Shown: positions 1 to 64,000 of the stretch, one piece after another
How the letters are laid out: each line of letters opens with the position of its first letter
How positions within the stretch are numbered: the stretch's first letter is position 1
Assembly (NCBI RefSeq): GCF_965363235.1
Contig: NC_134840.1
Coordinates: forward strand, 58,398,793 to 58,462,792
Source of the DNA: Mytilus galloprovincialis
Taxonomy: Eukaryota > Mollusca > Bivalvia > Mytilida > Mytilidae
DNA length: 64,000 nt
Direction: 5' to 3'
Translations under genes and position numbers: made by a program
Notes under the pieces: model-generated
The model's database searches: none
The model's input: the letters and a program-made list of their open reading frames with translations, nothing else
Told to the model about the DNA's origin: nothing

Positions 1-1086
1 ACCAATTTGAAAACAGGACCAAAAATGAAGAATCTACATACACAGTTAGATTTGGTATATCAAAGAACCCCATTTATTCAATTTTTGATGAAATCAAACA
101 AAGTTTAGTTTTGGACCCCGATTTGGACCAACTTGAAAACTGGGCCAATAATCAAGAATCTAAGTACATTTTTAGATTCAGCATATCAAATTAAGAACCT
201 AACTGATTCATTTTTTGTCAAAATCAAACTAAGTTTAATTTTGGACCCTTTGGACCTTAATGTAGACCAATTTGAAAACGGGACCAAAAGTTAAGAATCT
301 ACATACACAGTCATGACAGTTAGATTCGGCATATCAAAGAACCCCAATTATTCAATTTTGATGAAATCAAACAAAGTTTAATTTTGGACCCTTTGGGCCC
401 CTTATTATGTTGGGACCAAAACTCCCAAAATCAATACCAACCTTCCTTTTATGGTCATAAACCTTGTGTTTAAATTTCATAGATTTCTATTTACTTATAC
501 TAACGTAATGGTGAGAAAACCAAGAATAATGCTTATTTGGGTCCCTTTTTGGCCGCTAATTCCTAAACTGTTGGGACCTAAACTCCCAAAATCAATACCA
601 ACCTTCCTTTTGTAGTCATTAACATTGTGTTTAAATTTCATTGATTTCTATTTACTTAAACTAAAGTTATTGTGCGAAAACCAAGAATAATGCTTATTTG
701 GGCCCTTTTTTGGCCCCTAATTCCTAAACTGTTGAAACCAAAACTCCCAAAATCAATCCCAACCGTTCTTTTGTGGTCATAAACCTTGTGTCAAAATTTC
801 ATAGATTTCTATTAACTTAAACTAAAGTTATAGTGCGAAAACCAAGAAAATGCTTATTTGGGCCCTTTTTGGCCCCTAATTCCTAAAATGTTGGGACCAA
901 AACTCCCAAAATCAATACCAACCTTCCTTTTGTGGTCATAAACCTTGTGTTAAAATTTCATAGATTTCCATTCACTTTTACTAAAGTTAGAGTGCGAAAA
1001 CTAAAAGTATTCGGACGACGACGACGACGCCAACGTGATAGCAATATACGACGAAAAATTTTTCAAATTTTGCGGTCGTATAAAAA
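1..1086 (+). repeat. Dispersed element with internal tandem arrays, TIR TTATACGACCGCA family (copy A, cut by window edge)
   Basis: The first ~370 bp hold diverged ~150-bp units (each with 'atatcaaagaacccc' and 'caaagtttaattttgg'). About four ~161-bp units follow, with 'actcccaaaatcaat' at about 421, 582, 743 and 902. The right end reads ACGACGACGACGACGCC and then TGCGGTCGTATAA at about 1070-1083. The same parts recur in the same order at 32890-34089, and partly, inverted, at 44354-44850. No coding sequence is visible. I infer a non-autonomous DNA element from the matching ends of the complete copy. Confidence 0.75.
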
Positions 1087-1840
1087 GTAAAAGACAAACA
1101 GACAAATAATAGTACACAAAATATAACATATAAAACTAAAAACTAAGCAACGCGGGCCCATCAAAACCTTGGGGTCAAAGGTCATAAAAGATGGGCGAAA
1201 GATACCAGAGGTAAATTCGAACTCATAGATAAAAAATAGACTGATAACGCCATGACTAAAAAAGTAAAAGACAAACAGATAAATAATAGTACACAAAACA
1301 CAACATAGAAAACTAAAAACTAAGCAACGCGAGCCCCATCAAAACCTGGGGGTGATCTCAAGTACTCCAGAAGGGTACGCAGATCCTTGCACCCCTCGTT
1401 TTACCTGAGAAAAAAATCAGGGTGTAAAAATAAAACAGAGAGAAACCCATTAACTCTAAGAGGAAACAAACGAACAACAGTTACACATAAGTGAACAAAA
1501 AAATAAACCACAAACAATCATAGAAACGAACTATTTGACAACAACTGCCAGATTTCTGACTGGGCACAGGACAATTTAAGAAAAAAAATGGTGTAAAAGC
1601 TAGCCAAACTTGCCCCCCCCCCTGCTTTACGACAATATTTAAAAATAAATCGCTGAAATAGCAACACTACGTGACAGACATACAACACAAATACACGCTA
1701 GAACATTCATTGCATAGAAATACACAACATGCAAACTGCAGACCAACAACGAACATATTTCATCAACGGCAAACTCCATAATTATGTTCTAATTCATAAC
1801 TTCAAGCGAACATAAATTATTTTCAAAATAAACTTAACAC
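1087..1840 (-). repeat. Fossil retroelement tail, antisense
   Basis: On the minus strand this stretch resembles the non-coding tail of the retroelement remnant at 13615-14185 and of related mussel repeats. A ~75-bp piece beginning 'aagtaaaagacaaacag' occurs twice (about 1085 and 1261), so it is a partly duplicated or nested copy. The part after about 1510 resembles the dispersed repeat seen at 26900-27180, in the other orientation. It is old and broken; no reading frame is of interest. Confidence 0.5.
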
Positions 1841-2680
1841 CTTTGTATGTGATCAGCTCGCCTGACAGTGTAGAGCAAAGCTTTACTTTTCTTAAAAGAC
1901 AAATGCAATGTAATAAATGTTCATCTGTTACTGTCTGCCACAGGCACTTGTCTCAGAATATTTTATATCCTATATACATGTACCCTATAATCAATTACGA
2001 AAATGTGCAAACTGCAATAGTATCAAAACAGCACAGACAATGAATAATAGAGATATAATTTTGTACATATACATGTATCAAGGGGAAACTTCTTGCAAAG
2101 CATTATTATTTATAGTTCATTATTGTATTTAGTAGAAAAAGAGAATTTGGTGAAAATAAAATCACTATTTTTGTAGAAAATTCACAGACCTTTGTACAGA
2201 AATTTTTGTTATGTTTAGCATGGGATCAACACAAAGGTACATTATCCTTAAAAATCTATTTAAAAGTATTTGAAACTAACGTTTGCTTTGTTAATTGTGC
2301 CTTCAATTTCAAAAATTAAAATATCTCGTAACTTCATACTACCAATTGAGTATAAAACAAGTAAATAAGTTTAAAAAAGAAATTCTTAGATTAAACACCT
2401 AGATTTAACTTTAAAAAGTCATAACAGTTTAAAACAATACAAATCTACACACACAAATAACTGGCTTAATTCAACTGATTTTCAACCCGAATCGCTATTA
2501 GATCATATATAAGCTCAACTGTGTCGAGGGATCGTGTGAGGTTCATTTATTGTCTTGGCGTCCGTATTACAATGACCAAATGTTACCAAATGATTTTTTC
2601 AAGAGTGAATCTAGGAAAAACAATATTCATCAACAAACCAGACCACTGTCTGTTAAAATGTATTCGAGTTTTTAGTTACA
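1841..2680. other. AT-rich spacer, nothing recognised
   Basis: No open frame with protein-like composition, no tandem array and no clear terminal repeats were seen. The short frames here have low-complexity composition and no recognisable motif. Confidence 0.4.
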
Positions 2681-2938
2681 GCCGATTCCATTGAGTATGT
2701 AGGCAAATGTTATATCTTTGGTTAGCTTGCTTGTTAGCTAAACCGTGAAGTCATTGTTAGGTAAGGTCTATACCCTCCTTTCGAATTAGCCTGGTCCTAC
2801 AGACAGAAAGATGTGTCATTTGTCGGACTAGTCTACTCTTAAAGTAGGGTAGTTTACATAATCTAACAATGACTTTTCTGTTCAGCAAGCAAGATAACCA
2901 AAGATATTCCCTTTGTCTACACACTCATTGAAATCGGC
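2681..2938. mobile_element. Palindromic MITE-like element
   Basis: The left arm starting GCCGATTCCATTGAGTATGT (2681) is matched by the reverse complement of the right arm ending at 2938. The two arms share 'atatctttggtta', 'cttgcttg' and 'gtcattgtta' in order over about 75-80 bp, separated by a ~100-bp centre. No clear target duplication is visible. It is a non-autonomous foldback-type repeat. Confidence 0.7.
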
Positions 2939-3636
2939 TTTAATATTGCAAATGTTCAAGCAATTAGGGCAAAACTTACCGAGTAAAAAAAATCAAAATG
3001 TCTATCACCTTGCACATTTCAGAAAATTCAGATCAGATAACGAAACTGGGTCCAGCAACATTTATAAGCAATTTAAGATTTTGACCCTCACAGTTTCCAT
3101 TCACCACAAATATTCTCGTTACAACGAATCAAATACCAGTTGCAGCCTTTTATTTATCTATTAATATATGTATACGGATAAAGTTATGAAAGGCAGCAGG
3201 GTCACCAGGGTGAGGAGTCCATGTCATCTGAAATAAATGCTAAGCATAGATCTAGAAAGCGGCAGATAATCATGGCATTAAAAAAACTCTCTTCTTTTCG
3301 ACTTTTTTCGAACAAATTGACACATAAAATGAATTATATAGTATTATGGAATTTTTAACTTGTGTTCAATTCATTGGTTACACCTTTTACTAGGATAACA
3401 GTCCTGTCAAGTATGAGCTGGGTAAAATATTTCAGAAAAGAAGATGGAAATGTGAAAGTTTCCGTGCGTCAGGTGCAACAGCATACGAACAGCTAACATG
3501 TCTCGTCAGGGTGGAAGCTAAAAAGTCCACGAAAATTTGATTTAAAACCTTTATTCGTTCCAACAAAGATATTGTGATTTTGTTGAGGATTTAACCATCT
3601 ACGACAACAAAATTTCTTTTTTTTTTTTAGAATTTA

Positions 3637-3912
3637 CAGCTCTTCTATAAATATATGCAAAGCAAACCATTGATTAAATTGCTTGCTATGATTGTTTGGA
3701 TGTTTGTAAACGACAGGTAAGTAGTCTGTTTACTATATACTACAATTTATTTGGAAAATAAACATTAACTTCAATTCCTGTCAGTTTGTATTTGTCCAAT
3801 CAAATCCCAGTATGTATTGAAACTCCGCCTACCTATTGTTTGAAAACATCCAAGCAAACATAGCAAGCAAGTCAATCAAAGTTTTTTTTTGCATGCTTTT
3901 ATAGAAGAGCTG
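3637..3912. mobile_element. Tc1/mariner-type MITE, TA target site
   Basis: The ends are CAGCTCTTCTATAAA and its reverse complement, flanked by TA on both sides (3635-3636 and 3913-3914). The arms remain similar inward for about 90 bp, sharing 'cttgctatg' and 'ttggatgttt'. At 276 bp with no coding potential it is a MITE. The TA duplication points to Tc1/mariner mobilisation, which is inference. Confidence 0.75.
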
Positions 3913-4722
3913 TACTATATAATGCAAGGAAGCGTTTAAGTCTTTCGCCAAAAAATACTATCAATTTCTTTTTGTCCTATGTAAACTTACGTACCATTTC
4001 CTTCCATTCATGATCATTAAATTGAACTGTAAAATATTGCTTGGTACCTTCTTAATTCCTTTATGAGTCTTATGTAAACATAATTATGACAATAACTGTT
4101 GTGAGAACAAGATTCACTGCACACTTTTAAAGTTCTGCTTCATCAAACATTAAAATGTGAACTTAAGTTTTGAGACTTTTTTAATCTACACGATTGGGAT
4201 TTTTGTATATGAGAACATGGTTTATCTATTAGTTGAAAATGCGGCTTTGAACTAGCTTTCAGTACCTGCAAGCATTCGTTATTCAATAATGTGTGTCTTT
4301 GTGTTATTATTTTATGTAATAAATTGTTGTGTTGGTACACCACTGTAACAATGAAGGAGGAAATGAGGAGGGTTGGTTGGGTGGAAGTGGGGAGGGGTAT
4401 GCGGAGCGCTAACAAACATGTCTATGCGGCATTGGCTTTGATCATTGTTGAAGCATCAATGTAAGGGGCATTTAAAATATCTTAATAAAACTATTCTTAT
4501 TTTAGATACTATATATTGTTATCTGATATTGGACGAAAGATGTTGCCCTTTTATGTAATTATTTAATACGAGTTACGATCATTTCAAAACACATATTAAA
4601 CAGCCAAATGGATGCACAAGAGCTAAAATAGGAGTCATAGATCCTATTGACAACAATTATCTGCCCAATTTTATTGATTTTGTAACATTTGTTTCAAATA
4701 TGACCAACTTCTTATCCAAAAT

Positions 4723-5136
4723 CACCAGCACCGTATCAGGACCCACCAGCACAATGACAGGACCCACCAGCACAGTATCAGGACATGAATAAATTGAGAA
4801 AATGCTAAATGTTAATAAATTGCAATGTTTTTTCACAAAATAGTTTTGTCGCGTGGATTGCGGTATAGAAAGCGGACTCTATGAGCATTTTTGTTTTATT
4901 TTTTCAGTTCGAGATTTTCTGAAAATGAGCATTTCTGTGTTACGCTTACTGAAAAAGTTTAGAGGGTCAACTTTTTAATGGTTTACATATGAACCCATAA
5001 GAAACAAAATTGAAAAATCTCAACCGTTTTCTTCCATTTTTTATGAGTGAAAACGTCAAAAATCATTATTTTCGTCTTTGTTTACATTTTTTCATTGATC
5101 ACCAGCACCCGTCAGGACCAAATCACCAGCACAGTA
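4723..5136 (+). repeat. Short CACCAGCAC...CAGGACC repeat motifs
   Basis: Three near-perfect ~21-bp units with core CACCAGCACAGTATCAGGAC lie at 4723-4784. Two shorter relatives lie at 5100-5136. The sequence between is AT-rich, with no gene recognised. The remainder of 3915-5345 shows nothing else I can name. Confidence 0.6.
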
Positions 5137-5809
5137 CGTTCTCTCGCAGGACAACCATACCCACCGTGATAATGGTGTATATAGGGGAAAAAATTCTGAG
5201 AAATTCTGATTATTATGTCAATTTCTTAAATACTGTAAGAACTGGATAAACTAAGTTGGTTTGTCGAATGCTTGTAACATGTACATGTCATACTGTCAAA
5301 ATTCACCTGACCTTGACCTGATTTCCAGGATTCATAGTTGAATTGTTAGACGTTACGCGCGATGTTCGTACCTTTTACGTTTTATGCATGTTTCGTGAGT
5401 AAAACTGCTCTGTAGGTGCAGAAAAAAACGTATTTTAATTAGAAAAAAGATATTAATTTGCTGGATATAAACGTCCTTGTTCATTTATCTCCATTAAAAC
5501 AATATAAAACGCATTTGTTCGAGTTGATAAGCATTTAATTCTGGATTTTTTGTAAAAAATGGGTTGTCCCGGGTAACATTTGACGATGAAAACTGAAGTA
5601 TAAACCTTCTTTTCGCCTTCTTTTTTTGCCGATTTTCTTAATTTTTTTTTTGCCGCGAACCGCCATGAAATGGCAATACTTTATGACGTATTTGAATGGC
5701 GGCTACTGACGTCATATTCTGTTTCGCCAAGCAAATCGGCAAAGTTGCAGTGTGTCCTATCTCCATTTCCGAAACTAATTCACCGAAAACAGTCCAAAAA
5801 TACGGATAA

Positions 5810-5822
5810 ATGATGTCATCAG
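5810..5822 (+). CDS. Predicted short first coding exon of the transposase
   Basis: ATG ATG TCA TCA G is followed directly by a strong splice donor, GTGAGA. Joined to an acceptor 'tttaatttgcag' ending at 6598, it completes a codon (G+TT) and enters the open frame that runs through 6961. It gives the protein an ATG start that the exon at 6599 lacks at its own beginning. The alternative is initiation at the in-frame ATG at 6631. This is inference from splice signals and phase only. Confidence 0.5.
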
Positions 5823-6598
5823 GTGAGAAAATGATAAAGCTAGTATAATGTTGTTTTTCTGTAATTAATTAATTTCAAAAGCAAAATCGTTTAAACACAA
5901 AAACAAAAAAGATGATAAATTTTAAAATTTGGTGAAAAAATGTCACACGTTCATTTTTTGCAAAAACGTTGCGTACAGTCGTTATTAAAGTTAACTAGGT
6001 TTCGTTTTGCACTTGATTGTCGACAATGGCATTCTAATATAGACATGTTATTTTTCTAGTCTTTCCAAAATATCTATATTGATCTCCATAGCATTCGTAC
6101 TTTCCGAAAAAAAAATGTTTGAAAAATGGTGAAAAAGATGTCACACGCATTAAATTTATAACGGCGGCAACCTGACGTCGTTTCGAATTGTGAAAACAAC
6201 AAAATACGCGGCTCCATGAAAACACATTGAACAAGCGCACAACTTAGTCGATTGTCGGTGCATGCATTTTATAACTGTAAATATAGAGAGAGAGACTTTT
6301 TAAGCTACGATTTGATTTATCTATATGTTAATGATTTTTCCGATCTTTTTTGTTATTCCGTGATATCAATAAGTGTTGCCCTCGACGCAGAGCAGATTGC
6401 ATGTTTTATTTTGCCCGCAAATTTTAACTTGGGTGCAAAACTTTCAAATTTTTTAAAACAAGTAAAACGTGGGCACGTAATAGTTCGAGCATTTCTTTTA
6501 TGCGTTTCTATCTTTTAGCACTAAAGAGGCTTCTTTTAAACACGCGTTCCATTTTTCAAAACTCAATCATAATGTTTTGGTAATGGTTTAATTTGCAG

Positions 6599-6961
6599 TT
6601 AACAAAAGCACGTCTGCTTTGAGATTTGAAATGTGGAAGGAGAAAAAGGCACAGAAAAACAGAGAAAGGTGTAAACAAAACTACGAAATGAAGAAAAACG
6701 ACAGAATCAATGCATTAAAACAAAAATGTCACAATTGTGAATATTCCGAAACTTCCGCGGCCAAGAGAAAAAGAAAAGAAAGGAAGATAAAAGCTGATAA
6801 AAGACTTTATGAAACTGAACGGAAAAGAAAATATAGGAAATCTCAAAATAAAGATCCCGATATTCACACTATAAATGACATTAAAAATACGTTTTCGAAT
6901 AAGATGGAGAAAAGCAGGGCTGTTAAGGCAATGAAGAGAGCACTCCCTACAACACCGAAGA
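6599..6961 (+). CDS. Transposase N-terminal segment, basic, RNA/DNA-binding type
   Basis: This open segment codes for a very Lys/Arg-rich stretch (residues about 6-125 of the predicted 894-residue product). It has repeated K-x-R-Y and K-R-K-Y patterns, a CHNCEYSE motif, and ends with RALPTTPK. From memory, many animal 'uncharacterized' proteins of the same family start with this kind of basic region followed by LP-x-TP. The frame stops 8 bases into an inserted hAT-like element. If the insertion and one copy of its 5-bp target duplication are left out, the frame passes exactly into the segment starting at 8368. The segment is therefore the front half of the gene, not a separate small gene. In its present state the copy probably cannot make the full protein unless the guest is spliced or excised. 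Confidence 0.75.
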
Positions 6962-8362
6962 CAGGGGCGTAGTTAGGCCAAACTGATGTGTACGCAATGC
7001 CGGGGACAGAAGTCATACGGCGAGGGGTCTGGGGGCCGCTCAAGGCCCCCAGAAGCTCTAGAGTAAATGGTGCAAAATCCTGCATTCTCGCGATTTCCTG
7101 GGACTGAAAATGACCTCACAGAAATCTTATTTTCACGAGTAACAAGTCAACTTTTGAAAATAATTAAATTTGAAAAAAAATAAGTTAGAGAAAAAAAAAC
7201 TTCTAATGTGTAGTGGGTAGAGCTTATTTATATATTAGGTAACAATTAAAATATACAGTGCCACCACCATATATTTTAATTGCTACCTAATCAGTCTCAA
7301 CCCACTATGCATTCACTGAGAAAATCCAAATTTCTAAGCCTTAAAGGGTATTTTTTTTTATTGTGAAAATACATAAATAAATCGAATCACATTTCTCTAT
7401 GTTTTATTTTATAAGAGAACAAGCAGTCTTTCTTTTAGCTTTTAATTCTCAAAGTAAGTTCTGAAAGTCAATGACCATTTCCTTTCCAGTTATCCAAAAC
7501 CGTGTCTGTTGAAATTTGTTTTTCGTGGGATATGTTCAATAGAATTATCCCAGATAAACGAATGGATTTCATTGTATTTCTTTAGTCGTCTCATGGTACT
7601 GAAAGATTGTTCTATCGTTGCCGTCCAGACCGACATACATGCATATATGTTTTAAGTATTTTAAAGATTCCCGGGTATAAATCCTTGTTTATAACATCAT
7701 AGTTTGGAAACCTTTTACTATACATTTGTATATAAATACTTTTGAAGTCCCAAAATCTACAAGGAAAAGCTTCAAATTAAATCTGTAACTCCAAACTACA
7801 AAAACGAGTCTTTTATTTTTACAAAGCAAGGAAAACAAGCACTTTAAATTTTTACACATGGAGAAAAAGCACTTTTAATCTCGAGACACGTTTAATTAAA
7901 TTAACGAGGCACCCATCTTGCACGAACGAACATAAAATAAAAAAGTAAAAAACACGTTGATCGTAAAAAGAACGGCGAATAGGTTGCAAAAATATTACCC
8001 TTAATAGAACATCACGTTTTATTTCATCAGTCATTTTGAAATCTTCAGAAAAGATGACAGGGTAAGGAGGCATAGTAGACGCACTTATTGTATTCTGAAA
8101 CCCCGAGGACTCAGCTATTTTAATTGTTTGCATCAGCAGCACAATCACGATGCTGGTCCCGAAAATGTAAAGAGAAAACTAGTTTCCGGAACGGAATATA
8201 GTTACAAAGTAACTATTAAACATATTTTTTATAACACTTAAGTCTTTATAATTAATTCTATTACTTAAGTTTTATTCTAACTAGATTTACCATATTTTTA
8301 TTTTTGTCAAATTTTCGATGTGTACGCAACTGCGTTTTTGCGTACGGGTTGCTACGCGCCTG
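6962..8362 (-). mobile_element. hAT-like element with 5-bp target duplication, nested in the transposase gene
   Basis: The ends are CAGGGGCGTAG (6962) and, reversed, CAGGCGCGTAG (8362). Both are followed inward by a TGTACGCAA-like subterminal motif. The flanking GAAGA (6957-6961 and 8363-8367) is a 5-bp duplication. Removing the element and one duplicate restores the host transposase frame exactly, which confirms the boundaries. The minus strand keeps a piece of hAT-type transposase (7500-7636). The 1.4-kb length and broken coding content mark it as a decayed, non-autonomous copy. Repbase recognises hAT groups with 5-bp duplications (hAT5); assignment to that group is inference. Confidence 0.85.
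7500..7636 (-). pseudogene. hAT transposase C-terminal remnant
   Basis: Read on the minus strand, this short frame gives MSVWTATIEQSFSTMRRLKK. It matches the hAT dimerisation-region signature (usually '(S/T)xAxxERSFSxLRRLK'). It is only about 45 codons long, with no continuous frame on either side. It is evidence for the class of the surrounding element rather than a working gene. Confidence 0.7.
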
Positions 8363-8367
8363 GAAGA

Positions 8368-10676
8368 AAAGAGTAGCAGTAATGGCCACGTATTTAGACA
8401 ATAAACAATCCCCAACTGTTCAATCGCTTGAAAAATTAAAGTTTGTTATAACGCCAGAAGAAAAAACGGACATTCAACTTGGCAATGCTGTTCTGAATGA
8501 TCTCAAAGATATAGTCGACCAGGCAAAATTTTCAAGATCTGATTCGGCAAGAACTGCCTTAAGTGTAATCGTAGCAAGCACAAGTGGTAAAAACATAACT
8601 AAAGAACGAAAGAAAACTTTACTTTCAAGAAAGTTGGGACTACCCCTTAAACGAATATCGAAAGGAAAAAGAGTACGCACCCAAATATTTACTTCTGAAA
8701 AGTCATGTTGGACATATATTGAGAGAAAAACGAGGAAAGATGCTATTACTGACGATGTAAAGAAAATCGCGTACAATTTTTGGACAGATCCTAATACATC
8801 CCGTCCGTCTGGAAACAAAAATGACACGAAGCGTATCCGTATTGGCCCCAAACAATTTTTAAAACATCCTATTTATATACTCGATAAATCTCAAACTGAA
8901 GTGTTCAATGACTTTTGTATAAATAATCCAAACATAAATATGAACCAAAGAACATTTGAAAGATTAAAGCCGTATTTTGTTCGGTCAGCAAGACCAAAAG
9001 ATCGTGTTACCTGCTGTTGTCGCTATCACATAGAAGCCAGAACTTTGTTTTCAAAAACAATGGAGTTTAGAAAAAAATACACGATTCCGAACATTTTAGA
9101 TTTCGAGAAAAGCGTATACCCTATTTATGAACACCTGACTGATATCGCCGTTGCTACTCTATGTGATAAGGATCAAGTAAATAATTCTTACTCGAAGGCG
9201 TGTTTAGATCGTGAATGTAGTAAATGTGGACTTTCGTTATTAAAATTTACGGACGAAGAGTTGAATGTTTCGGATCATGCTCCCAATGCATCTTGGGAAC
9301 GGTACGAATATATCACTGTGAATTCAAAGAAAAAACTTACACTTGTCAGAAAATGCACTAAACCGGGTGAAATGTTTAATTACTTTAGAGAACTTTTAGA
9401 AAAATTTGCTGGACATCAGTTCCGTGCACAGTGGCAAAATGCACAACTTAAATGTTTGAAAGAAAACTTATTACCAAATCACAGTATTATAATTCATGAC
9501 TATTCCGAAAACTACGGTTGCAAAGAAAAGTTTGAACTTCAACAAACTTATTTTCAGCGCACTGAGGTATCTATTCATGTGTCCGTAATCTATCGACATG
9601 CAATTTTGGAAGTAGACGGAATAGAAAGTTTGCCGGATATTCCATGCATTATTACTGAGCATTTTTTTGTAATAAGCCCGGATGAGAAACATGACCAATT
9701 TTTTACCCAAAAAGTTCAAACCCTTGTCAAGGAGTATTTAGATACGATTCAATATGATGTAAAAGTTATTCATGAGTTTACTGACGGTTGTCCGGTTCAG
9801 TATAAGTCACGAAATTGTTTTGGAATGTTAACCGACATTTGTTCCAAACACGGATATGAACTTTTCATTCGAAATTATTTCGAAACTTCGCACGCAAAGG
9901 GACCTCAGGACGCAGCCGGTGGCTTTTTAAAGAATCAAGTAGACATGGCTGTTTTTCGCGGGAAGGAAATAATACAATCTGCGAACGATTTTTTTAAATA
10001 TTGCGAGGAACATTTGAAGGACACTAAGTCATTGTATTGTAAGCGCCGAATATTTAGATATGTCGAGGGTATAGATCGTGACACAATATCTTTTAAACCC
10101 GTTCCTGGTATTAGAAGTCTTCATCAAGTTTTTTCTTCTTTGAACGATGCTAATTTGACAGTTAGGTACCTGTCATGTTATTCTTGTGAAAACTGTTTGG
10201 TTGGTACTTACAAAAACTGCATGAATAATTCCATTGGGAGTAAGGCGACCGTACCGATAGTTGTCGAGAACAACCGAACCCGCCATTCGGGTCCCGAAGA
10301 ATCCACGGAAAATTATGAAATGGAAGACCTGATTACACTTGGCACAATACTGGCAGTATACACTGATGAAGCAGATTCAAATTATTACCTTTTAAAAGCA
10401 GATGCTCGCCCCGAAACTCTTAAAAAGGACACCACTGATGATTGGGGCGTAACTTACGTAAAGGGATCCAAAGTTGTTCGTGGTTTATACTTTGACCAAA
10501 CAAAAAAACTGTTGTCGTATAAACTATTGGATAAGAAACATTCCATCATTTCCATTGCATCTGTTATTTACATTTCACCAACTCTTCAATGTTCGACGCG
10601 TGGAACTGTAACTCTTCCGGAAACTACACATCTTGACATTTTATCAGTATTGGATGAAATGGAAGGAGTACAATAA
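8368..10676 (+). CDS. DDE-like transposase core and C-terminus, unclassified family
   Basis: The frame stays open for 769 codons and ends at TAA 10674-10676. It belongs to a widespread animal family of uncharacterised transposon proteins. Signatures, numbered on the predicted 894-residue protein: a cysteine-rich VTCCCRYHIEA motif in the first third; HDYSENYGC with a candidate catalytic Asp at 503; EFTDGCPVQYKSRN with Asp 598; and TSHAKGPQDAAGGFLKN with Asp 640. That spacing suits a DDE/RNase-H-like triad. A second cysteine cluster, CYSCENCLVGTYKNC, lies about 85 residues further on and looks zinc-binding. The apparent start at 8304 is an artefact: the first 22 codons of that frame belong to the inserted hAT element and its duplicated target. 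The stop codon lies inside an AATAAA (10672-10677), a possible polyadenylation signal. Catalytic assignments are by pattern, not by alignment. Confidence 0.8.
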
Positions 10677-11399
10677 AGTTATTGTTTAAAAACTTCTTTC
10701 TTCTATAGTTATATCCCCCAACAAAAAAAGTTTTGGGCTATACAGGAACCATCATGTCCTTCTGTCTGCCCATTTTTCTTGTTAGTGGTTATCCTTGTAA
10801 ATTAGTTTATGGATATTAATGAACTTGACACAACGTGATGTAGTTGTTACTGTAGGACACTAGTTATAGATGGGCATGCAGGGAAATAGATTGCTTAGCT
10901 AAATATTACAATATATAGCTATAGGATATTATATATAATAGTCTTGTTATGTAAGTGCAACTTATTCTAAAACGTTTATTGGATTTCAATGAAACTTTAC
11001 ATTAGTGTAGTATACTGTGTGTATAGGATGTGCATAAAAAATAATAATGTAGTCTGACAATTTTTCTTGAGATAATCCTAATAATTTGAGGGGGGAAGGG
11101 GAGATGATCGTGACCACAGCTCTCGTTTTACCTGTATTAGAATCACATTAAAATGAATCATTTTAAAAGAGGTCAAATGGTTTGCTAAAAGTGATCATAT
11201 TTATTTGTTTTGGGAATACATATCATTATAGTACAAATGTTATTAACGTTACTTATTCTAGAAGTATTTTTGTAACGTCTGAACCATAAAAAACGTCCGA
11301 TTTTAGCGATAACGTCTGTTACGCTTATAGGCACGAACATCGCGCGTAACGTCTTAAATAAACGTTTTCTTAATTTTTGTTTTTAAAGTATAAGCTGTA

Positions 11400-11990
11400 T
11401 TAAAAAATTGTAAAGTGTACACGTCAGTCTGGCAGATTTGCTACCTCATTTTTATGGTTTATTGGTCAATATTAAATTTTATGTTTGGTCTTTTTTCTAA
11501 TACTGTAAGTAATATGTCAACTTTATTGGATGTGCAAGCCTGTTTATTATATATCTTGTCCTTAAACTCATTTTTATAGGTCATTGGACAATGTATAAAT
11601 TTAGTTTTAAGGTCTCTTTTAAAGATACTATAAGCATTAGGTCCAACATTATTTGATATATGTAATGATTGTAAGGTTACATATCAAACTGGCAAATTTC
11701 ATCTGTATTTGACCACGATTTCATTGTTCAATGGTCAATATATTCGTGGTTTGGTCTGTTTCTTGTATACTATAGCCATAGGTCAACAATATTTGGTGTA
11801 TGAAAAGATTGTAAAATACATATCTGTGTGTCATTGATAAACTGTGATTTAAATGAATATTGATATCTAAATATTTCAAATTTAATGCAGGTTTTTCAAA
11901 TAAAAATTGTGATATAAAGTTGCATACTGTTGAAACAAGAGTGCAAACTGAAATGTCTTTCCTCAAGATTGATTTTTTTGGGTTCATATA
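11400..11990. repeat. Degenerate ~150-bp tandem repeat
   Basis: Three diverged units can be lined up around 'catttttatggtttattggtcaatat' relatives near 11450, 11570 and 11720, each followed by 'ggtct' and a 'tatactaag/agcc' stretch. No gene is seen here; the minus-strand frame at 11721-11987 has no protein-like features. Confidence 0.45.
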
Positions 11991-12109
11991 ACTATTACTA
12001 AAACTAACGTTTTACTGCAAGTGAACAATGAACCCTTACTGAAGATACGGGGGGAAAACAATTTTAGAGCTATAAATAATATGACACATTCAAACATACA
12101 TCAGTTTCA

Positions 12110-12291
12110 TGTGTACAATTTGGAGTTTAGTATGGCGTTCATTATCACTGAACTAGTATATATTTGTTTAGGGGCCAGCTGAAGGACGCCTCCGGGTATG
12201 GGAATTTCTCGCTGCATTGAAGACCTGTTGGTGACCTTCTGCTGTTGTCTGTTCTATGGTCGGGTTGTTGTCTCTTTGACACATTCCCGAT
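12110..12291 (+). repeat. Dispersed mussel repeat tail (copy 1)
   Basis: This ~180-bp stretch, from 'gtgtacaatttggagttt' through 'ggggccagctgaaggacg' to 'gttgtctctttgacacat', recurs at about 48385-48575 with only scattered differences. I remember it as a very frequent 3' tail in mussel sequences; it probably belongs to a retroelement. Confidence 0.75.
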
Positions 12292-13325
12292 TATAAAGGG
12301 CAATTAAGGGGTCCTCTGACAATTTTGGTCATGTAGACTTATTTGTAGATATTACTTTGCTGAACTTTATTGTTGTTTACAGTTTATCTCTATCTATAAT
12401 AGTATTCAAGATAATAACCAAAAACTGCAAAATTTCCTTTAATTACCAATTTTAGGACAGCAACCCAACAATGGGTTGTCCGATTCATCTGAAAATTTGT
12501 TAGGGGATAGATCTTATTCTGATGGATGTTAAAATCTTGAAAGACTTGCCCTAAATGTCTTAATTTCAAAGATATAAAGCAAAAACTGCATTTTACCACT
12601 ATGTTTTAATTTTAGCCATGTCGGCCATTTTGTTTAGTAGGCGGGGTCATCAGACACATTTTTTAAACTTTATACCATAATAATGATTGTGGCCAAGTTT
12701 GGTTAAATTTGGTCCAGTAGTTTCAGAGAAGAAGATTTTTATACAAGTTACAAAAAATGACGAAAAGTTGTTCAATATTGACTATAAAGGGCAATAACGA
12801 TTTAAGGGGTCCTCTGACAATTTTGGTCATGTTTGACTTATTTGTAGTTCTTACTTTGCTGAACATTATTGCTGTTTACAGTTTATCTCTATCTATAATA
12901 GTATTCAAGATAATAACCAAAAACTGCAAAATTTCCTTAAAATTACCATTTCAGGGGCAGCAACCCAACAACAGGTTGTCTGATTCGTCTGAAAATTTTA
13001 GAGCAGACAGATCTTGACCTCATCAACAATTTTATCAATGTCAGAATAGTGTCAGATTTGCTCTAAATGCTTTGGTTTCAAAGATATAAGCCAAAATATA
13101 CATTTTACCCCTGTGTTCTATTTTTAGCCATGGCGGCCATCTTGGTTGGATGGCCAAGTCATCGGACACATTTTTAAAACTAGATAGCCGAAGGATGATT
13201 GTGACTAAGTTTGCTTAAATTTGGTCCAGTAGTTTCAGAGGAGAAAATTTTTGAAAAAGTTTACAGATGATTGATGACGGAGGCCAAGTGATGAGAAAAG
13301 CTCACTTGACCTTTCAGGTCAGGTT
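12292..13325 (+). repeat. Two direct ~498-bp repeat units
   Basis: 'aaggggtcctctgacaattt' occurs at 12306 and 12804. Each is followed in the same order by 'tactttgctgaac', 'tctctatctataatagtatt', 'caacccaacaa' and 'ggccaagtt/actaagttt'. The block ends with 'aagctcacttgacctttcag'. The open frame at 12757-13017 is a by-product of the repeat. Confidence 0.8.
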
Positions 13326-13614
13326 AGCTTAAAATGAAAAATTATTAGTGAACCATGCAATCATTCCATACACAAACATATTGTTGACCTATTGCTTACA
13401 GCATCTTAAAACATAAAGAACTTTAATATATTGATTTATGAACCATAAAAATGAGTCAAGGTCACTTTATTTATATGAAATTATGTAGATGATGTTCTCT
13501 CACTAAATAATTCAATATTTGGTGCCAATGCAACTATCTAATTGAACTTGAGATAAAGGATACACGAGATACATTTATTAAAGTCTGTTTAATATCTCAA
13601 CTTGCATCTAGTAT

Positions 13615-14185
13615 TTGGCAATAAGGGTCAACAGAAAACAAAAACTTAAAAACAAGAGATTATTTCAGATTCCAATTGTAAACTTTCGGTTTTTATATAG
13701 CCACATTCCAGTAACGCCAGCATACAGAGTATATATCCTAGTAGTTGATACAATATTCCAGGGGGCTTGCATTTTCTATCATGATTGCTTTGATAGAGGT
13801 TTGCTGCTCACAAGAAAGCTTTTAAACCAAGAGATTCAAGTGGTGAAGTTAAAATCAACCCTTCCTAAATTTTATGGACACCATGACAAGTTGGTTGACC
13901 ATTATAGAATATGTGCTTCACAGATGACGACAAATATGTTTCAATTGTATTAACTACAATCCTGTCCACGTTTCCAAAAATGTGAGACTTATCAGTGGGT
14001 ACTTGTATGAGCAACATGATGGGTGCCACATGTGAAGCAGGATCTGCTTTAACTTCCCGAGCACCAAAGATCACCCAAAGCTGTTGGTGGGGTTCATGTT
14101 GCTCAGACTTTAGATTTCAAAGTTGTGTTTTGTGTACTGATGTTTTTCTTCTCTTTTTTAGCCATGGCGCTGTCTGTTAAATTTG
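13615..14185 (+). repeat. Fossil retroelement fragment: C-terminal coding remnant plus tail
   Basis: An open stretch to 13953 resembles the C-terminal part of a very common bivalve reverse-transcriptase-type protein (patterns PIVNF, PAYRVYI and DRGLLLTRKLLNQE). The typical downstream tail with 'ggtgccacatgtg..gcaggatctgct' and 'gccatggcgctgtc' follows. Only the end of the element is present and it is broken. I cannot say which retroelement order it comes from. Confidence 0.65.
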
Positions 14186-14300
14186 TCCCAGAAAAAATAC
14201 CATAGTCTAACCGATATACTGAGGAAAACATATTTAAACAAACATTGTTTGGAGGGTTGTCTAATTGGCACTTGTACCTTATCTTTTTATATCTATATAG

Positions 14301-14564
14301 GGGCCTCAAAAGCCAAGTGGTCTAAGTAGTTACTACTATAATCACTAGCCAGTCAACACTGAGGTTGTGATTAGGAACCCCACTCGTGTTGGTGCACTGG
14401 AGTCCAATTTTAACTGACTAAGATTGTCAGTTTTTCCTAACAAAGGTCATGATTTTCTCCCAGCACTCCAGCTTCCTCCACCAATAAAAACTTGTCGCCA
14501 TGAAATAGCTCAAAAAGCGATGCTAAATAGTGGCATTAAAACACCAAAAATCAAAAATCAAATC
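14301..14564 (+). mobile_element. tRNA-derived SINE with 14-bp target duplication
   Basis: The element starts with a tRNA-like head ('gccaagtggtctaagtagtt' as box A region and a decayed box B near 'ggttgtgattaggaacc'). It runs through a body with 'ctcccagcactccagcttcc' and 'cgccatgaaatagc', and ends in 'caaaaatcaaaaatcaaat'. It is bracketed by TTATATCTATATAG at 14287-14300 and 14565-14578. Such long duplications are typical of LINE-driven insertion. The body matches a SINE family I recall from bivalves. Confidence 0.88.
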
Positions 14565-14578
14565 TTATATCTATATAG

Positions 14579-15751
14579 ATTGAATTACTGTTCCTAGTTT
14601 TGAAAATTCAGATCGTTGAAATCAGGATATTCTTATCTAACGTTAAGAGTGGTACTAGTTAATATTCATCAGATAACCACTACAAATGTTCTTCAGTGTA
14701 TGTATATATATATCAATGATTAACTTTCAACCATGAAATGGAAAAAAATTGGTGTATATGTACCATGAAACAATAACGAATCCACCATAAATGTTTGAAC
14801 CTTGAATCAAATTTCAGAAGCCAAGAGTCATTTATGATCCACCGATGGTGTGAAAATTAATAATCATTCATGATTTCAACAATTCATAAAACAGAAGGAA
14901 AGCTGGCTAAGAATAATTTGAAAAATTATTGATAATACATTTTTAAATTTTAATATCATTAACAATAATAAATCTTGTATTATTTGCCGTACAATTCATA
15001 GATGATTCAATTAACAATTAAATACCATTAAATTATCATACCATTTCTAACATTTATCCTTCACCTTGTTTCATTTCTACCAGTAACATTTTAAACCTTT
15101 TCCTTTTTGTGCAATCAGAATAAATAACTCACAAACAGGCAAAAACATTCAACAAATGTCAGCTTTTAATTTATCTTATATTTAGTAGTTTCCATGGGCA
15201 CCATTTTTTGTGGATTGATGAAAATTGTATTTTCATGTAAAAAGTTTTCATGGTTTAGAAAACTATTGCACACCAGTCTAAATTGAAGTTGTGTATTGTT
15301 GAACATTGATATACCGTATAAATCGTTAAATAAGCCGCAGGTTTTTTTCTCTGTCTTTGTCCCTGCGTGTTATACTCGGGTGCGTGTTATGTAAGTATTA
15401 TTTTCTGTTTTCAGGACGACGGTGAAAGAAAAAATATCTGGATTTGTTTTCTGGAGACAGTCAGACAGGTATTATGGTTCATCATTATCCACAAAAATCC
15501 CAGAAGTATTAATGAATACACAGTCAACTGTTGGTTATCACTAACAAACAAGAAAAACTTCACAAGGTACATGCATAATGGTCATAACCCTCATTAGAGA
15601 ACAATCTGACAACGACCAATTCACAGTTACAAGTAGTGCATACAGAGCTTCCAAAGACATACCCACTGCTAAGCAGTTATGCATAAAGAGCATGTATCAT
15701 GTTTTTTTTATCTCTTCAAGGCCCAGCCTTGTATGTTTCTTTTAATTTCCA
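14579..15751. other. Spacer 3' of UPF3, partly its 3' UTR
   Basis: No gene or repeat recognised. The region lies just downstream of the UPF3 stop codon (minus strand) and should include its 3' UTR. I could not settle on a polyadenylation signal. Confidence 0.35.
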
Positions 15752-18700
15752 TTACTCAGAGCTCTTGTCATCAGATGATTTGTCATTTTTACCAGAATCT
15801 GATGGTTTTGTACCAACCATTCTTCTCTCTGCAGCTTTTCTGGGATCATATATTGCACGTTCAGGCCTCTCCTACAATGCAAATGTTGAGTGGTTTATAT
15901 TACAATAAAATATTTCTGTAACCTGATTATTCTGAAACTTAATGATAATACAAAACATAAATAAACACTCATTCAACTTTTGAGAGTTGAATAACTTTCT
16001 TTAAAGCAAAAAATCTTCCTACTCAACTATGAAATGTATGTTCTATCTTATTTCATTTTCATTCATTAAATATAATAGCACTCCTATATTTTCCCATAAG
16101 TATCTTACTAGATTGTTTTAAGTTTCAGAGACCAGACTTAGACTTGCTTTTGCTGTCAGTAGTGCGACTGCTGTTAGTAGTGCAACTGGCAGCAGCAACA
16201 ATTTGTTTATGATAAGGTTAGTTTTATGGGAACAACTTATACAAAATTAATGATATTAATTAATGGTATGCAGTTGTATAAAAGCATATACAGTACATAT
16301 TGATTTTAACAAAATGTAGGTGGGCTTATTATTTTTAAATTGTAAATAAATAAGCAAAGCCTATTGCCCCTTGATAACTTTGCATCACCTGCATGATTGT
16401 TTGTATTTCCACTACTTACATTTTACTAATTGATCATTTAAGTCAAAGAATCAAAACTGAAGTTTGGAAACAAAATTTTTATTGGCAACTGAAATTTTTA
16501 TCAGCATAACTTCCAGTTACAAGAAAGGTTTTCAATCAACCAACCAACCAATAGCATTTATAATACCTTTCTTTTCTTCTTTTTATCATCATCAAAGCTA
16601 TCTGAAGATTTTAATTTGTTCTCCCCGTTACTACTATCTTTCTCCTTTGATTGCTCACTTTTCTTTTCCTTTTCAGCATCATTTTTAGAACCATCTTTTT
16701 TCACTGCCTTTTCTTTTACATCGCTAGCTTTTTTGTCCAATGATTTTTCTGAGGATTTAGTATCACCCTTTAAAAAAACAATTTATAGATTTCAATTGTT
16801 AAACATGAATACAATATCTTTAAGCTTTAAACAGGGAACAATAGTTTTTTAGTATTTGATTATGAATGTATCAACATTTGAGTGTATAAAATAATTATGC
16901 TATGAGAATTTTTATGTTACTTGGATACATTATTTTACATTAGCAGTTTCCTTGAAAATCAAATATTACAGACAAAATAGCGTCTGGGACACTTAATCCA
17001 CAGTTTCTAAAAAGATGTTGAGTACCACATTTCACGGCATTTGTAAATTTGGAAACTGGCAGAATGACAATTTAAGATATGTTGTGATCATTGATATAAC
17101 AAAAATCGTAACATCTAAGACATTCTCAAGTTGAATGAAACCTCTAATCTGGCTTATTTCTATACAAAAATGCAACAACCAAAGTAATAATTGTTAAAAT
17201 GTTCCAATTTGATAGACCTGACCAATAGTTATTATATTATTTGTTAAGTTATTCAACAGGAACCTCAAATATGGCTATTTTCTTTTTTATTCAGGACATA
17301 ACAACAGTGAAACAGCTAAAACAAAACTTTAAATGCATAATTTGATAAAGATGTACCCAGGGATCTCCATGGATGAAAATTGAACCATGGAGGAACTTTC
17401 ACCATTACAAACCGTATCTACGCTGTACAGTGTAGCGCGATCGGAAGTATTTTATTCCTCCATACAAGGAATGGTGAACATGCTAATTCATTGCTTATTT
17501 AAATTATATTCTATTTTAATTTTCATTATAGAATTAGAAGTATCAATATTTTCATTTATTGCCGTTTTTAACCATTCAAATGCCAAGTCTTCATGGTCCC
17601 CCTTAGTCGAGAATGACCAAAAGCTGTCATGAAGGTCCCCATGTAGATTTCTTGTATTTTTGGTAATTGTTATGGGGGTTAAAAATCATATGATGTGGAG
17701 CTTATTTTTCATGGACACTGTCAAATTCAGAACCCATTACCGGTATGGCTGATTTGCAGCAACAACAAAATGATTTGTACGGGTTATGTTAAAGGTTAAA
17801 GAGATTTGTAAAGCAAACGTTGACAAAAGAAAAGGTTTTTAATGACTTTATCTGGCAAATTGATGCTGTGCAACATGCATCTTTCGAGTCTGAATAGAAA
17901 CCGGAAACGCGGATGTATCAATTTGATTGTAATATACGAAATGAATTCGGAATTATGATACGATATTTTTTTTACAGGAAATATTTAAGTTTTTATTTTT
18001 AAACTTTTAAAGTAATTCTAAATTATCGTTACAGCAGTACTCGAGTTATTTGCGATGAAATAATATTTACTGTTTTGCGTTTTGTACTTCTTAAGAAAAG
18101 GGGGATGCTGATTGCGTAAGTCAAAATAAAGCACGTGTTCGACTTGTTAAACTGTTTTCTTTGTAACTGGATTATTAATTTATTTATTTAACCTAAATTA
18201 TCATAATCATTTGCTGAAACTTAGTTGATTAATTCGACAAATGGATCGTCTATCCTCAGATAGTATTCTCCTGTCTGGTTTGTTGATCTACCTGTATACA
18301 AGCTCAGGTACAAGTGATTAGCAATCTTAATCCGGATATCCCTCAGGCGTTAGAACTGTATTGATTATAACATAAAAAGCCGAAGGGTTATGCAATTACA
18401 TGCATTTGATTATATTGATAAAAAAAATGGCGTCGGGCTACAAAAAACGATGAAGTTTTGAACGATGGCGGAAGACAATTTAACGATGGTGCAAGACAAT
18501 TTAACGATGGTGCAAGTCATTTAACGATGGCGCAAGACATTAGAACGATGGTGGGGCGCCATCAGTAAACAGGCCATGGAGATCCCTGTGTACCTGCTCT
18601 TTTATATGTGACAAAGTGTTTTTAATGTATACTATAACAACTTGTATCTAATATTTACAAATGAAAAAGTATTATTACATAGTGTATCTAATATCTAATT

Positions 18701-21700
18701 TTTACATTACAGTGAGTTGCTTATAGGTGTTACTGTAAAACTTTACCTATAGCTCAACCTGTTTTTAAAATTGACAACACAATAGGGACATTTAAATTAA
18801 CCAGTTGGTATTGTTAGATTTAAATCTACCTTGATGCTACCTGTAAAGATTTTTATTCACCTAACCAAAAGTTTCAGCATGCTTTTTTCCTGAACTTTTT
18901 CTTACCTAGGATTATTCTATTAAAAAATTGATAGGGAAGAAAATAGTTTTGGTTTTCATTGTTTTAAATCCCTGATATATATAATTTATCTATTTTTTAC
19001 CTAAAATTCTAAATCAGTAAAAGATTAAATTAAATATGTATTACTATGTTTGAAAATTAAACTGTTTTTACACACTAAATGCTTTTTTAAAATTCTAACC
19101 CTTATATATAGTATTGTCCAGCTGCCAGTGAAACAAGAAATAGTTGTTCAGGTGTTTACAGTTTAAATTTTCAGATGGATATGTTGTTCATTTCTTCACA
19201 TGTCCCTTCAAGATTCTCATTTTGGATTATTATTTGCAATGTTTGAAATCTTTTGGTGTCATTGTGCATACAATATTGGATTTATTTTATTTGAATTCAC
19301 TTCTCAAGATTTTTTATAGCAATTTTGCTTCTTAAAATGTGATGTGTTTTTTTCAAGATTTTATTGTCATGAAGGACATCAAGGAGGAAATAATTCATTC
19401 AAACTGTTTTGTGGGGCTTACATATGATGTTGTACATGTAAAATTCGAAAATAAGTTTGGAGTATACCTTGCTGTGTTTTTTTCTTTGAAATCTATTATA
19501 ATATTAGTGGGACTTTTGTGCATAAAATGCTGTGTTTGCTCAAGGAAATTCAAATTTTCATACGATGGGATTTAGTTATGTTAAAGATTAAAAAATTTCA
19601 AAACTGGAATTCAAGTAGGAGATATAGTGTGAGTTCATCCAACATGTTTCTGTGGCTTTAAATGTGATTTTAAAAACATTCATTATTAATTTGGGATCTA
19701 TTACAAACTTAACATGATTTACCATTTAAATGGGATCTTGGAAATGAAATAAAATGTTGAATTAATGCAGTGGATATAGTCTAATCTAGTGATAAAGTGA
19801 AAAATGAAAGTAAAATATTCTAAAATATTCCTAACGTGGGGAAATGTTTTAAGTGAATGTGAAATTGGAAATAGTCATTATAAAAATCTGGATCAAATAT
19901 TGTTTGATTTGGAAATTTATAATAGGAAATAAAATGTTTACTGTGGATATAGAAAAATCAAGTGATATATAGTAAAAATATAAATAAAATATTACAAAAT
20001 ATTTGTAAAGTGAGGATAACTGTTTGGAATATAGTAATGGAAATGATAAAAAAAATTTACAAGATTCTGAATTATGTATAGATTCTGCACCTGTTAAATT
20101 AGGATGTATATCATGGGAAGTTAATCAGAATTTATACTATGGATTTAGAAAAAAATCTAGTGAAGTAGTGAAAAATGAATAAAATTGGGAATTATTTAAA
20201 AACTTTGGAATTCTGGATGAGATGTCAAATATCAGTGTAAAAAAATAAATAAAATTGTTTATTCAAATATGATTTTGATGTTTCATAAAGTGAGTGAAAT
20301 ATTACGACTGGATTATTTAGGGTATTAAACACTGCTAGTAGTGGCTATGCAAACATTAAGATGAAATGTAGTGCATTTTAGGCCATGCAATTTTAAATAA
20401 ACTGCAAGAAAATAACACATATGATATAGTCATTCTTGTTTGGCTTGATAACTCCTAATATTTTGAATGACAGTAAAATAAAAATCTCTCAATAGAATAA
20501 TCCTAGGTAAGACAAAGTTCAGGAAAAAAGCATGCTGAAACTCTGGGTTAGGTGAATAAAATTTTTTACAGGTAGCATCAAGGTAGATTTAAATCTAACA
20601 ATACCAACTGGTCAATTTAAATGTCCCTATTGTATTGTCAATTTTAAAAACAGGTTGAGCTATAGGCAAAATTTTACAGTAACACCTATAAGCAACTCAC
20701 TGTAAAAGTATTATTACATAGTGTATCTAATATTTACAAATGAAAAAGTTTTATTACATGGTGTATCTAATTTTTACATTAAAAGTATCATTGCATAGTG
20801 GATCTAATATTTACTATGAAATAAAATTATTACATAGTTTACCTTATATATACTATGGCAAAGTAAATTTAATATTACTACCTCAAACAAGAATGTGTCC
20901 ATAGTACATGGATGCCCCACTCCCACTATCATTTTCCATGTTCAGTGGACCGTGAAATTGGGGTAAAAACTTTAATTTGGCATTAAAAAATAGAAAGATC
21001 ATATCATGGGGAACATGTGTACTAAGTTTCAAGTTGATTGGACTTCAACTTCATCAAAAACTACCTTGACCAAAAACTTTAACCTAAAGCAAGACAAACG
21101 GACGGACAGACGGACGAACTGATGGACAAACGAACGGGGCATAAAAAATAATTTTATATTAATTATGACAAAGTATATTGAATACAAACTATGACATAGC
21201 ATATTTACTTTGGATGTCTCTTTCTCTGAACTTGATGAAAATTCTTTTCTTGAGGATGATGGTCTTCTAAAAACAAAAAAACAATTTAATAAAATTGAAA
21301 GGAAAGTCATAAATACTAAGTTGTTAAGATACATGTATTTTATTTCGTTTGAAATAGGGTTTTTCCCGTTTGCTATTTGTAGTAATTATTTATAGATGGG
21401 AACTAGTATAGCTAGTTCGGATACTAGTTTTGTAAACAGTATGTACTATTTATTAATTTGATGTTAGGTGCATAAGGCACGAGGAAAGTTTTGGTGGTTT
21501 TTACAGGTGGGGTTTAATGGTACTATATAAAGTTTGGCATTTAAATGTATAAGTATCGAAGGTGCTACGTCGAATTGAAGTTCGTCACATTGGAATATAT
21601 GCAGTTGTTGCTATGTTTATTGTACGTACAGGCATGGGAGGTATTAGCCGAGGAAAAAGAAACGATTCGAAAGAGGAACAATGTTATATGTCATGTATTT

Positions 21701-24700
21701 ACATATTGTTTCAATCAAAGAAATATGTACAATAAAGTAAAATAAAATATTGTATCGCAAGAAAAATAAAATGTTACTGCGAGCAACTAATCCTATATCT
21801 GTGTTTGTCTTGTTGATAGCCTATTGAATTTAGAGATTAAATACTTTAAAATTTGGACGAGCAGGGTGAGGGAGAATTTAATGAAACTCTTGAATATATA
21901 CATATTTCAATCTGCTTTTTTTTTGGAAATGGTATCAGAACCTTGAAAATACATGATTTTTTTTTTTAATGTTTATAGTTCAGAATGACTAAAATTAATT
22001 GTGAAATTTCTGTAAACTGAAATAAGCATTGATGGTATTATTTACTTTTCTGTACTTGTTTCTTGTCTTCTTCTTTCATCTCTACTTGGTCCTGCATAGG
22101 ATCTTGGCCTTTCCTCTCTGTAGCTAAAAATATGAAAAGAAACATGATGCATTTCTGCTAAGATATTTCTGTTGCTGCTATTGAAAGTATTATAATACCA
22201 ATTTGGAAAATATAGTCGGACAATATAATGTGATGTAAAGTTTGAATAAACATTGGAATATGTACAAAATGTTAAAGATTTTATTGGAAACAAAAAGAAC
22301 CTAACTGGATGTTTCAGCGACAAAAAACCCTTAAAATATTTGCAATTAATTAATTTATGAAAAGAACCAATACTTTTACAATACAATTCTTTATCCAGAC
22401 AAAATGTAGAAGGTCTTCAGCAACAAACACAATTTTCACCTTACAGCAAGATTAATATAACAAAAGGCATTGACTTGAGCTGTGTTCTTTAACATTAAGT
22501 TTGTTTGTTGGTAGCTTTATTTACTATCTATTTCAGAAATATTGGTTTATCTATAAAATTATCAACATTTACTCTGAATTCACTACACACAGAATGCTAC
22601 TTTTGATATTTATTGCTTAAAATTCCATCTATTTACAAATACATATTCAAATAAATTTCTTTAGACAGTTTCAATTAAATTAATTTTTAATTAAAGTTCA
22701 GAATGGTTTCACTTATGAATGCCAATGAAGTATACTCTTTGAAATTCAAATCAGAAATAACAAGTGAAACTGCGAGCTACTGCTCACTGATGATACCCCC
22801 GTCGCAAGTGGATAATATCAATAGTGTAAAAATATGCAAGTGTTCGGTAAACAGGAAGTTGTCGAGTGATGAATCTGAAAACACATCACACGGTATAGCT
22901 GACTTATAAAAATCCTGAAACCAAATTTTAGAAATCCTTGTATTGTAGTTCCTGAGAAAAATGTGACGAAAATTTTTAACTTGGTTATCATGTGTAAAAT
23001 CATACACATGTTCGGTAAACAGGAAGTAGTCGAGTGATGAATCTGAAAACGCATCACACGGTATAGCTGACTTATATAAATCCTGAAACCAAATTTCAGA
23101 AATCCTTGTATTGTAGTTCCTGAGAAAAATGTGACGAAAATTTTCAACTTGGCTATCATGTGTAAAATCAGACAAGTGTTCGGTAAACAGGAAGTTGTCA
23201 AGTGATGAATCTGAAAACGCATCACACGGTATGGCTGACATATATAAATGTTGATACCAAATTACAGAAAGGGTGGATGTGTAGTTCCTGAGAAAAATGT
23301 GACGAAAGTTTCATGGGACGGACTGACTGACGGATTGATGGACGGACGGACTGACGGACGGACTGACAGACAGAGGTAAAACAGTATACCCCCTTTTTTA
23401 AAGCGGGGGTATAATGACAGACAGAGGTAAAACAGTATACCCCCCCTTTTTTAAAGCGGGGGTATAATTATACATGTTATGAGTAAAAACAAGTACATAC
23501 GTAAACAAAGGGCTATTTCAAAGCAACACAAACAGAAAGTAAAAGCAAAGAAGACCATATATGTTAAAAAGAAGTATTTTAGTAAACATCAATGCTGCTT
23601 CATTAAACTTGTAGTCCTTCATTCCTAGTCATTTTGTCTTCTTAATTTCAAAATGATTACACAATGCATTTTTTTTAATCATTTTGGTAATACACAAAAG
23701 TATAAGATATATCAGTGTAAGTATCAAAATAAAAAGTTATAAAATCCAACACCAACAAGATTCCATTACAAGGAAATCTAATTAATGTTAGTGTGTTTTC
23801 TTAGTCTAATATTGCTTGTATATATGTATAGGATTGATAACCTTAACATGAGTGAAACATGCATCAACCTACCCTCTATCTCTGTAATCCCACTCCCTGT
23901 CTCTGTCCCAGTCTCGTCCTGACCTTGGACGACCTTGTGAAGATCGAGAGTCCTTGGATGATCTTGGTCTATCATATTTATCATATTTATCATCCTTTGA
24001 TCCTCTCGAGTCTTTTCTTTCTGGTGCATCATCCCACTTTCCACTTCTACCTTTGTCTTCCTGCTTAGGTTCCTTCCCTTTACCAGACTCTGTTCCCTTC
24101 TTTTCATCTAATTTTGACTTATCTTCTGATTTCTCCTCTTTTGAAGATTTAGGTTTCTGATCTAGAAGTGCAGCAGCTATTTTGTTACTTTTTTCTCTTT
24201 TTTCTTTCTCTCTTCTCTCCTTTTCCCTGTTTTCTTTGGAGAATCTAAGGTTTTCCCTTTCTTTCTTGCTACTCTCACTAAATTTATCTTCTTTTGGCTT
24301 GACATCTTTTGCTCCATCTTTCACTTTCTCCTTTGTGCTATCTTTATCTAATTTTTTGTCATCATCTTTTTCGGGCTTTTTGAGAACCTGCTAAGAAAAT
24401 ATCATATTCTGTGTAATTCAAACATGTTTTTTTATTATCAAATAATAGCATTTAAAAAAAAAAAAGATTATCTCCCTGTAATTTATTAATATGAATAAAA
24501 GACCATTTCTGTCACTGCCAAGATAATTAAAAGCTGTGCCATGAGCGCATGATACACCCGTTATATTTTCAAAGAATAAAGTTCAATTACTTCTCAATGT
24601 CATATTAGAAATTTATGAAAATCAAAAGGGAGCTTACATCGATAGATATAAACAATTCACCAAAGTTTCATGAAAATTGGTGAAAACTTTTTTGAGTTAT

Positions 24701-27700
24701 TTTCCAAAACTAGAACATCCTTTCTTTTTTTATGAATAAAACCCCATAACAAAGAAATGTAAAATTTAAAATTCATAAAAATGAAATGTCAGGAGAAAAA
24801 AGTCATTCCCCAAAATTTCTTGCAAGTTGGTAAAAGCATTCTTGAGGTATTTTTTGAAAACTGGGAACACCCCTTTTTTTAAATGAATAAAACCCCATAA
24901 CTTGCAAACGTAACATCTAAAATTTGTAAAAAATGGAAGGGAGCTCACGACAATAGATATAAACAATTCAACAAAGATTTATGCAAATTGGGTTAAAGCA
25001 TTATTTCTTTAATGTCTGACATGCTGATGACAAACAGACAGACATTGGTATAACATAATCCTGTAATCAGGCGTATAAAAATTAAGATGAAGGATATAAG
25101 CATAAATTACAATACTCAAGATCAAACAATCAAAAGATGAAACAATATTAACAGGAGGCTCAAAAGACCCTGATTGACATGCTGGTCAAAGGAGTAGGTT
25201 CAGTAAGACACCTTTTTGGCCCCAAAATATAGCAGAAATTGTAAAAATGTAAAATTTAGTTATTTATTGGAAAGTAGAATGCTTCTGCTACATAAATATG
25301 GGCAGTTTTTGACAATTAAATGCACATACATCAGGTACTAGCATCATTAAGTCATGCTAAATTACTGAAATCTTCACAATTTAGCATTTTAGTTAAATTT
25401 TAGACGGTTTCCGTCTTAAATGAAAGTGGCAGCATTTGTGTTCATTCTTTTAATATTGAAATGTAAATTGTATTTGATGATAATACATAAGGTATATAAA
25501 GGTCGAGGATGAACACAGTTGCGGCCACTTTCATTTTTGACAAAAACCATCTGAAAAGTGACATTTTTGGGCATATTTGATAGATTTTTCATATTTAAGA
25601 TAGAATCAAAGCGTTTTTAATGAGTACATCAGTTAAAATCTTTCACATAAACTAATTGAATCAACTGAAATAGACACTTAAGTGCTTAAAAAGTGTATAA
25701 AATCTTCCGTCAGATGAACTTGAAATTTGAGGCCAAAATCCACCCTTACCGGACCTACTCCTTTGCTGCTTATAGTTACCAATCTGTTATAGTTTTTAGA
25801 TGATATGCAAATTGTATGAAAAAAATATATTGAATTGCTGATCATTTTCACTGTTTACAGTTTCAAGTCTTTTTGTAATGTTGACTTATTTGTAGATCTC
25901 AAACAAAACAAAAAACTTCATAAAAATTATCTTTCGAGGGCAATAACTCCTGGGTACCATTGACAAATTCAGCCATGTTGTCTTATTTTGTTTTTTTTTA
26001 ACATTTTTTCTAATTAGGGCTATTCTATTAAAATGTATATAGGAGGGTAGGAAGGTAGTTTTAAAATATGTCTTCAAATGAAAAGAGACAACTTATCATT
26101 GTTAATCAGAACATTTATATATGTTCAAACAACAAACATTAAATCAGACATAAAGCATATTTCATAAAAAAAAATTAAAACTTATATTTGATCTACAACT
26201 AACTTTTGGTTGCTCATCTTGAGATTTCTCTTTCCTTTCAGATTCCCTTTCACGATCCTTTTCCCTCTGTCTTTCTTTGTCCTTGTATCTCTCTCTATCT
26301 CGTTCTTTTTCCCTTGTAAATCTTTCTTGTTCCTTTTCTCTTCTTCTCCTTCTGTCGTCTTCTCTTATTTTCCTTCTTTCCAATTCTTTTTTCTTCCTTT
26401 CATCTCTTTGTTTCTGTATAAATATTGTGTTTTTTAAAGTAAAAAATAAGTTATTTATCATGATGGCTTCAAACAAAGAAACTAAACATGCTTCATTTCA
26501 AAGTTCAATTCATGTTATTCAGCAAACATAAAGGTAACAGCATACTGAAAATATACTATATGATGTCAAATTGTCAATCTTGATACCAAATATGCCGAAA
26601 CTGGGATTTTATGTTGCAAATACAAATAATATAAATCCTATACAGATGTAGATAACTTTTCATAGGATATCATCATATAGTTGTTTTATCGTAAAACAGT
26701 ATCTAAAGATATGTAGCCACTATTGAAACTATGTAGGACTCTAAATTTGAGGAATATAAAGTGTAACCAGTTTATTTACGGGTACTCTTTCTTCTTGGTG
26801 TGAAGTTCTTATAGTTGATTGCATTTAACAATATTATTAGTGATTAAGATTATAACACAATGTTGACTGCTGTACCTCTATTTTTGACATTTTTACATAT
26901 CATGTCTGTTGGTTTTTTTTTCGCGCATCGTTGTCAATAAAATGGAATTTGATACCACTGTCATACAAGTGAGGTTTTTAGCTAGCTATAAAACCAGGTT
27001 CAATCTACCATCTTCTGCATAAGAAAATGCCTGTACCAAGACAGCAATATGATAGTTGCTATCCATTCACTTGATGTGTTTGTACTTTTGAATTTGCCAT
27101 TTGATTAGGGACTCTCCGTTTTGAATTTTCCACGGCCTTCAGTATTTTTGTGATTTTACTTTTTAGTACAATTTAATCAGATTTACTGTGGATTCAGTTA
27201 ACCATGCTGAATAAAACCAAATCATGTATGATTCACATTCCATCACAATACAGACCTGTATAATCAGTTTTTTCTCCTCCCTTTTCTTTCTGATATAGTC
27301 AATCAATGGTGTAGAAACTTTCATAGACTTTTTGGCTAAAAAAAGTAAATAAAAAAAAAAATTTTGAACGTTTTACAACTCTTCATATACTTGATACCTT
27401 GGAAATAGATATCATCTCAAAAGGACTTGTCCCATTCTGTATGTGCCTGTCCCAAGTCAAGTACCACTAATTCAGTTGTCGTCATTTGTTGCTGTTTATC
27501 ATATTTGTTGTTCATTCATTTGTTTTGTACACAAATCAGGCTGATAGTTTTCTCTTTTGAATTGTTTTACATTTATCATTTCTAGCGGTAGATTGTGTGG
27601 TATGGGATTTTTCTCATTGTTGAAGGCCATATAGTGACTCTTAGTTGTTAAACTTTTAAGTCATTTGGTTTCTGGTTGAGAGTTGTTTCCTTGGCAATGA

Positions 27701-30700
27701 AACCACATCTTCTTATTTTTATATTTATGTCTTTAATAGTTGAAAAGTTGGTAATGAATAGTGACACACCTTTTGATGGTAATAAACATTTAAATCAAGT
27801 ATTTTTATCCAACTGTATGTAGTATTCAATATATAGAATTGATACAATTTACTACTGTAACATTGATTTTCTGGTTATTTAATTTTAATTAAATTGTAAT
27901 GTTTCACCTTTAAAATTTGAGTGACAATTATTCTGATAGTGGGAATAAACAACAAAACTCCAATTGATGAATATAGACCTTTGTTGGAACCCTTTAGCAA
28001 AAGATAACGCACCTTATGATAGTGGTGAACACTGCCACCAAGTATCAGCAGTAAACTTCTGGGTAACTACAGATATAGAGTGAACAAAATTTATAAATGT
28101 GCATCTTAGATGGCAAACAAGATGGTGGCTGATCTTTAGCATGGGTTTCACTACCAAGGTCAAGAGGTGTAAAGTGTGAAACAAAACTAGTGACTATCCT
28201 ATCTTACCTTTCATATCTTTCTCTTTTAGTTCAAGTTCCTCCAGGTAAGCCTCTATTGTCTGTGTTTCCTCTGCCTCTTCATTTTGTAAATATTCCAAAA
28301 ACTTCACATAATCTGGATCTGTAGCAATAAAATACATGAATTTAAAAATCAATGGAAAAAGGATACTAGAGTTAAACAGATTATATATAGTCTTTCAAGA
28401 AAATTTTAAGCTTCATCTAATCACAGAGCTCTCCTTCACCCTTCAAAGAGATTGCAGTTGAATATTTCCTCATTTTGAGAACCATAGATAACTATTCATG
28501 AATCATCTAGACACAAAACACATATTTACATTTAGACTTTCGACTGAAATTTCATATCCATCACTGCAGTGGTATTAAAAAGGAGAACAGCATTACTGTA
28601 TTTATGTATTTATCTTGGTTTTAGGAAGTACACCACTAATTAATGGCCCCATTGCTTTCTATGTTAAATTCCTCAATTTCGAGTGGTCACAGCTCTTTTA
28701 TCTTAAGTTCAAATAAAGTGACAATCATTACATGTCAAAGCAACACCTTCTGGTGTCCTGTACTGAAAAAATCAACATACCTTACATTGCATATAAGAAA
28801 GAACTGGTGCCCGGAACTTCGGATGTACCAAAACAGGTACGTCCGATCTGACAAAAAGGCAAAATGTACCCTCCTTTTTAAATTTCATGCCATTTTTTTA
28901 TTATTCAAATTTGTCAGTCAAAAATTGTTCTACAATGATCACCAGTCAAGCAGCTTTCATTTGATACCAAAATTAATAAAATACTCTAAATATTTTGAAA
29001 GTTATATCCATGCGTAGGAACTATTTTGTGTTAAATATGTACTACTTTCTGGTATGTGCTTTCTGGCCGGGCCTGAATTAGTGGTGTTACATCTAAAGTT
29101 ATCATTACTGTTAACTAATAAAAAGCAATATGACTTTAAGCTGCAGTAAATTGATGTTAATCATGTTAGTATAAGTCCAAGCAAGTTATGCTTTAACAAA
29201 AGCCATTAAAGGAGAAAGCCTAAGATCTCAGAAAACAAGTCCACCCAAGAATCCATCACTTGCCTGTGTCCAGATCTTGAATCTTATCATTTCTTAGTCT
29301 ATATTTATATCTTAATGTTGTTTATTCCTTTTGCCAGTTCTTGATAGTCAGTTAAATGGTTTCACAACTTGTTTAGACTCTGTGAGGTTATAGCTTGAAA
29401 TAATGTCATGTACTGTATGTAGTTAGCTGAAGACTTTATATATAAACAAGAATGTGTCCAAAGTACACGGATGCCCCACTCGCACTATCATTTTCCATGT
29501 TCAATGGACCGTGAAAATGGGTAAAAAATATAATTAGGCATTAAAATTAAAAAGATCATATCATAGGGAACATTTGTACTAAGTTTCAAGTTGATTGGAC
29601 TTCAACTTCATCAAAAACTACCTTGACCAAAAACTTTAACCTGAAACTCGCACTTTCATTTTCTATGTTCAGTGGACCGTGAAATAGGGGTCAAAAGTTT
29701 AATTTGTCTTTAAAATTAGAAAGATCATATCATAAGGAACATATGTACTAAGTTTCAAGTTGATTGGACTTCAGCTTCATCAAAAACTACCTTGACCAAA
29801 AACTTTAACCTGAAACTCGCACTTTCATTTTCTATGTTCAGTGGACCAGGAAATAGGGGTCAAAAGTTTAATTTGTCTTTAAAATTAGAAAGATCATATC
29901 ATAAGGAACAAATGTACTAAGTTTCAAGTTGATTGGACTTCAGCTTCATCAAAAACTACCTTGACCAAAAACTTTAACCTGAAACTCGCACTTTCATTTT
30001 TTCTATGTTCAGTGGACCGTGAAATAGGGGTCAAAAGTTTAATTTGTCTTTAAAATTAGAAAGATCATATCATAAGGAACATATGTACTAAGTTTCAAGT
30101 TGATTGGACTTCAGCTTCATCAAAAACTACCTTGACCAAAAACTTTAACCTGAAGCGGGACAGACGGACGGACGGACGGACAGACGGACGAACGAACGGA
30201 CGCACAGACCAGAAAACATAATGCCCCTCTACTATCGTAGGTGGGGCATAAAAAGAAGATGTGGTATGATTGCCAATGAGACAACTATCCACAAAAGACC
30301 AAAATGACACAGACATTAACAACTATAGGTCACCGTACAGCCTTCCACAATGAGCAAAGCCCATACCGCATAGTCAGAAAAGACCCCGATATGACAATGT
30401 AAAATAATTCAAACCAGAAAACTAACGGCCTTATTTGTATAAAAAAAATGAACGAAAAACAAATATGTAACACATAAACAAAGGACAACCACTGAATTAC
30501 AGGCTCATAACTTGGGACAGGCACATACATAAATAATGTGGTTATGTTAAACATGTTAGCGGGATCCCAACCCTCCCACTAACCTGGGACAGTGGTATAA
30601 CAGTACAACATAAGAACGAACTATAAAAATCAGTTGAAAAAGGCTTAACTTATCAGATGGACAAAAATACAAGCAGACTTGGGGTAATTGTAATCATTAA

Positions 30701-31868
30701 TCAGCTGTAATTGATTACAATTTTTCAAGTAATCATTGTAATCATTAATCAGCCAAAAATCTGATTACATGTAATTTAATTTAATCAATTACTTTTCAAA
30801 ATACCCTGTAATCCTGATTACTTTTTGATTACATTCTGATTACAATGATTTTTTTTAGCTGTGTTAATGTTCAAGAAGTAAACCTTTTTGTCATCCTTAT
30901 TTAATAAATATTAAACATGTTAAGATAGTTTGGTTTACTTTATAAAGCATGTTTATAATTTGTATACTTCAGTGAAAAATAAACTGTTACAGTTTTGAAA
31001 AGTCGTCATTATTCTAAGAAGAGACATTATTCTAAGAAGAGACATATAAATACAATCATATGTCTTTGGCCTTAGTTAAAGATATTGTACCATATATTGA
31101 CAATATTAAGATGTGCATATATATATTTGATAATGATAGTCTAGTAATACTTCTCATTAATCCTGAATAATTATTATCTTTTGTTAATATTTTGATTTTT
31201 GTCAACTTTGAATTGACAGGTAGATAACCAATTAAGGTGTGTTTTTATTGCAATTACCAACTGAGTATAGCTGTAGGACGATATATATGATCATGATGAT
31301 AAAAGATAAATGAGACATTCAAAATTTCTCTAATTAACACAAACTAGATCAAAACTTGGAAAAAATCTTGTTTAAAGTAAGCAAATTGTTTATGTATTTG
31401 GACTGGACATGTAAAATGCAATGAATTTTAGTACTTGCATTTTGTTTACAATTAAGTTAAACAATTCTATAAAAATTGTACATAGATTTTTACTGGTAAC
31501 TTTAGGCCGAGAAAAAAAAGATCGATGTTTCCGGTAACCCGACCGACCCTGTTTTTTAGCCCCCGACCCTAACTTTTTTTATTGGATCTTCAAAAAAAAA
31601 AAAAAAAAAATTGTATCAACCGACCCCGTTTTTGACACAGGCTTCTGATAGATGACATAATATTTTTTCTCTCTTGCTTCTACTTGCATAGAAACCAGTA
31701 AAACATTTTATTAATGTCAAAAGGTATTCCAAATAGGTTAAAATCCAAGAAATTTGCACAGCAGGTGCTTCGAAAACATTGCAAATGGCACACTTCCGGT
31801 TTTTGAAACTAATTACGGATCCGGACTTGGAAAAACCATGATAATTTTCCGGATTTCATTTACGATGT

Positions 31869-31901
<33 letters not shown>

Positions 31902-34900
31902 CCGACCTACCGACCCTATTTTTCAAAATGATGTTACCGGAAACACATATCTTTTTTTTTTAGGCCTTATATCATCCATATTTTAACTTCCATAAAGTGC
32001 ACCTTGAAACACATATAAAGTCTGGAAGAGGTAAGAAGACAAACAGCAAACTCTTCATAAAGCTTTATTCAATTGAAGTCAAAATAATTCAGAGATCAAT
32101 CATGATGAAGTGTAATGGGTCAAACCAGTGGCACAATGTTCATGTATGTAGTGAACTTTTGTGGTTTATTAAATAAATGAGGTTTAACGTTATCATTTTA
32201 TAATATATCAAACCTAATCCATAACCCTTTCCTCCATAATGACGCCTTTTGACGCCACCCCCTTTACTCCATAATGACGCCTTTTGACGCCTGTGTAGTA
32301 CCTCAGTTGAAATGCTTCGACTCCAAAATGTCTGCATCAGACTCAAGAAAAATTGTATCCCCTATGAAAAGGAGATTCATGAGAATATCTGACTTGAATT
32401 TCATTGATGAAATATTCGTTTTCACAATGCATTAACACTTTAAACCTTATGATTTTTTTTACTGAAAAAATTCCTATGCGAATCAAGTATGTTAAAAAAA
32501 AAAATTCTATGGAGGAAAGGGTTAATGCTATAGTTATATTAGACTTTTATTCATTCACATCATTCAAAATGGTTTTTTTTTAATTCATTGTAATCAGATG
32601 TAATCATGATTACTTTGCCAATGTAATCATTAATTTAATCAGAAACTTTCAAAAATGATGTAATCGTTAATTTAATTTAATCGTACAAATGACAAAGTAA
32701 TTGTAATTTAATCAATTACATTGAAAGTAATCGGACCCATCTCTGAATACAAGTGGACGTGGCCGGGTACTTGTACATCCTGACAACAAAAAGACACTAG
32801 GAACAGATCTGAGAGTACTCGCAGTTATCTGAAAGCTAGTTCAAAGCCACTAACAACTAATAAATCTAGATGATCCATAGGGCGCAGCATTATACGACCG
32901 CAGAGGTCGAACCCTGAACAGTTGGGGCAAGTATGGACACAACATTTAAGCTTGATACAGCTCTGAATTTGGATTGCGATTAAATAGTTGACACAATATA
33001 GGTTTCTGACACAGAATGAATGTGGTCTAAGAACTTAAGCTTAAAAACTTAAAAATTTTAAATTGGACATTTTACCTATTATGGTCCAATATCCAAATTC
33101 AGCATATCATAGAACCCCAAGAATTCAATTTTTTATGAAATCAAATAATGTTCAATTTTAGACCCTCAATGTGGACCAAATTTGATAACCGGGCCCAAAT
33201 ATAAAAAATCTAAATACATGGTTAGATTCAGCATATTGAAGAACCCCATTGTTCAATTTTTGTTGAAATCAAACAAAGTTTAATTTTGGACCCTGATTTG
33301 GACCAACTTGAAAACTGGGCCCATAATCAAAAATCTAAGCACATGTTTAGATTCAGCATATCAAAGAACCCTAAGAATTCTATTTTTGTTAAAATCAAAC
33401 TAAATTTAATTTTGGACTCTTTGGACCTTAATGTAGACCAATTTGAAAACAGGACCAAAAATTAAGAATCTAAATACACGGTTAGATATGGCATATCAAA
33501 GAACCCCAATAATTCATTTTTTGATGAAATCAAGCAAAGTTTAATTTTGGCCCCTTTTGGCTCCTAATTACTAAACTGTTGGGACTAAAACTCCCAAAAT
33601 CAATCCCAACCTTCCTTTAGTGGTCATAAACCTTGCTTTAAAATTTCATAGATTTCTATTTACTTATACTAAAGTTATTGTGCAAATACCATGAAAAATG
33701 CTTATTTGGGACCTTTTTTTGGCCCCCAATTCCGAAACTGTTGGGACCAAAACTCACAAAATCAATCCCAACCTTCCTTTTGTGGTCATAAACCTTGTGT
33801 TAAAATTCCATAGATTTCTGTTTACTTATACTAAAGTTATTGTGCAAAAACAAAGAAAAATGCTTATATGGCCCCTTATTCCTAAACTGTTGGGACTAAA
33901 ACTCCAAAAATCAATCCCAAATTACCTTTTATGGTCATAAACCTTGTGTTTAAATTTCATAGATTTCTATTTACTTATACTAAAGTTAAAAGGTGAAAAC
34001 TAAATGTCTTCAGACGATGACGACGATGCCAATGTCATACCAATATACGACCAAAACTCAAGATTTTCAATGTTTGCGGTCGTATAAAAATCATGCATCT
34101 AAGACTAAACTATCCATCCGTACACATCCAACATCCAATGGATTTAAATTTTAAGTTGAAAGGACTTCAACTTCATCAAAAACTACCTTGACCAAACACT
34201 TAAACCTGAAGTGGGACAGACCGACAAACGGACGAACAGACCAGAAAACAAAATGCCCATAAATGGGACATAAAAATAGCCGGTATTTCCATGAGTAGCC
34301 CTACCTTGTTCAATGCTTCCCATTTTAACATCAACTTTCTTTGGTTTTCTCCTGGGTACTTTCTGGTATGGAGCAAGCTCAACAATAGCAGAATATTCAT
34401 TACCTGTAAAACGTGAATACAAATAATACATATCTATGCTTGTTAAGTAGGATTCTATTCCAGCATGTTAATAGGGGGCTCACAGTATAAATTAAAATAA
34501 TGTGGACACAATATTTTTGATCTTTTTAATGCATATCAGTACTAGGCAAAATGTAATTATAGGAATGTTACTGTTTTTAAATCTTGGAAACTGTATGAAT
34601 TATACAAAACAAGTCATAATTCTAATTAAACATGCTAATCAAAAAACATAGTTATCTTATTGGCAATCATATCACATCTCATATTTTAAAATAGGGTCAC
34701 CGATAATTATATCTTGAAAGGGATTAGCAATGAATCTTTCTCACATTCAAGGGTGATAACTATGTGACTAATACTGAATGTTACATACATTTTTGCAAAT
34801 TAAATTATAATATTGACCAAATTTATGTCTTAAAATTCCACAAACCTTTTCCATCCACAAACACATAGCCATCAAATTGGTCTCTGAAGTTGTAAACATC

Positions 34901-37900
34901 TTCATAACTCTGGAAGTTAATGTATGCTCTTGTGAAGGCATTCTGGCCAAGGCTAAAAATGTATTACATTTATTTTATATATATATACTGTAATAGGTCA
35001 ATTTAATTCATATTTTACAAAGAACAACATAAATTAATGTCTAAACAACAATGTTCTTTTATAAATATTTTCACAGAACAGTAGAATTAGTGAAACTGAA
35101 AGTTTGAGTTATATCCGCACTTTAAATCAGAACTGTACTGTGGAGTCATCAAAAGTTGTTTTATACCATTTTTTCATGAATTTCATGGCTAAAACATATA
35201 TATACATGACGTATATGTATAGGATAACCACAAATTCAGATGATAACAATGTACAAATTTTTCATAGGCATGTATACAAACCAGGGCTTCCAAAACGGTC
35301 ATATATTCCGGTCATTTGTATAATGTCTGGTAAAAGTCCAGATAGGCAAAGCATGAAACGGTCATCTGATTTTTAGTTTTCAAGCCTTTTTCGGTCGTTT
35401 TAACATAATTCACGATCTTCTTTGACCCAACCTTTTGCCTTTAACATCCACACATTTCCAGTCATAAAAGTGAGATGATGATTAATTACTATCAAAACAA
35501 CCCCTACTTCAATACTTTCTAATTTTAATCAAGGCTAATTAGTTGTTGGACAGCTGAAATCTACCTGTTCAGGTGACAGGTAAACTATTTTCAGTACAGG
35601 ACATCGTATGAATTGATCGGTCTATTTACAATTATTTTTTTACATTTCAGCGGTTTATATTTAATTGATTTAGTTCAAAAGATTAAAATTATAAGAAATT
35701 AGTTTATCAAAATGATTTGATGCAAAATTTAAGAAGGTTTTAAATGAAAAATCATCTGAACTAAGTTGTATGAACTAGAACATGTGTGTGCATGTGCACA
35801 GGTGGGAAATTTAATTATGCATCCAACATTTCTTCAAAAATGCTAAAATTATCATTGATACCTGTATCTAACGTTCATTTCAAGTATTTTGTTGAAGAAA
35901 TAACATGGAAAGAGCTTCTTCACTCAGTCGTTCTTTGTAAACTTACATGGATTTTACGTATCCGTTTATGGTCCATGTTTTACCATTGTCAAGTCAACAT
36001 CCAGTTTGAAGAAAATGTGATTTTAACTTAAAAACGAAAGTAAAGTTTTTGACAATGTCATTTTGCACAAATAAAGAGTCTAAGGCAGATATTAGCATGC
36101 TGATGTGCACATTTGGAATGATGCAATGCCAATTTAACAGTTTACATCCGAACATCAAATTCATATCAAAGTAAAGTTTAAAATCGTTCTTTTTTTAATC
36201 TAATGACATCATTAGAATGGCCATCTGATTACCATAATTGCCTGTTGTGACTAAGTCTCAAGGGATTAAAATCGGGATCAGATGTAAAATGTTCGGCTGG
36301 CTCAAATATTTTTTGGAAGCCCTGATACAAACTTTGGCAAAACCATGAAAATAAAACTTTTCCTCAATCCATGAAAATAAATGAATCCACATGTTACGTA
36401 TTTACTAATCAAAATTTGACTAAATAAAATCTAAATAGAAAGTTCTAAGAAAAATAACATTTTGCAGTGTCTATGTAGTTTTTTTTCATTAACAACAACA
36501 GGATTTTATTTTCATTCATGATTGTATGCTTAAATGTGTTACCTCATATCAGCTCTAACAAAATAGAATTCATGGCTAGGCAAGGGAGACAACTGCTCAA
36601 GCAGTGTTTCTGGTGTTAAACTTGGTGGTAATCTTCTTATTAAAACCTGAAATACAAAAATAAGAACTTAGAGCAAATTCAATATAAAAGTCAACTATCT
36701 AACATTATTTGTTGAATTATTGTTATAACATATATTATTATTATCAAGTACATTTGTACATATAGAATTAAGCAACTAGTAGGTTAAAAGTTAACGCAAC
36801 ATAACCCTGGACACAAATATTATTGTAACATTTATAATTAATCGCAAAACCCAACCTAGCATTCCATCTATTAGTGTCCAATGAAACAGAAACTTTTTAA
36901 TTACTGTTAAGTTTTAATGAACGTAATTGTAGCCAGTGCCTTAAATGAACTTCAGAAGGTATCGCCCTGATTAAATGTTTCCCCTAGGTTCTATCCCCTG
37001 GGTTCCTTCTTTCTACTTTTTAGTATAAAAGAAAAAAATTAATTACAAGGGTATTAAATTTTAATAAACCTATTCAGATATTTATATGGTATAAACTCTT
37101 GAAGTTCATGAAAATACATGGAAATATTTTAAGATGGACATAGGAAAAATTATATTGACATTGAACTTTTTTTTTAACAAGTTGAAATTTTGACATTCCA
37201 AATCTTAAAATCTCTGTGAGTAATCAATAGTTTACACTTATTGTGATTATTTCCTGGGTTTATTATTTTATTCCTGATACGATGACATTAAATCATAAAA
37301 CCAGAGGCGGGTATGTGTAACAGTTTATTTCTTCCTCTGTGATATTTTATCTCTGGGATAATTTTTCCCAGTAATTGTTTTCAGAGATATAATATTTCAC
37401 AGGTAGATTTTTTCCAGAGGAGTGAAAATCTATCTGTGTTATGTGGATAGTATGTTCCAGTATATATTATCCGTTCAATATTTCACAGAAGCTTGTGAAA
37501 TAGACTCCTATTAACTACTATGTAAGTTACTTGCAATCAATATATTCCTGACTATAATTATAAATGTTTCAAAAAGATAGAACAAATTTGCATAATTTAT
37601 CAATCAAAGGGTGGTAATTAGGAGCAATTTTTATTTTAAAGATATGAATATTATATTCCCGAATCTAATTCATAGTGATATTTTTCCTTGAATCTTATTC
37701 TAATTCTAATATTCATTTATATTAAAAGATTTGAAAATATGGTTTGATAAGACAGATAATATTTCACAGGTAAAAATACTATCCAGCTGTTGAAATTGCG
37801 TAATTTGTTCCAATATATTGTTATGATTCATCTGATTTCCATATTATCAACAACTACATCTTTGTCCCCAGACAAAACTATTAATATAGTTAAAAATATC

Positions 37901-38819
37901 ATCATACTCAAATTCTTCCATAATATACTGTTTACAGTAGTAACACAACTATATTTCTACCTTTACTTTTTAATTTATATTTGTACTGAGATATGAAAAC
38001 AACTCACTTTTACCTGTATATCACTTAATCTTATATACATGTATATGTATAAAATTAATCATGATATTATTTCACAATTATGAACTTTGAAATTACTTCT
38101 AGTTTTCTTTTATATGTTTCATGATAATTGTCTTTTTAAAAGAATGATGTACCCAGATAGAATTTCACGGCAAAGGAAAAAATATCCCAAGGAAATATTT
38201 TCCTCCTACTGTGACATTCCTTCCACCGGATCATATATCACCCGGATATAATTTTGCTTTACACTTGTGTAGCCTATGAAGACAAATTTGACTACATGTC
38301 CCTGCATGCAGTTTTGCAGAGACACAGCCATTCTAAAATGAAAGTACTTCAGATCAAGAATTTGTATTCAGTGGTGGATCCAGTGAAAAGGGGGGGGGGG
38401 GGTTCCGGGAGTTGGACCCCCTTTTTTTGGACGATCAATGTATTTGAATGGGAGGATGTAGTTGGCACCCCCCCTCTTTATCCTGGGTTGGGAACCCCCC
38501 TTTTTTTTAAATGGCTGGATCCGCCCCTGGTATTGTACAAATCCTTGTTCAGATTAATGTGTATGTTAATGTATGTAGTTTCTAGTTCAGGTAGAAAGTA
38601 TTAAAACATTTTGAAAGGCTACCACATTATTAACCATATGGTCCAGAAATTACTACCATGTCAGTCATACAGTCTATAATTTTAACATTTCAAAACAAAA
38701 AATTAACATGATTAACATAACAAAACATTCTTCAGTTCTTGGATATTCACTTTTGTTGGGGGACTTTCTTTTTCTCTTTTTCTTTCCGATGATTTTTTTT
38801 CTTGGTCATCCAAAGCCAT
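15752..38819 (-). CDS. UPF3: UPF3, regulator of nonsense transcripts 3 (12 coding exons)
   Basis: UPF3 links exon-junction complexes to UPF2/UPF1 in nonsense-mediated mRNA decay and shuttles between nucleus and cytoplasm. Coding exons (minus strand): 38819-38751, 36646-36543, 34952-34846, 34403-34305, 28318-28208, 27335-27256, 26413-26204, 24390-23873, 22123-22046, 21266-21209, 16767-16567, 15871-15752. All junctions are GT-AG and all phases fit, giving 1755 nt and 584 residues (human UPF3B about 480). Residues 24-112 form the RRM-like Smg4/UPF3 domain: VLIRRLPPSLTPETLLEQL, RAYINF, FDGYVFVDGKG and EYSAIVELAPYQKVP match UPF3B. Residues about 190-480 are charged Arg/Lys/Glu-rich coiled-coil and linker sequence, including KKPEKDDDKKLDK as in UPF3B. 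RPERAIYDPRKAAERR (from residue 547) corresponds to the exon-junction-binding motif (human RPAMQLYQPGARSRNR). Most of the gene's 23 kb is transposon-filled intron. Exon 1 rests on splice fit and an N-terminus rich in Lys/Glu. Confidence 0.95.
17358..18588. mobile_element. hAT-like non-autonomous element, 6-bp target duplication, in UPF3 intron 11... (exon 10-11 intron)
   Basis: The ends are CAGGGATCTCCATGG and its exact reverse complement, flanked by TGTACC at 17352-17357 and 18589-18594. The 1231-bp interior has no long frame. It includes about five copies of an ~20-bp unit, AACGATGGYGCAAGACAATT, at 18460-18550. The CAG...CTG ends suggest hAT; the 6-bp duplication would fit the hAT6 group (inference). 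It lies in the long intron between the UPF3 exons at 21266-21209 and 16767-16567. Confidence 0.82.
18710..20702. mobile_element. 2.0-kb element with ~210-bp terminal inverted repeats and TA target site
   Basis: Left arm 18710-18925 starts CAGTGAGTTGCTTATAGGTG. It is repeated inverted at about 20491-20702 with few differences, through 'aacaataccaactggt' and 'aatagaataatcctaggtaa'. TA flanks both ends (18708-18709 and 20703-20704). The centre (about 19700-20300) is a degenerate ~170-190-bp tandem of 'aaataaaatgtt..tggatatag..aatctagtgat' units. There is no transposase frame. It sits in the same UPF3 intron, only 121 bp from the previous element. Confidence 0.85.
20886..21147 (-). repeat. TATGCCCC-family dispersed repeat, short copy
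   Basis: On the minus strand it starts TTTTTTATGCCCCGTTCG, runs through a CGTCCGTCTGTCCG-type microsatellite, 'ggttaaagtttttggtcaag' and 'gaagtccaatcaacttgaaa', and ends 'ggatacattcttgttt'-like. It is one of five copies in the window. It lies about 60 bp downstream of the 5' splice site of the UPF3 exon 21266-21209, in sense orientation. Confidence 0.85.
22830..23300. repeat. 168-bp tandem repeat, about 2.8 units
   Basis: 'tgttcggtaaacaggaagt' occurs at 22841, 23009 and 23177, giving a 168-bp period with high identity between units. Because 168 is a multiple of three, a 154-codon frame stays open on the minus strand; that frame is repeat-derived. The array lies in the UPF3 intron between exons 24390-23873 and 22123-22046. 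Confidence 0.9.
23310..23475. repeat. GACGGACTGACGG microsatellite followed by twin GGTATAC...GTATAAT hairpins
   Basis: A GACGGACNGACGG simple repeat is followed by two ~60-bp direct copies of 'gacagacagaggtaaaacag' + 'tatacccccttttttaaagcgggggtata'. Each contains a short palindrome (TATACCCCC / GGGGGTATA). This is probably the terminal part of the repeat to its left. Confidence 0.75.
24590..25080. repeat. Degenerate ~175-bp tandem repeat
   Basis: Three diverged units share 'gaataaaaccccataac', 'aattgg/ttggt..aaagcattcttga' and 'gggagctcac'. The block ends with 'gacaaacagacagacattgg'. It lies in the UPF3 intron between exons 26413-26204 and 24390-23873; no gene content. Confidence 0.65.
25187..25765. 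mobile_element. MITE-like element with ~26-bp inverted ends
   Basis: The ends CAAAGGAGTAGGTTCAGTAA and, reversed, CAAAGGAGTAGGTCCGGTAA are inverted copies. Inner parts also pair ('ggccccaaaat' with 'ggccaaaatcc' reversed; 'tgaaagtggcagcatttg' with the inverse near 25530). No convincing target duplication is seen. 579 bp, no coding potential, in a UPF3 intron. Confidence 0.65.
26900..27180 (+). repeat. Dispersed mussel repeat (copy 1 of 2)
   Basis: 'attgttgtcaat...gataccactgtcatacaagtg' through 'ttgccatttgattagggac' to 'cagtatttttgtgattttac' recurs with the same order at 43600-43790, so it is a dispersed repeat. It lies in the UPF3 intron between exons 27335-27256 and 26413-26204. Confidence 0.7.
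27400..27725 (+). repeat. Dispersed repeat, ends in 'tggcaatgaaaccacatctt'
   Basis: It resembles, in the opposite orientation, the repeat at 30255-30673 (shared 'ttgttgttcattcatttg'-like, 'ggtctcttgtggagagttg' and 'ggcaatcataccacatcttct' parts). Short pieces of the same tail lie at 42793-42830 and 54205-54320. No gene content. Confidence 0.6.
28631..29086. mobile_element. MITE-like element, TIR CACCACTAATT
   Basis: The start CACCACTAATTAATGGCCCC is mirrored at the end by GGCCGGGCCTGAATTAGTGGTG. No exact target duplication was found. The 124-codon frame at 28643-29017 has no recognisable features and is probably chance. Located in the large UPF3 intron between exons 34403-34305 and 28318-28208. 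Confidence 0.6.
29444..30254 (-). repeat. TATGCCCC-family dispersed repeat, expanded copy with 169-bp internal units
   Basis: On the minus strand it runs from TTTTATGCCCCACCTACGAT (30254) to 'ggacacattcttgtttata' (29444). Internal units of 169 bp are seen as 'ctcgcactttcattttctat' at 29647, 29816 and 29985, plus a first unit, so this copy is longer than its relatives. It is in sense orientation with respect to UPF3. Confidence 0.88.
30674..32745. mobile_element. Non-autonomous hAT element, 8-bp target duplication AATACAAG
   Basis: The ends are CAGACTTGGGGTAATTGTAA and, reversed, CAGAGATGGGTCCGATTACT. Both are followed by dense subterminal GTAATCATTAAT/TAATTTAATC motifs, a common hAT layout. 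AATACAAG at 30666-30673 and 32746-32753 is an exact 8-bp duplication. 2072 bp with no transposase frame. It contains another, nested element (31505-31966). A CCTTTTGACGCC motif at 32240-32290 occurs twice about 40 bp apart. Confidence 0.88.
31505..31966. mobile_element. Nested GGCC-ended MITE, TTA target duplication
   Basis: GGCCGAGAAAAAAAAGATCG (31505) is mirrored by the end at 31966; both run into 'tgtttccggtaac'. TTA flanks both sides (31502-31504 and 31967-31969). It includes A-runs of about 19 and 30 bases. GGCC ends with a TWA duplication resemble PIF/Harbinger MITEs (inference). It sits inside the hAT element, so it is the younger of the two. Confidence 0.7.
32890..34089 (+). mobile_element. 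TTATACGACCGCA-ended element with internal arrays (copy B, complete)
   Basis: The left end TTATACGACCGCAGAGGTCG (32890) is mirrored at 34073-34085 by TGCGGTCGTATAA. Between the ends are the ~150-bp units and three ~161-bp units also seen in copy A, then a GACGATGACGACGATGCC stretch. It has no coding frame. A target duplication could not be fixed with confidence. It lies in a UPF3 intron. Confidence 0.75.
34150..34276 (-). repeat. TATGCCCC-family dispersed repeat, truncated copy next to a splice donor
   Basis: Minus-strand end 'ttttatgtcccatttatggg' and 'ggttt/aagtgtttggtcaagg' match the other copies; most of the body is missing. Its edge is about 28 bp from the 5' splice site of the UPF3 exon 34403-34305. 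Sense orientation to the gene. Confidence 0.75.
35282..36324. mobile_element. Non-autonomous hAT element, 8-bp target duplication ATACAAAC
   Basis: The ends CAGGGCTTCCAAAA and, reversed, CAGGGCTTCCAAAAAA are inverted copies. ATACAAAC at 35274-35281 and 36325-36332 is an exact 8-bp duplication. 1043 bp, with no transposase. It lies in the UPF3 intron between exons 36646-36543 and 34952-34846. Confidence 0.9.
38369..38529. mobile_element. hAT-like MITE, 5-bp target duplication GTATT (CAGTGGCGGATCCAG family)
   Basis: CAGTGGTGGATCCAG (38369) and, reversed, CAGGGGCGGATCCAG (38529) form the ends. GTATT at 38364-38368 and 38530-38534 is the duplication. The interior is G/C runs around 'gacgatcaatgtatttgaat'. 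It belongs to the same family as 46853-47012. It lies in UPF3 intron 1, about 220 bp from exon 1. The frame at 38254-38604 that crosses it is not a gene. Confidence 0.88.
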
Positions 38820-39030
38820 GTTGTATCTTCTATCACTGCAACATGTTCGTTGTGTCGAACAAACCACTAGTATGCTTAAAAGGAATAAAACAGTTTTGGT
38901 AAAAAAAAAATGATAAACGGATTCTTATTTGTCAATGTTAATAACACGCTTGAAATAGTAGGTCTAGATCCAACTAACGCTTGCATTGGTCTGGTCAAGG
39001 TCAAAATTTGTTGTCTGTTGAAGAAGTGAA
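38820..39030. promoter_or_regulatory. Shared divergent promoter of UPF3 and NDUFA1
   Basis: Only 211 bp separate the UPF3 start codon (38819, minus) from the NDUFA1 start codon (39031, plus). Both 5' UTRs and transcription starts must lie here unless either gene has an upstream non-coding exon. No TATA box is placed convincingly for either gene. A bidirectional promoter is inference from geometry. Confidence 0.7.
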
Positions 39031-42000
39031 ATGTGGTGGGAAACTATACCATCAGCTGTCATAGTTTGGGCGGCTTTGTTTGCCCCTTGTGTCATTGGAT
39101 ATGGTTCAAATTACTTGAGAAAAAATGGAAAAGTATGTTGGCTTGATCTTAAGTCTTCTTTTCAATCTCATGCCTGTTGATGGGGAAGCAAGTCATTTCG
39201 TACCTCTGCCATTTCGTACCCAAATCTGCCATTTCGTACCCAACATTTACCATTTGATACCCACGATATTATCCATTTTGTACCTACAATATTATCCATT
39301 TCGTACCCAACATTTACCATTTGTTCCATTGTTTACCTTAGCACGAGATTACTCTGACGTCCAACGGGCGTTTGCCAGACAAGCTGGGGCCGTGGGACGT
39401 CAGAGCTTGTCCCATATCAAAAAGTGGATATTTGCCCACCCTAAATATATGCGCTGCTTTGTCGCTTCTGATGCCGACTGACGGCCTTGGAATGATATAA
39501 CTCGGGCATCAATCTGTTCATTTTTCATTAATCTCTTCATTTATGTAAGTTTCACCTACATGTACCTGCCAACCTTTATTTTTCCATATTTTAACAGTTT
39601 TCACAGTGACCCATCGATTTCGGCATTTTGCCTTTCATTTTCAAAGATAATCACGTGACCACAAGAAAACAGTGATGATTTATGCAAATGACCATAATGT
39701 AACACCTCGTTCATTTACGATGCAAGTTATCTAAATGTCCGAGAGCTTCCGATTGTAACGTGGTCGGAACTAAAGGCTTCATACCGATCTCCTGTAAAGG
39801 AGGTGAAAAAAATAAATATTTGCATATTTTGAGTCTCGAGACCACGAACTCTCTCGTAACTTGACGTCCATTTGAAAGTGAAAGTCAAAATGCTGAAATT
39901 GATGGGTACCTGTGAAAACTGTTAAAATATGGAAAAATAAAGGTTCACAGGTAGGTGAAACTTACATAAATGAAAAGAAAAATGAATAGATTGATGCCCG
40001 ATTTATATAATTCCAAGGCCGTCAGTCGGCATCAGAAGCGACGAAGCAGCGCATCTATTTTGGGTGGGCAAATATCCACTTTTTGATATGGGACGAGCTC
40101 TGACGTCCCACGTCCCCAGCTTGTCTGGCAAAACAGCAGTTGGACGTCAGAGTAATCTCGGACTATGTTTACCTATGATATTATCCATTTTGAACCTACG
40201 ATATTATCCATTTCGTACCCTATGGGCCAAATGCATTTTCCATTTTGTACCTCATGGACTTAATACATGTTAGCAATTTCGTATCATATTTTTGTAAAGT
40301 TTTTCATGATTTTAATGTTTTTTTTTAAATATATCATATTAAATTGAATTATGCATCTAGACGTAACAATTTTATAAAGACTTGATGATTGGTTTGATTA
40401 AGCAGCACTTGGAAATTTCAATAGTTATAATAACACTTTGTTTGTTTGCATGATTTGATCTTTATTTATTGTTAAACATGTGGAGTATACAGTTTTCACC
40501 AAGACTCATAACACATAAAAATGAAATGTGATACATAATAATCTTCCATGACTAGCATGAGATACAAAATGCATTTGGCATACATAGAAATCTTCCATGA
40601 GGTACGAAATGGTATTACATATAAATCTTCCATGAGATACAAAATGCATATGGCATACATAGAAATCTTCCATGAGGTACGAAATGGTATTACATATAAA
40701 TCTTCCATGAGGTACGAAATGGCATACATATTAATCTTCCGTGTGGTACGAAATAGTATTACATATAAACCTTCCATGAGGTACGAAATGGCATACATGT
40801 TAATATTCCATGAAGTACAAAATGGTCAGGGTGCGAAATGGCCAGGGTACGAAATGGTTAGGGTACGAAATGACTATAAATCGTTGATGGATCACAGACA
40901 CCTGTATCTGTTTTAATTGTACATTGTAAAAATTTGTATGTGTATGTAGATGCCAAATCTTTGTCCAGCCTCAAATTATTGGTCTGTGTCCTTTCCTCAG
41001 TTCTGTGTTCCATGACATCATGATTAAAATCTGTGATTCTTTGTCCAGCCTCAAATTTGTGTCTTCCATCAATCGGCATCATACGTCTTATTTTGCATTT
41101 AGCAATTTTAACTTTTTATTATTACATTAGAGCTTGAGCTCTTGATCACTGATGTGAAACTGATCGTGGTAATTGCAATTACCACAAATGGCACATTCCT
41201 AACATGACATAGGTACTGGTAGAAATAAATACTGTACAATGTATCAATTTGATCAATTTGACAACTATTTTGAGGCCCAGCTGCTAATGACATGGTCCAT
41301 TGACTTTAATACAATTACAACTTTATAAATGTTAAGATTTCTGATTAAGTGATAATGATAGAAACCACTTCAACTACTGTAGACAACAATATTTTCTATA
41401 AAGTCTGCCTGTACATCTCAGTTTATCGAACAATTAAATACATGTATAAAGCAATGTTGCTGTCCATCAGATTGTCTTTTTCTGAGGTAAATGCAGACAA
41501 GTGGGACATATCTCTGTGTCAACTGATTATTGTCAGTAACGTCTGCTAACATAATATTTGATAAAGGATTGTGTCATGGAAACAATGAAGGTAATGGCAC
41601 CATATCATTTTTATGCCCCACCTACGATAGTAGAGTGGCATTATGTTTTCTGGTCTGTGCGTCCGTTCGTCTGTCTGTTCGTTCATCCGTCCGTCTGTCT
41701 GTCCCGCTTCAGGTTAAAGTTTTTGGTCAAGGTAGTTTTTGATGAAGTTGAAGTCCAATCAACTTCAAACTTAGTATACATGTGCCCTATGATATGATCT
41801 TTCTAATTTAAATGCCAAATTAGAGTTTTGACCCCAATTTTACGGTTCACTGAACATAGAAAATGATAGTGCAAATTTCAGGTTAAAGTTTTTGGTCAAG
41901 GTAGTTTTTGATAAAGTAGAAGTCCAATCAACTTGAAACTTAGTATACATGTTCCCTTTGATAAGATCATTCTAATTTTAATGCCAAATTAGAGAATTTA

Positions 42001-43175
42001 TTCCAATTTCACGGTCCACTAAACATAGAAAATGATAGTGCGAGTGGGGCATCCGTGTACTGTGGACATATTCTTGTTAATCACTGCAATATTTTTTTCG
42101 CTAAATAATAAAAATTTCTACATTTTATGGCTTAATTAACACAGGCACTTGCATTTTACTATTAAAAAAACTATGTACTTCTCAAGTTCTGACAATATAA
42201 TATTAAGGTATATATACATGTAGTTAAATTTAAATAACAGACAAGTGACAGTGTGTATTACCCATGATTAAGGTATATTAAAAACCAAAACTGCATTGAC
42301 AGTGCAATACTTTAATATTTAGTTTATCCTAAATCATCCCTTTCCTTGTTACCCTTCACTACAGGTCTGCATATTTTTGTCATGTTTATTGTGTATGTTA
42401 TATTAAATTACTTGTGTGAAATTAAAATATGTGTATTGTCAGAGCAAGTGCACTTTTTTCTTTTTTTTACATCCATGGAAATAATATTTATTTTCAGTGG
42501 GAGAATAGAAACTGGTTAACAAACAAACATGACCATGCAGCATATCTTAGAGATTTATACATTACAGGAAGTGAATTTATACCTAGAGTAAGTAATATAA
42601 TATCATGAAGTTGCTTAAACAAATATTTTTCTTTTTGGCCTTTATTTAAAATAGTTGTATTTGCTATTTTCAAGAAATTGCTTATTTTGAACACAATATA
42701 TATGCCTAAATTCGTCTCAGCTGATCTATTAAAAAGCATTAACCACTTGATTTAATAATTATTATTATTTTTAAATTGATTGATAAAAAGTCTGAAGATG
42801 TGGTATGATTGCCTATAGGACAACTATAGACTCCAGAAAAAATTATGTAGATGTTAGCAACTAACATATTTTTTTTTTAGCATTCAGTTGGAATTAATTT
42901 CTTCAAATGAATTTAAGCAGGTGGATAATTTGCAAGCTTTTTTTGTGGTTAGGAATTGAAGTTGTTCATAAATTTAAAAAAAATCTGTTTCTACTACTAA
43001 TGTCATGACTTAAGTATATTTTATCTGTAAATAATTAAAAATGTACCAAAATTATTTTCAAATAAAGATTATAATTATTTTTAATGTTGTTTAAAATTGT
43101 GGTCTAAGAGACTAAGACTTATCATGATAATTTCTTTTCCAGGGATTAGAGGCCATTCCAGATGAAGAAAAATGA
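39031..43175 (+). CDS. NDUFA1: NDUFA1, complex I MWFE subunit (3 coding exons)
   Basis: NDUFA1 is a small accessory subunit of mitochondrial NADH:ubiquinone oxidoreductase, anchored in the inner membrane by one N-terminal helix and needed for complex I assembly. Coding exons are 39031-39132, 42498-42587 and 43143-43175. All junctions are GT-AG in phase 0, giving 74 residues (human 70). The protein starts MWWETIPSAVIVWAALF, the counterpart of the human MWFE start, and residues about 5-24 form the membrane helix. The C-terminal half has YLRDLYITGSEFIPRGLEAI, aligning with human [20 protein letters not shown]. There is no cleavable presequence, as in the family. Intron 1 (3.4 kb) is filled with repeats. 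The gene is too finely split and short to stand out as an open frame. No canonical AATAAA was found close after the stop. Confidence 0.95.
39190..40880. repeat. TACGAAATGG/CCATTTCGTA motif arrays in both orientations
   Basis: The motif CCATTTCGTACCC recurs every ~15-35 bp at 39190-39330, continues at 40165-40280, and reappears inverted as GGTACGAAATGG every ~35-65 bp at 40540-40870. In the inverted half, units like 'catagaaatcttccatgagg' alternate. The opposed arrays could pair over hundreds of bases. The foldback element 39344-40160 interrupts the left array. All in NDUFA1 intron 1. Confidence 0.8.
39344..40160. mobile_element. Foldback element with ~300-bp inverted arms
   Basis: CGAGATTACTCTGACGTCCA (39344) is mirrored at 40160. 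The arms stay alike for nearly 300 bp ('gggacgtcagagcttgtccc', 'caaatatccactttttgata' reversed, 'ggccgtcagtcggcatcag', 'ccatattttaacagttttca'). The spacer is about 230 bp. No coding frame and no exact target duplication. Long arms suggest a Mutator-like or foldback type (inference). Confidence 0.82.
41608..42078 (+). repeat. TATGCCCC-family dispersed repeat, full copy
   Basis: It starts TTTATGCCCCACCTACGATA, has the CGTCCGTCTGTCTG stretch, two ~170-bp units with 'ttaaagtttttggtcaaggt', and ends 'gtggggcatccgtgtactgt' + 'ggacatattcttgtt'. ATGCCCCAC at the start and GTGGGGCAT near the end are inverted to each other. It lies in NDUFA1 intron 1 in sense orientation; the two overlapping open frames are repeat-derived. 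Confidence 0.88.
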
Positions 43176-43333
43176 GCCGTGGAAAAAATTGTGTTGAAAA
43201 TAGACTTATAGATTGAACTGTACATTTGTTCATATTTGTATTTAAAGTATTGGGCAGTAAATATGAAAACATCACTTATTTTGTCCTCTGATTCTTGTTG
43301 TTATATTTTATCATCATTTCTTGGAAAATTTTC

Positions 43334-43486
43334 CAGTGACGGAGGCCGATTTAGAGGGTTTTTCAGGAGTCCTGTGCCCCCCTTTTGTGGAAAAATTATT
43401 GGTAATCACTGAAGCATGACTGGAGCGGCCCTCCTCTTAGGCAGTCAGTGGGCCCCCACTTATGAAAATTTCTGGATCCGCCACTG
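43334..43486. mobile_element. hAT-like MITE, CAGTGGCGGATCCAG family, older copy
   Basis: It starts CAGTGACGGAGGCCG and ends TCTGGATCCGCCACTG, with 'gtcctgtgccccccttttg' inside. No matching 5-bp flank is left, so this copy looks older than those at 38369 and 46853. It lies just 3' of NDUFA1, possibly within its 3' UTR. Confidence 0.7.
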
Positions 43487-43599
43487 AGTGAGCTATTGCA
43501 ATCATTTGGTCTCTTGTTAAACTTGATAAAAAATTTCTTGAATCCATGAGAATCACTTAGTCATTTTATCTGAGTGACTTTTACTCCACACATTGTTGT

Positions 43600-43790
43600 C
43601 AATATCATTGAATTGTATGCAACTGGCATACAAATGAGAGGTTTAGCTTGCTATAAAATCCAATTTTATCCACCATTTTCTACTTTTGATTTGATGTGTT
43701 TAAGCTTTTGATTTTGCCATTTGATTAGGGACATTCTGTTTTTAATTTTCCTTAGAGTTCAGTATTTTTGTGATTTTACTTTTTTGCACA
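43600..43790 (+). repeat. Dispersed mussel repeat (copy 2 of 2)
   Basis: Same order of blocks as 26900-27180: 'aactggcatacaaatgagag', 'gccatttgattagggac' and 'cagtatttttgtgattttac'. Confidence 0.65.
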
Positions 43791-44353
43791 ATTCAAGTAG
43801 CATGTTGTTTTCCAGATTAGATTCATTTATAGTCAAAATATTTGATTTGTGGAATAGTTATGAGTAATAAATCTAACGGTATATGGCATTGACTTGCTTT
43901 TAACATTTTATTGGTCCATATCATTAAAGTGAAATAAATCTAAGAACAATGCAACAACAAAGAAAACAAGTCATCTATTATACATTTTTTCAACAATACA
44001 CAAGTGTCAATATGTTGTTAGCGTTCTCTAAATCTCTTTGGGTAAAGATAAGTTTTGCATAAATTGAATAAGGACTGTTCCAAGAGGTCAAAAGGTACTT
44101 TGTTTAACATTTGATTGGTGGTTAGTTTAGAAAGAGTGAATAGTCTGATCATCTGATACAATTTATGCATGGCACTAAGATAACACAAGTACAACGCCTA
44201 CAATAGCAAAACAGTTATTGAAAGTAAGCTGATATGGCTAATTTGTGAAGAGTTGTCTCTTTGGCTTCTTTCTAGGGTAAAGATTGCATGAATTGCAATC
44301 AAAACCATTTGTTACTGATTTGATGTCCAAATCTTCCAAGGCTTATTGCTACA

Positions 44354-44850
44354 TTTTTATACGACCGCAAAAAAAATTTTGCATCGTATAATGGTATCAT
44401 GTTGTCGTCTGCGTCGTTGTCGTCCAAAGACACATTTAGTTTCCGTACTATAACTTTAGATTTAGTGAATGGATCTCTATAAGTTTTTACCAGAAGGTTT
44501 AATACCACTAAAGAAAGGTTGGGATTGATTTTGGGGGTTATGGTCCCAATAATTTAGAAATTAGGGGCCCAAAATAAGCATTTTTGTAGTTTTCAAACAA
44601 TAACTTGTGTTTAAAGTGTATGAATCTCTCTGAAATTATACCACAAGTTACCATACCATGAAGGGATGGTTAGTTATGACTTTGGGGGGTTATCGCTCAA
44701 ATTTTTTTGGAATTGGGGGCAAAAAAAAGGCGAAATTAAGGCAAAAAAAGGGAAAAACTAGGTTTTCCGGACAATAACTTTAGATTTAGTGAATGGATTA
44801 CTATAAATTTTTACCAGAAGGTTCAATACCACTAAAGGAAGGTTGGGATT
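44354..44850 (-). repeat. TTATACGACCGCA-ended element, inverted fragment (copy C)
   Basis: It starts TTTTTATACGACCGCAAAAA and continues with the reverse complement of the ~161-bp units ('ggttgggattgattttggg', 'ataactttagatttagtgaa' twice). Only one end is kept. The rest of 44850-45670 shows nothing recognisable. Confidence 0.72.
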
Positions 44851-45672
44851 ATAAAATTACATAACAGGTGTGTTCTAGTATTTTTCTTAATCAGACCTAC
44901 TACTATATGCAAGAGGAGTGTTGTGTTCATATCTCCAATAAAAAAACATTTAGTCTGGTGACTGAGAGGAGTGGGTGTTCACATCCTTCTCAGTCTGAAA
45001 ACAATATTAGGAGGAGGGAAGCGTTCTTATCTCCTCTGCAAAGGGTGCAATCAACAGTTTTTTTCTATGACGTCACATTTTGAGGGACCATGCATAAGTG
45101 ACCCTTAGTGGTGGACTGATTAATAAAAATACTTGTATAAAACTAGATATCACTGGAATCAGAATGTTCTCTAGTTTATAATGAAATAAAAATAATGTGT
45201 ACTTTTAATATATTAAAAATATTCCATCCAATGAACATGGGGATAAAAGGTCTAATTTGAACATAAAAAAACTTGAAACCAGGTCATGTGCACACCCATG
45301 AAGACATGATCCATGCACATTTTACATAATCAAAACTGTATGAAATTTGTAGGTTTTTACCTGGCCTTTCAAAAAAATCATGTTTCAGGATACGGTTTTC
45401 TGCTCCGAAAAGAGCTACAGTGGCTGCAAATAAGTTTTCAATTTTCACTGCCAAAAAAACAGGATGTTTACAGTGTTGTCTCCCCTCAAAACATGTAAAG
45501 TTAATATAATTTTTAAAATTATTTCAATCATTCAACCTGTTTTAATTCAAAGCTAATTAACTAATTTTTACAATCAAATACAAAAAACATGATACTTTTT
45601 CACCAATTGAGTAAATAAACAGGGGTTTCCCTCCATGGTTATTTTTAGTCGGGGAATAACCCCTAGTTTTTT

Positions 45673-46826
45673 CGTGCTTAAATATAAATACTAAGAAAAC
45701 TAAAGTGTTGATATTCAACAAGGCAGGCAGACATATCTCTCAAAAATTTATTTTCAACAAAGATGAGCTGGAGTGTGTATCTAATTATAAATATTTGGGT
45801 ATCCAATGTAATGCATCATGTTCTTTTTCATATGCTCAGAATGATTTATACCAAAGAGCCTTAAAAGCATACTTTAAACTATGTAATGATTTTTTAGTGC
45901 ATAATCCTACTGTTAAAAATGCAATTCATGTTTTTGACCATACAATAAAGCCTATACTTTTATACGGGTGTGAAATTTGGGGATATTTCAATCCCTTTAC
46001 TGCACGTTTAAAAAAAGAAAACATATCGGTGGATACAATTTACTCAAGGATACTTTGTGAAAAACTTCATATTAAATTCTGCAAATATATTTTAGGTGTT
46101 AATAGAAAAAGTACAAACTTTGCAGTTTTGTCTGAATTAGGCCGTTTTCCACTTCACTATGATATAGTCAAACATGTTTTAGGATATTGGCATCGTTTAG
46201 AAAATATTGGCTCATCATTTCCCTTGTTAAAAGCTGCATATAATTGTTCTAAAAAGCTATTTGAAACAAAAAAACCCTCTTGGTATGGATCAATTAATAT
46301 TTTAAGGGAAAAAATGTCAGGCATAGAAAAGCATATTCCTGAAAAATATTCAACATTTAAACTACACTGTGGTCAGATTGTTAAGGGATACTGTACTGCA
46401 TTGTGGAAAAAACAGCTAGATATACATAAAGATGGTAAACTACGAACTTATGTAACATTCAAGTGCAACTTCGGTTTTGAAAATTATTTGTCAATAATTC
46501 AACATTTTGAGCAAAGGAAATGTATTACTAGATTAAGAATATCTGCTCACAAATTGCAAATTGAATCTGGTAGATACCAGGGTACTCTTCGACAAAACCG
46601 AATTTGTCTCAGGTGCACCTCAGGTGAGGTTGAGGATGAAGTTCATTTTTTATTTAAATGTGACACGCATTTATTAAAAAGAGAGGAATTGATGCAAAAT
46701 ATATTAAAATCATGTCCAAACTTTCAAAATTTAAATATTGATAACAAATTAATTTGGATAATGAATAATGAGGATCCCAATGTACTATTTGCATTTTATA
46801 AATATATAGAAGATACTAAGAATTGA
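45673..46826 (+). CDS. LINE reverse-transcriptase C-terminal fragment (5'-truncated non-LTR retrotransposon)
   Basis: An open frame (LNINTKKTKVLIFNKAGR at its start, stop at 46824-46826) covers the end of a non-LTR RT protein. N-KTK-V-IF-N and YKYLGIQCN mark the end of palm/thumb. LLYGCEIWGYF, CKYILGVNRKSTN and LSELGRFPL are the usual downstream motifs. CLRC...EDEVHFLFKC is the C-terminal cysteine/histidine knuckle. The catalytic RT core and endonuclease are missing, as expected from 5' truncation on insertion. About 380 codons without a stop suggest a fairly recent insertion. It looks CR1/Jockey-like, but the clade is uncertain. Confidence 0.82.
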
Positions 46827-46852
46827 AGGACAACTTAATCTGCAATAACTAA

Positions 46853-47012
46853 CAGTGGCGGATGCAGGAATTTTCGAAAGGGGGGGTGCTAGCCCAGGGC
46901 AAAGGGGGGGTGCAGGGGGGGTGCAAACATATGTCCCGATTCAAATGCATTGATCGGCCAAAATAAAGGGGGGGTGCGGACCCCCGGAACCCCCCCTCTG
47001 GATCCGCCACTG
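46853..47012. mobile_element. hAT-like MITE, 5-bp target duplication ACTAA (CAGTGGCGGATCCAG family)
   Basis: CAGTGGCGGATGCAGGAATT (46853) and CTCTGGATCCGCCACTG (ending 47012) are inverted ends. ACTAA at 46848-46852 and 47013-47017 is duplicated. The interior is G-rich around 'gcattgatcggcc'. It inserted just after the LINE stop codon. Confidence 0.88.
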
Positions 47013-47935
47013 ACTAATTCATTATAACTCTTTAATATGAATTTGGATACCCTGTTAAGCCTGTACAGATCATAAGAAGAATTTCAAATTCTCTGGCACC
47101 GTCCCTTGACGATCCTTGCTGGCTGGACACAGAATCTATAATCTTAAAATATGTTTTTAAAATATATTTTAATAATTTAGGAGTTTGACTCATCTGCATA
47201 AACTTATCATAATTCTAGAGAGAAAATATAATTCAGAAGTTGAGAAACTCATTCAAGCATGAAAACCTAACATTGATTCATATGAGATAACTCATTATAG
47301 AAACCAGTATTGAAATTATATATTTGCCCCAGATGCGTGTTTCGCTTCAAAACCTTTCAGTGACACTGGAATCAAAAATGTTAAAGGCCAAATAAATTAC
47401 TAAATGTTTTGTTCAATACAGCGAGATAATCTATGCCTGAGACGGACTTTATACATGAGCTTCTAAGGAAAAAAACTTTCAAATATATGACAGATCTGTC
47501 CCACTTCAAATCCCTTTTTCCTAAAATATGTCAACAAATTACCTAATTTTTTTACTTATAAAAAGTAAGTATACGGGTGCAACATGTCGATCTGCTTCAA
47601 CCTTGTCCTTCCTGAGCAGCTAAGACCATTCTCAGAATTAAGTGGGGTTAGAGTTGCTCAGTCTTTAGTTTTCAATGTTTGGTCTTATTGTGGTTTTCCA
47701 TTTCATCTTTTGACTGAGTCAGTTTAATATATCCTGGTGTCTTCTGTCGCTCTTGCACTTATATTTGGCTTATTAAAGTGGTGTTCAATCTGCCAATATA
47801 AACTCGACAGAAGGGAATGATGGTTAATTATTTTGGTTCAAATTCCACCATGGTACATTTCTTTCAAAAATCGTGATGAAGTGATCAATTACTACTAAAA
47901 ATTTTGTAACAATTCTACATCTCTGTCACTATATT

Positions 47936-48580
47936 GCCCTTGTGGTTATAACTCTTGAAGAGTTCGGTATACATTGGCATGACACGGGTTATGTTCTTCT
48001 CATATATGTTATGATGGTATGATACTAAACCCCTAACGGGAAGGATTGTGCCTGATATTCATATAATGAAATCATAATCTTTCAATCAGTTTAATTGAAG
48101 TCCGGAGCTGGCATGTCAGTTAACTGCTAGTAGTCTTGTTATTTATGTATTATTGTCATTTTGTTTATTTTCGTTGGTTACATCTTCTGACATCAGACTC
48201 GGACTTCTCTTGAACTGAATTTTAAATGTGCGTATTGTTATGCGTTTACTTTTCTACATTGGCTAGAGGTATAGGGGGAGGGTTGAGATCTCATAAACAT
48301 GTTTAACCCCGCCGCATTTTTGTGCCTGTTCCAAGTCAGAAGCCTCTGGCCTTTGTTAGTCTTGTATTATTTTTATTTAGTTTCTTGTGTACAATTTGGA
48401 AATTAGTATGGCGTTCATTATCACTGAACTAGTATATATTTGTATAGGGGCCAGCTGAAGGACGACTCCGGGTGCGGGAATTTCTCGCTACATTGAAGAC
48501 GTTGTTGACCTTTTGCTGTTGTTTTTTCTATGGTCGGGTTGTTGTCTCTTTGACAAATTCCCCATTTCCATTCTCAATTT
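47936..48580 (+). repeat. Dispersed mussel repeat tail (copy 2, longer)
   Basis: The last ~190 bp repeat the tail at 12110-12291. The upstream part ('ctaacgggaaggattgtgcc', 'ctgacatcagactcggactt', 'aaccccgccgcatttttgtg') is also familiar from mussel sequences. It is probably the 3' non-coding part of a retroelement; broken, no coding part present. Confidence 0.65.
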
Positions 48581-48589
48581 TATGGTGAC

Positions 48590-48990
48590 TTATATGACAA
48601 ACGAAAATTAAGTGCAGCACTTCGGTGTTGACATGAGTATCAATTATGTGGTCATTTTTATAGCTGGTGGACGTTTCGTCCCCGAGGCTATCGCCAGCCC
48701 AGTAGTCAGCACTTCGATGTCAACATGAATATCGATTATGTGGTCATTTTTTTTTATTTCCTGTTTACAAAACTTAAAGCTAAGGATTCTCGTATCCAGG
48801 CAGAGATTACCTTAACCATATTTGGCACAACTTTTAAAAATTTTGGATCCTCGATGCTCTTCAACTTTTTACTTGTTTGGCTTTACACCAATTTGATTTG
48901 AGCATCACTGATGAGTCTTAAGTATAAGAAACTCGCGTATGGCTTTCTAAATTATAGTCCAGGTACCTTTGACAACTATGAGCAAAGCTC
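48590..48990 (+). repeat. Dispersed repeat with internal duplication ('cagcacttcg..gttgacatga')
   Basis: 'agcacttcgRtgtYRacatga..atcRattatgtggtcattttt' occurs twice, at about 48617 and 48708. 'ggacgtttcgtccccgaggc' separates the two and 'ttggatcctcgatgctcttc' follows. I recall this as a common mussel repeat. It covers the start of the small frame at 48911. Confidence 0.65.
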
Positions 48991-49099
48991 ATATAGTGAT
49001 ACCCTTGCTTTTAACAACTCCAATATAAATGACTTGTATGGAAAAAAATCCACAATAGAAGATGCCAGCCAATATGCAGTGAAGATTCTGACAATTTAA

Positions 49100-52000
49100 C
49101 ATTAACCACTGATGGTGGAGGGGAGTAGGAGAAGAGTATCTTAATGTATACTGGAAGATCAGGATGTTATTCCAATGGAAATCGCAAAATTCATTTCAGA
49201 TTGAGAAATGAAAAAAAGAATTACTTAAGTAAATCTTTTGAGGAAGATTCTTCAAATATCATTTTTTATAATTCTGACAAGATCTTCAAGGGAAGCAACA
49301 GATACAAAAGTCAGACAGAAGACTGACACCAACATCAATATATACCACTCACTTCAAAAAGCAGCTGGTATAATAACTAATGTCTAAAGGTATGGAGACT
49401 TTTTTTTTAATAGAAAGCAATTTCGAACCCAAAACCTCAACACCTTTTCTTTTCCATTATCATGCATGGATTGGGCTGTTGTCAGATTAATAAATATACC
49501 ACATATCTTATCTTTCATATTGTCAAAATAAAGGCTCTTGTAATCATTCAGTATTGCTAACTGTCTGAATCATTTCATTTGAAAGTGTATAGCTTCTCAA
49601 TTTCGTCTTTACTTTTTGTTTTGAATACCGTACATTGTGTCTGACCCTAATTTTCTTAGTATTTCATCAGATTTCTTCATATTGATATCAAACCAATGTT
49701 CATTTTCTAATTGAGATAAAATCAACAAGATCAGGTATATTCAATCTATTATATACACACAAAATATCATGAAAATGTTGGCACAGATCCAAGATGATAA
49801 CACAACTTTTTAATGTACAATAAAAGATACAGACATTCCTATGAAAATAATGGCGTCAATTTCATTCACAAACACATATAAAATTCTAGGACCTGTTCTG
49901 TGTATATTTTTTTTCAAATCAAATGCACAAAAGACAATAAATGATTTACAATTCAAATGTGAAGTTAAATAGAAATGCTTTCATTCAAACAAAAATCATG
50001 AAGAAATCTTCGTTCAAATTAGATGTTTTACCTATCTAACAGTGAATGAATGAAAATGAAAATCCCTGGGAGTACTAATGTACATGGGTTTCCCTCCAAA
50101 ATGTTCCAATGGCTGCATATTTTGGATAAATCTAAAAATTATGTGTTGCTTAATTTTTTATTCAACTTATTTGTCAACTATGATGGTATCAATTCTTGTG
50201 CTATAGAAAAAGGTGTTTTATTCTAAGGATAACATGGAATTGCTATAAAATTAATTGTTAAGTAACTCCCTATGAATCCCCTAAAAAGGAATGCAATGAG
50301 TAACCATATACACACAATACAAGTCTTTTCAGTTCATATTTCTGATTATTAATTTTTTATGTTTTTGTCTCATTGACATTGATATAATATCTTCTTAAAG
50401 CTTGTAAAGAAAAAAACACTTGCATGATTTAAACATTTATATTAGGAAAAGTTCTGATTCTTCTAAAGCTGTGCCTATTTCTACTATGTTATAACTTAAT
50501 TGGACAATGAGGCTTAGTTTTATATCCTAATGTGCAAACACAGTACAAAAGTACACATCATAAATGTCCACATTTCCAACCACTAGTGATAATCTGGTGA
50601 GTCTGGTGTGCATATTTCAATCCACTACCATGGAAGTGTAATAAAAGGGGTGAATCTTAAATATTCAACAAAATAACATTGATTCAGCACACTTGTGCTA
50701 TTTCCTGGGTGTGTCCTGAGTAAGGGGTGAATTTTAAATATTCAACAAAAAACATCAATTCAGCACTCTTGCACTATTTTGTAGGGTGCCGTTTTTGGTG
50801 GATAAAGCAACAATGCCTCAAGAGAAACACCAACCGTCAATTGATAATCAAAATAACTAATGATTCTGCAAGTCACAAAAATTGATACCAACAATAAATA
50901 AATGAATCCACAACACTAAATCCTAATAGATCACCTTTGTAATATTATATTACAATTTATCACCTTTGTAATATTATATTACAATAGATCACCTTTGTAA
51001 TATCATATTACAATAGATCACCTTTGTAATATTATATTACAATAGATCACCTTTGTAATATTATATTACAAAATATGTAATTGCTTACTTAACCTGAATA
51101 TTAAATCTGTTGCAGAATATAAAACTCTTTTGAAGCGTTTATGATGTCTATAAAAGTTGATGCATTTTCCTCATAATTAATGTTTTCTTAATTATAAAAA
51201 TTTTACATTTCATGATTTAAATGATTACTTGTTATATAGTAATATAAAAAAAGAAAAACAAAGATGATCTCAAAATGTTTGTTCTCATGATTCTCAAAAT
51301 TCTTACAATTCACAATCAAACATTATTTTTGTCAAATATCAACATTTAATTCCATAACTAATAAATAACTTAACACTGTTTTTAAAACAGATACTGTTAG
51401 AACTAAATGTTTACTTTCATAATGACCTAGTAAAAGACAGACAAATGTATTTGTGTTACAATTACAAAATACATTGAAGTAATGAAGCTGCCAATCAAAT
51501 TTTGTTCAGTAATTTAATTATGATTTACCAAACCCAATAAATAAATGGCCTACAATTTTTTGTATTTATTCATCAGACTTGATACTAGTTTACTTTTTAT
51601 ATTATGTACATAATATGTGGATTTTATCTTACATTTTCTCACCAAATTTCATAAGAAAAATACAACATATCACATGTGTTTACAATGCTTTTCTATCAAA
51701 ATATTCTATTATCTTTTTCTTCAAATTATTTTAAAATCATTTTTTATCTTGTTAACTAGAAAAGCTATTCCCAATCAAAATGGACTAGCTACAAAAGTAT
51801 TATGCATAATTTTTTAACAATAATGTACAGTAAACATTACTGAAAATAATAATCAGACTACCCCAAAATAATACATCACAGTGAGAATTGTGAACAACAT
51901 TCATTGTCTTTGTCTTAAGGATTTATAGCTAAATTTACAAATTGTCAAATTCATATAGCACTACATGTATGTATGTTAAGTTTATTAGCACTTCATATAT

Positions 52001-53132
52001 AATTTAAACTTATTTCTCATTATCGTGTTTTATCGACTTTAACACAATTAACAATCTTCATGATCTTTGCCATCGTGCAATTTTAATGAATCTTTAAGTT
52101 ATCCAATGCAGGATTTAAGATAATCTTAGAAATTAACCCAAATTATCAAAATGGATTAAAATACTAGTTTTTTTTTAAGTGAAATTCAGATTTTTCCAAA
52201 AATGACTTCAAATTTACTCATTTTTCAAAGAATAGGAATCAATGCCCATTTCTGATCTATCTAGCATGAATCTAGCCTGAGGAAATATATCTAAATACTG
52301 ACACCTAATTGACGGTCAACAATGAATCTCACTTCTTTAAAATGAAAAATTAAGAACGAATTCCATATGCCATAACATAGCGACCTTATGTTATATGGAA
52401 ATCACTTATTTTTCATCAAAATTTTTATTTAATAAAAATAAAGAAATATATATTCGGGAAAATGTTTCTGTCCAACCCATGATCACATATACACATACAC
52501 ATATATTCAAATACATCAGGTTTTGTTTGTTTAAATAATAGAATGCAGAATGTCCAGATAAAACATCTTGGAAAGGTTGCAATGCAATAAACAAAAAATC
52601 ATTAATATAATGACTGACTCTTTACTTCCAAATGTATGGTTGGAGTATCTAATCAGATGATCATTCATGATAAAATGGGAAAGATATTGTATAAATTATT
52701 AATTTTCTCAAATCATTTAAGCTATAGGAAGAAAATGCTTGCAAGTATACGTAGTTCCCTGTAAAATAGTGCATTTTCTTGTTGATGACTGCAAATGATT
52801 GACATAACACTGTTGTAACTAGGATTGTCCATTAAAATTTCCATCCAGTTGTAAGAGAAACACACATACATAATGTACACATGCTATAACAGATGAACCA
52901 ATCATTCAGTTATGCTAAATGACAACATATTTTATAAATGAACATGGACTTTATAATCATTTTAGAAAATCTAATCATTTTTCAATTTGCCAATATTTTA
53001 GGAAAAGATTAGACTGTGCAACTTATGTGGGTTTTTGAATTCACATGTATTCTGGATGGAATATTTCAACAGTACAACCATATAGATATCAATTAACAAA
53101 TTTATATAAAGCCTATAAAATGACACATAAAA
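49100..53132. other. AT-rich spacer 3' of FBXO45, possibly including its 3' UTR
   Basis: No protein-like frame was recognised. Two local arrays are present: a twofold ~80-bp repeat around 'ggggtgaatcttaaatattc' (50640-50790) and the 29-bp array at 50928-51070. TTTATT on the plus strand near 52425 and 51567 would give AATAAA on the FBXO45 strand. The stretch is notably poor in the repeats that fill the rest of the window. Confidence 0.4.
50928..51070. repeat. 29-bp minisatellite, five units
   Basis: The unit AATAGATCACCTTTGTAATA+TTATATTAC repeats five times with one or two changes per unit. There are no spacers, so it is not a CRISPR. Confidence 0.92.
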
Positions 53133-56100
53133 TCATCCGTCTAAGGGTGGTCCTAAGTAAACCATAGAAATTTCTGTATTTCCATAAACTGCAGATACTG
53201 AGGGGTATAATGGTGTGTCAGGCAGTCCACGGAAAGCTACACCTGGAAAAAAAATCAGTTGCTAACATTATAAACACATGTTTAATAAATGACTTTTTAA
53301 AAAGTGAAGATATGGGTGAGATTTGAATAAAAAATTTAGGTTGTTTTGTTTTTAAAACAATAAGGGCACAGTTTTTAGTATGAATTCATATTTCCTTAAA
53401 AAAAATCTGTAGTTTTAGGTGACACTTTACAATAAATACCAAACACCAAATAACTCATACACATTTCTTCCAGCGGTCAGATGCATTCTCATTTCAACTA
53501 AAGAAGCCATAAGAAGTATTCTTAAATACATCCCCTACTCCTCCCATCGGTTTAAAGCAATTAACTGTTAATGTTAAATGCAACTATCAATACTTTTTAC
53601 TAATAAGGGTTCTCTAAATTAATGAAACATTGAAATCAAGCCATGAATGTGTCTATTTCTTGGAAAACATGTTGAAGGTTAAGCATTTCAGTTTTTCATG
53701 TATATGGATGTTACAAAATGTGTCCATTCTTAATCATGACGTAAGGTGTGAATTTACTATCTCTTACAGCTTATAGCTTTAGTTAGCAACACATTAAGAT
53801 AATTAACAAGATGAAGTGCAATCGATGATAAACTACAAATTACCTAAAAATTCATAATTCTTTTCAAACGCTAACGTATTATCTTCACAATCAAGTATTA
53901 CTCTTATTCTTTCTCCAACCTGAAATAAACAAATATTTAAATAAAACAATTTAATAAAAACAAACTTGAATTTATAGCAAGTTCAGTCAAACTCTGAAAA
54001 GTACATATAAATATGTATCTATCTATAGTAACAATATTTATATCTTTGGTTAAAAAATGTATGAAGGTACTGCCTTTTTCTAGCATGTCTAGGTAAATTA
54101 ATTAGACACTGTATCAAATATCCCATTTTTTAAATGCAATTTTGTTAAAATTTGCATTATTACATTGTGGCCACATTTCTTCAACTTGTCCTAAAAAATA
54201 TCATCAATGTTTACATGCTCATTGTTAAAGACCATACAGTGACCCATGGTTGTTAATATAAGTGTCATTTGGTCTCTTGTGAAGTTTTGTGTCATTGGCA
54301 ATCATATTACATTTTTATGCTAAACGTTCAAAATAAGGAATAGTTATAGCATAAAAGTAATGAATTCATCCTTCATATTTTTTTGGCAATTTCAACCTTT
54401 TTAGTTTATATGTTATACATGTGGCCTGGGATAAAAAAAATATCCACAATTTTCGTATATTCTGTCTTTCAGTTGTTGACTAAAACAACTTTTGTTGAGT
54501 GCCTTTTTGCAAATCCATGAACTTTTTCTTTTTTATCTTGATGTCAATTTCGCATTTCCCATTTTTGAAATCATACACAGACTAAAATTTAGTACACTAT
54601 TCCTATCCAACAGTACATGTCTAATATTTATTAGAATGCTCATGGGCCAGAATGTGCAGATTTTCATCTGTGTATGACATATAAAAAGAAGTTTTAATAA
54701 TTTGAGTAATGAGGAAATTTTTTTTAATGTTTCATGATGACAGAAGTATACCTTTTAAGAGAAAGTGTACTTTATATTTGTAATACATGTAAGTGTATAT
54801 AATGTTGTTTATTTTTTTGTATAAATAAATTGTTTTCAAAAGTATCACGTGGTGTTTTATGCTAAGATATATTGATATATGTTATACATGTAGATTTAAT
54901 ATAAATGTATTTCAATATGTGTTTTTACAGTATCTCATAACTCTTTTTAGAGTGTCTCTTTTATAAATTGATCTGATAATAATATATTGTGTTTTATATC
55001 AAATGTTTTAAAGAGGTGAGACTCTAATAAATTATTTGTTTGTTTGTTATTTGCTTCAGCATTTTTTAGTTATTTTATGCTGATGTTCAAATACATGTAT
55101 CTTATTTTTCTTTAAAGTGTACATGTACAAATGTATGCTTCTTACCATCTATATATTTAACTCATCTATCGATACCAGGTTTAAATCCACTCTATTAACT
55201 GTATCATATACATTTTGCAGATGATTAATTTTTAACTAATTACCAGTGATAGTAATTGCACACCCTGAATAGCATGTATGTTTATCGTAGATTCGTACAA
55301 ACATATATGAAAATTACTATTTGTTTTGTCTTGACATTATTTTTTATGGGGGGGGGGGGGGTAGTTTAGATCTGCTTTTCATGCTTTAAGGCATGTTACT
55401 AAGACATGAAAATGAAACAAATATAAATGACCACATTTATACCTAAAAAATACAAAGTTTCTTGTTATTTGTTTTATAAAAATCAAGTAACAAGTACTGA
55501 CATTGTCAGTTTATTTTCAATTTGTATTTGTGAGTTTTATATTCTTTTTTCCATTTTTCTGCATTTTTACTGATACATGTATGTGTTGCAGTATTTATGT
55601 ATTTCTATACAATGCCATACTATTTCTTGCCTCGAAAAATGGATTATGCTTTTTTTTAAATGACTGAAATTCTGACACATAATGGAATGTGTTGCTTGTG
55701 TATACATATATATAGTAACCTAGTAGGTAAATGCTATTGCTAATTAATATCACACCTGATAGGTTGGAGCATTATTTAATGTAGGATAATTGCCTTGACT
55801 ATCACCATTGTGTATCAGGTGATTGTCAACTAAATTCCATCCCCAGCTCTGATCGTCTCCTCCTAATAAACTGACATATCCTATATTATGTAATGAAGCT
55901 TTTTTAGTTGCTAATCCAATCACAGCTACTGTCCCTAAAGGTCCTTCCCACCACACTTCCCAACAATGTCGACCTGTCTTAAAACCTATTTTCCCTCTAG
56001 CTCCGTCCGTACTTTGAGCTACTGGATTTCTGTGAACTGTAAATCCGCCAGATTTCACTACAATGTTTTTTGAACAATCATTTAAATTCCAATTATGGAA

Positions 56101-56331
56101 AAATGCTCGAAGTTTCGCTTTATATGTTGGAACGTTTTTCAAAATGTCAGACTTTAGAACTTGTTCTGTCACTTTTCGTATGCAGTGAAACCGCCATACA
56201 TCATTATTTTCATCGTTCAAAAACTTATACCATTTCTTACACACTAAGGAACATGTTCTTAAATCAGATATATTTAAATAGGAGAAAATTGATTCTAAAA
56301 TCTGAGGAGGAAGGTTGGCTGCTGCAGCCAT
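53133..56331 (-). CDS. FBXO45: FBXO45/FSN-1, F-box and SPRY domain protein (3 coding exons)
   Basis: This is the substrate-receptor subunit that works with the MYCBP2/Highwire/RPM-1 ubiquitin ligase and SKP1 to control synapse growth and axon maintenance. Coding exons (minus): 56331-55756, 53919-53844, 53242-53133. Junctions are GT-AG and phases match; 253 residues, close to Drosophila Fsn (255). The F-box is at residues about 3-50 ([37 protein letters not shown]). The SPRY domain runs from about 85 to the end: [94 protein letters not shown]. These match the family almost residue for residue. The start is the only ATG before the F-box; an earlier in-frame codon at 56364 is TTG. No odd features. 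Confidence 0.97.
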
Positions 56332-57073
56332 AACGGCGAGACATCCGGTCAATATAGCTACCAAAATGTGAGATACAATAAAATGGACAAATTGGTATTC
56401 TATTTATTAGAATACCGACGATAGAATATTGGTCTGATATCTTTGTAGGTTACAATTTGTAATAATTTTGACATTTGGACATAGTAGCAACTTGTATAGC
56501 TACGTAATGATTATAAGCAATGGACACATTCATTTGTACGTTGCATTCTTATTTTTAACTTTTAGGTTTATGATTAAATTTTTAGCAATCACGTGTAAAT
56601 TCATTCAACGAGATTCAAGATGTCTGCGCCCATGTTTTGAAGTGAAAAAGTTAAAATTATGTTTAAAAATCAAGAAATATATTCGATATTGAAGGAAAGG
56701 TAGACAAAAATGCCACAACTTAACAGAAATGTCATAGTTCCCTAAACGAAGGGCTCATGAGACACTGTTAAACGAATTATCATACTTTTTTCATAGATAA
56801 ATAAGATATTTTGCTAAAAAAAAGGTTTTACAAGTTTTTCTATTTATACAACTTATAATATCCCTATCCACCACAAGTACTGGACATCTCAGTTATTCCT
56901 GTTAATTTTTGACATCATAACAGTTAATTGATTATTGAATGAAATCAATATTTCCAAGGACACGGGTTTATTTGTCACAATAATATGAGGTAAGCATAAC
57001 CTGTGAATGGGGATTAAGTCTGTATGTATTATTTTTTTTTAATTCAAACATGTTTATGAAAGAAACATTAATA
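56332..57073. promoter_or_regulatory. FBXO45 upstream region
   Basis: This is spacer upstream of the FBXO45 start codon and should hold its 5' UTR and promoter. A small perfect hairpin GGTATTCT-(ATTTATT)-AGAATACC lies about 60 bp upstream of the ATG. No TATA box or gene recognised. Confidence 0.4.
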
Positions 57074-59406
57074 CCGTAACGTTTCCGATTTTGGTTCTGT
57101 TGTTAGGGATTTAGCTGTGACGTTCTTTAAGTTATGACGTCATATTCAATGTAAACAAAAACGCTTTTGTCAGGTAACGTTTTTTTTTCATATCAAACAA
57201 TTATTAAAAATGAATTTGTATCAAGTTCCAATCTTATATTTTACTAGACTGATAAATATATATTTTATTCAAAGTCTCATGCAAACAAGACCGAAAAAGG
57301 AAGTAGATTTCTGCGCAAATGTGGTGAAAACCGGAACAGGAAGTAGATCTGAAAAAAAAGTTAACGATTTTGAGTTCATTAGTAGAATGAATAGTAGGAT
57401 GAAAAATTCCGGAAATTTTCCCGATTTTTTTTTTTTTTTTTCTTATTGATTTTTCTACCATAGTTGGGGACTTCGTCCCCATAATACTGGTATTAGCATT
57501 TTAGATGCCACAATATCCATTGAAAAAGTCTGCATAGTATAATTGCATATGACGTACAAAAACATATGATGTGACAATAGGTTCAATAACTCTGTTACTA
57601 CGTGGCTTCATACATTCATATTGGCTTGTAAACGGTAAAACAAATTTCCACATTGATTTTTGGCATTTTTCAAAACTCAGTTGACATTGAAATCTCAATT
57701 GTGAGGTTGATTACTTGCAGCCCATGATTTTTTGGAATAAGAACATGGCTTAATTTCTTAGGGAAAGAAGCATGTAAGGCCACGGTTTTTTAATTTGTTG
57801 GTTTACAGATTTTTCCAATAAAAAAGTCGGGTCGGTCGGTCGGTCAGGGAAAAAAAAGAAAAAAAATATCTTTCAAGACAGAAAAATATGCATAATATAT
57901 ATATTTCACCTTCCTTACATGCTATTTTGTCATCATTTCTTAAATTTTAGTTTGATGAAATATTATTGCTCAGCTGTCATAAACATCGCATCTAATAATT
58001 TCCTGTAAAAAAGGGGTGTACATGAACAAAGACGAAATTAAATCGTCATTTAACAAACAAGAAAAAAAATATCTTTCAAGACAGAAAAATATGCATAATA
58101 TATATATTTCACCTTCCTTACATGCTATTTTGTCATCATTTCTTAAATTTTATTTCGATGAAATATTATTGCTCAGCTGTCATAAACATCGCATCTAATA
58201 ATTTCCTGTAAAAAAGGGGTGTACATGAACAAAGACGAAATTAAATCGTCATTTAACAAACAAGAAAAACAGAGTCGCGTTGCTCTTAATGAATTCCAGA
58301 AAACTTGGTGAATAATGATCTTCAAGCACGAAAACTGATAAAGAAAAAAAATGTAAAAACGTCGTTTAAGTTTCAACACAAGTGTCAAAAAACGTAATAC
58401 ACACGACCACTGGAAAACGAGAATATTGGGTTAATCTGTTGTCATGCATTCCCTTTTTTTATCCAAATGACCGATATTTTTTTTTTATCTATGAAACAAG
58501 AAAATTCCAAATGATTTGTGAATATTCAGTATTTTAACATGATATCACATTTGGACAAGTCTATTCCTATGAGATGATGCATCTTACGGACTAATGACAA
58601 ATAAGGGAAACAAACTTATTGTGTCAGTGGTTTTAAACACAGGTTTCGTTCTGCAATATTTGCGCAAACAACATTTCAAGGTCAGTTATAATTGATTTGT
58701 CTATTTTTAGAAACGTAAACTGGAAGTTCTATTTTTTCACAACAGAAAGTGTTATCAATTTTGTTAGTGATTAATGCATTACATTTCATAAAAAAAAGAA
58801 TATTTTAATTATTTTTCAGGGTTTATACATTTTTTATGGTCGGCGGGAATAAAAAAGCATGAAAAGTCAATTTTATTTTTATTCTGAAAATCGGCAAAAT
58901 CGAGTCGGCGGATCCGTAAACCAACAAATTAAAAAACCATGGCCTAATATAAGAATATGATAAATTTATTATTAAGTGTTGTGATCTTTGGCGTAGAATC
59001 CCTACTAACACATTATATGTGATTAATATAGGGACGAAGTCCCCAATTACAGAAGAAAAATAATAAAATAAAAAAACAGGAAAATTTCCTGAAATTTTCA
59101 TTCTATTAATGAACTCAAAATCGTTAACTTTTTTATTTTCAGTCTTTTTTAAATTCCTGCATTTGCGCAGAAATGTACTTCCTTTCTGGTCTCTTTGACA
59201 GGAAACTTTGAGTAAAATTTATATCTATCAGTCAAGTAAATTATAAGAAGGAACACAATACCAATTTTATTTTTGATAATTCTTTGATATGAAAAAACAT
59301 TACCTAATGATAGCATTTCTTTGTTTACATTGAATATGTCTTCATAACATAAATAACGTCACTACTAAAGTCCCTAACAACAGAACCAAAATCGGAAACG
59401 TTACGG
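57074..59406. mobile_element. 2.3-kb element with ~400-bp terminal inverted repeats
   Basis: CCGTAACGTTTCCGATTTTG (57074) is mirrored at 59406. The arms (57074-57483 and about 59028-59406) share 'ctgttgttaggga', 'gacgtcatattcaatgtaaa'-like sequence, 'ctgcgcaaatg', 'gttaacgattttgagttcat' and 'ggggacttcgtcccc' in order. No transposase frame. The target duplication is not clear. It holds a second element (57778-58944). It lies between FBXO45 and MIPEP. Confidence 0.82.
57778..58944. mobile_element. Nested GGCC-ended element, TAA target duplication
   Basis: GGCCACGGTTTTTTAATTTG (57778) is mirrored by the end at 58944, with ~35 bp of inverted match ('ttgttggtttac'). TAA flanks both sides (57775-57777 and 58945-58947). 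Inside, 57862-58267 is a 203-bp unit present twice in tandem ('atctttcaagacagaaaaat' at 57868 and 58071). There is a GTCGGTCGGTCGG stretch near the left end and GTCGGCGG near the right. It resembles the GGCC-ended element at 31505. Confidence 0.75.
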
Positions 59407-59524
59407 CATTTCCGTGTTTTTTTTAACCAAGTTTGAAGTTTGAATAAAATATGTTTGAATTGAAAAAAAAATTATCATATAGACTTTCGTCCCCTTTTAC
59501 AGGTAATGCCTGCCTCATATTATA

Positions 59525-60340
59525 GTAGAGCCTTCGACTTTAGTCGAAAAAGCGAGACATAGCGATCCTACATTCTGTCTTTGTCGGCGGCGGTTTCCAC
59601 AATTATTCACTCTGTGGTTAAAGTTTTTGAAAGTTTACTAACTTTCTCAAACTATACTCAATTTCTACCAAACTTGAACAGAAGCTTGTTTATGATCATG
59701 AAATAGTATCTAGAAGTAAATTTTGTAAAAATAAAATTCCATTTTTCCGTATTTTTTACTTACAAATTGACTTAGTTTTTCTGCGGTGAAACATTATATT
59801 CACTCTGTGGTTAAAGTTTTTAAAATTTTAATAACTTTCTTAAAATATCCTGGGTTTGTACTAAACTTAGACAGAAGCTTGTTTATGATCTTAAGATAGT
59901 ATCCAGAAGTAAATTTTGAAAAAAAATATATCCATTTTTTCCGTATTTTACTTTTAAATGGAGTTAGATTTTCTGCCAAGAAAAACACATTCACTCTGTG
60001 GTTAAAGTTTTTAAAATTTTAATAACTTTCTTATTATATCCTTGATTTGTACCAAACTTGAATAGAAGCTTGTTTATGATCTAAAGCTAGTATCTAGAAG
60101 GAAATTTTAAAAGTTAAAATTGTATACCTGTGCATCTGTATTTTACTTATAAATGGACTTAGTTTTTTCCCATTTAACATTACATACAGTCTGCATTTAA
60201 AGTTTTAAAAACATTCATTAGATTCATAAAATTATAATCCTGGATTATTTACAAACGCAGACAGAAGCTTCTAACAATCTGAAGATAGTATGAAGAGGAA
60301 TATTTTTATTGATTTTTTCCTCATTTTTGTTGAGCCTGCG
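59525..60340 (+). repeat. ~190-bp tandem repeat, four units
   Basis: After a lead-in ('gagccttcgactttagtcga', 'gtcggcggcggtttccac') come units starting 'cactctgtggttaaagtttt' at about 59608, 59800, 59994 and a weaker one at 60185. Each contains 'aaacttgaacagaagcttgt' relatives and 'tagtatctagaag'. No gene. Confidence 0.82.
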
Positions 60341-60844
60341 ATTTACAGCAAAAGTAGGCAAGACACTGGGTTCTGTGGAACTCTTACAAATTTTTACTAT
60401 AAAAATCTGGAAATAAATTTGTTTAAGGATATGTATTACATGATCATGTATTTTCAAAAAAATATTTTTTAATGTTCCCTGTGTAATACCTGGATAATTG
60501 TGAAATGTGAACTGTTGGTATATTGGCCACCAAAAACACATGTACTTTGTGCTTGAATTTAAACAAAACTTTAAATTCATTAAAAAACATCATACATGTA
60601 GATAAATGCCTGTATCAAATTTATAAAAATTGATACCCTTTGAATGAAATGATTTTACATCAGTATTAATAAATTATGTCTGTGTTTCATTCAAAAATTT
60701 GCTAACAAGACCTTTGGTGACATGTCAATTGTCTCTACTTATTATTTGTTATTTTTGACTCTATAAAACAGATTTGTAGAATTAAAACTATAGGAGATTT
60801 TTTATTTATATCTTACAGGTGATAGACCTTAAACAAATTCCAGT
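60341..60844. other. MIPEP 5' flank with a likely 5' UTR splice acceptor
   Basis: 'tttatttatatcttacag' ends at 60819, 25 bp before the MIPEP start codon. It is a good splice acceptor, so the ATG exon is probably not the first exon. No upstream non-coding exon could be identified. No other feature is seen. Confidence 0.45.
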
Positions 60845-62895
60845 ATGGTTTGGTTTATAGGAAGGCGCTCTTTAAGATACATCCAACCAGTCATCTTAAG
60901 GAGATCTGTGTCAACTTTATCACCATTAACTCAGTCTTTTAATGCCAAACCATCAAAGAAGTTTAATCTTAATTTGAGAAAGGGACAGTCAGTGAGTATT
61001 GCACATGTAATAGTTATTCAGTGCACTTTTTTTTTCTTAACAGGTTGATTTTCAACAAGGAATGCTTCTGTTTTTAGGTGAATTGCTCTAAAATTCATAT
61101 AAATTTATGGTAAACTTTTGTCTTAAAGTTTCTACTGTGTTTTAAGAAGCTTTCACATTGGCATTCAAATAACATTTGATCTAATTATATTGAAAAAGTT
61201 TATTTCAACCTCGCAAATTTTGTTTTACTTATTATAATGCAAAAGTCTGTCATAATCTGTGAATGTGTCTGTTTAATTCCTATTATATATTTCTGTATGT
61301 AGGTTTAACTTTTTTACTTCTTTACTTCTTTTCTTCTTTTTCTACTTTTGTACTTTAGTTTTAATCACAATGGGGCATGCAGATGCATATCTTGTTTACT
61401 GCATTTGGTGTTTGCTTAAAAAACAAATAGATTCTGTTTTAACCTTTACATATAAATTGTTTTGAGAATTCCATGACAACAAGTCACCACACAATTAGCA
61501 GAAAATGTAATGAGTTATAATAAGCAGAAAACTCAGGCATGTTGTTGTTATCCTGATTTTTGCCTTAGCAATTAGTTTTATACTAACACCTTTTACTTCT
61601 GTTTTATCCTGCTATTTTTCATGTCTAATTGTTTGTTTGCTATCAAATATTAATATTTTTTATCTCTTTTTGTAGGGCTTGTTTTTAATACCAGAATTAT
61701 CCAGCCATGAAGGATTTTATCTTTTACAACAACAAGTTGAAAATGAAATTGATGATCTGGTTAAAGAGACTACAAGTACTAACAGGAAGAGAAAGATTGT
61801 ACAGATATTTGATCAGATGTCAGACTCTATCTGCAGAGTAGCTGATATGGTATTTACAACATTTATTATTTTAATGGCAATGATTGTTGTATCAGCATCA
61901 TCTTATTTGGCCTTCAAACTTTTTTATGCCCCACCTACGATAGTAGAGGGGCATTATGTTTTCTGGTCTGTGCCTCTGTTCGTTTGTCCGCTTCAGGTTA
62001 AAGTTTTTGGTCAAGGTAGTTTTTGAAGAAGTTGAAGTTCAATCAACTTGAAACTTAGTACACTTGTTCCCCATGATATGATCTTTCTAATTTTAATGCC
62101 AAATTATAGTTTTGACCCCAATTTCATGGTCCACTGAACATAGAAAATGATAGTGCGAAGTTCAGGTTAAAGTTTTTGGTCAAGGTAGTTTTTGATGAAG
62201 TTAAAGTTACATCAACTTGAAACTTAGTACACATGTTCCCTATGATATGATCTTTCTAATTTTAATTCCAAATTAAAGTTTTGACCCCAATTTCACGGTC
62301 CACTGAACATAAAAAATGATAGTGCGAGTGGGGCATTCTTGTACTATGGACACATTCTTGTTGTTAGATGAATCATGCATCTGGCGCAAATACAAAATTT
62401 CAGGGTATCCATGATGAGTTGATTTACATGTACACACCACACCAGACCTTATTACCAAATTATTTTAGAATTGTTATCACTGTTCTTCACATTTATATGT
62501 CTTTTGTTTTTTTACCAGTAAATAAAAGATCTAACCTGATACCAAGGGGTCAGTTCAAACCTAATTGATCCTAATTATCTTCTTAACTTTCGTAGTAAAA
62601 TCCTATTCTGAAATTATTTAGTATTGGTATTTGAACCCAAATGTTGAGATGACTTTTCTGTTGTAGTATGATGAAAAAAAAATTTGCATGATAAAGGTCA
62701 ATCAAATTATTGTGATACTGCCAGATAAAATCTAATAAAGATAAGTGTAACAATTAATATTAGTAAACAAATTTAGAAGATTACATTGATGTAACTTTTT
62801 TTTTAGTCAGATTTTGTTAGAGTTGCCCATCCAGATGCCCAGTTTGCTTATGCTGCAGAGGAGGCTTGCATTAAACTTACCAGCATTGTAGAAAG
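60845..62895 (+). CDS. MIPEP: MIPEP, mitochondrial intermediate peptidase, first three coding exons (partial)
   Basis: MIPEP is an M3-family zinc metallopeptidase of the mitochondrial matrix. It removes an N-terminal octapeptide from some imported precursors after the main processing peptidase. Exons 60845-60991, 61676-61849 and 62807-62895 have GT-AG junctions and fitting phases (49 and 58 codons, then 29 codons plus 2 bases). The start MVWFIGRRSLRYIQPVILRR is Arg-rich without acidic residues, a typical matrix presequence. GLFLIPELSSHEGFYLLQQQ, IFDQMSDSICRVADM and SDFVRVAHPDAQFAYAAEEA match human MIPEP ([55 protein letters not shown]). The catalytic HExxH region lies far downstream, outside the window. 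No further coding exon is seen up to 64000. Intron 2 carries a TATGCCCC repeat and intron 3 a 44-bp minisatellite. Confidence 0.95.
61921..62362 (+). repeat. TATGCCCC-family dispersed repeat, full copy
   Basis: It starts TTTTTATGCCCCACCTACGA, has two ~170-bp units with 'ttaaagtttttggtcaaggt', and ends 'gagtggggcattcttgtact' + 'ggacacattcttgtt'. It begins 72 bp after the MIPEP exon 2 donor, in sense orientation. Confidence 0.88.
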
Positions 62896-63285
62896 GTATA
62901 TCATTTTATTTTAATGAAATCAATTGTAATAATGGATAAAAATACTTTATAAAGGTTATCCTGCTTGACATGTGTGATTTTATTTTTGAAAATAATCTCT
63001 AAAATCATTGTTTATTACCGGGTAATTGATTTTGTCAAATATAACATTTCTCAGAACACAACACACAATTCACCTTATTGATTAGATTATGATGTTTTGG
63101 CTTTTACAATCAGTACAAATAATATATTGTCAAACATTTCTTATGATTATTTGCCTGATTTTAAAAGATGAGGTAAACTCATTACAAAACTTGCTATTTT
63201 ATTCTTGAATACATTTACAATATTCTTTTCTTGAAATTTTTAATGATTAAATTTAACCCATGTGTTCTTAAAGTTTTGAACCCTA

Positions 63286-63750
63286 AATGTCACATTGAGT
63301 TATCTCCACCTACTTCAAAGTTTTGACTTTATGTCACTGTGAGTTATCTCCACTTACTACAAAGTTTTGACTTAATGTCACAGTGAGTTATATCCACTTA
63401 CTCCAAAGTTTTGACTTAATGTCACAGTGAGTTATCTCCACTCCAAAGTTTTGACTTAATGTCACTGTGAGTTATCTCCACTTACTTCAAAGTTTTGACT
63501 TAATGTCACAGTGAGTTATCTCCACTTACTGCAAAGTTTTGACTTAATGTCAGTGAGTTATCTCCACTTACTTCAAAGTTTTGACTTAATGTCACAGTGA
63601 GTTATCTCCACTTACTTCAAAGTTTTGACTTAATGTCACTGTGAGTTATCCCCACTTACTTCAAAGTTTTGACTTAATGTCACTGTGAGTTATCTCCACT
63701 TACTTCAAAGTTTTGATGCCTGTGTGCCAGTGAGTTATCTCCACTTACTG
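63286..63750. repeat. 44-bp minisatellite, about 10-11 units, in MIPEP intron 3
   Basis: The unit 'gtgagttatctccacttact' + 'tcaaagttttgacttaatgtcact' repeats with a 44-bp period (for example TATCTCC at 63301 and 63345). A few shortened units (about 36-42 bp) and C/A exchanges (cact/caca) occur. High identity suggests recent expansion. The flanking intron sequence on both sides (62896-63285 and 63751-64000) shows nothing else. Confidence 0.92.
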
Positions 63751-64000
63751 CATGGAACTTTTTACTGTATTTGAATAATATTAAAACTATTCATTCATTA
63801 TTAAAAGGTAAAATATTATTGAAAGACTGTGGTTTTGAATTTACCGTACAACAGTAGAATTTTCAATAAAATCTGGCACTGTTTAATACTGATATTCTGA
63901 TCTTCTGTTTGTTTTGAAATACATGCATAAAAATTTGGCTTTGGGAGTTTTATGATTTTTAGCATTGTGTATGATAAAAATAAAATAAAGAAACTATAAG

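Follow-up and report, generated by a model that had tools for sequence, protein, structure and literature searches.

Which kind of mobile element occupies positions 5349–11353 of the window, and does it belong to a superfamily that already has a name? The window is the whole stretch of 64,000 nt analyzed here from Mytilus galloprovincialis (assembly GCF_965363235.1, NC_134840.1, positions 58,398,793 to 58,462,792 of the forward strand). With a probability of about 90% the 6005 bp represent a DNA transposon that in its native state measures about 4.6 kb, encodes one DDD-type transposase and belongs to a broad superfamily. Its present length of 6.0 kb is due to a 1.4-kb non-autonomous repeat that landed in the gene.

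Ends and target sites

The element is bounded by the inverted ends GACGTTACGCGCGATGTTCGT, which are perfect over 21 bp and agree in 23 of 24 positions overall, with a single A/G difference (left terminal inverted repeat at 5349–5372, plus strand; right repeat at 11330–11353, minus strand, located by comparison of the ends). This bears out the perfect 20-bp ends described in a first-pass annotation. With up to one mismatch, GACGTTACGCG occurs twice within the 64-kb window compared to 0.05 expected occurrences. Genome-wide, the 20-bp end was found 412 times with up to two mismatches and its reversed control pattern not once, so the proposed search for further copies sharing these ends was successful and inverted repeats common to dispersed copies, a general feature of DDE/D transposons, are present. 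Without the nested repeat the native element measures about 4.6 kb, and native elements across the lineages described below about 4.3–5.0 kb. The non-autonomous copies L042, L047 and L048 match the element over 23–43 bp at the ends only.

TTA adjoins both ends of the window copy (5346–5348 and 11354–11356), and the exact duplication read there earlier stands; as a target rule it does not hold. An exact 3-bp duplication was found in 18 of the 27 copies having both ends versus 5.4% of 702 mismatched pairings. The duplicated sequence varies and is mostly AT-rich, with TTA in 2 of the 18 cases and either TTA or TAA in 4; the TTA flanks expected at other genome copies are not the rule. The flank preference is instead the palindrome AAATGY-NNN-RCATTT. 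No exact 3-bp duplication was present in 9 of 27 pairs of the window lineage and in 7 of 17 pairs of a 47%-identical lineage, which counts against the reading and may be due to rearranged or mutated copies, or to ends from two elements. The ends L065 and L066, which lie 11 kb apart and have differing flanks (AAA and TAA), were left out of the pairs. In the 47%-identical lineage 10 of 17 pairs carry 3-bp duplications (control 3.7%) and one carries 4 bp. A distant lineage shows 4-bp duplications in 9 of 10 pairs (control 2.2%), and copies of its target repeat without the insertion exist for L120 and L121. Flanking identity of 8 bp was observed in none of the 27, 17 or 10 pairs. Shared ends and 3-bp duplications together support the DNA transposon proposed at the outset, here of the cut-and-paste type.

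A nested repeat in the transposase gene

The gene had been described as a single spliced gene of a complete element. Its smaller gap at 5823–6598 (plus strand, GTGAG..TTGCAG) is a likely intron, and the C8 copy of the transposon has the same splice sites. The putative exon 1 in front of it (5810–5822, plus strand; MMSS and one further nucleotide) agrees with that copy in 13 of 13 bases and in the 5' splice site. Comparing the intron with that of the 63–64% family (L046) gives no reliable result, the DNA identity being 45–47%. The larger gap at 6962–8362 is a hAT-like non-autonomous repeat of 1401 bp with the ends CAGGGGCGTAG and CTACGCGCCTG. All 1,401 bp are matched at 88–94% by at least 22 other genome rows (40 of 1195 first-look candidates scored). 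Directly adjacent, at 6957–6961 and 8363–8367, lie two copies of GAAGA, read in the sequence and by comparison with the empty site: the C8 copy runs uninterrupted where the window copy holds the repeat. Of the 6,005 bp, 1,401 thus belong to a second, nested element that made its own 5-bp duplication. A genuine intron would agree with the joining of the frames on either side, but the stretch as bounded has neither a GT start nor an AG end, and its sharp ends as a dispersed repeat, the duplication bracketing it and its absence from the C8 copy rule this reading out for practical purposes.

Since 6962–8362 is a nested repeat that the C8 copy lacks, the gene probably has a single intron (5823–6598, GT..AG) and a single break. 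The claim of a single spliced gene therefore survives for the probable intron and fails for the larger gap. As its coding sequence is interrupted, the element lacks an intact gene and in this respect cannot be called complete. Open-frame translation places a basic, Lys/Arg-rich N-terminal region in the first part of exon 2 (6599–6961, plus strand) and, together with relatives, the transposase body and stop in the second part (8368–10676, plus strand). The predicted length of 894 residues is reproduced by arithmetic from the three coding segments 5810–5822, 6599–6961 and 8368–10673. The motifs listed previously lie within a 768-codon open frame that extends from 8370 to the stop codon (10674–10676).

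Conserved residues and database comparison

Residue counts are based on 33 rows, 19 of which are near-identical copies of one lineage. Three acidic residues are conserved in 9 of 9 lineages (all plus strand): D377 in HDYSENY (9498–9500) and D472 in TDGC..QYKS (9783–9785), each Asp in all 32 rows that have a residue there, and D514 in SHAKGPQDAAGG (9909–9911), Asp in 30 of 31 such rows and Asn in one. This conservation fits a DDD transposase with a predicted catalytic Asp triad. The spacings are 94 residues from D377 to D472 and 41 from D472 to D514 (83–94 and 36–41 across lineages). A different acid might serve as the third catalytic residue, for example E505, which 29 of 31 rows share but L122 and L123 do not. 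The CCCRYH motif (9012–9029, plus strand) is invariant as CCCR-x-H in 7 of 7 A1 rows, its middle Cys being Leu or Val in the three distant lineages. Equally invariant in these seven rows is a late Cys cluster of C603, C606, C609 and C617 (10176–10220, plus strand). Over 768 codons, window and C8 copies differ with a dN/dS of 0.19, which shows constraint on the coding sequence; between the window copy and L013 dS is saturated.

Neither the window protein nor the A1 profile gave a significant Pfam, NCBIfam or PDB match, in line with the earlier description of the family as unplaced. The window protein has a weak match to a PHROG of unknown function (phrog_10130, E 0.014). Leads only are weak matches to HTH_8 in one of the seven A1 rows (0.0055) and to zf_RING-like (0.04), as well as, in the L101 protein, to CxC5 (sub-threshold, E 0.065) and Agenet. 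Also a lead only is PDB chain 8xi2_U, found with the A2 profile at E 2.7e-6 in the basic N-terminal region, where no stretch passes alone. An AlphaFold2 model of 325 residues (window positions 9330–10304), built from the single sequence without an alignment to check for an RNase-H fold, reached a mean pLDDT of 32.6, and Foldseek returned no match at E ≤ 0.001. Scans of IMG/VR and GTDB prokaryotes with two short peptide patterns each confirmed no relatives.

Related lineages

Protein and element comparisons place the window element, as one lineage among several, in a broad superfamily with recent activity. Profile alignment of two groups covered 517 columns (probability 100, E 8.2e-57). Two relatives, the 47%-identical lineage among them, have near-identical copies: five comparisons over 758 codons revealed between 1 and 6 differing nucleotides, and nine further copies of the distant lineage are 99–100% identical over the whole element. 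In the distant lineage, L101 has CACC..GGTG ends with 4-bp duplications. No constraint is visible within the young burst of the 47%-identical lineage, as dN/dS is 0.8–1.35 from a handful of changes. A vertnin origin of the OTU-fused lineage is conceivable; none of the literature matches listed names vertnin.

Superfamily assignment

Placement was judged from Pfam, NCBIfam and PDB searches, and Academ was compared by description only. An AcademX-related DDE/D lineage of Academ without the nuclease has somewhat less than an even chance of being the correct assignment. The AcademX nuclease is XPG. Against Academ, no XPG or helicase Pfam match was found in the window protein, the seven A1 rows, L101, L122 and L123; the XPG link was also tried at genome level and not found, XPG_I giving three partial matches of 44–54 of 89 positions only. 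Proteins of the window transposase kind are common in aphids, whereas one aphid is reported to have 58 Academ elements without a full-length copy among them (PMC9783078), which counts against Academ as well. Duplication lengths speak for it: those of AcademX, which carries a nuclease, are reported as 3 or 4 bp (PMC10045372), equal to the lengths across the lineages here. Academ is also reported to be abundant in bivalves, with 100 curated consensus sequences and a mean length of 5565 bp (PMC10294476), compared to the native 4.3–5.0 kb here. That the element branches deeply within the CACTA/Chapaev/Transib (CMCT) group appears improbable. CMCT elements are reported to have mostly CA..TG termini and 2–5 bp duplications (PMC12730594), and Chapaev CAC..GTG ends with 3–4 bp duplications (PMC4079192); the duplication lengths here and the L101 ends are similar, and 9 of 9 lineages have a C(2)C pair after the second Asp, the CxxC lying 130–135 residues after D472. 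However, the H(3–4)H expected after the second Asp is missing from five of the nine lineages and located at unshared places in the other four, the window and 47%-identical lineages end in GAC..GTC in contrast to the CA..TG termini of L101, there is no fixed TWA site, and no Pfam transposase match was obtained.

The 3-bp duplication, with TTA at the window site, resembles PIF/Harbinger, which duplicates TWA, but here the triplet varies and one long protein without a Pfam transposase match is encoded. Varying 3-bp duplications also differ from the TA of Mariner/Tc1 and the TTAA of piggyBac and Kolobok. Sola and Ginger1 duplicate 4 bp, a length characteristic here of the distant lineage only, and Zator, whose transposase resembles that of ISAzo13, duplicates 3 bp, the length found in the window lineage; all three were compared by description only, and a Pfam transposase match was not obtained here. 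KDZ/Zisupton is similar in the late Cys cluster and the CxC5 match of L101, but Zisupton is reported to make 8-bp duplications (PMC12730594) compared to 3 or 4 bp here. The C/DxxH signature between the second and third acid of hAT, P, MuDR, Kolobok and Dada (PMC9587614) is absent: the residue three positions before H508 is Glu in 29 and Gly in 2 of 31 rows. A superfamily without a published name is a tentative reading, which the absence of significant Pfam, NCBIfam or PDB matches favors. No description was found among the literature matches listed (titles and abstract starts, most transposon papers lying outside this scope), and the motif strings gave no relevant literature match. On the other hand, Repbase probably lists so abundant a family under one name or another, and Zator, Ginger and Sola, among the 20 Repbase DDD/E superfamilies listed in PMC9587614, are set apart by the absent Pfam match alone. 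It is possible, at odds clearly below even, that these elements form an undescribed animal cut-and-paste superfamily characterized by the DDD triad with its 83–94/36–41 spacing, the late Cys cluster, lineages differing in 3- or 4-bp duplications, selection of a 15-bp palindrome by the window lineage in place of one set triplet, and, in some members, a fused OTU-like region and long tandem-repeat tails.

Proposed mechanism and significance

One protein of about 894 residues would combine a basic N-terminal part, the Cys-rich CCCRYH region, the DDD core and the late Cys cluster; its C-terminal stretch may form a small barrel. The transposase would bind the element ends, with D377, D472 and D514 as the predicted metal ligands in cleavage and strand transfer. 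Insertion of the two ends would be offset by 3 nt at a target of two-fold symmetry, and gap filling by the host would result in the 3-bp duplication, 3- or 4-bp duplications being made depending on the lineage. The lineages offer a natural system for comparing strand-transfer staggers of 3 bp and 4 bp inside one enzyme family.

No Pfam model was found for this large, recently active group of animal transposases, so its members are likely annotated as uncharacterized genes. If the assignment to Academ is true, the group reveals a form of Academ without its nuclease. The window copy probably no longer makes the transposase protein and could still be mobilized in trans; intact near-identical copies elsewhere make activity directly testable.

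Results and Discussion

The element at 5349–11353 of the window is a cut-and-paste DNA transposon; as an object it is ordinary in kind, and the group it belongs to is both unusual and little catalogued. Its inverted-repeat ends (21 bp perfect, 23/24 matching) and the TTA adjoining it on either side agree with the first-pass annotation. Within the window, GACGTTACGCG occurs twice (≤1 mismatch) against 0.05 expected. The proposed search for further copies with the same ends gave 412 occurrences of the 20-bp end in the 1.38-Gb genome (≤2 mismatches) and 0 of the reversed pattern. Among these copies, L054 is a deletion derivative in which positions 1–1192, the right end and two short internal stretches survive, and in the non-autonomous copies L042, L047 and L048 similarity is confined to 23–43 bp at the ends. 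Both kinds of copy would fit an enzyme that requires the ends.

TTA was also suggested as the target rule, which further copies contradict. Both ends were available for 27 copies (the window copy, 25 among the end matches listed, and L067 from the protein search); 18 carry an exact 3-bp duplication and nine carry none, compared to 5.4% (n=702) when left and right flanks were mismatched in pairing. Since the 18 exact duplicates vary in sequence (TAT 4, AAA 3, TAA 2, TTA 2; GAA, TGG, TTT, ACA, ATG, TCA and TTC one each), TTA is not the rule. Base frequencies over the flanks of the 27 pairs and of 14 single ends, 68 in all, show, outside the duplication on both sides, A.56, A.71, A.57, T.66, G.56, and then T.44/C.26 adjoining it; with only 27–37% G+C in the window, the G looks well above background. 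Together they form the palindrome AAATGY-NNN-RCATTT, a pattern both suggested by and read from this one set of flanks.

The protein of 894 residues could be reproduced from exon arithmetic, with a likely intron at 5823–6598, directly after ATGATGTCATCAG, whose splice sites are identical in a second copy on contig C8. The gene is not intact as first described: a nested repeat at 6962–8362, starting CAGGGGCGTAG, finishing CTACGCGCCTG and flanked by GAAGA on both sides, breaks the coding region. As the C8 copy is uninterrupted there, with a single GAAGA, the native element would measure about 4,600 bp once 1406 bp are subtracted from 6005, against 4,568 bp for the C8 copy. Apart from the window copy, at least 22 genome rows align to positions 1–1401 of the repeat at 88–94% (40 of 1195 candidates scored). 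Its ends and 5-bp duplication give a lead towards a hAT-like insert; 5-bp duplications are ascribed to hAT5 in PMC12730594. The C8 copy departs from the window copy at 75 of 2304 nucleotides, at a dN/dS of 0.19, so the protein was constrained before both arose.

The protein search of the genome yielded at least 59 matches, with 58 of 702 candidates scored. Those listed comprise the window lineage (92–97%), one lineage at 63–64%, and a remainder at 37–59%, mostly near 47%. For the 47% lineage (L017), 56 ends matching GACGTCGCGCAARATACTGG were counted (≤2 mismatches; 0 in the control), and its copies differ by 1–6 nucleotides across 758 codons in five comparisons. In this young burst dN/dS is 0.8–1.35 on few changes, with no constraint visible. 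Of 17 copies, ten show 3 bp identical (control 3.7%), one 4 bp, four 2 bp and two 1 bp. Their 34 flanks follow a related but distinct pattern beside the duplication (T/C, A/G, T/C, outward to inward). The one copy with 4 bp (L096/L097) carries the exact duplication AGGT, against 3 bp in 10/17.

In Pfam at E≤1, the 768-residue body went unmatched; the N-terminal piece gave two meaningless matches (0.67, 0.8), and three weak ones appeared, each to a single row, across the seven rows of alignment A1, which takes in six lineages at 42–64% identity. Nothing matched in NCBIfam. The single protein was unmatched in PDB, and a profile search there returned four weak, unrelated matches (best 0.04).

An alignment of 33 proteins points to three candidate catalytic residues: Asp occupies positions 377 and 472 (D377, D472) in 32/32 rows with a residue there, and position 514 (D514) in 30/31. 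Because a single lineage contributes 19 of the 33 rows as near-identical copies, lineages are the fairer count, and all three are kept in 9/9. The hydrophobic stretch SIIIHD precedes the first and VKVIHEFTD the second, while the third lies inside SHAKGPQDAAGG; spacings are 83–94 and 36–41 residues. This order is as expected for β1, β4 and the last helix of a putative RNase-H core. The transposase would recognise the element ends, cleave the DNA and join the ends to the target with a 3-nt stagger.

A wider search, using a hand-written consensus, found 150 genome matches (best 1.4e-41), including the window element at 6.7e-7. The element of the distant lineage L101 spans 4,970 bp, has CACCTATTCTCAGAATAAGTG at its ends and carries a frame of 878 codons; nine further copies align across the whole element at 99–100%, and another in two pieces. 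Nine of these ten (L101 and the nine copies) have a 4-bp duplication and one has none (control 2.2%). L101 is inserted in a dispersed repeat, of which L120 and L121 are copies without the insertion. In L122 (450–5588, minus strand, 1712 codons) and L123 (458–4711, minus strand, 1417 codons) the transposase is fused, within one very long frame, to an OTU-like region and a tandem-repeat tail. The L123 OTU-like match is below the Pfam cut-off (E 0.0017, 19.3 against 23.3 bits); L122 has no Pfam OTU match, and a GDGNCL motif similar to that of L123 was read in it by eye. Both tails are long, regular and open for hundreds of codons. By hhalign, A1 and A2 (L101, L122, L123) align over 517 columns (E 8.2e-57).

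Regarding the superfamily, a relationship to Academ has somewhat less than an even chance, at roughly 45%. As reported, AcademX agrees with the element's lineages in duplication length (PMC10045372) and in abundance and size in bivalves (PMC10294476), but its nuclease does not fit. Given this misfit and a comparison with Academ made on described features, the element is left unplaced; a superfamily without a name is somewhat less probable than an Academ relationship. Against the features reported, Chapaev/CMCT differs by an expected H(3-4)H that is not conserved across the element's lineages and by termini that the window lineage does not match, while the duplication sets apart the TA- and TTAA-specific groups and Zisupton. 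For Zator, Ginger1 and Sola the comparison covered the Pfam search, which gave no transposase match.

Elsewhere in the window, a coding exon at 55753–56403 (minus strand) combines F-box-like (E 4.5e-14) and SPRY (1.9e-5; 25.2 bits, cut-off 26.3) matches and probably belongs to a host gene, which we take to be probably of the FBXO45 type. A 388-codon open frame at 45660–46826 (plus strand), unmatched in Pfam at E≤1, resembles by eye the C-terminal portion of a LINE reverse transcriptase. Tandem arrays of 168–169-bp units lie at 22837–23311, 29478–30154, 41708–42041 and 61992–62327, and two arrays 33 kb apart (408–1001 and 33717–33988) share similar units, TGTTGGGACCAAAACTCCCAAAATCAAT and TGTTGGGACTAAAACTCCCAAAATCAAT.
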